From positions 1-38,174 of the forward strand of contig DVDV01000019.1 of the NCBI GenBank assembly GCA_015296075.1: a stretch of DNA of 38,174 nucleotides, read 5' to 3'. A program made the position numbers and the translations under genes. Within the stretch, counting starts at the first letter, position 1. The number at the start of each line of letters is the position of its first letter. This document shows positions 1-38,174 of the stretch, in pieces. Source of the DNA: Leptolyngbyaceae cyanobacterium M33_DOE_097 (lineage in GTDB: Bacteria > Cyanobacteriota > Cyanobacteriia > Leptolyngbyales > Leptolyngbyaceae). The notes beneath the pieces are model-generated. The model worked only from the letters and a program-made list of their open reading frames with translations. It was not told the DNA's origin and searched no databases.

Positions 1-96
1 AAGTTTTTCAGTTCTTATCGAGTCTGCCTGACCCTCAACCTGCCATGGCCTCCAAGCGACAGCAAGAAGATTCCTTTAGGCGCGAATTCACCGTCC

Positions 97-1314
97 TCAG
101 CCGCATTCCACCTTCTTAGTTCTGTCAGCCAACCAGGGACGAAGGCTTAACATTTTCAGGAAATCTGCATAGTGTTTTTGAATCATTTCGACACTTGTAT
201 CGCACCATTCAGCAATAACTGATTCAGGGACACCCTTAATAATTTGGGTTGTGATGAAAGTATCACGGCAACTGTAGGGAGTTGTGTCAGGCTTGAGCTT
301 ATCGACAATGCGGTTCCAGGCATTGTTGCAGAAATTGTTGTAAATAATAAATTTCCCTTTAGGGCTAGGAAATACCAAAGCTTCTGGATCCACTCCTTCA
401 GGTTTTATCGATAGCAAAAGTCTTCTTAACCTCTCTGAGCAAGGAAAACGACGCTTCTTGTTATTTTTCGATCCCTCAACTTTGATCGGTTTGCCATTGC
501 CTGATGTCGTTACAGAACCCTCAAACCGAATAAAACTACCATCATTGCTAACATGCTTCCATTGAAGTCCAATTGCCTCAGAGGGCCGACAACCCGTTAG
601 AAATAAAAACTCAACAAACGAAGCGTAATGGGCATAACTAATGCCTGTATAACCTCTGCCGTTCCAGTTTCCCTTATGGTTTTTAAACGCCTCAATGACG
701 CGATCGCGCTCTTCTTCTGTAAAAGCATTTGGCTTAGGGTCTAACTGGTAACGGTACTTTGGCATCTCGTTTGCCATACCATCATAAGGATTCGCATCCA
801 ATAACCCATGTTTAATTCCCCATTTACAGGCTGCATTGAGCTGCACTAGCGCCCGTTTTGTCTGATAAATAGTAGTTAATTTTTCTAAAGCGGCTTTGAC
901 AGCCAAAGCATCAAGCAGTTGCACATCACCTAACCGTTGAAACAGCCTTGTAAAGCTAGTGTGATATCCCTTAGTCGTCTCTTTTAAGCTTGATGCTTTG
1001 TACTGGGTGTAAGCTTCCCAAAGCTCTGTAATTTTGGGTGTAGCCTTGGGTGTAATGTCAGGAGCTGCGGTACTTAGGAAAGACTGAGGTTTGTACTTGG
1101 CAAGCGTTGGGTCAAAATTTCCTGATGCAATATCTAATTCAATTTGCCTAGCTTTGGCTTCTGCGGCTTTACGGTTCACAGGGCTATCAGGTAAACCGAG
1201 TGTCACGTACTTGCGATCGCCTGCATACCTAAACCGTAGCTGTAACCGACCATTTGAGACAATTACCGTAACTGTTCCTTTGGGATTCTTACCAGTAGGG
1301 GTTTTTGAGTACAT
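97..1314 (-). CDS. Tyrosine recombinase (site-specific integrase)
   Basis: Phage-type integrase of about 405 residues, expected to catalyse integration and excision of a mobile element. The N-terminal part (LQLRFRYAGDRKYVTLGLP) resembles the arm-type DNA-binding domain of cyanobacterial and phage integrases. The catalytic domain shows the first Arg in TGCRPSEA (about residue 243), the second Arg in SCRDTF (about 350) and the Tyr nucleophile in KHYADF (about 382). The usual His three residues before the second Arg is Tyr, and the later His/Trp position reads WCDTS; variation there is tolerated in the family. The frame opens further upstream at a TTG (1353), but that codon lies inside the 11-bp iterons, so the ATG at 1314 is preferred. 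The gene starts about 180 bp beyond the tRNA-Gly 3' end and reads away from it, the classic layout for an element integrated in a tRNA gene. Activity is inferred. Confidence 0.9.
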   Translation of the reverse strand: MYSKTPTGKNPKGTVTVIVSNGRLQLRFRYAGDRKYVTLGLPDSPVNRKAAEAKARQIELDIASGNFDPTLAKYKPQSFLSTAAPDITPKATPKITELWEAYTQYKASSLKETTKGYHTSFTRLFQRLGDVQLLDALAVKAALEKLTTIYQTKRALVQLNAACKWGIKHGLLDANPYDGMANEMPKYRYQLDPKPNAFTEEERDRVIEAFKNHKGNWNGRGYTGISYAHYASFVEFLFLTGCRPSEAIGLQWKHVSNDGSFIRFEGSVTTSGNGKPIKVEGSKNNKKRRFPCSERLRRLLLSIKPEGVDPEALVFPSPKGKFIIYNNFCNNAWNRIVDKLKPDTTPYSCRDTFITTQIIKGVPESVIAEWCDTSVEMIQKHYADFLKMLSLRPWLADRTKKVECG

Positions 1315-1342
1315 GGTTGCAAACCAGTTAGTACGCTTGTTT

Positions 1343-1375
1343 ATTACACCCAAGCTACACCCAAGTTACACCCAA
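1343..1375. repeat. Three tandem 11-bp iterons before the integrase
   Basis: Three contiguous copies of an 11-mer of form (a/g)(t/c)TACACCCAA lie at 1343-1353, 1354-1364 and 1365-1375. They share the core TACACCCAA, and a degenerate copy (AAACACCCCAA) follows at about 1385-1395. Spacing of about one helical turn places each core on the same DNA face, as in protein-binding iterons. The position between the tRNA 3' end and the integrase start suggests arm-type integrase or excisionase sites, or an autoregulatory operator. That function is inferred. Confidence 0.7.
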
Positions 1376-1451
1376 ATTCCCCTAAAACACCCCAATCTTA
1401 AAGACAATTTTAGAGCAATAGTACTATCAAGCCAAACCAGGAAATAAAGCG

Positions 1452-1485
1452 AAAACCCCTGAAACTCAGCAGCTTCAAGGGTTTT
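1452..1485 (-). terminator. Rho-independent terminator after tRNA-Gly
   Basis: An inverted repeat with a 12-bp stem (arms at 1452-1463 and 1474-1485, one mismatch) and a 10-base loop. On the minus strand it ends GGGGTTTT and runs into T-rich sequence, 9 bases past the tRNA 3' end. It would terminate the tRNA transcript. It may also lie within the integration site core. Confidence 0.7.
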
Positions 1486-1493
1486 TCTTCTAA

Positions 1494-1564
1494 AGCGGGC
1501 ACCGGGAATCGAACCCGGATCAATAGCTTGGAAGGCTATGGTTTTACCACTAAACTATGCCCGC
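1494..1564 (-). tRNA. tRNA-Gly (anticodon UCC)
   Basis: The minus strand folds as a complete cloverleaf of 71 bases without an encoded CCA. The acceptor arm GCGGGCA pairs with TGCCCGC and the discriminator is U. The D arm contains GTTTAGTGGTAAAAC, the anticodon stem ATAGC/GCTAT encloses CTTCCAA with anticodon TCC, and the T arm has CGGGTTCGATTCCCG. It reads GGA and GGG glycine codons. The gene is intact although an integrase lies immediately downstream, consistent with an integration that restores the tRNA 3' end. Confidence 0.95.
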
Positions 1565-1655
1565 AAATTGCAAACGTGTATTGCATATTAACACGAAACT
1601 TGCCTAAATCAAAGCAGAAAGTTTTACCTATCGACTTACTCAAGTAACCCGATGC

Positions 1656-2783
1656 TTAAAGACTGATCTGCGCCTCGACTAAGAGGGTTGAGAGCACCAC
1701 TTTTGGATTTGGATCCCCCTCTAGACCATCTCGTGCTGGCTTAAAGTCCCACGTTCTAAAAATCTGATTGGCAATGTCAGTAGCCGTTTCTTGGGCTGTT
1801 GCTTCACCCGCAGGCGAAGACAGCTCCGCACTTACTACTTGAATGACTTTTCCCTTCGTATCAATCAACAATTCTGCCCGTAACTTTAAGCCAGGGCTGT
1901 TTCTTAAGTTAGCTGGGTAAGAAATTTTGACAACTTTAACGTCGTCGATTGGTTGGGCTGGTTGCGCTTTAACGTCTTTAACTTGAGTCGTCCCGATGAG
2001 GCTAACCTGCGCCTCTGAACCACCAATTGGCGGAAGGTCTGGGCCGCTTCCTTCGTCAGAGCCACCACTGGGTGAGCCATTACCTTGACCGGGGCGATCT
2101 CCTATTTCGCTGCCTGAGTCCCCAGTCTCCTCGTTTGGTGGGGGTAGAATTGGCTCTGAGGTTACATCCGTGGGTTCACCCGATTCTTCTGGCGCAACTG
2201 GTTCGGGTGAAATTGGTGGCTCTGGTTGAGGCGTATTGTTGCTCGGCGGTAGCGGCGTCTCAACTTCGGGAGGGTCGATGGGTGGGGCCTGACTCAAGGA
2301 GCCATCATCGATAGTTGCTTCAGGGCTTTGAACTGGGGCTGGGGTCGGAGTGGGTTTTGGTTTGGGTTGAACGCGCTCTGGCGGCGGCGTGGAGTCTTGC
2401 CGTTCAATGGGGGTGGTTACTTGTGCCGGAGCGGTAATAACGGGTTTTGCGGCGGGACGCGATCGCGGAGTGCTACGAGCAACAGAACCTGACTGACGAT
2501 TTCCCTGACGATTTCCTAAAGGCTGGCGTGAACGATTACGTCCAGCGGAGACTGATGCGCCACGACGACTGGCTGTGCTTTGAGCCTTGTCAACAAAGGT
2601 AATCTCAACGGGGGCTGAAGCACTTGACACCTGAACCTTGAGAAAATTCAACCAATAGCGCTGAAAGGCAATCAAGGCAAACAGATGCAACAACACGGAG
2701 CCAGCCAAAACAGAAACCCAAAAGGAAGAGTACCTTCTGGGGCGACGTTTTTGCTGATTGTAAATGGAATGAACGACATTCAT
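1656..2783 (-). CDS. TonB-like energy transducer protein
   Basis: A 375-residue protein with the three-part plan of TonB. A short basic cytoplasmic N-terminus is followed by one membrane helix (about residues 21-41, FWVSVLAGSVLLHLFALIAF). A long Pro/Glu/Ser-rich spacer (about 100-260) would span the periplasm. The C-terminal domain (about 275-375) has a TonB-type core, LIDTKGKVIQV, then a helix and IFRTWDFKPARDG. TonB proteins pass proton-motive energy from ExbB-ExbD to outer-membrane receptors; no exbB, exbD or receptor gene is nearby, so the partner is unknown. The 5' part has Arg/Ser-rich low-complexity sequence. It could instead be a TonB-domain protein of other envelope function. The ATG at 2783 directly precedes the basic segment. 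Confidence 0.75.
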   Translation of the reverse strand: MNVVHSIYNQQKRRPRRYSSFWVSVLAGSVLLHLFALIAFQRYWLNFLKVQVSSASAPVEITFVDKAQSTASRRGASVSAGRNRSRQPLGNRQGNRQSGSVARSTPRSRPAAKPVITAPAQVTTPIERQDSTPPPERVQPKPKPTPTPAPVQSPEATIDDGSLSQAPPIDPPEVETPLPPSNNTPQPEPPISPEPVAPEESGEPTDVTSEPILPPPNEETGDSGSEIGDRPGQGNGSPSGGSDEGSGPDLPPIGGSEAQVSLIGTTQVKDVKAQPAQPIDDVKVVKISYPANLRNSPGLKLRAELLIDTKGKVIQVVSAELSSPAGEATAQETATDIANQIFRTWDFKPARDGLEGDPNPKVVLSTLLVEAQISL

Positions 2784-3036
2784 CGGCTACCAAGGACAGC
2801 CCGTATAAACCAACAGACGAATTCAGGGGATCTGCCGCTTCATCCTAGCTTAGGCAATTAAACCTGAACCTATATCCCCAAGAAGTATTATCTTTCTTAA
2901 AAAGTATAACGAGTTCTCAACCAGGACAGTTTTAGAGCTGTCAGGTACGCATGGCAATTTAGGCGAAGTTCTCAGAGGAAACCTTCGCGGTTCGTGTGTC
3001 GATCAGCAACTCAAGTCACTTGCCGCAAACCATGTG

Positions 3037-4515
3037 TTAGAAGCGCTCAATTTCCTTAAATTGCTCGGCTGCGTGCGATCGCGCGGCTTCGCCACAGGTG
3101 CGGGGTGTGGGAAAAATTTTGGTTGGGTTGGCGATGCGATCGGGGTCAAACACCTGTCGTACCCACTGCATTGTTTCAAGATCCGTTTCCGAAAACATTT
3201 CTGGCATATAGCAGCGTTTATCCGCACCAATTCCGTGTTCACCAGAGATGCTGCCACCCACTTTGACGCACAGTTTCAAAATTTCGCCCCCTAACGCTTC
3301 GACTTGTTCGAGCGCACCGGGTTGAGCATTGTCATAAAGTACGAGGGGGTGGAGGTTTCCGTCACCTGCGTGGAACACGTTTGCAACATAGTAGCCAAAC
3401 TGCTCACCTAGTTTTGTAATTTCACCCAGGACGTACTCCAGCTTGGTACGAGGAATCACGCCATCTTGCACATAATAATCGGGGGCCATTTTGCCCATTG
3501 CTGCAAAGGCCGCTTTTCGACCTTTCCAAAGGGTTAGGCGGGCTTCGGGGTCTGTGGCCATTTGCACATTTCGCGCACCGTTTTGGTAGCAGAGCGCTTC
3601 GACACGACGGGCATTTTCCTCTGCCTCGATCGCCAATCCATCCACCTCGACTAGCAATACTGCTGCCGCATCACGGGGATAGCATCCGGTTTGGACGACA
3701 TCCTCAACCGCATTGATGCTGAGATTGTCCATCATCTCCATCCCACCGGGAATGATGCCTGCCCCGATGATGTCTGAAACAGTTGCTCCAGCTGCTTCGA
3801 CGCTAGTGAAGTCAGCTAAAAGCACTTTGATCGATTCAGCGGTTTTGAGAATTTTGAGGGTAATTTCAGTGGCGATACCTAAAGTGCCTTCGGAACCAAC
3901 AAACAAGCCGGTCAGGTCGTAACCAGGCATTTCTGGCAGGGAACCGCCCACGTCTACAATGCCGCCTGTGGGAAGAACGAGCTTTAGTCCCAAGACGTGG
4001 TTTGTGGTGACACCATACTTGAGGCAATGCACTCCACCGGAGTTTTCAGCAACGTTACCACCGATGGAGCAGATAATCTGGCTCGAAGGGTCTGGAGCGT
4101 AATAAAAGCCTGCGCCGCTGACAGCCTGCGTTACCCAGTTGTTGATCACACCGGGTTGCACAACGACTTGCTGATTTTCGAGGTCAATGTTGAGAATTCG
4201 ATTCATCCGGGAGGTGACAATCAACACTGAATCGTCTTCGGGTAAGGCACCACCCGATAAGCCTGTGCCAGAGCCTCTGGCGACAAAAGGCAGCTGATGC
4301 CTGGCACAAATTTTGATGGCTTGGGAAACTTCTTCAGTGCTGCGGGGAAAGACGACCAGGGCTGGGCGGTTGCGGTAACTGGTTAACCCGTCACATTCGT
4401 AGACTAAAAGTTCTTCTTTGCGACGAACAACGCCTTTTTCACCGAGAACGGTGATGAATTCTTGGATGATGGGTTGCCAGTTGCGTTGGGTGGCGTTTTT
4501 TTCCGGAGCTAGCAT
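3037..4515 (-). CDS. glcD: Glycolate dehydrogenase FAD subunit GlcD
   Basis: A 492-residue flavoprotein of the GlcD/lactate dehydrogenase family, close to the usual length of cyanobacterial GlcD. The N-terminal half is a PCMH-type FAD-binding domain with ARGSGTGLSGGA (about residues 80-91), PDPSSQ and IGGNVAENSGG. The C-terminal half is the FAD-oxidase C domain with VFHAGDGNLHPLV and SGEHGIGADKR near the end, carrying His residues typical of the substrate and metal site. In cyanobacteria this enzyme oxidises photorespiratory glycolate to glyoxylate without making peroxide. No glcE or glcF lies alongside, as is usual in cyanobacteria. It appears monocistronic: 250 bp separate its stop from the TonB-like gene and about 570 bp lie upstream. 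Confidence 0.92.
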   Translation of the reverse strand: MLAPEKNATQRNWQPIIQEFITVLGEKGVVRRKEELLVYECDGLTSYRNRPALVVFPRSTEEVSQAIKICARHQLPFVARGSGTGLSGGALPEDDSVLIVTSRMNRILNIDLENQQVVVQPGVINNWVTQAVSGAGFYYAPDPSSQIICSIGGNVAENSGGVHCLKYGVTTNHVLGLKLVLPTGGIVDVGGSLPEMPGYDLTGLFVGSEGTLGIATEITLKILKTAESIKVLLADFTSVEAAGATVSDIIGAGIIPGGMEMMDNLSINAVEDVVQTGCYPRDAAAVLLVEVDGLAIEAEENARRVEALCYQNGARNVQMATDPEARLTLWKGRKAAFAAMGKMAPDYYVQDGVIPRTKLEYVLGEITKLGEQFGYYVANVFHAGDGNLHPLVLYDNAQPGALEQVEALGGEILKLCVKVGGSISGEHGIGADKRCYMPEMFSETDLETMQWVRQVFDPDRIANPTKIFPTPRTCGEAARSHAAEQFKEIERF

Positions 4516-4676
4516 AGGTGTCTCATAACAGTTCCCGATCTTTATTGTACGGGAGAGGTTTTTGGCGCGGGGTGAGGAGAGATGGAAATTGTTGTGGGTG
4601 GGTATCTATTTGTAGTTGGGTAGTTTCTGGTTTTTGAGTTGTGGGGAGATGGAGGGGTTGGCTTGGAAAAACTTTT

Positions 4677-5008
4677 CTAGGAGAAGGCTTTTGGGTTGGA
4701 GTAAAGCGGAGATTTTGGGGCGGCGGAGCCGCAAGATCGGGGGACTTCCCCCCGCGCCCCCGCATGTAGGGGACTCACTCCCCTACAACCCCCGCAAGGT
4801 GGTGCGTGTTGGTGTTGAATGGTCAGCTAGCCAAACGTTGAGGGTAGCAAGATCAATGCTCTGTTCGTTGACAGAGGGGACGGGTGACGTGAGGCGGAGG
4901 TTACAAAGGCGATCGCCCTGGTAACAGCAAAATTCTTTTAGGAGAACGCTTTTTTGATTGGGGTGAGGCAGAGTTTTGGGGCAGCGGAGCGCCAGATCGG
5001 GGAGCTTT
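4677..5008. repeat. Diverged direct repeats in the glcD-pnp gap
   Basis: The gap of about 570 bp (4516-5086) contains two imperfect direct copies of a unit of about 70 bp, at 4677-4747 and 4938-5008. Both run from TAGGAGAA(g/c)GCTTTT through TTTTGGGGC(g/a)GCGGAG to AGATCGGGG. Between them, 4765-4787 forms an 8-bp hairpin (TGTAGGGG, 7-base loop, CCCCTACA) in a C-rich tract. No convincing gene is present. This looks like accumulated dispersed cyanobacterial repeat elements. Confidence 0.6.
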
Positions 5009-5032
5009 AACATCCCCAAGGATTGATCTGAA

Positions 5033-5065
5033 AAACCCCCAAATCCTCAAAGAATCCGGGGGTTT
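5033..5065 (-). terminator. Rho-independent terminator of pnp
   Basis: On the minus strand AAACCCCC pairs with GGGGGTTT, and the stem can extend inward through GGATTC with G-U pairs. The 3' arm is followed by TTTTT-rich sequence. It lies 21 bp past the pnp stop codon. Confidence 0.8.
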
Positions 5066-5086
5066 GGCTGTTTAAGTTAAAGCGAG

Positions 5087-7240
5087 TTAGCCTGCAGCAG
5101 CGGCTTCACGAGCCGCAGCGGCTTCATCAGGGTGAATGCCCAAACGGGTCAAATTGATCCGACCGCGATTGTCAATTTCGCGCACTTTGACAATCACTTC
5201 ATCCCCAACAGAGACTTCATCTTCGACTTTGCCTACACGGTAGTCAGCCAGTTGCGAGATATGGATCATGCCTTCCATACCGGGCAACAACTCGACAAAC
5301 GCCCCAATGGGGATGATGCGCGTTACCTTACCCGCATAGACATCCCCTGCGTTGAGCTTGCGGGTTAATGCCTGCACCATTGCGCGGGCTTGCTTCGCCG
5401 CTTCACCATCGTTAGAGGCGATCGTGACGGTACCGTCATCCTCAATATCAACTTTAACTCCAGTCTTCTCAGTGATGCCTTTAATCGTCTTACCGCCAGG
5501 ACCAATCAGAGCACCGATCATGTCCTGATCAATCTTGAGGGTCATCAGACGAGGCGCAAAGGGAGACAACTCCTTGCGAGGAATCGAAATTGTCTCCAGC
5601 ATTTTGCTGAGAATATGCAAACGTGCAGGTTTTGCCTGATTAACCGCTTGGGCGATGACATCTAAGGGCAAGCCTGTGATTTTCATATCGAGTTGAAGGG
5701 CCGTGATACCGGTGTCGGTACCTGCCACTTTGAAATCCATATCGCCGAGAAAGTCTTCGATGCCTTGGATATCGGTTAAGACACGAATCTCATCGCCTTC
5801 CTTGATCAAGCCCATCGCCGCACCGCTAACAGGCTTCAGGATGGGTACACCTGCATCCATCAGCGCCAGGGTTGAACCCGACACCGAACCCATTGAGGTT
5901 GAACCATTCGAGGAAAGCACCTCAGACACAACTCGAATCACATAAGGAAATTCCGATCGCGGCGGCAACACTGGAATCAGGGCACGCTCAGCCAAAGCCC
6001 CGTGACCAATTTCACGGCGACCAGGCGATCGCATGGGGCGCGTCTCACCTACCGAGAACGGCGGGAAGTTGTAGTGGTGCAAATAGCGCTTCTCTTCGTC
6101 AGGATGCAGGTCATCCAGTTCTTGCGCTTCGCCGGGAGTTCCGAGGGTGGCGATCGTCAATACCTGGGTCAACCCCCGGTTAAATAAACCGCTGCCATGC
6201 ACCCGCTGCGGCAGGACACCAACCCGACAGGAAATAGGACGCACTTCATCTAATTTACGACCATCAACCCGCACCCCGTCTTCAATAATTTGGCGGCGCA
6301 TGAGGGTCTTAGTGACATCCTTAAAGGTGGTGCTGAGCGCTTTGGGTGCTTCGGTTGCCGCAACTTTAACAGGGTCTTCTTCGGGCAACTCCGCGATCGC
6401 GGTTTCAATCTCTGCCTTTACTTCATCGAGCGCCGCATCACGCACACCCTTATCCTTCTCAAAGCGACCCAAAATCTCTTTGACAGGCACCGTCGCCTTC
6501 TCGCGAATGTAGGTTTCGAGTGTTGTATCAACTTCGGGTGGTTCTGCTTTGACCAACTCAATCCCAACATCTTTGAGCAAGTCTAACTGGGCTTGAATCA
6601 AGTCGCGCACTGCTTCGTAACCAAAGTCGATCGCCTCGATCACATCTTGCTCTGGCAACTGATTTGCCCCGGCCTCAACCATAATGATGCCATCAGGTGA
6701 GCCAGCAACTATCAAGTCTAGATCGCCTTCTTCAAGCTCTTTGTAAGTCGGGTTAATGATGAAATCATCGCCAACCAGACCAACCCGGACCCCAGCCATT
6801 GGCCCATTAAACGGAATCTGTGCCAGCAGCACTGCAACGGATGCACCCGTCACTGCTAACACGTCAGGCGGCACGCGCTCATCCATTGCCAGGGTTGTTG
6901 CAACAACTTGGATATCATCCCGTAACCAACCCGGAAACAGTGGCCGCAACGGACGGTCAATCAAACGGCTGATCAGTGTTGCTTTTTCAGGAGGTCTGCC
7001 TTCTCTTCGCAAAAAACCACCAGGGATACGTCCGGCAGCGTACATCCGCTCTTCGTAATCAACCAGCAATGGTAAAAAATCAATGCCCTCACGGGGAGTT
7101 GCAGAACGAGTTGCGGTCACTAAAACAGCGGTATCTTCTGACTCGATTAGAACTGCACCGCCAGCTTGAGGAGCAAAAACGCCGAGCTTCAGTCGAATAT
7201 CCCTACCATCGAAGGATAACGACTTTACCATTTCTTCCAT
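5087..7240 (-). CDS. pnp: Polyribonucleotide nucleotidyltransferase (PNPase)
   Basis: A 717-residue PNPase, which degrades RNA 3' to 5' using phosphate and can add heteropolymeric tails; in cyanobacteria it is thought to be the main tailing enzyme. Domain order is a first RNase PH core (about 10-150, with [12 protein letters not shown]), a linker helical domain, a second RNase PH core (about 320-545, with [11 protein letters not shown] and [17 protein letters not shown]), a KH domain (about 560-620, [14 protein letters not shown]) and an S1 domain (about 627-700, [18 protein letters not shown]). The length is normal and all domains are intact. It starts at ATG 7240 with an AAGGG about 11 bases upstream; ATG 7231 (MVKSLSF) is a close alternative. 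Its own terminator follows. Confidence 0.97.
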
Positions 7241-7702
7241 GTAGTGTGGTACCCTTTTCTTTCTCTTTTTTTGTTTCTGTTGGCAATCCTAACACTGATA
7301 AAGAAAACCGAACCGGAGAACTCATTGGAGTAGAACATCGCAGGGCATTGTTTTTCGCTCAGCTAAATGAAAGCAGAGCTACTTAAAGATTGTTTGAAAT
7401 CGATTCGTTACAAATCGCGATCGCCCCTGTCAAAACCGTTGCCAAATGCTACAAAAGTTTACTTGCAACGCGAAATTGTGGAGGCTTCTAGACAGAGAAG
7501 GTAGAATTTCACAATCGGCAGGGTAAATGCAAAGGCGTATTTGCCGCGAGCAAAACCAATGGAGATTCCGACGGTTTAGTGTTCGCTAGACTTTTAGCAG
7601 GATTGCGGCGGGAATGGTTGGCGTATGAGTTGCAAGAGGTTGAAACAATTTTTGAATGGCCTTGGTTTCTCTCTGCGTTTTAGTTAGGAACTCGTACCAA
7701 TC
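7241..7702. other. Divergent intergenic region pnp / SNF2 helicase
   Basis: About 460 bp between two divergent genes, so promoters for both should lie here. No clear -35/-10 pair stands out. One HIP1 site is at about 7418. A frame open to a TAG at 7681-7683 encodes a protein-like C-terminus (see findings) but has no ATG and no recognised family. Confidence 0.5.
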
Positions 7703-10700
7703 ATGGCACTGCTGCACGGTAGCTGGTTAATCTCCACAAGCGCGCTCAAAGTATCTCAAACATCTGAGCCTACCACTGATCGCACCTTTTCTGAGCCAGC
7801 CTTAGAAGGGCTGTTTTTGTGGGGTGAGGCTTGGCGACGCACCGAGCCGCAAGTGTTCGATCCCCCAACACTTGCGCCCCATCCCTACGGGTTATTGCAA
7901 GATGAGCTGCTCAAGTTTTTGCACGAGCTGCAACAAACGGGCAGCATTCGTCTGCCTGAGTCTTTAGCGAAGTTTGCGGTGGCGACCACCGACCAATTAT
8001 TAAGCTGGCGATCGCGACCGCTGGCTGTGCCCTCCTACCCCGTCACAGGCGATGCCGAAACCCTGCAAGCGGCTGCCGTGTTGCCGCTCCACTCTGCCGC
8101 CACTGAGCCAGAGCCACTGTTTCTTTATCCGTGGCAGGTTGAAGGTATCTTTTTGCCCGCAGCAGAGGCGATCGCGCTGTTAAACTCGATGCCACTCAGC
8201 GCTGTTGATCAAAACACTCAGATTGGCGGTGATTTGCGGTTTTGGTCGCATGTCACTCGTTGGAGCCTTGATCTGCTGGCACGCGACAAATTTTTGCCAA
8301 CGATTGAGCTACAAAATGACCAGAGTGGCATTGCCCGTTGGAGTCCTTTGTTAGACAGCAGTGCTGACCAGATTCGGCTAGCCCAGTTCATCAAGGTGAT
8401 GCCCGTCGTTTGCCAGATGTATGCACCGTTGCAGGCAGAAGCAGAAACTCCAGGGTTAGCAATGGCTCTGCCAAGCGAACCGCAAGAACTGCTGCAAAGC
8501 TTTATTAGTCAACTGATTGATACCCATGTGCGAGCCGTAGCTGCCAGCTATAACCTATCCCCAGCCCCCGAAAAAACAGGACGAGTTAACTTAAGTCGGC
8601 AACCGGGAGGCAGCAAAACTGTGGCGATCGCCTCCCCCACTAAGGAATGGCTCGAAGCCTTGCAACAACCGCACGGCACTGTCGCGACTTCCGGATTGCA
8701 AGCCCTGGCGCAAGCACTTAATACCTGGGTGACACCTCTGCAAAATCGGCGGTTTGAGGTCAATCTTTACCGCACCTGCCTCTACTTGCATCCACCCGCT
8801 GCAAACGAGACAACCTGGCGCTTAGAGTATTTCTTGCAGGCGATCGATGACGAAACCTTTCTGATCAGCGCCCCCGTAATTTGGAACAATCCTGTCGCGC
8901 AGTTACGCTATCAGGGACGGGCGATCGCGCAACCGCAGGAGACCTTCTTAATGGGCTTAGGCTTAGCGTCTCGTTTGTTTGCGCCAATTGAGCCAAGCCT
9001 GCAAGAAGCACGCCCCCAGTTTTGTCCTCTCAACCCGTTTCAAGCCTACGACTTCATCAAATCCACTGCCTGGCGTTTGCAAGATAGTGGCATTGGTGTA
9101 CTCATGCCCGAAAGCCTCTCTAGTCAGGGGAGTTGGGCAAACCGTTTGGGTCTTAAAATTCAAGCGCAAACAGGCAAGTTACAAAAAGGTCAGCGCCTTG
9201 GTTTGCAAAGCCTGCTCAACTTTCAGTGGGAGTTAACAATCGGTGGTCAAACCCTGTCAAAAGCAGAGTTTGATCGGTTAGTGGCACTCAACATGCCCCT
9301 GGTTGAAATTAATGGAGAATGGGTCGAGTTGCGCCCCTCTGATGTCAAAGCTGCTCAGCAGTTTTTTGCGACCCGTAAAGACCAACCCGCGCTTTCGCTC
9401 GAAGATGCTCTGCGGATCAGCACAGGCGACACCCAGATGATCGAAAAACTCCCGGTTGTCGGGTTTGAAGCGTCGGGGCCACTACAGGACTTAATCAACA
9501 CCTTGACGGGCAACCGGACGTTAACTCCGATCGAAGAGCCTGACGAGTTTCGCGGGGAACTACGCCCTTACCAGGCTCGTGGGGTGGGCTGGTTGGCGTT
9601 TTTAGAACAGTGGGGTTTGGGGGCTTGCCTCGCGGATGACATGGGTTTGGGAAAAACCATTCAGTTGATTGCGTTTTTGCTGCATCTGAAAGAGCAAGAT
9701 AACTTAAAAGCTCCTATCCTGCTTGTGTGTCCAACGTCTGTACTGGGCAACTGGGAGCGCGAGGTGAAACGCTTTGCCCCGACCCTGAAAGTGACTGTCC
9801 ATCATGGCGATCAGCGCCCCAAGGGAAAAGATCTGGTCAAAGCGGTCAAAGGCAAAGACCTGATTGTGACGAGCTACCCTCTGGTGCAGCGCGATTTGAA
9901 AGACTTGCAGGCGATCGCGTGGCAGGGTGTGGTCTTAGATGAAGCGCAAAACGTTAAAAATCCAGAGGCGAAGCAATCGCAAGCTGTTCGTCAACTCGAA
10001 ACCCAGTTTCGGATTGCGTTGACTGGCACCCCTGTCGAAAATCGCCTGTCAGAGTTATGGTCAATTATGGATTTTCTCAATCCGGGCTATTTGGGGCCAA
10101 AAAACTTCTTTCAGCGTCGATTTGCCACTCCGATCGAGCGGTACGGTGACACCGACTCCCTGCGAACCCTGAGATCGCTCGTGCAGCCCTTTATTTTGCG
10201 CCGCCTCAAGACCGATAAAGAAATCATTCAAGACTTGCCCGAAAAGCAAGAAATGGCGGTGTTTTGTGGGTTAACGGCTGAGCAAGCCGCGCTCTACCAG
10301 AGCGTTGTCGAAAAATCCTTAGCTGAGATTGAGGCGGCTGACGGGATTCAACGACGCGGCATCATTCTGGCAGTACTGGTCAAGTTAAAGCAGATTTGTA
10401 ACCATCCCGCCTTGTTTTTAAAGGACGAATCGCCACCTCCCAGCAAAGGGCGCAAAAAAGCGGAGCCAACTACGCAACTGGTAACCCCCGCTTTTGACCT
10501 GCGATCGGGTAAGCTGCAACGCCTTGAAGAAATGTTGGAAGAAGTGACAGCAGAAGGCGATCGCGCCCTGATCTTCACCCAGTTTTCCGAATGGGGCAAG
10601 TTGCTGCAAGCGCACCTCGAAAAGCAGTGGAACCAGGAAGTGTTGTTTCTCTACGGCAGCACCAGCAAAAAGCAACGGGAAGAGATGATCGATCGCTTTC

Positions 10701-11053
10701 AGCACGACCCCCAGGGGCCACGCCTGTTCATTCTGTCGCTCAAAGCGGGTGGTGTCGGTTTAAACCTGACTCGCGCCAACCATGTCTTTCACTTCGATCG
10801 CTGGTGGAACCCGGCTGTTGAAAATCAAGCCACCGACCGCGTGTTTCGAATTGGGCAAACACGTAATGTGCAAGTCCACAAGTTTGTCTGCACTGGCACG
10901 CTTGAAGAAAAGATTCACGACATGATCGAGAGCAAAAAAGCCCTGGCTGAGCAAGTGGTCGGCACCGGGGAAAACTGGCTGACAGAACTCGACACCGACC
11001 AACTACGCGACTTACTCTTGCTCGATCGCCGCGCCATCATTGGCGAGACATGA
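7703..11053 (+). CDS. SNF2/RapA-family DEAD/DEAH-box helicase
   Basis: A 1116-residue Swi2/Snf2 ATPase with the large N-terminal region (about 1-560) typical of bacterial SNF2 proteins carrying the helicase-associated DUF3670 domain. The motor starts with FRGELRPYQARGVGWLAFL and has Walker A DDMGLGKT (about 645-652), motif II DEAQ (about 746-749) and TGTPVENRL. The second RecA lobe has RALIFTQFSEWGKLLQ, LKAGGVGLNLT and QATDRVFRIGQ (about 1040-1050). These enzymes translocate on double-stranded DNA to remodel protein-DNA complexes; the bacterial role may resemble RapA, which recycles RNA polymerase, but that is inference. It starts at ATG 7703 (MALLHGSWL), which matches the family N-terminus. 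No restriction or phage-defence partner lies nearby, so a defence role is not supported. Confidence 0.93.
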   Translation: MALLHGSWLISTSALKVSQTSEPTTDRTFSEPALEGLFLWGEAWRRTEPQVFDPPTLAPHPYGLLQDELLKFLHELQQTGSIRLPESLAKFAVATTDQLLSWRSRPLAVPSYPVTGDAETLQAAAVLPLHSAATEPEPLFLYPWQVEGIFLPAAEAIALLNSMPLSAVDQNTQIGGDLRFWSHVTRWSLDLLARDKFLPTIELQNDQSGIARWSPLLDSSADQIRLAQFIKVMPVVCQMYAPLQAEAETPGLAMALPSEPQELLQSFISQLIDTHVRAVAASYNLSPAPEKTGRVNLSRQPGGSKTVAIASPTKEWLEALQQPHGTVATSGLQALAQALNTWVTPLQNRRFEVNLYRTCLYLHPPAANETTWRLEYFLQAIDDETFLISAPVIWNNPVAQLRYQGRAIAQPQETFLMGLGLASRLFAPIEPSLQEARPQFCPLNPFQAYDFIKSTAWRLQDSGIGVLMPESLSSQGSWANRLGLKIQAQTGKLQKGQRLGLQSLLNFQWELTIGGQTLSKAEFDRLVALNMPLVEINGEWVELRPSDVKAAQQFFATRKDQPALSLEDALRISTGDTQMIEKLPVVGFEASGPLQDLINTLTGNRTLTPIEEPDEFRGELRPYQARGVGWLAFLEQWGLGACLADDMGLGKTIQLIAFLLHLKEQDNLKAPILLVCPTSVLGNWEREVKRFAPTLKVTVHHGDQRPKGKDLVKAVKGKDLIVTSYPLVQRDLKDLQAIAWQGVVLDEAQNVKNPEAKQSQAVRQLETQFRIALTGTPVENRLSELWSIMDFLNPGYLGPKNFFQRRFATPIERYGDTDSLRTLRSLVQPFILRRLKTDKEIIQDLPEKQEMAVFCGLTAEQAALYQSVVEKSLAEIEAADGIQRRGIILAVLVKLKQICNHPALFLKDESPPPSKGRKKAEPTTQLVTPAFDLRSGKLQRLEEMLEEVTAEGDRALIFTQFSEWGKLLQAHLEKQWNQEVLFLYGSTSKKQREEMIDRFQHDPQGPRLFILSLKAGGVGLNLTRANHVFHFDRWWNPAVENQATDRVFRIGQTRNVQVHKFVCTGTLEEKIHDMIESKKALAEQVVGTGENWLTELDTDQLRDLLLLDRRAIIGET

Positions 11054-11088
11054 CATTTAGAATCGCGAATTCAATCAATCCGCAAACT

Positions 11089-11154
11089 GTACGGGCGGGT
11101 TTAGCAGAACCATCTTCAGCCTGTCGTGGATTTAACGGCAAAACCCACCCCTAC
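11089..11154. repeat. Stem-forming interspersed repeat (REP-like)
   Basis: Arms at 11089-11102 (GTACGGGCGGGTTT) and 11141-11154 (AAACCCACCCCTAC) are complementary at 12 of 14 positions and enclose about 38 bases. GTAGGGGYGGGTTT-type stems resemble dispersed repeats in many cyanobacterial genomes. It lies between the convergent helicase and WD40 genes, where it could also act as a transcription barrier. Confidence 0.55.
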
Positions 11155-11201
11155 GCAACATCGAACTGATTTAATCCATGCCCCTTAGACGATTCCCGGT
11201 G

Positions 11202-12257
11202 TTAGCGGATTTGCCAAACATTGACTGTTTTATCTTCGCTGGCGCTGGCAACGTAGCGTCCGTTGGGGCTAACGGCGATCGCCATGATTGGTCGTTTGTG
11301 GCCTTCGAGGGTGGCTAGCAATTCACCTGAATCAGTACTCCACAGACGCACGGTTTGGTCTTTACTGCCGCTGACAATCGTGCGGCCATCGGGGGTAAAC
11401 TTGACCGATCTCACCCAGTCTTTGTGCCCGGTAAACGTGCGAAGCAACTCACCGCTCGACAAGTCCCACAGTTTAATTGTCTTATCTGCACTGGCGCTGG
11501 CAATATAGCGACCATTGGGGCTGACCGCGACTGACAACACCCAGTCTGGGTGCGCCTTAATCGTGCGTAACAACCGTCCCGGATTGCGCTCATCGGGCAC
11601 CTGCCAAACGCGAATTGTTTTATCCAGGCCGCCGCTGCCACTTACCAATATCGAGCGATCCGGACTGAAAGCAACCGAGGTCACGTAATCCGTATGTCCT
11701 TTGAGTGTGGCAATTTCATTTCCGGTGCGAAGCTGCACAATGCGAATTGTCTTGTCGAGGCTGCCGGCGGCAAAGATGTCACCATCCGGCGCGATCGCCA
11801 CCGAGCGAATCATCGCCGAAAAACCTGAAAAAGTGCGTAAGAGATCGCCACTACTAATGCGCCACAACTTCACTGTCTTGTCGGTGCCACTGTTGAGCAG
11901 CGTTTGACCATCCGGACTGACGGCAACCCCATTCACGGTCAGATTGCCGGATAGGGTTCGCACTAGCTTGCCGCTTTCCAAATCCCAAAAGCGAATGCTA
12001 CGGTCAGTGCTGCCGCTGATGATTGTTTCGTTATCATTGGCGATCGCCACCGAATTCACCGAGTTGGTGTGTCCCGTAAACGTGCGAACTAAACGGCCTG
12101 AATCAACTGCTTTGGGTTGGGCTGCAACCAGTTGTGGGTTCTCGCTGGCCTGTGCCCTTGCGCTGGTGATCAGCGGCAATATGCTAGGGGCGATCGCGCT
12201 GGCAAGGAGTCCTAAGCTGATCGTGAGGGAAAAGAGGGGTCGCTTCATCGGTGTCAC
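11202..12257 (-). CDS. Exported WD40-repeat beta-propeller protein
   Basis: A 351-residue protein with a signal peptide (basic MKRP, hydrophobic core, predicted cleavage after TSARA at about residue 35). Seven WD40 repeats of about 41 residues follow, enough for one closed seven-blade propeller. Repeats carry the usual marks: GH near the start (GHTNSV, GHTDYV, GHKDWV), SPDG/SPNG turns and strands ending in W plus a polar residue (RFWDL, KLWDL, NVWQI). Blades 2 and 3 have lost the GH (SGNLT, SGFSA) and blade 3 has IVQ instead of W. There is no kinase or other domain, so it is probably a periplasmic or secreted scaffold with unknown partners. No lipobox is visible. It may be cotranscribed with the DUF2233 gene 171 bp upstream, though an inverted repeat lies between them. 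Confidence 0.88.
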   Translation of the reverse strand: MTPMKRPLFSLTISLGLLASAIAPSILPLITSARAQASENPQLVAAQPKAVDSGRLVRTFTGHTNSVNSVAIANDNETIISGSTDRSIRFWDLESGKLVRTLSGNLTVNGVAVSPDGQTLLNSGTDKTVKLWRISSGDLLRTFSGFSAMIRSVAIAPDGDIFAAGSLDKTIRIVQLRTGNEIATLKGHTDYVTSVAFSPDRSILVSGSGGLDKTIRVWQVPDERNPGRLLRTIKAHPDWVLSVAVSPNGRYIASASADKTIKLWDLSSGELLRTFTGHKDWVRSVKFTPDGRTIVSGSKDQTVRLWSTDSGELLATLEGHKRPIMAIAVSPNGRYVASASEDKTVNVWQIR

Positions 12258-12317
12258 GTCCTAACTGAATGGGGTTGTGACTAAGCTACCGATTGTGAAC
12301 CCTTGATTCTTGGTTAG

Positions 12318-12407
12318 TTTGGGTCTACCCGTTTGCCTGCGTTGGTCACGTTTTTGGCTGTTTTCGGCAAGGCTAGAGAAAAAGGTGCGATCGCGGGTAG
12401 ACCCAAA
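12318..12407. repeat. Perfect 14-bp inverted repeat
   Basis: TTTGGGTCTACCCG (12318-12331) and CGGGTAGACCCAAA (12394-12407) are perfect complements separated by 62 bases. They lie upstream of the WD40 gene and downstream of the DUF2233 gene. The element could be a small non-autonomous repeat, a terminator stem or a cruciform-forming site; no T-tract follows either arm. Confidence 0.65.
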
Positions 12408-12428
12408 GCACGATACGCGATCGCCTCT

Positions 12429-13328
12429 CTAATTCCGGCGTGTGTCTTGCACAACCAGCACCGACTTCACCGGACGAACCAGACGCGAGCCATCAGCAGC
12501 AACTTTGCCAATATGGGTCTTCCCTTGAAAGAACAGAGCTGAAGAGGTTCCACCATCTAGATTTAAGGCTTCGACTGCGCCCAGGTCACGCATTAAACCT
12601 GCCAGGGCTGGCAATGGCATCCCCGACTTGTAAGGCTCCTGAGGAAGTTGAGCCACCATCACCAAGATCACGCTATTGTCCGCTGCTAAACCAACTGCTG
12701 AGCGAGCATTGAGTGTGTTTATCCCAATTGGATCTCGCGTCATCACACCACCTTTTGAGGCAGTAAAGGCTTCTTCCTCTGCTCGTAATTGAGGTAGTAG
12801 CGTAGGGCCAGCCCCCAACTCTTCAAGCACACGGCATTCGGGTGGGGCTAGCTCAGTCGCCGGGGCAATGTCGTAGCGAATTTGGCCAGCACAGCGATAG
12901 CGGCGAAACGTGGGACGTTCCATAATCCGCGTCAGGTAAGGTGCCATTTCCAAATTATTCACCAACCGCTCATTATCTTGTGGGTTGGCAACCGTTTTCC
13001 CTTTCAGCACAACAAAGGACGTAGACTTTTGATTTACTGGGTCAAAGTAGCCCCCATTTAACACCGCGATCGCCTCTTCCCGTTTAGCAAAAGTTGCAAC
13101 GTTATCCACCGTGTCAGAAATGGCAGGCAAGACTCGGTAAGGTGCCCCCGCAGGAATTCGGATGATGTGAACGTCACTTAGCCCAATCGTTCTTCGCTCA
13201 TAGCTGAGTTCAGGCTTTGGTGGTGGAGCGGGTTCTTTCTCAGCTTTTGACCGCCTTTCAGGAACACAACCCGCCAATGCAACGGTCACTAACCCTAACA
13301 GCCAGCACCGTAACCATCGTTTTTCCAT
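12429..13328 (-). CDS. Phosphodiester glycosidase (DUF2233/NAGPA) lipoprotein
   Basis: A protein of 299 residues when started at ATG 13328. That start gives a clean lipoprotein signal: MEKRW, a hydrophobic stretch and lipobox LAGC (Cys about residue 20). Starting 60 bases upstream would bury the signal. The mature part shows DUF2233 marks: VLNGGYFDP, RDPIGINTLNARSAVGL and LNLDGGTSSALFF, the last holding the conserved Asp-Gly-Gly. Relatives include mammalian NAGPA (uncovering enzyme), which cleaves GlcNAc from a phosphodiester, and exported bacterial proteins thought to act on envelope glycans. The substrate here is unknown. The gene is divergent from a double glycosyltransferase across 336 bp, hinting at a surface-polysaccharide setting (inference). 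Confidence 0.85.
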   Translation of the reverse strand: MEKRWLRCWLLGLVTVALAGCVPERRSKAEKEPAPPPKPELSYERRTIGLSDVHIIRIPAGAPYRVLPAISDTVDNVATFAKREEAIAVLNGGYFDPVNQKSTSFVVLKGKTVANPQDNERLVNNLEMAPYLTRIMERPTFRRYRCAGQIRYDIAPATELAPPECRVLEELGAGPTLLPQLRAEEEAFTASKGGVMTRDPIGINTLNARSAVGLAADNSVILVMVAQLPQEPYKSGMPLPALAGLMRDLGAVEALNLDGGTSSALFFQGKTHIGKVAADGSRLVRPVKSVLVVQDTRRN

Positions 13329-13394
13329 GCAATTCACCCGCCAAACGTCACCAATAGCCTTTATGAACTGCATTCGCAGCACGACCAACCCTTA

Positions 13395-13429
13395 TTTCTC
13401 TCAGGCAATCCCATTATGACTGAGAGAAA
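13395..13429. promoter_or_regulatory. 10-bp inverted repeat in a divergent promoter region
   Basis: TTTCTCTCAG (13395-13404) and CTGAGAGAAA (13420-13429) form a perfect inverted repeat with a 15-base spacer. It lies 67 bp upstream of the lipoprotein start and about 235 bp upstream of the glycosyltransferase. The spacing suits a dimeric regulator's operator, or a hairpin in the lipoprotein 5' leader. The rest of the gap shows no recognisable gene. Confidence 0.4.
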
Positions 13430-13664
13430 GTTCAAGTAGAGGGCTTAAACCGAAACAGTTAAAGGATTCCTCAAATCGGCTTTAATAGCTCACTTATTTT
13501 TCACTTAATAAAAGGTTATTCAACCTACCTCTAAGGAATTCAAATTACCATCCTTTGGCGATCGCTGACAGGCTAGATCCTATCGTCACTTTGGTTTTCA
13601 TCTGAGAGCCACCTCAAGAGTCCGGGTTGACAGAAAGACCATTCCAAGACTCAATAGTTCATGA

Positions 13665-15527
13665 ATGCAAAACTCGCTGATTTTTTATATGACCGCATAC
13701 CTCGTAACCTTGAAGCGGAAATTCAAGATTTTTCTCTCAATCTGGCAACAAGATGGGGGGAAAACAGCGGTCAAACGAACTTATCAGTGGTTTCGCAAGC
13801 GATTCATCAAACAGCGGCTTTACTCAAGCTATGAAAGCTGGATTCTTGAAAATCAACTGAAACCTGAGCAGATTCAAGCGGCAACGGCAGCGATTCAAAA
13901 ATGGGAAAATCAACCCAAATTTTCCATCATCATGCCGGTCTACAACGTCAATGCGGTTTGGTTAAAGAAAGCAATTCAATCTGTACAAAATCAAATCTAT
14001 TCAAATTGGGAGCTCTGTATTGCAGATGACGCATCTACCGAAAGTTATATTGCACCTATTTTGAAGCGGTATAGTCGAGCTGATTCCCGCATTAAGGTTG
14101 TTTTTCGGACTGAGAACGGTGGTATCTCTGCCGCCAGCAATGATGCACTCGCGATCGCAACGGGCGACTATATCGCACTGCTAGATCACGATGATGAATT
14201 GGCGATCGATGCTTTGTATGAGAACGCAAAGCTGATCAATCAACATCCAGAAGCCGATTTCATCTACAGCGATGAAGATAAAATTGACCCGTCGGGCACA
14301 CGCATAAGCCCTTTCTTAAAACCAGGTTGGTCGCCTGACTTCTTTCACCAGTTGATGTACACCTGCCATTTGGGGGTCTATCGCACCAGCCTGGTACGCA
14401 AGATTGGCGGCTTTCGCAGTGAGTTTGATGGCTCGCAAGATTATGACCTGGTGCTACGCTTTACTGAACACACCCAAAACATTTTTCACATCCCCAAGTT
14501 CCTCTATCACTGGCGCATTATTCCCGCTTCAACGAGTGCCGATGAGCAGGCTAAACCCTGGGCTTACACCGCTAGCCAGAGGGCTTTGCAGGAATCGCTC
14601 GATCGCAGTCCCTATCCCGGCACAGTCGAGCAATGCACTTATGGTCCCTCAATCTACTTTAAGCTGCATCGCAAACTGATTGACCAGCCCGTGATTAGTA
14701 TTGTGATTCCCAGTGCAGGCAAAATTGGCAACGTGAATGGACAGGATTGTTGTCTGTTAGAGAACTGTGTCAAGAGTATTCTAGAAAACAGCACTTACAC
14801 AAATATTGAAGTTGTTATCATTGATGGTTGCGATATTCCAAATGAGGTGTTTGAAAGATTAGAAGAAAGACTTCTGCATAGCAAAGCGGTTGGCTATAAA
14901 TTTATTCACGCCAATGAGCCATTCAACTATTCAAAGCGCATCAATCAGGGCGTTGCAGCCGCAACAGGCGAGTTTGTCGTTCTCCTCAACGATGACACCG
15001 AAGTGATTGCTCCCGACTGGTTGGAATCCATGCTAGAGCTGGCTCAACAAAGCGGAGTGGGTGCCGTTGGGGCAAAACTATTATTTGCCGATCGCCGCAT
15101 TCAGCACGCCGGAGTTGTTGTCGTTAGCAGCAACCCAACCCACGCCTGTTATGGGTTTGATGGCGATCATCCCGGTTATGTCTTCTCAAATATGACCAAT
15201 CGTAACTATCTGGCTGTTACCGCTGCTTGTTTGATGGTCAGACACAAATACTTTGAAGAAGTCAATGGGTTAGACGAAACCTTTGATGTGAACTACAACG
15301 ATGTTGATTTTTGTCTGAAGTTGCACCGAGCAGGCTACCGCAACGTTATGACCCCCGACGCTGAGCTATTTCACTACGAATCAATGACTCGCCCACCCAG
15401 CGTTCGGCAAGATGAAATTGATCTATTTCGCGATCGCTGGATGGGATACATCAACAGTCTAGGCGGCGACCCTTATTACAACGCCAACTTCATTCAATCC
15501 AATCCATTCTTTCAGACACCCTGGTAA
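13665..15527 (+). CDS. Double-domain family 2 glycosyltransferase
   Basis: A 620-residue protein with two GT-A (GT2) domains. The first begins at about residue 86 with FSIIMPVYN and has IADDAS and the metal-binding LLDHDDELA. The second begins at about 343 with VISIVIPSAGK and has LLNDDTEVIAPDWL; later FDVNYNDVDFCLKLHRAGY and LFHYESMTR match O-antigen and rhamnan-type enzymes. It likely transfers sugars from nucleotide donors onto a lipid-linked or surface glycan. The first about 80 residues are basic and helical, possibly for membrane contact. No membrane helix is evident. No good ribosome binding site precedes ATG 13665; ATG 13689 (MTAYLVTLKRKF) is an alternative start. It stands without other glycan genes except the divergent DUF2233 lipoprotein gene. 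Confidence 0.88.
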   Translation: MQNSLIFYMTAYLVTLKRKFKIFLSIWQQDGGKTAVKRTYQWFRKRFIKQRLYSSYESWILENQLKPEQIQAATAAIQKWENQPKFSIIMPVYNVNAVWLKKAIQSVQNQIYSNWELCIADDASTESYIAPILKRYSRADSRIKVVFRTENGGISAASNDALAIATGDYIALLDHDDELAIDALYENAKLINQHPEADFIYSDEDKIDPSGTRISPFLKPGWSPDFFHQLMYTCHLGVYRTSLVRKIGGFRSEFDGSQDYDLVLRFTEHTQNIFHIPKFLYHWRIIPASTSADEQAKPWAYTASQRALQESLDRSPYPGTVEQCTYGPSIYFKLHRKLIDQPVISIVIPSAGKIGNVNGQDCCLLENCVKSILENSTYTNIEVVIIDGCDIPNEVFERLEERLLHSKAVGYKFIHANEPFNYSKRINQGVAAATGEFVVLLNDDTEVIAPDWLESMLELAQQSGVGAVGAKLLFADRRIQHAGVVVVSSNPTHACYGFDGDHPGYVFSNMTNRNYLAVTAACLMVRHKYFEEVNGLDETFDVNYNDVDFCLKLHRAGYRNVMTPDAELFHYESMTRPPSVRQDEIDLFRDRWMGYINSLGGDPYYNANFIQSNPFFQTPW

Positions 15528-15573
15528 AGCATTGTCGAGTGTCGAGATTTTTGGGATCAGCATCCCGGTGCTG

Positions 15574-15595
15574 GGGGCGTTTTGCAAAACGCCCC
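15574..15595. terminator. Perfect 22-bp palindrome between convergent genes
   Basis: An 11-bp arm, GGGGCGTTTTG, is followed at once by its exact complement, CAAAACGCCCC, giving a GC-capped perfect palindrome. It lies between the stops of the glycosyltransferase (+) and the kinase-like gene (-). It could act as a bidirectional terminator, although T-tracts are absent. CGCCCCTAC ends are typical of dispersed cyanobacterial palindromes. Confidence 0.5.
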
Positions 15596-15618
15596 TACAG
15601 AATTCACACACCCTGGGA

Positions 15619-17292
15619 TTACTGGGCTGATGTCGGACGAGGTGCAGTTGTATTTGTGCGCGATCGCAGACTGGCCATCTGATCCTCCGCGATCGCATAC
15701 CAGACCTGCCCAAACGTTTTGGGGGTCAACGTCTTACCCTGCATCTCAGGAAATAGTTGGTAAAACTGAGCATCTGCAACCGGGTCAAGGGTTTTGCTGG
15801 TTTCCCCCGTTTCGCCCAGTTCTGTGAGCCAGCGTTGATAGTCTGCCCGGCTATAGCTGCCCAGTTTGCCACGCGTTGCAGGGCTGAGTTTTTCTAAGCG
15901 ATCCATTAAAGATGTTGCGATCGCGTTCCACTCATTTTTTAGCGAGGCTTGCTGGGCTTCATCGCTCAGCGGTTGCGATCGCAGTTGAGGATACTTTTCA
16001 TAAAATTGCTCATCCACCAGGCGCGTGAAAAAGTTGTAGTCAATTCCCAAGGTGCGGCGGCGATCGCGCAGAGCGTCCGTCCCGGCGGTTGGACTCGCAG
16101 CCGGGGCAGGCGTTGCTGCACCAGTTGGTTGCCCCACAGGCTGCTCGGCTTGCTCAGGTATTAAGGGGGGTGCGCTCGGCGATGGACTTGTTGCCGTTGT
16201 TTCAGGCGTTTTTTTGAGAAATGGCAACGAGAATCCGGTTGTAACCACTCGCCACCCAATCACCGCAAACAACAGTGTCATCCCCATGCCCAACAACATC
16301 GAAGCCGCCAGGTCTGCTCCCGCCGATCGCGGTTTTCCTCGTTGGGCTGTGCGCGGTTGCTGACGAGGCTTACGCGGTCTAGTTTCTGGCTCTCGTTCTG
16401 GTGGCGGCACAACCACCTGCTTTTGCACAATTTGACGCGTCTGGAGCGATCGCGCCAAGAGTGGCTGAATCGCTTGCATCACAACCAGGGCGGAAGCAGG
16501 CCGTTTTTGTGGGTCAACGCTGAGCATCTGCCAGAGCAGTTGTTTTAATCCAGAACTGACCGAAACTTGCGACTCCCAATCAAAAATCTGCGTCTCTGGA
16601 TCGTAGAGTTCTTCGGGGGTCTTGCCCGCCAGCAGCACCACAACCGTTACCGCCAACGCAAATAGATCGCTAGCAGGGCAGGGGTTTCCGGCTACTTGCT
16701 CAGGTGGCGCATAGCCCCACTCGCCGATCGCATCATCAGGCATCACGGGATGCAACTGCAATTGGGCGACCAACTCATAAACCAGGCCAAAATTCACCAG
16801 CACAGGTAAGCCATCCGTTTCACGCAAAATCAAACTATCGGGTGTGACATTGCGATGAACCACGCCCCGCCCATGCAAATAGTGCAGCACTGGCAAGACT
16901 TGCCCGATCAGTTCTAAAATTTCTAGCTCTGAAAAAGCTTGCCCCACCTCACGCCGTTCTTCAAGCAGAACTCCGTAGCTTTTGCCTTCAATGTACTCGC
17001 GCACCCAGAAAAACCGATTTCCCTGCAGCAGGAGCGCTTGCTGACTGGGCAATTGAGCCTGCTGCAAGCTGTAGAGAATCGCTGCCCCCTGGTTAAAGCG
17101 ATGCCAGAGCGTTTGCAAACTCTCTGGGTCTGACTCAACGGGCAAAAATTCTTTCAAGACACACAACTCATTTTCCTGAAGCTGATCACGCGCCAAGTAG
17201 GTTTGCCCAAATACCCCCTGACTGCCAATGCCAACCAGGCGATAACGGTTTTGTAGTAGCGTTCCAGTCGCGACGGGGTTTGCCTGCATCAT
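15619..17292 (-). CDS. Predicted membrane-anchored pseudokinase (Ser/Thr kinase fold)
   Basis: A 557-residue protein with a Hanks-type kinase fold (about 12-280), a low-complexity basic/Pro linker, one membrane helix (about 328-352), a Pro/Thr-rich stretch and a C-terminal domain (about 405-545). It keeps a Gly-rich loop (GIGSQGVFGQTY) and the ATP-binding Lys (CVLKEF, K47). However, the catalytic HRD is HRN (146-148) and the metal-binding DFG is NFG (167-169); both codons read AAT. Loss of both aspartates predicts little or no phosphotransfer, so it may be a scaffold or allosteric partner. It is a paralogue of the intact kinase 226 bp upstream and shares that protein's C-terminal domain, but lacks its zinc ribbon and last beta-rich segment. 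A GGAGG lies 3 bases before the first of two consecutive ATGs and 6 before the second, so the start may be 17289. Confidence 0.88.
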   Translation of the reverse strand: MMQANPVATGTLLQNRYRLVGIGSQGVFGQTYLARDQLQENELCVLKEFLPVESDPESLQTLWHRFNQGAAILYSLQQAQLPSQQALLLQGNRFFWVREYIEGKSYGVLLEERREVGQAFSELEILELIGQVLPVLHYLHGRGVVHRNVTPDSLILRETDGLPVLVNFGLVYELVAQLQLHPVMPDDAIGEWGYAPPEQVAGNPCPASDLFALAVTVVVLLAGKTPEELYDPETQIFDWESQVSVSSGLKQLLWQMLSVDPQKRPASALVVMQAIQPLLARSLQTRQIVQKQVVVPPPEREPETRPRKPRQQPRTAQRGKPRSAGADLAASMLLGMGMTLLFAVIGWRVVTTGFSLPFLKKTPETTATSPSPSAPPLIPEQAEQPVGQPTGAATPAPAASPTAGTDALRDRRRTLGIDYNFFTRLVDEQFYEKYPQLRSQPLSDEAQQASLKNEWNAIATSLMDRLEKLSPATRGKLGSYSRADYQRWLTELGETGETSKTLDPVADAQFYQLFPEMQGKTLTPKTFGQVWYAIAEDQMASLRSRTNTTAPRPTSAQ

Positions 17293-17518
17293 AAGCCTCC
17301 GCTCAAGCTAGGAGGAAGTTGAACAACGGAAGTAAAGGGGAAAGGGTTTAGAAAAAATGACCGATGCTGCTAAAGCAAAACAACGGCAAAATTGAAGTCA
17401 ATTTCTTATCAGCACCCATTTCAAATCGGGCTTTGATTGGAGAGTTGAATCAGCTTCTCTATTAATAGTATATTTGTATCATGTTGCCAAGGGGCAGATC
17501 CATTAATATTCATCAAAA

Positions 17519-19537
17519 TTAGGGGCTTTCTTCCACGGGTGGAATCGTTGTTGTCGGTGTGGGAGAAGGGGGCGAAATGGCCTCTGCCTCAAGCTTTAAG
17601 GAAAAATCGACCACTTGATTTGAGTTAGGAATGACAACAATTTCATACAAACCAGAGTCTTGTAGTTTGCCTGACCATTCTGTTGCTTGAGTGTCTTCAA
17701 GTAGGGGCGATCGCTCAGACGTTGGTGGGTAAAAAGAAAGGCGCGTACTTTGATCTTTCGCTTGTAAGTTGAGTTGAACGGTTTGATCTTTTTCCAGTGC
17801 TGCCAAATAAACTTTGCCCTGTCCGGGTTGGAGATCGCCTTCAACCTGCTGGCTGTTCGCGCCACTGCTGAAGTTCAATCGCGCCAGGTTTTTGCCTGCT
17901 TTTAGTTGGGTCAGCTGCTCCGTCGCGATCGCTTGCCAAACTTGCATCATGGGGGCAGACAGCTTCCCCTGCTTGGGTTGCTCCGGCATCAAATAGGCAA
18001 ATTGAGCATCCGTTAAATCGTTGAGGGTGCGGCTACTCACGTTGATCTGATTCACCGCGTTCCGACGTTTTTCTAAATCAGCGTTGGTATACCGACCCAA
18101 CCGCGATCGCGCATCTTTACTAATTTTTTCTAGCCGGGTGAGGTAATCTTGGGCAATCTCATCCCACTCTTTGCGGTACGCTTCATCCTTCGGTTCGCGG
18201 GTTAAGGGGCGACCAATCGCATTTTTGGCGTAGAAGGTGTCATTCACCAGTGCCACTAAAAAACTTTCCTCAATTCCAAGCCGCTGACGCTGCTGAATCA
18301 AGGCTTCCTTTCGAGCTTTCTCAGCCGCCGAAAACTCAGGTTCGGGGGGAATGTTGTTTTGTTCTGATTGTGCTGGAACCGTAGGACTGGGTTCTGGCGT
18401 GCGGGCCTTGAGGTAGCGATCGCCAACTAACCAACCACCCGCAGCCAGTCCCGTTAATAGCAAGCTAATTCCCACTAGCCGCAGTCCTCCTTTCGAGCGA
18501 CGTGCCCCTGCTGGCGCGGGTGTAGTAGCTGGACTTACCGCTAGAGTCTGAGTGGACGTAAGTTCAGGAGTCGGTGTTGATAGTAATGCACCTTCAGCCG
18601 CGATCACTGCCTCCGCCCCAAACGCCTCCAGCACCGCCGTTGCCGTAGGATACCGCTGCTCCGGGTAAGGACTCAACATCCGCTCTAGAATGTTGGTGAA
18701 TTTGGGACTTAAGCGCACCATTGAGTGCCACTGGCGGCGATCTGCACCCAACAAATCCTGGGGTTCGCGTCCGGTGAGTAGCACCAATGCCGTCATCGCC
18801 AGCGCATACAAATCGCTGTGGGGGTAAGCTTCACCGCTGCTCATCTGCTCAGTGGGAGCGTAGCCAATTTTGCCGAGCAAGGTCGGTTGCGCGGGCATCA
18901 CCGCACCCGGAGTTTGGGAGATGACTGTTGCCGCCATTCGCTTCACACCGCCAAAATCGATCAAAATAGGCAGGCGATCGCTCCGACGACAGATCAAGTT
19001 ATCAGGAGAAATATCACGGTGAACAACACCGAGCGAGTGAATATAAGCCAGCACAGGCAATAGGTGATAGATCAGTTGTTTAACTTCTTCCTCAGAAAAG
19101 CAGGTGCCCTGTTGTTGGCGTTGGCGCAGCAAGGTGAGGTAGGTATCGCCATCGACGTAATCTTGCACCAAAAACAACCGTCCACCATTGACGCTGGCTC
19201 GAAAGATTTCGCGAAACCGGGGAATCTGCGGATGCTCTAGCCGATAGAGAATACCCGCCTCACGCTGAAACAGTTCTTCGGCTTTGCTGAGTGCCTCAGT
19301 GCCGTGTACTTGAGGATCAAACTCCTTCAGCACACAATATTCCTGAAAGCGGTTCGTATCTTCGGCGAGGTAAGTTCGGCCAAAGCCACCCTGCCCAAGC
19401 TGGCGCAGAACCCGATAACGTCCGCCCAGCAAGCCCTCCTGGTTTTGTAGTGGGGGTGTTAGCGCCTCGCCACAAAACAGGCAAAACCGATGGTTAGAAG
19501 GATTTTCGTGCCCCTGGCTGCAATAGAGAAGTGTCAC
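17519..19537 (-). CDS. Ser/Thr protein kinase with N-terminal zinc ribbon
   Basis: An active-looking Hanks-type kinase of 672 residues. A zinc ribbon opens it (YCSQGHENP then FCLFCGE). The kinase domain (about 38-310) has GQGGFGRTY, Lys in VLKEF (about 71), HRDISPDN (catalytic Asp about 175) and IDFGGVK (Asp about 194). A membrane helix (about 352-370) follows a Thr/Pro-rich linker. The extracytoplasmic part holds the domain shared with the downstream pseudokinase (about 420-555: NDTFYAKN, KEWDEIAQDYLTRLEK, LTDAQFAYLMPE) and then a beta-rich segment resembling a pre-peptidase C-terminal (PPC) domain. The frame opens at GTG 19552, but GTG 19537 (read MTLLYCSQGH) better matches cyanobacterial relatives, with a G-rich stretch upstream. 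The gene is divergent from rsmE by about 70 bp and probably cotranscribed with the pseudokinase. The ligand is unknown. Confidence 0.9.
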   Translation of the reverse strand: MTLLYCSQGHENPSNHRFCLFCGEALTPPLQNQEGLLGGRYRVLRQLGQGGFGRTYLAEDTNRFQEYCVLKEFDPQVHGTEALSKAEELFQREAGILYRLEHPQIPRFREIFRASVNGGRLFLVQDYVDGDTYLTLLRQRQQQGTCFSEEEVKQLIYHLLPVLAYIHSLGVVHRDISPDNLICRRSDRLPILIDFGGVKRMAATVISQTPGAVMPAQPTLLGKIGYAPTEQMSSGEAYPHSDLYALAMTALVLLTGREPQDLLGADRRQWHSMVRLSPKFTNILERMLSPYPEQRYPTATAVLEAFGAEAVIAAEGALLSTPTPELTSTQTLAVSPATTPAPAGARRSKGGLRLVGISLLLTGLAAGGWLVGDRYLKARTPEPSPTVPAQSEQNNIPPEPEFSAAEKARKEALIQQRQRLGIEESFLVALVNDTFYAKNAIGRPLTREPKDEAYRKEWDEIAQDYLTRLEKISKDARSRLGRYTNADLEKRRNAVNQINVSSRTLNDLTDAQFAYLMPEQPKQGKLSAPMMQVWQAIATEQLTQLKAGKNLARLNFSSGANSQQVEGDLQPGQGKVYLAALEKDQTVQLNLQAKDQSTRLSFYPPTSERSPLLEDTQATEWSGKLQDSGLYEIVVIPNSNQVVDFSLKLEAEAISPPSPTPTTTIPPVEESP

Positions 19538-19610
19538 AATTTCAATCCCCACTCACCTTTTCCATTGTGCGTCAGTAAGATAATAGGGGCGAATTTTTGC
19601 AAGAAAGACG

Positions 19611-20351
19611 ATGGTGCAGCGAATTGTAATTTCGCTGGAGCAAGTGAACGATCTCCAGATCACGCTGACTGCCGCCCAGCACCACTATCTAGAACGAGTT
19701 TTGCGATTAGGGGCAGGCGATCGCTTCATCGCAATGGATGGGCAAGGTCACTCCTGGTTAGCAGAGTTAACTTTAACAACTCCAACGGCGCACGCCAAAA
19801 TTCTCGACCATCTCGACATTCAGACCGAGTTACCCGTCGCAATCACCCTGGTAGCAGCCTTACCCAAGGGCAGCGGCTTTGATGAGGTCGTGCGGCAATG
19901 CACCGAGTTAGGAGTAGCAGAGATTGTGCCAGTCCTCAGCGATCGCACCTTGCTACAACCCAGTCCCCAAAAGCTTGAGCGCTGGCGTCGCATTGCCCAA
20001 GAAGCCGCTGAGCAAGCCGAACGGCAAATTGTCCCCCCGGTGCGCGAGCCACTTTCCTTGGTCAATCACCTAGAAACGCTACCCGGTCGGGAGTGTCACA
20101 AATTTTTCTGCGAAGCCCGTGACACCTACCCCCATTTGCTGCCCCAGTTAACCGCTTGCCGTCTGGACTGGCCGATCATGCTGGCAGTTGGGCCTGAAGG
20201 TGGGTGGACAGAAGCCGAAATTCAACAGGCGATCGCGGCAGGTTATCAGCCCGTTTCCCTGGGCGAGCGGATTTTACGAGCCGTTACAGCACCCCTAGCA
20301 GCAATGGCGATCGTCGCCGCTGTTTTAGAAACGCACGAAAAGCCGCAGTAA
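19611..20351 (+). CDS. rsmE: 16S rRNA m3U1498 methyltransferase RsmE
   Basis: A 246-residue SPOUT-class methyltransferase, which makes N3-methyluridine at 16S rRNA position 1498 in the decoding region. An N-terminal PUA-like domain (about 1-75, with HHYLERVLRLGAGDRF) precedes the knotted catalytic domain with VAALPKGSGFDEVVRQCTEL, VLSDRT, ERWRRIAQEAAEQAER and the SAM-binding knot LAVGPEGGWTEAE then LGERILRAVTAPLAA. Length and motifs are normal. It starts at ATG 19611 and is followed after 53 bp by menG on the same strand, so the two may share a transcript. Confidence 0.96.
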   Translation: MVQRIVISLEQVNDLQITLTAAQHHYLERVLRLGAGDRFIAMDGQGHSWLAELTLTTPTAHAKILDHLDIQTELPVAITLVAALPKGSGFDEVVRQCTELGVAEIVPVLSDRTLLQPSPQKLERWRRIAQEAAEQAERQIVPPVREPLSLVNHLETLPGRECHKFFCEARDTYPHLLPQLTACRLDWPIMLAVGPEGGWTEAEIQQAIAAGYQPVSLGERILRAVTAPLAAMAIVAAVLETHEKPQ

Positions 20352-20404
20352 CCTGATGACATGGTATTCTGCTCTTCTGCCTTCGCTTTCTGACTGGTTC
20401 ATTC

Positions 20405-21079
20405 ATGAATTCCAACGAGATTCGCGACCTATTCAACCGCATTGCGCCTGTTTATGACCAGCTCAATCGCTCCCTGAGCCTGGGCCAGCACAAGATTTGG
20501 AAGCTGATGACCGTCAAGTGGAGCGGTGCCAAACCGGGCGATCGCTGCTTGGATGTGTGCTGTGGTAGCGGTGACATCGCCCTGTTGCTGGCTGAGCGTG
20601 TTGGGCAGATGGGTGCCGTGACCGGAGTTGATTTTGCGGTCGAACAATTGGCGATCGCGGGTCAACGCAATCCGGCTATCACCTGGGTTGAAGGGGATGC
20701 TCTGGCACTACCGTTTGCCGATGCTTCATTTGATGCGGTTACAATGGGTTATGGGTTGCGAAACGTTACAGATATTCCTCAAGCACTGAAGGAGTTGTAT
20801 CGTGTCTTGAAGCCAGGTGCAACCGCTGCTGTACTCGACTTTAACCACACTCAAAATCCTTTAGTAAAAGCGTTTCAAAATTGGTACTTAGAGGCGATCG
20901 TCGTCTCAACCGCGACCCGGTTTGGCATGACGGATGAGTATGCCTACATTGCCCCCAGTTTAGAGCGGTTTCCAACCGGGGAAACGCAAGTAAACCTCGC
21001 CAAGCAGGTTGGGTTTTCCACCGTCACGCATTACCCTATCGCCGGGGGTACGATGGGGGTATTGGTTGCTCAAAAATAA
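20405..21079 (+). CDS. menG: UbiE/MenG methyltransferase (demethylphylloquinone methyltransferase)
   Basis: A 224-residue class I SAM-dependent methyltransferase of the UbiE/COQ5 family. Marks are FNRIAPVYDQLNRSLSLGQH near the N-terminus, SAM motif I LDVCCGSGDIALLLAE (about 48-63), VEGDALALPFADASFDAVTMGYGLRNV and the C-terminal PIAGGTMGVLVAQK. In cyanobacteria this enzyme performs the last step of phylloquinone synthesis, methylating 2-phytyl-1,4-naphthoquinone to give the photosystem I cofactor. It is slightly shorter than the E. coli enzyme, as usual for cyanobacteria. ATG 20405 follows rsmE closely. Confidence 0.93.
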   Translation: MNSNEIRDLFNRIAPVYDQLNRSLSLGQHKIWKLMTVKWSGAKPGDRCLDVCCGSGDIALLLAERVGQMGAVTGVDFAVEQLAIAGQRNPAITWVEGDALALPFADASFDAVTMGYGLRNVTDIPQALKELYRVLKPGATAAVLDFNHTQNPLVKAFQNWYLEAIVVSTATRFGMTDEYAYIAPSLERFPTGETQVNLAKQVGFSTVTHYPIAGGTMGVLVAQK

Positions 21080-21161
21080 AGAGAATTGGACAGGCCTAGA
21101 AATTCGCCTGCTTTCGATTTTTAGGGCATAACACTCTAGTTCCTTTCTGACGCGTACTACC

Positions 21162-22391
21162 TTGGATCTCGCTACAGTCTGGCTATTTATCGGTCCGCCA
21201 TTAGTGGGGGGTGTGATTGGTTACTTTACCAATGACATCGCCATCAAAATGCTGTTTCGCCCTTACAAGACGCTTTACTTTGGCGGGCGGCGAGTGCCCT
21301 TCACTCCGGGTCTGATTCCTCGTAACCAGGAGCGACTGGCTAAGCGAATTTCAGACACCATCATGGGTTCGCTGCTGACGCCCGAAGAGATGCAACGGCT
21401 GGCCCAACGCCTCTTACAAACAGAGCGGGTGCAAGGTGCAATTAAGTGGTTGCTCCAACTCGCGATCGCCCAACTTGATCCGCAACAAAATCCACGCACG
21501 GCGATCGTTTTATCCAACATTCTACGTGATCTGTTTGGTGAGTCTCTGCCACGGCTGTTAAAGGTTCTAGCCCGACGCGAAGATTTTTTAGAAGTGCAGC
21601 TCAACCAAATTTTTGACCAGGTTTTGCTCGACTTTCAGTTGACGGATGAGCAAGCTACTAAGCTGGCCGACTGGTTGTTAGAGGTGGCTTTACCGCCGGA
21701 TGTGCTGCGGCAGACGATTATTGACTTCTTGACCGATCGCAACATTCAAGTCATTGATGAAGGGTTCCGCGAAAAAACCAGTGGCACTTACTGGGTTGTT
21801 GCTAACCTGTTTGGTGTCCGCAATGCTTTGACTCGTTTACGTTCTTACTGCCTGGACGAACGGGATGCCTCCAATGCTCGCTTAGCGGAATTGATCACTT
21901 CTTTGGGGGTGCAGCAACGTCTGCGCGAACTGTTACTCAATCTGTCGCTGCAAAACTTGCCAGTTTCAACCGTGCGACAACTGCGCAAGACCCTGCGTGA
22001 CACCGTGCGCGATTATTTGCAGGAACGTGGTTCTGACCTGTTGCAAGAGTTGGGCAAATCGATTGATTGGGATAAGTTAGCAATCCTAATTTTGAATCGC
22101 TTGCGCTCCTCTGAATCTGTCACAACATCGCTGGATGTTGTCAGTTTAGAACTCGCACTGATTCTCGATCGCTACTTAGAACAAGACTTAGAAAAGCTTG
22201 TGGCGCAGGTCATCCCAATTTTGAATGTTGATCAAGTCATTATCGAGCGCGTTCAGGCAACATCACCGCAAGATTTAGAAAAAGCAATTAACGGCATTGT
22301 TAAAAGTGAATTGCAGGCGATCGTCAATCTGGGTGGCATTTTAGGCTTTGTGATTGGTCTATTGCAATCTGCAACTTTATTGATGCGTTAA
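21162..22391 (+). CDS. DUF445 family membrane protein
   Basis: A 409-residue DUF445 (YheB-like) protein. Residues 1-25 form a membrane segment around [20 protein letters not shown], followed by the family signature [15 protein letters not shown] and [20 protein letters not shown] long amphipathic helical middle follows, and a second membrane helix lies at the C-terminus (about 388-406, [19 protein letters not shown]). DUF445 proteins are conserved envelope proteins without a settled function. The start is a TTG at 21162; it is preferred because the next in-frame ATG (in IKMLF) would delete the first helix and half the signature. The gene lies 82 bp past menG on the same strand. Confidence 0.88.
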
Positions 22392-22478
22392 GTTGCAAAT
22401 CGATGATTCATTTTTGTGATTAAGGAGTATTCTGTGTTATTCGATTTTGGGTAACGCAGAGTGGCTTCAGGTGTGGGA

Positions 22479-23492
22479 ATGGCTCAGGCAGAAGTATTAC
22501 AACGGGCACGATTGGGTGATGCAACCGCGATCGCAATCCTGATTAACACTTCACTTGCATCACGCGGGATCACAGCAACTGTTGAACGAATTGGCGATCG
22601 CCTGTTGATTGCTTATACGGCAACACAGGTTTTAAAGGCTGAATCAATGTTGCGGTTTACCCAAACAGGTTTGCAAAATTTAGCTCTTTCGACCTTCCAA
22701 TCGGTGCAAATTTCAGGCATGAAAGCGGGTTGTGAAACGCCTCTCTGGCAGGTTGAGTTACGCCTGCAGGGAGAAACTTCACGCCTCTATCCCAGATTGG
22801 GAGTTGCAGCCCAACCAGGCTTCGAATCAGGATCAACGCAACATCCTCTAGTGCCCTCGCAAGTCTCACCGACCGAAACAGTTAAACGCCTTGCAGCTTC
22901 TGCTAAACATCTGAACCTGAGCCAGCCCAAATACTTTTTTTCAGTTAGTTTTTTTATTCTGATGGGTTTCTTTTTAGGCGCGATCGCGGCTTTCTTTAAA
23001 GGCTCGCCCCCACTCCGATTTTCGACCCTGGCGCTGTTACATCCCCCCGTTGAGGAGGCGCAGATTGCTGCCACTCAACCGCCAGCCGCCGCACAAACCG
23101 ATGACCCACTTCAAAAACAACAACAGGCGATCGCCGCTTACCTGCTGCGCATGACCGACGCCCAGCAAGAGTTTTATGTCGAGTTTGGGCGCTTGACGAG
23201 AAATTTGGAAGAGTTAGAGCGCTTTGCGTCGGTGATCTCGCAGACCCAAAACTACAAAGTTGAGTTTGTTCGCCAGAATGACCAGCAAGCGACGTTGCAG
23301 GCGATCGCAAAAACCGATGAGCTAAAAAGCTACACCAGCACAGTGCGAGTGAAATTTCACAAAGACATCCCGAAGCTCATCGCACGGGTTTGTGCAACCG
23401 AGTCTCCCTCCCAGATTCCCCCAGCTATCCCATCTAGTTCGTTAGAGTGCCCGCTGCAATCACAGTCTATTCCATTGCCTCATTCAAACTAA
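22479..23492 (+). CDS. Pilin-like (G/H type) membrane protein, conserved in cyanobacteria
   Basis: A protein of 337 residues from ATG 22479 (an in-frame GTG at 22461 is possible). Three parts are seen. The N-terminal cytoplasmic domain (about 1-100; LQRARLGDATAIAILINTSL, GDRLLIAYTA) is a small alpha/beta unit found in several cyanobacterial membrane proteins. One membrane helix lies at about 152-172 (FFSVSFFILMGFFLGAIAAF). The extracytoplasmic part (about 215-300) starts with a long helix (QQAIAAYLLRMTDAQQEFYVE) and a beta-rich tail, like proteins annotated type IV pilin-like G/H. No prepilin cleavage site (G-F near the N-terminus) is present, so it is not an ordinary pilin. The function is unknown. 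Confidence 0.7.
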   Translation: MAQAEVLQRARLGDATAIAILINTSLASRGITATVERIGDRLLIAYTATQVLKAESMLRFTQTGLQNLALSTFQSVQISGMKAGCETPLWQVELRLQGETSRLYPRLGVAAQPGFESGSTQHPLVPSQVSPTETVKRLAASAKHLNLSQPKYFFSVSFFILMGFFLGAIAAFFKGSPPLRFSTLALLHPPVEEAQIAATQPPAAAQTDDPLQKQQQAIAAYLLRMTDAQQEFYVEFGRLTRNLEELERFASVISQTQNYKVEFVRQNDQQATLQAIAKTDELKSYTSTVRVKFHKDIPKLIARVCATESPSQIPPAIPSSSLECPLQSQSIPLPHSN

Positions 23493-23888
23493 TGGTCTGC
23501 CAAGCCAACTCTGCCAGGTAGAGAAGACGAATAACCAATGACCAATGGCTCAGTCATTACCGACCCTGCAAAGTTCTTTTGGTGAACTACTAAGGCAATC
23601 GCTTGCATTTGCGATACCCAAAAGCTAAGAATCCGTCCGCCTGTTAATTTTTCCTGGCTGATGGATATTTCTGTTTAACCTAAGTTTGCAACCACGGCGT
23701 TGATTAGGGCACTCTTCCAGGGAAACCTGGAGATTAAGCGAACGCTTTCGCCAAAAAATAGTTGCGCGATCGATTGGAAATCTCCCATTAAACGGTGTAT
23801 TCCTCTGAAGCAGGGTGAGGTAGTGATTCAGCGCTGCCGCTTCGCACGGTCCAATCCTACTTTTATGAAAATTGCAAGGTGCATCATC
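23493..23888 (+). other. Intergenic region upstream of the GH19 gene
   Basis: About 395 bp. The downstream frame stays open from 23700, but residues before ATG 23889 (such as RCIPLKQGEVVIQRCRF) look non-coding in character and are not expected in the family. A HIP1-like site is at about 23766. No repeat or RNA gene was recognised. Confidence 0.45.
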
Positions 23889-24782
23889 ATGATTCAACAG
23901 CTTGATTTATGGAGAGTTCAGGCATTTAGTCGGCTTGAAAGCCTGATTAAAATGATTCCAGTGGGCCCGTCTCCTCATGATGTCCCGATTGATGGCTTAA
24001 TTCGTGCTTTTAATAAACTGCCCGCTCGCCCCGCTGACAAACCACCCTACGCTGGTATTTTTGGCACAACTGACCCTAATGTTGGGCGCGTCAAAGCGCT
24101 GGAGCATCTCAAAGAAGCGAGAACTCAGCTAACGGGTGCCGAGAACGCAATTGATGGCTTGATAGATAACTTAATTCGAGCGTTGAGCAAGTTGCCTCCT
24201 CGACCTGCAACGCGTCACGCCTATGCAGGCATCTTTCCAGAGATGCGGGTCGCCATCCTGAGTACCGATGACTTGCTCAAGATTGTGCCAGGGGCACGGC
24301 GCAGTCGAGTGAATGCTTTGGCTCCCTATTTGAACCAAACCATGATTGAGTTTGACATTACAACTCCCCTGCGCCAGGCCCATTTTCTCGCCCAGGTGGC
24401 CCACGAGTCCGATCGCTTCAATGCTTTAGAAGAGTATGCTTCAGGATCTGCTTATGAAGGTCGGCGTGATTTAGGTAATACCCAGTCGGGCGATGGGGTG
24501 CGGTTTAAGGGGAGAGGGTTGATTCAAGTGACTGGCCGCACTAACTATATTGCAGCCGGACGTGCCCTCGGCGTGGACTTAATTCGTAACCCGCGTCGAT
24601 TGGCTGAGCCAGATCTGGCTTGTCGCAGTGCTGGTTGGTATTGGAATACACGCCAGCTAAATGGCATCGCTGACCGAGACGATGTGAGAAGAATTACGCG
24701 GCTGATTAATGGTGGTTATAACGGATTGCAAGACCGCCTGGAATTGCTGCACTACGCAAAACGAGTATTGCGCCTCTCGTAG
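23889..24782 (+). CDS. Glycoside hydrolase family 19 (chitinase/lysin-like) protein
   Basis: A 297-residue protein. The C-terminal about 170 residues are a GH19 domain of the phage-lysin type: HFLAQVAHESDRFNALEEY with the expected catalytic Glu (E173 in HES), RFKGRGLIQVTGRTNY (about 205-220), then CRSAGWYWNTRQLNGIAD and ITRLINGGYNGLQDR. Such enzymes cleave beta-1,4 bonds in chitin or peptidoglycan. The N-terminal part contains a duplicated 25-residue motif, IDxLIRAxxKLPxRPA to YAGIF, at residues 34-58 and 92-116 (17 of 25 identical). There is no signal peptide, so export would need a holin, an injection system or cell lysis. ATG 23889 is chosen because AAGGTG lies 7-8 bases upstream; the frame is open further up. 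No phage structural genes are nearby. Confidence 0.85.
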   Translation: MIQQLDLWRVQAFSRLESLIKMIPVGPSPHDVPIDGLIRAFNKLPARPADKPPYAGIFGTTDPNVGRVKALEHLKEARTQLTGAENAIDGLIDNLIRALSKLPPRPATRHAYAGIFPEMRVAILSTDDLLKIVPGARRSRVNALAPYLNQTMIEFDITTPLRQAHFLAQVAHESDRFNALEEYASGSAYEGRRDLGNTQSGDGVRFKGRGLIQVTGRTNYIAAGRALGVDLIRNPRRLAEPDLACRSAGWYWNTRQLNGIADRDDVRRITRLINGGYNGLQDRLELLHYAKRVLRLS

Positions 24783-24860
24783 TTCACATCCGTAAGCTAA
24801 GCTGAACAAGAACGGCAACTTCTGAAAAGAGGGTGCCGTCCGTTGTTTTTAGGACTGGCA

Positions 24861-26513
24861 ATGACTGACGATCGCCCCCCCTTGTTCTCGGTATGCCCAA
24901 AGGAAACCCTCTCTATGCAGACTCGTGACGGGGTGCGGCTGGATGCCGATGTCTACCGCCCCGATGCGGTGGGTGAGTTTCCGGTGCTGTTAATGCGGCA
25001 ACCCTACGGGCGAGCGATCTCGTCCACGGTGGTCTACGCGCATCCAGTTTGGTATGCGGCTCACGGTTATATCGTTGTGATTCAAGATGTGCGGGGACGC
25101 GGCACCTCTGAAGGCACGTTTCAGCTCTTTGCCAATGAAATCGAAGACGGTTTTGATGCTGTGAACTGGGCTGCGCAACTCCCTGGCAGTGATGGTCAAG
25201 TCGGGATGTATGGCTTCTCGTACCAGGGCATGACTCAACTCTATGCTGCGGTTAAAAATCCGCCTGCTTTAAAGGCGATCGCGCCTGCAATGTTAGCCTA
25301 TGACCTCTATACGGACTGGGCTTACGAAGGGGGGGCGTTTTGTCTGCAAGCCAATTTGGGTTGGGCGATTCAGCTAGCGGCTGAGACGGCTCGCCGAAAA
25401 GGAGATGCTGAAGCCTACCGCACGTTAGTATCTGCGGCGCGAAATCTCCCCGTTTGCGAAGTGATGCCAACACGCTCTGGGCTGCTCAAACAGTTAGAAC
25501 CGGACTCGTTTTACCATGACTGGTTAGAGCATTCTACTCCTGGCCCCTACTGGGAAGCCCTTTCACCTAAGACCTGGTTTACCGAGATCGATCTGCCAAT
25601 GCTGCACATCGGTGGTTGGTATGACACCTTTCTCAGGGGAACGCTTCAGCTCTACGAAGCAATGGCGGCTCAAAGTACCCAGCGGCAGCAGTTAGTGATT
25701 GGCCCCTGGAGTCATTTACCGTGGAGCCGTAAGGCTGGGGCAATGAATTTTGGGGCCAATGCAGTAAGCGATTGCGATCGCCTTCAGATTCGCTGGTTTG
25801 ACCATTTCCTCAAAGGCGTTGATACAGGTCTGCTCGACGAAGCGCCGATTCGAGTCTTTGAGTTAGGGGGCGATCGCTGGCGCGAGTTTGACTTTTGGGA
25901 AGCCGGACAAACGCAAACCTTTTACCTGGTGAGTGATGGGTTAGCCAACTTACGTGAGCAAAGCGGCAGCTTAGCAACAGAAGAGCCTGTTCTACCTGCC
26001 ACCGATTTTATTGTTCACGATCCCTGGCGGCCTGTGCCTGCGCTCGGTGGACATGCTGCCGCACCTGCCGGATGTTTTGACCGCTCTAGTCTGGATGGCC
26101 GCAGTGACATTGCAACCTACACCACTACCCCGCTCAGCAAACCGTTACACCTCGCTGGTTCGATCGTGGCTGAAATCGACTGCACCGCCGATACCCCCAG
26201 TTTTGACCTGTGTGCAGTGGTGTCAGACGTGCATCCAAATGGGGCGGTTTACAACTTGGCGCAAGGCTACCAGCGTGTCGAACCGGGGGCATCAAATTTA
26301 GTCAAAATTACTTTGCAATCGACCTGCGCCTGCATTCAACCCGGTCATGCACTCCGCTTAAGCCTCAGTGGAGCTTGTTTCCCGGCTTACCCTGTGAATG
26401 ATGGCAACGGCACCCCAGCAGGAGAAGCCCGCTTGATGAATCAACAAATTATTACCCTCAGTGTCCATTCAGGGGGAGTGCAAGCCTCGCGCCTGATCGT
26501 CACGATCGCCTGA
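24861..26513 (+). CDS. CocE/NonD family alpha/beta hydrolase (S15 type)
   Basis: A 550-residue hydrolase of the X-Pro dipeptidyl-peptidase S15 / cocaine esterase family. The N-terminal alpha/beta-hydrolase domain has QTRDGVRLDADVYRP, QDVRGRGTSEG and the nucleophile elbow YGFSYQG (Ser120). Catalytic Asp255 is in GGWYDTFLRG and His285 in GPWSHLPW, completing the triad. A C-terminal jelly-roll domain (about 330-550; SDVHPNGAVYNLAQGY, LRLSLSGACFPAY) is typical. No signal peptide is seen, so it is probably a cytoplasmic esterase, amidase or acylase; the substrate cannot be told. ATG 24861 has AGGA six bases upstream and is preferred over the in-frame TTG at 24843. Confidence 0.93.
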   Translation: MTDDRPPLFSVCPKETLSMQTRDGVRLDADVYRPDAVGEFPVLLMRQPYGRAISSTVVYAHPVWYAAHGYIVVIQDVRGRGTSEGTFQLFANEIEDGFDAVNWAAQLPGSDGQVGMYGFSYQGMTQLYAAVKNPPALKAIAPAMLAYDLYTDWAYEGGAFCLQANLGWAIQLAAETARRKGDAEAYRTLVSAARNLPVCEVMPTRSGLLKQLEPDSFYHDWLEHSTPGPYWEALSPKTWFTEIDLPMLHIGGWYDTFLRGTLQLYEAMAAQSTQRQQLVIGPWSHLPWSRKAGAMNFGANAVSDCDRLQIRWFDHFLKGVDTGLLDEAPIRVFELGGDRWREFDFWEAGQTQTFYLVSDGLANLREQSGSLATEEPVLPATDFIVHDPWRPVPALGGHAAAPAGCFDRSSLDGRSDIATYTTTPLSKPLHLAGSIVAEIDCTADTPSFDLCAVVSDVHPNGAVYNLAQGYQRVEPGASNLVKITLQSTCACIQPGHALRLSLSGACFPAYPVNDGNGTPAGEARLMNQQIITLSVHSGGVQASRLIVTIA

Positions 26514-26842
26514 GTTTCAACGGCTGTGAGTTATACCGATTTGATTGGTGAATGCGACACATTAGACTCCCCTGCCTCCAGCACCCCATAAGTCCTGCCG
26601 AGTCCGGCTACCATATCAAACCCGCTTCTCAATCCTGCGTTCAAAATCTGTTGGGGCTGGCTTAGCAAACAGAACCCGGCCAAGCGCAAGGTGCAGAAGC
26701 AAAATCCACTTCGACAAACATCAGTATTCAAATGAATCCGGTTATCACCCAAAAGCAGGAAGGCGATCCAGGTTTACCCGATCGCCCTCCTATGTTCTTC
26801 GCGACAGTTACCACACTCGTTAGGAACCTCAAGCCCTCCTTT
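26514..26842. other. Gap between convergent CocE and NRPS-like genes
   Basis: About 330 bp between convergent stop codons. GGCGATC (about 26762) and GATCGCC (about 26780) can form a 7-bp stem near the NRPS-like gene end, a weak terminator candidate that also overlaps a HIP1-related palindrome. Nothing else was recognised. Confidence 0.4.
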
Positions 26843-29677
26843 TTAAGGGGCTGGCAGCAGTGGTGAGGCAAGCGATTGCTTCGCTTCAGCGTGCAACTCT
26901 ACATTGTCAATGTGAGACTGAATCTTCTCGGCAATGACCTGTACGTTTGGCTCTTGCAACATGCTAGAGTGCCCACCCGGAATATCGTAAGCCTGCACTC
27001 CTTGCGTAGCCCGTTCACCCCAACCCAATAACGGGTCACTAAACCGCTCAATATAGGGGGTATCGTCAATTGGCGTATTGTCAAAAATAGGACTTCGTTT
27101 GGTTGCCCGATAGAGTTGAATTTCTCCATCAAACAAACATTGAGGTGTATATTGCTCTCTGGCTAAAGCCAGAATGTTACGTACGGGAATATGCTTCACG
27201 AATGCAGGTAGCTGCATGTCATGGTCAAGAAAATACTTAAAGAGAACAAGCTGGAACTGGTCTCGCAGCGCTTCGTAGTTTTTTCTCACCTCATAGGAGA
27301 TCAGGTTCACCGTTCGCTGCTTCATCTGATTTAGAAGAAAGAGCGCTTGCCTGTGGGGTTTCATTTCAGCACTCTTGCGGAAGATCGTCGAGAAACGATC
27401 GAGGCGTTGGTTGAGAATGTAGCCACTCTTTTCGGTTGCCTCAACATCGGCTGCATCAATGATTGCCACCATGCCAACCTGCTGCCCCTGCTGTTGCAGT
27501 TGCACAGCCACCTCAAACGCTAAAACCCCACCAGCACATAGCCCACCCAACAAGTAAGGGCCTTCGGGTTGCACCTTGCGAATCGCGCGAACATAGGAGG
27601 TTGCCATCTCTTCGATGCGCGTATGCAAGATCGGGAAATCGTCTGAACCGTGAGGTTGCACTCCATAAACAGTGAGTGAAGGCGACAGGCGATTGGCTAA
27701 CGAGCGATAGAGCAGCGTTTCGCCATCTCCATCATGAATGATAAAGAAGGACGATCGCCCCGTTCCCTGTTTCAGCAGCACCGTCATTTCGCGAATCGTA
27801 GCCTCGTTTGAGCGCAAAACCTGAGCTAGTTCGGCGATCGTAGGAGCGGTCACTAATGTGCTGAGCGGTAGCTTCTTGCCAAATTTCTGTTCCACTTTGG
27901 AGAACAGCTGAACGGTCATCAACGAATCACCGCCCAACTCAAAAAAGTTATCTTTAACTCCAATCGGTTGAACCCTCAATAACTCTTCCCAAATTTGGGC
28001 CAAACCAACCTCAAACGCATCTTTGGGTGCAACAAAGACTGAGTCAAAGCAGGTCTGTTGCTCAGGTGCAGGCAAAGCGCGACGGTCAAGCTTCCCATTG
28101 GGGTTGAGCGGAAACTCTGTCATCTCTACAAACGTGGCAGGCACCATATAGGATGGCAATTTATCAGCCAAATAAGCACGCAGGTGCTTTGGCTCAATCA
28201 TTTCCGCTTCACGAATGTAGTAGGCAACCAGGCGCTTGTTTCCGGGGACATCTTCACGAACGACGACAACCCCGTCTTTGACGCCAGGACATTGCTTTAA
28301 GCTGGCCCCGATTTCTTCTAGCTCAATCCGAAAACCGCGAATCTTAACTTGATAATCAATCCGACCTAAAAATTCGATATTGCCATCCGGTAGATAGCGG
28401 CCTAAATCTCCAGTGCGGTATAGGCGATCGCCCGGTTGATTACTAAAAGGATTTAAAACAAACTTTTCATTGGTTAAATCTGGACGGTTGAGATAGCCAC
28501 GGGCTAACCCAGCACCGCCGATATAAAGCTCGCCAGCTTCCCCTTCTGCAACGGGTTGCAAGTCAGAGTCGAGCAGATAAATCTGGGCGTTGGTAATCGG
28601 TTTGCCAATGGGTGCGATCGCCCGTTGACTATTACGTTCACAGCACCATGAAGTGGCATCAATCGATGCCTCTGTAGGGCCGTAAACATTGTGGAGAACG
28701 CCATCGAGATCGAGCCGTTCAAAGAATTTTGCTTGCAGATCGAGCGGCAAGCCCTCACCACCGCAAAACATATACCGCAACCCACGACATACTTCAAAGC
28801 CAGGTTGGTCTAACAAAACCCGCAACATGGAAGGAACAAGAGCAATCACAGTAATTTGCTGTTGACCAATCAGCTGTAGCAGGTAAGCCAGATCTTTTTG
28901 CCCCCCTGGTTTTGGCAATACCACTTGAGCGCCACAAGCAAGCGGCCAAAAAATTTGCCAAACCGATGGGTCGAAGCTGAACGAAATGTTTTGGAGAACG
29001 CGATCGCTCTCGGTGAGAGGAAAAGTGGTTAACCGCCAGTGCAGCTGATTAATGATGCCACCGTGGGGAATCATAACTCCTTTAGGCTGCCCAGTTGAAC
29101 CCGATGTATGGATTACGTAAGCAAGACTGGCACTGGTTGCTCCGCTTTCGATATTTTCTTCATTTTGATCTGCAAAAGCCTGCCAGTCATCAGCTAAGGC
29201 AATAACCCGTGCCTTGGTATCAGGCAGCACATGGAACAGATGCTCTTGTGTTAGAATTACGGAGACTTGCGTGTCTTGCAGAATGAAATCAAGCCGATTT
29301 GTTGGATAAGCGGGATCAATTGGAACGTAGGCTCCTCCAGCCTTCAGCACTGCTAAGAGGCTGACAATCATCTGAAGCGAAGGTTCCGCACAAACCCCGA
29401 CAAGCACTTCAGGGGCAACTCCTAAACCCCTTAAGTAATGTGCCAACTGATTTGATCGCTGGTTGAGCTGAGCGTAGGTCAATGAACCCTGCTCAGACAT
29501 CACCGCGATCGCGTCAGGAGTCCGCACAGTCTGTGCTTCAAAAAAGTGGTGGAAGCAGTCTATTGAGCCAATAAACTGATCGTTACTCCAGGCGTCACCC
29601 GGAGATGGATTAATTCCACCTAAAGAGTTGTCCTTTACACTCATGTCATACAAGACATTTTTGCTTGCTATGCCCAT
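26843..29677 (-). CDS. NRPS-like A-T-TE enzyme with a cysteine thioesterase
   Basis: A single-module nonribosomal peptide synthetase-like protein of 944 residues without a condensation domain. Adenylation domain (about 45-540): HTSGSTGQPKG, SFDPSVWQIF, NVYGPTEAS, YRTGDLGRYLPDG and the A10 Lys in NPNGKLDRR. The key Asp that binds a substrate amino group (D236, in FDPSVW) is present, favouring an amino acid over a keto acid. A hand-aligned specificity code reads D-P-W-A-M-C-V-I-D-K; no substrate is assigned. Carrier domain: FFELGGDSL with phosphopantetheine Ser585. Thioesterase (about 640-944): GGLCAGG, with Cys714 replacing Ser, Asp741 exactly 27 residues later and His903 in PGGHSSM, so the triad is Cys-Asp-His. 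It needs a phosphopantetheinyl transferase from elsewhere. The frame also opens at TTG 29695; ATG 29644 is another start. It is divergent from a DUF6875-like gene. Confidence 0.93.
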   Translation of the reverse strand: MGIASKNVLYDMSVKDNSLGGINPSPGDAWSNDQFIGSIDCFHHFFEAQTVRTPDAIAVMSEQGSLTYAQLNQRSNQLAHYLRGLGVAPEVLVGVCAEPSLQMIVSLLAVLKAGGAYVPIDPAYPTNRLDFILQDTQVSVILTQEHLFHVLPDTKARVIALADDWQAFADQNEENIESGATSASLAYVIHTSGSTGQPKGVMIPHGGIINQLHWRLTTFPLTESDRVLQNISFSFDPSVWQIFWPLACGAQVVLPKPGGQKDLAYLLQLIGQQQITVIALVPSMLRVLLDQPGFEVCRGLRYMFCGGEGLPLDLQAKFFERLDLDGVLHNVYGPTEASIDATSWCCERNSQRAIAPIGKPITNAQIYLLDSDLQPVAEGEAGELYIGGAGLARGYLNRPDLTNEKFVLNPFSNQPGDRLYRTGDLGRYLPDGNIEFLGRIDYQVKIRGFRIELEEIGASLKQCPGVKDGVVVVREDVPGNKRLVAYYIREAEMIEPKHLRAYLADKLPSYMVPATFVEMTEFPLNPNGKLDRRALPAPEQQTCFDSVFVAPKDAFEVGLAQIWEELLRVQPIGVKDNFFELGGDSLMTVQLFSKVEQKFGKKLPLSTLVTAPTIAELAQVLRSNEATIREMTVLLKQGTGRSSFFIIHDGDGETLLYRSLANRLSPSLTVYGVQPHGSDDFPILHTRIEEMATSYVRAIRKVQPEGPYLLGGLCAGGVLAFEVAVQLQQQGQQVGMVAIIDAADVEATEKSGYILNQRLDRFSTIFRKSAEMKPHRQALFLLNQMKQRTVNLISYEVRKNYEALRDQFQLVLFKYFLDHDMQLPAFVKHIPVRNILALAREQYTPQCLFDGEIQLYRATKRSPIFDNTPIDDTPYIERFSDPLLGWGERATQGVQAYDIPGGHSSMLQEPNVQVIAEKIQSHIDNVELHAEAKQSLASPLLPAP

Positions 29678-30152
29678 ATTATGAGACCCACACAAAAAAT
29701 TTATCGCAGATGAGAACCCTTGATTGCAAGCTCATCAGGCTACCAAAGTAGCCAAAATCACGGATAAGCTGCCTTACTGATTGCAAAGCCTGAAAAGAGT
29801 AGTCAGTAATAACCGTTTAGCTTGCTGCTTTGTCCTTACTGATACATAGAATACATTCAGTCTCTAGGTATTCTGCTTCTATACTCAGTATCTTTATGGT
29901 TTTTTGCCGCTGGAATAAAGTTTTGATGAGCAAGGACTCATCTCAGTGGACAGTCAGCTGAAGTTTTTTCTACCTTGCTTGTGTAGATACACTGTGATAC
30001 GTCATCGACCTTGCGAGAGATCACTGAGGCTGTTGATAGCTAATCCCAAGCGTATCGGTTGTTTCTCAGACCCTTTTGCAAGCCTTTGCAAATTCTCGTA
30101 AGTGTTAACTAGCAGGGTCAATTCTTGTCTAAAACTCGGGGTTACTCAAGCA
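29678..30152. promoter_or_regulatory. Divergent regulatory region, NRPS-like / DUF6875-like genes
   Basis: About 475 bp of AT-richer DNA between divergent genes, longer than most gaps here. It holds a hairpin GGCTAC-CAAA-GTAGCC (29738-29753), a second GATGAG-6-CTCATC (29925-29942) and the direct repeat TGATTGCAA (about 29721 and 29777). No HIP1 site occurs. Promoters for both genes must lie here, but no consensus pair was confidently placed. Confidence 0.45.
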
Positions 30153-30881
30153 ATGCGACTTTACTCAACCGCTGAAATCAATCAGTTGCGGCATGAACTG
30201 CCATATTTAGCTCAGACTTCTGACTGGCTTCGTGACTTTCTTGCAAAGCCTCATCGTGATTTGGGTCGCCCAGGTCCAGTGTGCCCCTTCCTGCCAAAAG
30301 CTTTAGATTTAAATTCAATTCGTCTTACAGAAGTTCAAGCTAAAGGGCTTAATTTAGAACAGTTAAAAGACATCGTTAGAGACTATCGAGATATTTTTCT
30401 AGAGTTGGAACCTAAACATGGTGATCTTGCTTACTTCAAGGCAATTATGCTGGTGTTTCCCGATATCAGTGCCGATGAAGCGCTTGTTTTGATTGATGGC
30501 GTTCAACGAGAGCTAAAGCCGTTTTTTGTAGAAATGGGGTTAATGCTTGGTGAATTTCACGAGCGTAGTGAAAGCCCAGGTTTACACAATCCTGATTTTC
30601 GCCCCCTGCGCAGTCCGGTACCGATGCTGGCGATTCGTTTCATGGCTGAATCTGACTTACCCTTTTTACAGCGATCGACCGATGAACCGCATCTGCGAGT
30701 TCGCTACTTAGAGGCGTATTTGACTCGTATGGCTTCCGTCATTCGAGATGAGAAGAAACTGCAAAAAGCCAAAGAAGCGTTGGCGATCGCCTATTCAGAG
30801 CAACAGTTTAATCCGGGTCAGATGCCCCAGCAGAAAGTCAGCAAGTGCCCCTTTGCACGGCTTGCACGGGTCTTTAGCTAA
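30153..30881 (+). CDS. Small conserved protein resembling DUF6875
   Basis: A 242-residue soluble protein with no signal peptide or membrane helix. The central region HGDLAYFKAIMLVFPDIS, then GLMLGEFHERSESPGLHNP and RSPVPMLAIRFMAESDLPFL, resembles proteins annotated DUF6875; I recall these near biosynthetic genes but cannot confirm that here. Cys-Pro-Phe occurs twice, in GPVCPF (about 41-46) and in KCPFAR near the C-terminus (about 231-236), flanking the domain; a metal, heme or disulfide role is possible but not shown. The reaction is unknown. It is divergent from the A-T-TE enzyme gene, suggesting a partner in the same pathway (inference). ATG 30153 is chosen because it starts the conserved MRLYSTAEINQLRHELP segment; the frame opens at GTG 30102. 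Confidence 0.6.
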   Translation: MRLYSTAEINQLRHELPYLAQTSDWLRDFLAKPHRDLGRPGPVCPFLPKALDLNSIRLTEVQAKGLNLEQLKDIVRDYRDIFLELEPKHGDLAYFKAIMLVFPDISADEALVLIDGVQRELKPFFVEMGLMLGEFHERSESPGLHNPDFRPLRSPVPMLAIRFMAESDLPFLQRSTDEPHLRVRYLEAYLTRMASVIRDEKKLQKAKEALAIAYSEQQFNPGQMPQQKVSKCPFARLARVFS

Positions 30882-30974
30882 TGCGACTGGTAAGGCAACG
30901 GATTGGTCATGCACAGTGTCTTCCGACCTTAGACAACTCGCCAGCGCACCTCAGATGTTAAGTTGCTGATCGCC

Positions 30975-31745
30975 CTAGAAAACCACCAGGCAACTTAGCA
31001 GCACGGTTTCAGTCCATTCGACGATTGCCCCATAGGTGTCACCCGTTTGCCCTCCCAGCCGACGGCAGAAGTAGGCACCTGTCAAAGTTGAGATCGCGCT
31101 GCCCAAAGCCATCACGGCTAGATATCCCCACCAAAAACTATTGCTCACTGGCCACAGGGCTGAAACTCCCAACAGCAGCAAGTAGCTGGGCACCACAGCC
31201 CACCCCGAACGAATTGCTTGCTTGTGAAACGCCCCTTTCCCCGTTGGTTTCAGATAGGGATCGCGGACAATTGCCAGCAGTTGCCCCCAACGTCCCCAGC
31301 CCGCAGCCAGCATTAAGCCAAGCCAGCGATGCTGCGCTAGATCAGCCAGTGCCAGCGTTTTTAGCAAGAGAATGGCGATCGCAGCCATCACACCAAATGC
31401 CCCTGAGCGGCTGTCTGCCATAACGTCTAACCGACGCTGGGGATCAAGTACCGCTAGCCCATCCGCTGTATCCATGGCTCCATCCAGGTGCAAGCCGCCT
31501 GTGATACCCAGCCAGAGCAAAACGACGATCGCACTGCGCAACACTGGCTCTAGCCCCAAAATCTCTAGCCCTTTGTCGAGCCCCCCTAACCCTGCCCCCA
31601 TTAGCAGACCAATCACAGGTGCCCAACAGGCAATGCCGTGAAAGTTGAGCGGCCACTGAGGTGGTAGAGGAATGCAGGTGTAAAAAGTAACGGCTCCCAG
31701 AAAAGTAGCCAGGGGCGATCGCGGTGCGGGTGAAGGCTGAGTCAT
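30975..31745 (-). CDS. cobS: Adenosylcobinamide-GDP ribazoletransferase CobS
   Basis: A 256-residue polytopic membrane enzyme that joins adenosylcobinamide-GDP with alpha-ribazole (or its phosphate) to give the final (pseudo)cobalamin. It begins with FLGAVTFYTCIPLP and has the family signature GGLHLDGAMDTADGL followed by RRLDVMADSRSGAFGVMA, whose acidic residues bind metal. About six hydrophobic segments follow. No other cob gene and no cobalamin riboswitch was seen upstream, so the gene is isolated from the rest of the pathway, as is common in cyanobacteria. It converges with the DUF6875-like gene, 93 bp apart. Confidence 0.95.
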   Translation of the reverse strand: MTQPSPAPRSPLATFLGAVTFYTCIPLPPQWPLNFHGIACWAPVIGLLMGAGLGGLDKGLEILGLEPVLRSAIVVLLWLGITGGLHLDGAMDTADGLAVLDPQRRLDVMADSRSGAFGVMAAIAILLLKTLALADLAQHRWLGLMLAAGWGRWGQLLAIVRDPYLKPTGKGAFHKQAIRSGWAVVPSYLLLLGVSALWPVSNSFWWGYLAVMALGSAISTLTGAYFCRRLGGQTGDTYGAIVEWTETVLLSCLVVF

Positions 31746-32294
31746 AAAAGCCGATGAACTGTTGCTCAGTTCAGATAGATTTATGAATGAAATTTTGAAC
31801 TCTAATGATCCGCGATTTAACAGGCTATAGCGCTGTTCCTGTTTGCTTTTCAGGCAGGTATGATGCAGGCTCGCTCGCCCTTAGCCGATCCCAAAGTTGA
31901 CTGCGATCGCGCGGTTTTGATTAACGCTTCTAATTCTTAAAAGCATTTCAAATAGCAAAAGTTAATCTCTTTTGCGCAATTCAATCAACCCGATGTATAC
32001 AAAGATGCACTGGTGAATTCAGTACAATTCATCAGGAGCCAGTTAAATAACATGGGCTAGAATTGTTTCGTACATTACTGAGACACTTCACCCTACCTCT
32101 CCTCTCTGCTGCAGCTTAAAGTCCTTAAGGGTTTTAGCTTACAGCCTTTTTCGTAGCGGTGAAGCAATCGTCATTAGGTCGATTGTTTTGGATCAGAAAA
32201 GCAATTTATTTGTTCAAATGTTTAAAAGTCCTGTACTTGGTGCAAGGGCAGGCAGTGTTTAGTCGTACTCTACACAGAGCTAAAGGCGTTCCCT
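31746..32294. other. Long intergenic region cobS / conserved hypothetical
   Basis: About 550 bp between divergent genes, AT-rich in its middle. A 26-codon frame (31860-31940, MMQARSPLADPKV) follows a purine-rich GGCAGG but matches nothing known. One HIP1 site is at about 31914. No riboswitch consensus or clear -35/-10 pair was recognised. Confidence 0.4.
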
Positions 32295-32750
32295 ATGAGT
32301 TGTGATCACCCTTCCCATCGGAATCAATTGCCAGCTCCTTGCATCATCGATACCGGAACGGTTGTCAGCAAGCAAGATATGCAGCGCTTACTGTCTGATC
32401 TGACCCGCGTTCGCTACATCCACTTCCAAAATGGGGTATCTGTTTGCGAAGGCGAAGGTTGCGTGCTGGAAGTGTTTGCCGATGTTCAACGCGCCACCCT
32501 TGTCGCAAACCACGCCCTTTACATTAACGTTTGCAGCTTTGATTATTTAGAGTTGGGTCGCTCTGGCGAGACTTCCTGGTTTGACTTAGTTCAAGATGGT
32601 CGCCAATTGCGGCTGATTCCGCTTGTCAACCTCTTAGAGGAGCAACGCAGTCATAGCTTTGATCCTGCTGCTTTAGAAGCCATGGTCGCTGAGGTCTTAT
32701 CAGCCAGTTGGGATGCCCAAATTGACGACGAAGAACACTTCCCCTTTTAG
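32295..32750 (+). CDS. Small conserved hypothetical protein
   Basis: A 151-residue acidic soluble protein not assigned to a named family. It starts MSCDHPSHRNQLPAPCIID and has a beta-rich core (VRYIHFQNGVSVCEGEGCVLEVFADVQ, then NHALYINVCSFDYLEL), a middle WFDLVQDGRQLRLIPL and an acidic C-terminal helix ending IDDEEHFPF. Cysteines at about 3, 16, 53, 58 and 79 are notable but form no clear metal motif. The look is of a cyanobacterial core hypothetical, which is an impression only. AAAGG lies about 9 bases before ATG 32295. It converges with the TPR gene, the stops 13 bp apart. Confidence 0.7.
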   Translation: MSCDHPSHRNQLPAPCIIDTGTVVSKQDMQRLLSDLTRVRYIHFQNGVSVCEGEGCVLEVFADVQRATLVANHALYINVCSFDYLELGRSGETSWFDLVQDGRQLRLIPLVNLLEEQRSHSFDPAALEAMVAEVLSASWDAQIDDEEHFPF

Positions 32751-32763
32751 GTGATCCCTAACC

Positions 32764-33441
32764 TTATAAGCTTTTGCGGATTTGTTGGCTGGTGCCAAGC
32801 TGCGTTTCACTAAATCCCGCTCTCGGCAAATCAATTGCCAAATAGCCCGGATCCGCATACGCTCCATTCAAGCTTTGGGCGCGCTGATAAGCTCTTTGTG
32901 CCTGTTCTTTTTCGCCGTTACCCCAGTGAGCGACCGCCTCAGCCACCAGTGGGTGCGGGTTATTTGGCTCTAGCGTGGCTGCTTTTTGAGCCGCCGCGAT
33001 CGCCCAATCGTATTGTCCAATCCGCTCAAATGCCAGACTCAGATTGTAATAAGCAATCTCATTGTCAGCCTTAAGCACTGCTGCCCAGCCATGACTGGCG
33101 ATCGCCCCTCCCAGTTGCCCCTCTACCAACTGCACAATGCCCAGAGCATTTAAGGTCGGCACATCAAACGGATTGAGGTAGAACGCCTGGGTTAAGGTTG
33201 CGGCAGCTTCAACCCGTTGATCAGCTTTGTGTTGTGTCCAGCCTAACAAGACGCGTCCTGAGACATTATTGGGTTCTAGCTCTACTGCCTTTTGCAACGC
33301 CGCGATCGCATCGGTGTAGCGTTCTTGATTGCGAAGCTGCAACCCCATCTGGCGATACTCTGCCGCTGTTGGAGCCGCGATCGCTGGGGCTGTCAACAAT
33401 ACACCGACAATCATCAATCCCCAATGCATCCTTGTGCTCAT
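32764..33441 (-). CDS. Exported tetratricopeptide repeat protein
   Basis: A 225-residue protein with a signal peptide (MSTRMHWGLMIVGVLL, cleavage probably after AIAA) and about five TPR units from about residue 28 to 200. Clear units include YRQMGLQLRNQERYTDAIAA, then AVELEPNNVSGRVLLGW, EIAYYNLSLAFERIGQYDWA and AATLEPNNPHPLVAEAVAHW. TPRs mediate protein binding; this one is probably a periplasmic scaffold with unknown partners. The start is set at ATG 33441 because GGGGGAG lies 5 bases upstream and a clean signal peptide follows; the frame opens 60 bases earlier, inside mutM. It follows mutM by 47 bp on the same strand and may be cotranscribed. Confidence 0.85.
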   Translation of the reverse strand: MSTRMHWGLMIVGVLLTAPAIAAPTAAEYRQMGLQLRNQERYTDAIAALQKAVELEPNNVSGRVLLGWTQHKADQRVEAAATLTQAFYLNPFDVPTLNALGIVQLVEGQLGGAIASHGWAAVLKADNEIAYYNLSLAFERIGQYDWAIAAAQKAATLEPNNPHPLVAEAVAHWGNGEKEQAQRAYQRAQSLNGAYADPGYLAIDLPRAGFSETQLGTSQQIRKSL

Positions 33442-33488
33442 CTTCACTCCCCCAGATTCGTGCCACCCATCATCATTCCATGCCTTCC

Positions 33489-34364
33489 CTACTTCTGGCA
33501 CTTAGGGCAAAAATGAGCCGAGCGTCCAGCTAAACGGAGGCGTTCAATCACGGCCCCACAGGTGCGACATGCCTCGCCATCGCGCCCATAGACCCAGGCA
33601 ACCCGCCCATAATTACCATTCACGCCTTCGACGTTGCGAAAACTGCTAAACGTGGTGCCCTGGGCCTCGATACTCGCTGCCAACACCGTCAGGATATTGC
33701 CGTGTAGTTGCTGAAATTTTTTGCGGTTGATCTTGCTGCACAAGGTCTGCGGTCGGATGCCGCTTAAAAACAGAGCTTCATCCGCATAGATATTGCCGAT
33801 TCCCGCCACGATCGCCTGGTCAAGCAACGCATTCTTAATCGGGCGCTGGCGATTCTGCAACTGATTGTAGAGATAAGAGATCGAAAACTCTTCCGAAAAA
33901 GGCTCTGGCCCCAGTTGTTGTAAACCCGTCATCACCTGCTCAGGCGGAATGCCGGGTGGCACCCACCACATTTGCCCAAAGGTTCGCTGGTCAACAAACC
34001 GCAGCTCCTTGCCAGTCTCAAAAAACAGGCGTACCCGTGTGTGCTTCTGCACAGGCTCCGTTGGGTCAAGCCAGAGCAATTGTCCCGTCATGCGCAGGTG
34101 AACCCCCAACCACCCCCCCGATGGAGCCATCAGCGGTTCTTCTGGTAAAGCGTTATGGACATCTGTTAAGGCTGCTAGCAAGTACTTGCCGCGCCGTTGC
34201 CACTGGGCGATCGCCTGCCCCGCAAGGGGGGCTAAAAAGCCATCAATAGAAACAGGGTGGGCAACCGTGCGTTCTAGCAACACCTCCCCACCCTGAATAA
34301 CTTGGTGCAGGGTGACTTTGTTAAGCCCCCGCTTGACCGTTTCAACTTCTGGTAACTCTGGCAC
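33489..34364 (-). CDS. mutM: Formamidopyrimidine-DNA glycosylase (Fpg/MutM)
   Basis: A 291-residue base-excision repair enzyme removing 8-oxoguanine and formamidopyrimidines, with an AP-lyase step. The mature N-terminus PELPEVETVKRGL supplies catalytic Pro2 and Glu3. GKYLLA contains the conserved Lys (about 61), HLRMTGQLLW and DQRTFGQMW follow, then the helix-two-turn-helix AIVAGIGNIYADEALF. The C-terminal zinc finger CRTCG-CPKCQK carries four Cys. The length is normal. It lies 108 bp downstream of psaE on the same strand; linkage of psaE and mutM is, as I recall, seen in other cyanobacteria, and both relate to oxidative or light stress. Confidence 0.97.
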   Translation of the reverse strand: MPELPEVETVKRGLNKVTLHQVIQGGEVLLERTVAHPVSIDGFLAPLAGQAIAQWQRRGKYLLAALTDVHNALPEEPLMAPSGGWLGVHLRMTGQLLWLDPTEPVQKHTRVRLFFETGKELRFVDQRTFGQMWWVPPGIPPEQVMTGLQQLGPEPFSEEFSISYLYNQLQNRQRPIKNALLDQAIVAGIGNIYADEALFLSGIRPQTLCSKINRKKFQQLHGNILTVLAASIEAQGTTFSSFRNVEGVNGNYGRVAWVYGRDGEACRTCGAVIERLRLAGRSAHFCPKCQK

Positions 34365-34472
34365 AGCTACTTAAATGAAAAATCACTTTCTTAGGACACT
34401 AGAAGATCTTAGTGCTTTCAGCGAGCCTGAGTGTTCTATTTCCAGCGTTGCGGTCACAATTGCTAACCTCTT

Positions 34473-34805
34473 TTAGCGAGGCTCAGTTCCCTGGTTGGGG
34501 TCGCCCTCAACAGAACCGCTACCGCCAGGGGCTTCTGCGGTACCCGAGGGAGTTGTAGAACCAGTTCTACGAGCGGGTGCATTGGTTGTTGTACCGCCGG
34601 GAGCTTTTTTCTTAGGTCCTTCGACTTCCACAACTTCTGAAGTAGCGAAGTTGTTGGTGTTGATACCAGCGTAATTAACGCGATCGAAACGAACGATAAC
34701 GGGATATTTGATACCGCTCTGATCAATGGAAGCAACGGTTCCTACATCTTGAAACCAGTAGGACTCTTTACGAAGAATACGTACTTTAGAACCACGCTGA
34801 ACCAT
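34473..34805 (-). CDS. psaE: Photosystem I subunit IV PsaE with extended C-terminus
   Basis: A stromal-side subunit of photosystem I that helps dock ferredoxin and supports cyclic electron flow. Residues 1-65 form the SH3-like barrel: [38 protein letters not shown] and the C-terminal [20 protein letters not shown] are classic. Cyanobacterial PsaE is usually about 70-76 residues; this one is 110. The additional about 40 residues after GPKKKAPGG are rich in Gly, Thr, Pro and Ser with scattered basic residues ([14 protein letters not shown]) and look disordered. No frameshift is evident, as the frame is continuous to the stop. AGAAGGA lies about 10 bases before the ATG. No HLR1-type (RpaB) box was recognised upstream. 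Confidence 0.95.
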
Positions 34806-35036
34806 GAGTGTGTTTTCCTTCTATTGTTATTGCTTCAACGCACGCAGCATTATTGCACTACAGCTTACTACGGAGAGGAAACCCAGGCATGGTAAGCCTT
34901 GCGACTCGAAACAATCCGATACAAAAAGTCATCTTCAGCAACTTTTTCAGGTGAAAGATGGGCGCGATCGCCCTTGAAAGGCCCGTCAAATTTACAAATT
35001 CTTCAAAAATGCTGGTTGTAACAAAGCGTCCATCAA

Positions 35037-35069
35037 AAAAACCGGAGATCTTCAAGATCCCCGGTTTTT
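35037..35069 (-). terminator. Rho-independent terminator of the tic20-like gene
   Basis: AAAAACCGG (35037-35045) pairs with CCGGTTTTT (35061-35069), with an inner GATCT/AGATC stem. On the minus strand the hairpin ends in a run of T. It lies 17 bp past the stop of the tic20-like gene and separates it from psaE. Confidence 0.8.
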
Positions 35070-35086
35070 GAACAAAAGACCAGCAA

Positions 35087-35599
35087 TTAGAAGCGCGTTT
35101 GGGCGTAGGCAGCCTCAGAGATGTAGGGTAGCTCGGCATACCGTCCGCGGACAATCTGCACAATCGAGAAGATGGATGCCACGAGAATACCGATAAAAAT
35201 TAGACTGTACAGAATCGTTAGTGGGAGTGGAAGTGCGCCAGGGGCGACTAAGCCCTGAGTCAAGCCCAACAACTCAAGCACAATGCGAATCAGTGAAGCG
35301 GCGATGCCAATGAGCAGCGCTTGCATTGTGTTGAAGCGAATGAAATGAGAAATTTTTTGGTTGCGCACGACTAAGAGATAGAGCGCAAAGAAAATAATCA
35401 ACCCGGTATAGCTGCCAAAGAGCTGGTTTAAGAAACCATAGGCCGTTAAGAAGGGAACCAGCGGTACCAGAATTACTCCCAGCAAAGGAAATACACCGAT
35501 TAGCAACGCCCCAAAGCTCAAGCCTTCGATCAGCGGAAGGGAATAGGGAAGAGCGGCGTATAGACGGTCAAGGGCAGTTGTTGATCCGCGCCAGGTCAT
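35087..35599 (-). CDS. Tic20/Ycf60 family membrane protein
   Basis: A 170-residue polytopic membrane protein (four predicted helices) of the Tic20 family, whose plant members are part of the chloroplast inner-envelope import channel; the cyanobacterial role is not settled. Marks are LDRLYAALPYSLPLIEGLSFG near the start, a conserved IRFNTMQALLIGIAASL in helix 3 and YAELPYISEAAYAQTRF at the end. ATG 35599 (MTWRGSTTALDRLYAALPY) is preferred over 35614 (METNAMTW), as it is nearer the conserved region; either is possible. The gene lies upstream of psaE on the same strand but is separated from it by a strong terminator, so it is probably its own unit. Confidence 0.9.
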   Translation of the reverse strand: MTWRGSTTALDRLYAALPYSLPLIEGLSFGALLIGVFPLLGVILVPLVPFLTAYGFLNQLFGSYTGLIIFFALYLLVVRNQKISHFIRFNTMQALLIGIAASLIRIVLELLGLTQGLVAPGALPLPLTILYSLIFIGILVASIFSIVQIVRGRYAELPYISEAAYAQTRF

Positions 35600-35960
35600 T
35601 GCATTGGTCTCCACTTAAAGGTTCATTGCTCTAAGCACAGGATAGCTTAGCCAATCCGCTATGCCCCAAAATTGCCCCAAAATTGTTGTGCTTTCTTGGG
35701 ATATCTGGAGACTGTGAAAGTTTTCTGAAGAAGGCATTTGACAACTCAGCGATGGGAAACTTTTCCGGGCTTCTCTCCCTTGTCCCATATAGTTTGGGCG
35801 TTGCTAATCGGATATATCAATACTGAAGGGGCGTTTCGCGTTCGTGCAGCGTTTCCATCGGAGACAACGCCTTACTTCGCGATATGCCTCTTATGTGGGA
35901 ATACCTCTCTGAAAATCCTATCGATACCCAACAACATCAGCGTTTGACCGTTGAAACCCC
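35600..35960. other. Gap between recJ and the tic20-like gene
   Basis: About 360 bp. It contains a perfect tandem pair of the 11-mer GCCCCAAAATT (35663-35673 and 35674-35684) about 65 bp upstream of the tic20-like start. Open frames on the plus strand (a TTG-started one at 35738-35947 and an ATG-started one from about 35885 running into the recJ 3' end) have no recognisable family and are not called. Confidence 0.45.
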
Positions 35961-38024
35961 TCACCTGCTCGTTGAAGATTGCTTCTCGTTGAGCGCCTGC
36001 ACTGCTGTCCGAATCAGGTTGAAGTAATAGGGCTGAGACACATCGACCTGGTTGACTTCCGAGCCATTCTGCCGCACAGTGCCGTATCGTTGACCGCGTC
36101 GGATTGTCAGCACTTTACCCTGGTCATTGCGAATCCGCAGTTCTTCGCCCGACGGATGAGGCAACCGTTTGCATTGGTAAGTGCGATCGCCATAGACGAA
36201 ATCAGCCAACTCACCAATGGTTGTTTCAGCTTCACAGGCTGGAGCTTCTACTGTATGGGAAGTAGCCTGCGCTAACCGGACACCAACAACCTCCAGTTGC
36301 AGCGTAATTTCCCCATTCCACTCGTTTGTTCGCAGTTGGTAGGCCAAATCCACAAACTTCGGCAGGGGATAGTATTCGCCCCAGCGCCACGCGATCGCTT
36401 CCTGTTTTTCTCCTTTTCGAAGCGACGCATCTCGCACACTTAAGCGCAGATGTTTGCCACCAACCACACGCTGGTCACACACTTCAACCTGAGCCGACCA
36501 AAATACTGGGGCAGGGTTCTCAATACCACAGGGATGCAGCAAGTCAATTTGAGCATAGAGGCTATGATCGACCTGATTTAGCCGCGCCTGGGCATCCACT
36601 CGCACCAGTGGCTTGAGATGTTCTACGTCGAGACAGGTATGGGCAAAGTCGCGTAGCCGCGATCGCACATCTGTTAGATTTTCAGCATCGAATGTGAAAC
36701 CACCAGCAGCATGGTGTCCGCCAAATTTCCCCAACAGTTCATTACAGGCTTGGAGTGCGTCAAACACATTAAACTCTGGAATGCCCCGCGCCGAGCCACG
36801 CACCAGATCCATTGATTCATCTTCGTAGGTGCCAATAAAAACCGGAACCCCATAGCGTTCAACTAAGCGAGAAGCCACAATCCCAATCACGCCATGATGC
36901 CAGTCAGGTTGCACCACCAACAGCACCCGATCGCTCTGAATCGAGTCGGACAGCTCCGCTTCGCAGTGGGCGATCGCGGCTTGCTCAATCTCTTCGCACA
37001 ATCGTTGGCGTTGTTGATTGATCTGCTCACATTGCATTGCTCGCTCAAGTGCCACACCCGGATCATCCGTCGTCAGCAAATCGATCACAATCTGAGGATC
37101 CGCCAACCGACCGACCGCGTTAATCCGTGGTCCTAAGCGAAAGCCGATCGCTTCGGGTTTCAATTCCTTAGCATCACTCAAGCCTGCCACTTGGATCAGG
37201 GCTTGCACCCCAGCCAATTTCGATTTTGGTAAGCACTGCAAACCTTGTTTAACCCAACGCCGATTAATCCCTGTCAGGGGTGCTAGATCGGCGATCGTGC
37301 CGAGGGTAAATAGCTCCAGCAGTGTGTTTTTCAACTCTTGGCCGCGGCCTAAACTATCAGCCAAACATAACGCCAGCAAATAGGCGACCCCAACCCCTGC
37401 CATGCCCCGGTAAGGCGACGACTCGGCAATCAGTTTAGGGTTGAGAATGGCATTTGCAGGAGGTAACTCAGGCGGCAGGTCGTGGTGATCGGTGATGATC
37501 ACAGTAAGACCTAGTTCACGGGCACGGGCGATCGGGGCATAGGCGGCGATCCCGTTATCCACTGTAAGAATCAGCTTGACCCCTTCTTCATAGAAATCTT
37601 CGACGATCCGCTGGTTAATCCCGTAGCCCTCCGTCATCCGACTGGGGATCGCATAATCAACGCGTGCGCCGAGGCTACGTAAGGCTCGCAGTAACAGAGC
37701 TGTGCTAGTCATCCCATCGGCATCATAGTCACCGCAAATGGCAATGCGATCGCCCTGGTTAATCGCGTTGATCAGTAATTCCAGGCTCAGAGGCAAATCT
37801 GCAAAAGCCGTTAAGGCCGATGGCAATTCTTGAGAATCGGGCTGCAAAAAGGTATAGACCCGTTCGGGTGTATTAATGCCGCGATTAAGCAAGACCTGCG
37901 CAATGATAGGCGACAGGTTACTAACTTGAGCCAGTTGCTTAGCCTGATCAGGCTGAGGGGAAGCAATCTGCCAGCGTTGCTGGGGCAATCGAGCGGTATC
38001 AGGCGAAGAGAAATACGAAACCAC
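35961..38024 (-). CDS. recJ: Single-stranded-DNA exonuclease RecJ
   Basis: About 687 residues, a 5'-3' single-strand exonuclease for recombination and mismatch/base-excision repair. DHH phosphoesterase motifs are present: CGDYDADGMTSTALLL (motif I), DHHDLPPELPPANAILNP (motif III) and GMAGVGVAYLLA. The DHHA1 domain has HHGVIGIVASRLVERYG and GKFGGHHAAGGFTF, and an OB-like C-terminal domain follows. The start is uncertain: no ATG opens the frame. Options are TTG 38072 (which overlaps the transposase end on the right), GTG 38024, and TTG 37988, giving LPQQRWQIASPQP, the closest fit to the family N-terminus. The nearby insertion sequence may have altered the promoter or original start. Core motifs are complete. 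Confidence 0.93.
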   Translation of the reverse strand: MVSYFSSPDTARLPQQRWQIASPQPDQAKQLAQVSNLSPIIAQVLLNRGINTPERVYTFLQPDSQELPSALTAFADLPLSLELLINAINQGDRIAICGDYDADGMTSTALLLRALRSLGARVDYAIPSRMTEGYGINQRIVEDFYEEGVKLILTVDNGIAAYAPIARARELGLTVIITDHHDLPPELPPANAILNPKLIAESSPYRGMAGVGVAYLLALCLADSLGRGQELKNTLLELFTLGTIADLAPLTGINRRWVKQGLQCLPKSKLAGVQALIQVAGLSDAKELKPEAIGFRLGPRINAVGRLADPQIVIDLLTTDDPGVALERAMQCEQINQQRQRLCEEIEQAAIAHCEAELSDSIQSDRVLLVVQPDWHHGVIGIVASRLVERYGVPVFIGTYEDESMDLVRGSARGIPEFNVFDALQACNELLGKFGGHHAAGGFTFDAENLTDVRSRLRDFAHTCLDVEHLKPLVRVDAQARLNQVDHSLYAQIDLLHPCGIENPAPVFWSAQVEVCDQRVVGGKHLRLSVRDASLRKGEKQEAIAWRWGEYYPLPKFVDLAYQLRTNEWNGEITLQLEVVGVRLAQATSHTVEAPACEAETTIGELADFVYGDRTYQCKRLPHPSGEELRIRNDQGKVLTIRRGQRYGTVRQNGSEVNQVDVSQPYYFNLIRTAVQALNEKQSSTSR

Positions 38025-38048
38025 AAACTTTATGTACCAACTAAATTT

Positions 38049-38174
38049 GTAATTGCTCAACCCAGTAGCCAATCAGTCTGCTGTGAGGTAAGGGCACGGG
38101 AAATGGCATCCAAGGCAGAAATGCCCTGACGTTTGGCGGTGTTGACCAGCGAGCGCACCTGAGCAAATAACTCT
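38049..38174 (-). mobile_element. End of an insertion sequence, probably IS66 family (partial)
   Basis: The window ends inside an element. Its boundary is tentatively placed at 38049, where GTAATTGCTC begins; IS66-family ends commonly start GTAA and are flanked by 8-bp target duplications (here CTAAATTT at 38041-38048 would be one copy). The other end is outside the window, so this is not verified. Confidence 0.4.
38057..38174 (-). CDS. Transposase C-terminus (IS66-like), truncated by the window end
   Basis: The minus strand reads ELFAQVRSLVNTAKRQG, then ISALDAISRALTSQQTDWLLG, to a TGA at 38057-38059. The pattern of (I/V)RSx(L/V)xTA(K/R)(K/R)QG followed by an ALxA-type helix matches the extreme C-terminus of IS66-family (TnpC-like) transposases. 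Only about 39 residues are visible, so the family call is moderate and it is unknown whether the gene is intact. It lies upstream of recJ on the same strand. Confidence 0.55.
   Translation of the reverse strand, partial: ELFAQVRSLVNTAKRQGISALDAISRALTSQQTDWLLG

What the first reader, a model, noticed from the sequence alone, without database searches (positions are those of the whole stretch)
26843..29677. Stand-alone A-T-TE synthetase with a Cys-Asp-His thioesterase
The protein has one adenylation domain, one carrier domain and one thioesterase, but no condensation domain, so it cannot make a normal peptide bond with an upstream unit. The thioesterase nucleophile is Cys (GGLCAGG) rather than Ser, with Asp 27 residues later and His in PGGHSSM. 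Known A-T-TE enzymes (RalA, fungal atromentin-type synthetases) dimerise aryl keto acids, but their A domains lack the Asp that is present here. Cys thioesterases are known in a few pathways, for example the beta-lactone-forming ObiF of obafluorin. An amino-acid-activating A-T-Cys-TE enzyme could therefore form a strained lactone, an amino-acid dimer, or transfer an aminoacyl group to an external acceptor.
Basis: partly seen in the sequence, partly recalled or inferred. Interest (0 to 1): 0.8.

Follow-up and report, generated by a model that had tools for sequence, protein, structure and literature searches.

The report
Natural thioesterase swap in cyanobacterial synthetase
A one-amino-acid loading enzyme from a cyanobacterium, encoded beside a predicted heme enzyme, looks like a natural hybrid whose usual release domain was replaced by one with a cysteine in its active site, which offers a natural comparison of the two kinds of release domain.

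Summary
Window 26843-29677 (-) encodes an intact 944-residue A-T-TE protein without a condensation domain, with Cys714 as predicted nucleophile, Asp741 27 residues on and His903.

(1) The divergent neighbour (30153-30881) is a DUF6875 protein, a family reported as heme-binding tryptophan oxidases. In two cyanobacterial families DUF6875 goes with NRPSs whose A domain reads DPW[AGT][TFI]G[CV]IDK. All 73 genomes with a close printed A-domain match also carry DUF6875.

(2) The enzyme is a natural chimera. Its A domain belongs to that DUF6875-linked family (33 Ser TEs and this one Cys TE among 36 proteins read). Its TE belongs to a separate clade, Cys in every member examined. The join is near residue 577.

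(3) That Cys clade often has a glycosyltransferase gene nearby, also occurs as FkbH-T-TE, and carries a second conserved Asp near the ObiF/SulM spacing. A beta-lactone is therefore not excluded, though AB3403 (position-I Asp) is the top sequence match.

Most likely the pair makes an oxidised amino acid that is loaded on T and passed on from the Cys. Substrate and product are unknown. New variant of a known kind.

The parts
26843..29677 (-). A-T-TE synthetase, 944 aa, ATG start (frame opens at a TTG at 29695)
28091..29542 (-). Adenylation domain (AMP-binding plus AMP-binding_C), code DPWAFGVIDK, member of the DUF6875-linked DPW clade
   Evidence: domains; code; quick tree, SH-aLRT 99
27818..28003 (-). 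Carrier (T) domain, FFELGGDS; Ser585 codon at 27923-27925
27949..27949 (-). Most likely chimera join (about residue 577, just before the carrier Ser motif); approximate, the T domain itself is poorly informative
   Evidence: (maximum of the cumulative difference; 0 of 2000 block shuffles reach the statistic)
26918..27745 (-). Thioesterase domain of the Cys clade
   Evidence: trees
27536..27538 (-). Cys714 codon (TGT), predicted nucleophile
   Evidence: Cys in the aligned clade members
27455..27457 (-). Asp741, position-I acid (+27)
   Evidence: D or E in the Cys clade
27062..27064 (-). Asp872, second conserved acid 31 residues before the His
26969..26971 (-). His903 of PGGHSSM
30153..30881 (+). 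Divergent partner gene, DUF6875 (PF21780) heme-type oxygenase candidate, 242 aa from the ATG; frame opens at GTG 30102; conserved Cys44 codon at 30282-30284

Best explanation
The gene is one half of a portable two-gene biosynthetic unit, a DUF6875 heme-type enzyme plus a DPW-code A-T synthetase, in which the synthetase lost its usual Ser thioesterase and gained one from a separate Cys-thioesterase clade by recombination in or near the T domain. Shown by sequence: the pair, the conserved A-domain code, the chimera, the intact motifs. Inferred mechanism: DUF6875 oxidises an amino acid, before or after loading; the A domain adenylates the dedicated amino acid and loads it on T; Cys714 takes the aminoacyl group as a second thioester, activated by His903 with Asp741 and/or Asp872; the acyl group is then passed to an acceptor. 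Rough odds for the last step, given that the unit reading is right: transfer to an external amine or hydroxyl 0.45; hydrolysis to a free modified amino acid after oxidation on the carrier 0.30; self-dimerisation or diketopiperazine 0.15; strained lactone 0.10. The substrate is not known. Given the reported chemistry of DUF6875, an oxidised tryptophan-type residue is the first candidate, an N-oxygenated arginine-type residue the second.
For: Divergent DUF6875 neighbour. DUF6875 as heme-binding Trp oxidases: PMC13307353, passages. DUF6875 in 8 of 292 genomes drawn across the phylum, 106 of 217 of one family (104 over the cut-off) and 4 of 42 of the window's family. Adjacency from the DUF6875 side, in the flank held (about 1.5 kb, some cut by contig ends): 4 of the 8 phylum-wide loci and 14 of all 38 loci read, window included, have an A-domain frame. 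From the NRPS side, the printed A-domain matches of 66% identity or more fall in 73 genomes, and 73 of 73 carry DUF6875. In 36 DPW proteins found in the 48 loci the code varies only as DPW[AGT][TFI]G[CV]IDK. Same divergent layout with a Ser TE in two genomes of the window's family (L263, L264), in different surroundings. Chimera: A domain in the DPW clade (19 of 62 rows, SH-aLRT 99, quick tree); TE in the Cys clade (16 of 48 rows, 100/100); forcing Q's TE together with eight DPW-linked TEs rejected, AU p 1e-58, with the L263 TE alone p 6e-4; join near residue 577. No near-identical second copy of either half in the genome (next best 47% over most of the protein, 56% over T-TE), so a repeat-collapse assembly chimera is unlikely. 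Acyl transfer: Cys-clade TEs also occur as FkbH-T-TE (3 of 3 scanned), where hydrolysis would be futile, and a glycosyltransferase family lies in the fetched stretch of 14 of 23 Cys-clade loci.
Against: No substrate, product or activity is shown. The loci were picked because they hold the pair or a DPW A domain, so '27 of 32 adjacent' is not a frequency. The 73-genome count uses only the rows printed, a 66% limit chosen after seeing them as a stand-in for the code, and 43 of the 73 are one genus (21 genera in all, against 28 of 56 genera with DUF6875 overall; hand count from the tables). 24 of 38 DUF6875 loci show no A domain in the flank held. With the A-core columns removed, Q's A domain has no starred placement; its nearest rows are still DPW and holding the clade together is not rejected (p 0.79), but a swap of the A core cannot be formally excluded. 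One other DPW synthetase has a Cys TE: L120, where DPW is an inner module and the terminal TE (GHCFGG) scores only 84 bits to Q's. The DUF6875 model is weak: best of five 71.7 pLDDT, the others 40-54, four sequences; its AglA match (Z 8.9) is 2 units above unrelated rows and near the 7-8 the tool calls typical without a clear match; no sequence match to AglA or YqcI/YcgG was found. No glycosyltransferase was recognised directly beside the window gene, so the FkbH argument is by clade, not by locus.
Confidence: 0.6

Rival explanations
1. MysE-like transfer: the enzyme attaches its amino acid to one specific small acceptor (as the shinorine A-T-TE attaches serine to mycosporine-glycine; recalled), and DUF6875 only tailors the result.
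For: Same A-T-TE architecture; shinorine-type loci L257/L258, in L258 with DHQ-synthase, O-methyltransferase and ATP-grasp genes confirmed; A domains 53% identical; DPW and Ser-type A domains share a larger clade (25 rows, SH-aLRT 88).
Against: Different A code (DPWAFGVIDK against DVWHISLIDK), no acceptor-building genes recognised beside the pair, and no third gene family in more than 7 of 32 pair loci.
Confidence: 0.2
2. Activate, oxidise on the carrier, hydrolyse: A-T holds the amino acid, DUF6875 hydroxylates it on T, and the TE hydrolyses it to a free modified amino acid, like the separate A-T, P450 and TE proteins of nikkomycin-type pathways (recalled).
For: No third gene is shared widely; DUF6875 remnants lie next to the NRPS in two genomes with an intact copy elsewhere (L252, L253); several TE lineages serve DPW A-T units (the DPW label, window included, changes at least 5 times), as expected if release is generic.
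Against: DUF6875 enzymes are reported on L-tryptophan; a Cys TE is not the usual hydrolase; in longer NRPSs the DPW residue is internal (L120; L261), so a free amino acid is not the general product.
Confidence: 0.25
3. ObiF/SulM-like ring closure: the Cys TE closes a beta-lactone from a beta-hydroxy aminoacyl group made by DUF6875.
For: Cys nucleophile; a second Asp (872) 31 residues before His903, near the 30-residue spacing of ObiF (1254/1284) and SulM (2926/2956); D in 15 and E in 1 of 16 Cys-clade rows, D in 0 of 32 other TEs at that column.
Against: The loop is gap-rich, so the column depends on the alignment, and 3 of the 32 others have D in the neighbouring column. Position-I Asp is kept (D in 14, E in 2 of the same 16 rows; ObiF has Gly there). 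AB3403 is the top sequence match and tied first by structure (Z 22.5 against 22.2 and 21.8 for the next TEs). No N-acyl group is possible without a C domain.
Confidence: 0.08
4. Not a TE swap but an A-core swap: a Cys-clade A-T-TE (like the C37 paralogue) received the DPW substrate-binding core.
For: The identity difference is strongest in residues 201-360; A-core exchanges are common in NRPSs (recalled); the A flanks alone do not resolve.
Against: Residues 41-200 and 361-480 also favour the DPW group, and the divergent DUF6875 layout matches L263/L264. Either way the protein is a chimera of the same two families.
Confidence: 0.15

Closest known systems
Shinorine synthetase (MysE type, Ava_3855), A-T-TE
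   Same: A-T-TE with an amino-acid A domain and no C domain, cyanobacterial; 53% identity in the A domain to two examples here (L257, L258)
   Different: Serine code and Ser TE (GWSFGG); in L258 it sits with DHQ synthase, O-methyltransferase and ATP-grasp genes, not with DUF6875
AB3403 of Acinetobacter (PDB 4zxh), C-A-T-TE with a Cys TE
   Same: Top sequence match of the TE among solved structures; tied first by structure (Z 22.5, rmsd 2.1 over 190 residues; rank 18 by Foldseek E-value, where Pks13 TEs lead); Cys nucleophile; position-I Asp
   Different: Has a C domain; matched range of about 259 residues against 290 here; itself described as uncharacterised (PMC11298585, passage)
ObiF and SulM thioesterases (beta-lactone and beta-lactam formers)
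   Same: Cys nucleophile; an Asp about 30 residues before the His
   Different: They use position II (ObiF has Gly at position I) behind a full peptide module
DUF6875 tryptophan oxidases (apparently the 'cytochrome P422' preprint cited in PMC13307353) and AglA-type thiolate-heme hydroxylases
   Same: Neighbour gene is a clear DUF6875 member; conserved Cys at residue 44, the number of AglA's heme ligand
   Different: A link to an A-T-TE was not seen in what I could read; no detectable sequence similarity to AglA
RalA and atromentin-type A-T-TE synthetases (recalled)
   Same: Three-domain layout
   Different: They activate aryl keto acids; this A domain keeps Asp235

Membership tests
DUF6875 (PF21780), for the neighbour | Match above Pfam gathering score | tested here: met
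   214.1 bits against a cut-off of 24.5
DUF6875 (PF21780), for the neighbour | Heme binding and amino-acid oxidation | not testable with these tools
   Only reported for relatives (PMC13307353, passages)
YqcI/YcgG heme hydroxylases (AglA, DcsA) | Pfam/sequence match to the family | tested here: not met
   No PF08892 hit listed at E up to 10, though HMMER's filters drop most matches above 0.1; none in the genome; no AglA chain in a profile search
YqcI/YcgG heme hydroxylases (AglA, DcsA) | Sandwich fold with a Cys-ligated heme | tested here: inconclusive
   Five AglA entries top the list (Z 8.6-8.9), weak model; conserved Cys44, 44 of 45 sequences
DUF6875-linked DPW A-T family | A code DPW[AGT][TFI]G[CV]IDK and clade membership | tested here: met
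DUF6875-linked DPW A-T family | Ser thioesterase when a TE is present | tested here: not met
   33 Ser, 1 Cys (this gene), 1 TE without the motif and 1 without TE among 36 proteins; a further one, L120, ends in a Cys TE of another kind
Cys-TE clade | Clade membership and GxCxGG | tested here: met
   24 of 24 closest loci Cys
MysE-type shinorine synthetase | A-T-TE architecture | tested here: met
MysE-type shinorine synthetase | Serine code and mysA-C neighbours | tested here: not met
ObiF/SulM beta-lactone/lactam TE | Cys nucleophile | tested here: met
ObiF/SulM beta-lactone/lactam TE | Catalytic Asp at position II, not I | tested here: inconclusive
ObiF/SulM beta-lactone/lactam TE | Ring-closing activity | not testable with these tools
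   needs enzyme assay

The most novel reading that the evidence does not exclude
DUF6875 plus DPW A-T(-TE) is a self-contained, widely spread cyanobacterial oxidise-activate-transfer unit that makes a non-proteinogenic residue, and its TE is swapped repeatedly in nature. In this genome a Cys aminoacyl-transferase TE, from a clade that decorates glycans with small acyl groups (aminoacyl, glyceryl, hydroxyacyl) and has two competing catalytic Asp positions, has replaced the Ser TE and redirected the residue to a new acceptor.
Probability: 0.25. Interest if true: 0.82.

Novelty: new variant of a known kind. Interest (0 to 1): 0.6.

Why it matters
It links a little-studied heme-enzyme family to a dedicated, unassigned A-domain code, so the substrate of some three dozen synthetases read here becomes testable with two small genes. 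It is also a natural domain swap: related A-T halves drive a Ser TE in sister genomes and a Cys TE here, the comparison NRPS engineers try to build, with a natural crossover near the carrier Ser motif. Finally, a Cys-TE clade with both known Asp positions occupied, found on aminoacyl, hydroxyacyl-type and FkbH loaders and often near glycosyltransferases, raises the possibility that these so-called thioesterases are acyl transferases.

Tried and rejected
Rejected: sequencing error at the Cys codon (24 of 24 closest loci Cys). Assembly chimera of two held genes (no near-identical second copy; not tested with reads). RalA-type keto-acid A domain (Asp235 present). Composition shift as proof of transfer: GC 48.6% before the join and 50.3% in the TE, GC3 45.9 and 52.8%, too small to weigh. 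Promoter and terminator scans gave no more than shuffles. Other conserved neighbours of the pair: the next family is in 7 of 32 loci. Sequence match of DUF6875 to solved structures: none credible. A-domain specificity: no match to a code I can recall; the comparison codes (Ser, Gln, Gly, Thr, Phe) and the GrsA numbering are recalled and come from no call. ObiF did not appear among the 50 structural rows shown, which says nothing about membership. DPW-linked TEs without Q as one clade: rejected only modestly (p 0.015), so repeated TE exchange besides the window gene is likely, not proven. Rows dropped: A hits of 430 residues or fewer and TE hits of 150 or fewer (62 A and 30 TE rows kept); TE segments under 180 (48 rows kept). 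One search counts 36 'Cys' rows that include repeats of the same locus and two rows (L092, L100) outside the clade, and its first alignment placed a D of those two rows in the Asp872 column; the 16-row counts in this report come from the rows printed and the exceptions. The 23 loci include one locus twice (L042 and L068).

Papers: PMC13307353, PMC11298585, PMC6668435, PMC3252866, PMC8073705 and PMC12866846 were seen as passages only (with abstract text where the passages include it); the P422 preprint was not held and is known only from its reference entry; all others as search listings.
Full report
Observation. The window encodes a 944-residue protein on the minus strand (ATG at 29677, stop at 26843) with an adenylation domain, a carrier and a thioesterase and no condensation domain. 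The motifs looked for are intact; the nucleophile is Cys714, Asp741 is 27 residues later and His903 lies in PGGHSSM. The A domain has the amino-acid Asp and reads DPWAFGVIDK (numbering recalled).

The neighbour. The divergent gene (ATG 30153, stop 30881) is DUF6875 (214 bits). A 2026 paper states that DUF6875 proteins are heme-binding and oxidise L-tryptophan, and proposes C-7 hydroxylation for its own member from a gene deletion and motif (PMC13307353, passages). In an alignment of 45 DUF6875 sequences, Cys61 of the GTG frame (Cys44 from the ATG) is kept in 44, and several His, Arg and Asp in 44 or 45; the window protein keeps them. A model from four sequences (best pLDDT 71.7, the other four models 40-54) puts the thiolate-heme hydroxylase AglA first among 992 aligned chains, Z 8.6-8.9 for five entries, the next unrelated row 6.8. 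AglA ligates heme through Cys44 (PMC12866846, passages). No sequence similarity to AglA or to YqcI/YcgG was found, and a best Z of 7-8 is typical of models without a clear match, so this is a lead.

The pair is conserved. DUF6875 was found in 8 of 292 genomes spread over the phylum, all in two families, in 106 of 217 of one of them (104 over the cut-off) and in 4 of 42 of the window's family. In the short flanks held, 4 of the 8 phylum-wide loci and 14 of all 38 loci read, window included, have an A-domain frame; some flanks are cut by contig ends. Of 48 loci then read in full, 36 hold an A domain with code DPW[AGT][TFI]G[CV]IDK, in A-T-TE proteins of about 900-960 residues, A-T-C-A-T-TE proteins of about 2000 residues, or as an inner module (also L120). 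Those loci were chosen because they held one or both genes. A separate check: among 208 genomes searched with a DPW A domain, the printed matches of 66% identity or more (a limit set after seeing the list) fall in 73 genomes, and 73 of 73 carry DUF6875, against 106 of 217 overall. By genus the same tables give 21 of 21 against 28 of 56 (hand count); 43 of the 73 are one genus. Among 32 chosen loci the NRPS (32) and DUF6875 (27) are the only widely shared genes; the next family is in 7. In two genomes the NRPS is preceded by DUF6875 remnants (L252, L253) while an intact copy lies elsewhere.

The chimera. Two genomes of the window's own family (L263, L264) have the same divergent pair with the identical code DPWAFGVIDK but a Ser TE, GYSFGG, in different surroundings. 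Along the protein, identity to the DPW group (14 sequences) is higher up to the T domain and identity to the Cys-TE group (11 sequences) is higher after it; the cumulative difference peaks at residue 577, and 0 of 2000 block shuffles reach the observed statistic. In trees, the A domain sits in the DPW clade (19 of 62 rows, SH-aLRT 99, quick tree without bootstrap) and the TE in a Cys clade (16 of 48 rows, 100/100). Forcing the TE together with eight DPW-linked TEs is rejected (p 1e-58; with the L263 TE alone, p 6e-4). With the A core cut out, the A flanks have no starred placement but lie nearest to DPW rows, and the held clade is not rejected (p 0.79). The DPW-linked TEs other than the window's also fall in several places (the label, window included, changes at least 5 times; the others as one clade rejected at p 0.015), so TE exchange in this family probably recurs. 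Of the 36 DPW proteins, 33 have a Ser TE, one (the window's) a Cys TE, one a TE without the motif and one no TE; L120 ends in a Cys TE that scores only 84 bits to the window's.

The Cys clade. The closest 24 loci of the genome scan (165 bits or more; best 80 of 537 kept) are all Cys, from cyanobacteria, planctomycetes, proteobacteria and one actinobacterial bin. Architectures include A-T-TE, C-T-TE, C-A-T-TE, A-KR-T-TE and FkbH-T-TE (3 of 3 scanned; ten loci group together by similarity). A family-2 glycosyltransferase occurs in the fetched stretch of 14 of 23 loci of this clade (one locus is in the list twice). Because hydrolysing a glyceryl or plain aminoacyl thioester would be futile, this favours acyl transfer as the clade's job; that is inference. 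The TE model (pLDDT 90) is close to AB3403 (Z 22.5, 190 residues), tied with a bifunctional NRPS TE (7crn, 22.2) and Pks13 (21.8); Foldseek alone ranks Pks13 first and AB3403 18th, and by sequence AB3403 is first. SulM's authors name AB3403 as the only other structurally known Cys TE, with a position-I Asp (PMC11298585, passages). Among 16 clade rows Asp741 is D in 14 and E in 2; a second Asp (872), 31 residues before the His, is D in 15 and E in 1, and D in 0 of 32 other TEs, of which 3 have D in the next column of this gap-rich loop. ObiF and SulM have their catalytic Asp 30 residues before the His. So the clade may use either; without coordinates I cannot decide.

Known A-T-TE enzymes. A near described one is the shinorine synthetase type. 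L257 and L258 each hold an A-T-TE of this type in what reads as such a cluster; in L258 the neighbours were confirmed as DHQ synthase, O-methyltransferase and ATP-grasp. Its A domain is 53% identical to the window's but has a serine code and a Ser TE. The window enzyme resembles it in layout but fails its code and context tests.

Mechanism. Most likely the heme enzyme and the A domain share one residue: DUF6875 makes or modifies it, A loads it on T, Cys714 accepts it and passes it on. The acceptor and the residue are not known. Given that reading I give 0.45 to transfer to an external nucleophile, 0.30 to hydrolysis after on-carrier oxidation, 0.15 to dimerisation and 0.10 to a strained lactone.

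Novelty. No single part is new in kind, but the DUF6875-NRPS unit with its own A-domain code and this natural Ser-to-Cys TE replacement were not found in print in the searches made (open-licence PubMed Central only).

Noticed in passing
L070 (7850-10909), L076, L088; also L072, L073, L075, L077, L078, L081, L082, L085: FkbH-T-TE proteins (FkbH domain confirmed in L070, L076 and L088; the others group with L070 and L076 by similarity) carry the same kind of Cys thioesterase, in cyanobacteria, planctomycetes and proteobacteria, several with a family-2 glycosyltransferase nearby; possibly a glycerate-transfer system.
   Followed up: partly
L054-L059, L068 (= L042), L069, L071, and the first modules of L265, L266: Synthetases of the Cys-TE clade with an A code lacking the Asp (SIFHSGICMK or SIFHFGLSLK); in L042 Pfam sees only fragments of a C domain. 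A prephenate-dehydrogenase-like gene (Pfam checked in L068) recurs in L068, L071, L265 and L266, suggesting an aryl keto or hydroxy acid substrate.
   Followed up: partly
L039 (G000:C74), 743-16820: In the same genome a C-T-TE with a Cys TE (56% identical over the TE) lies with a separate A domain, a DegT aminotransferase, glycosyltransferases, an asparagine synthase and an NAD-synthase-like protein.
   Followed up: partly
L040 (G000:C37), 2256-5000: A second A-T-TE with a Cys TE in the same genome (code DVELAGGVTK), on a short contig.
   Followed up: no
L252 1512-1673 and L253 9020-9583: Remnants of DUF6875 directly before DPW synthetases in genomes that keep an intact DUF6875 elsewhere: relocation or replacement of the partner gene.
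   Followed up: partly
window 97-1564: A tyrosine-recombinase gene (97-1353) beside tRNA-Gly (1494-1564): possible end of an integrated element.
   Followed up: no
window 23700-26513: A GH19-chitinase-like protein and a CocE/NonD hydrolase lie next to the synthetase on the other strand; neither has a match in the two sister loci L263 and L264.
   Followed up: no
window 27062-27064 and relatives: Cys-clade thioesterases have a conserved Asp at both known catalytic positions, unlike the Ser-type TEs aligned with them; which one works is unexplained.
   Followed up: partly
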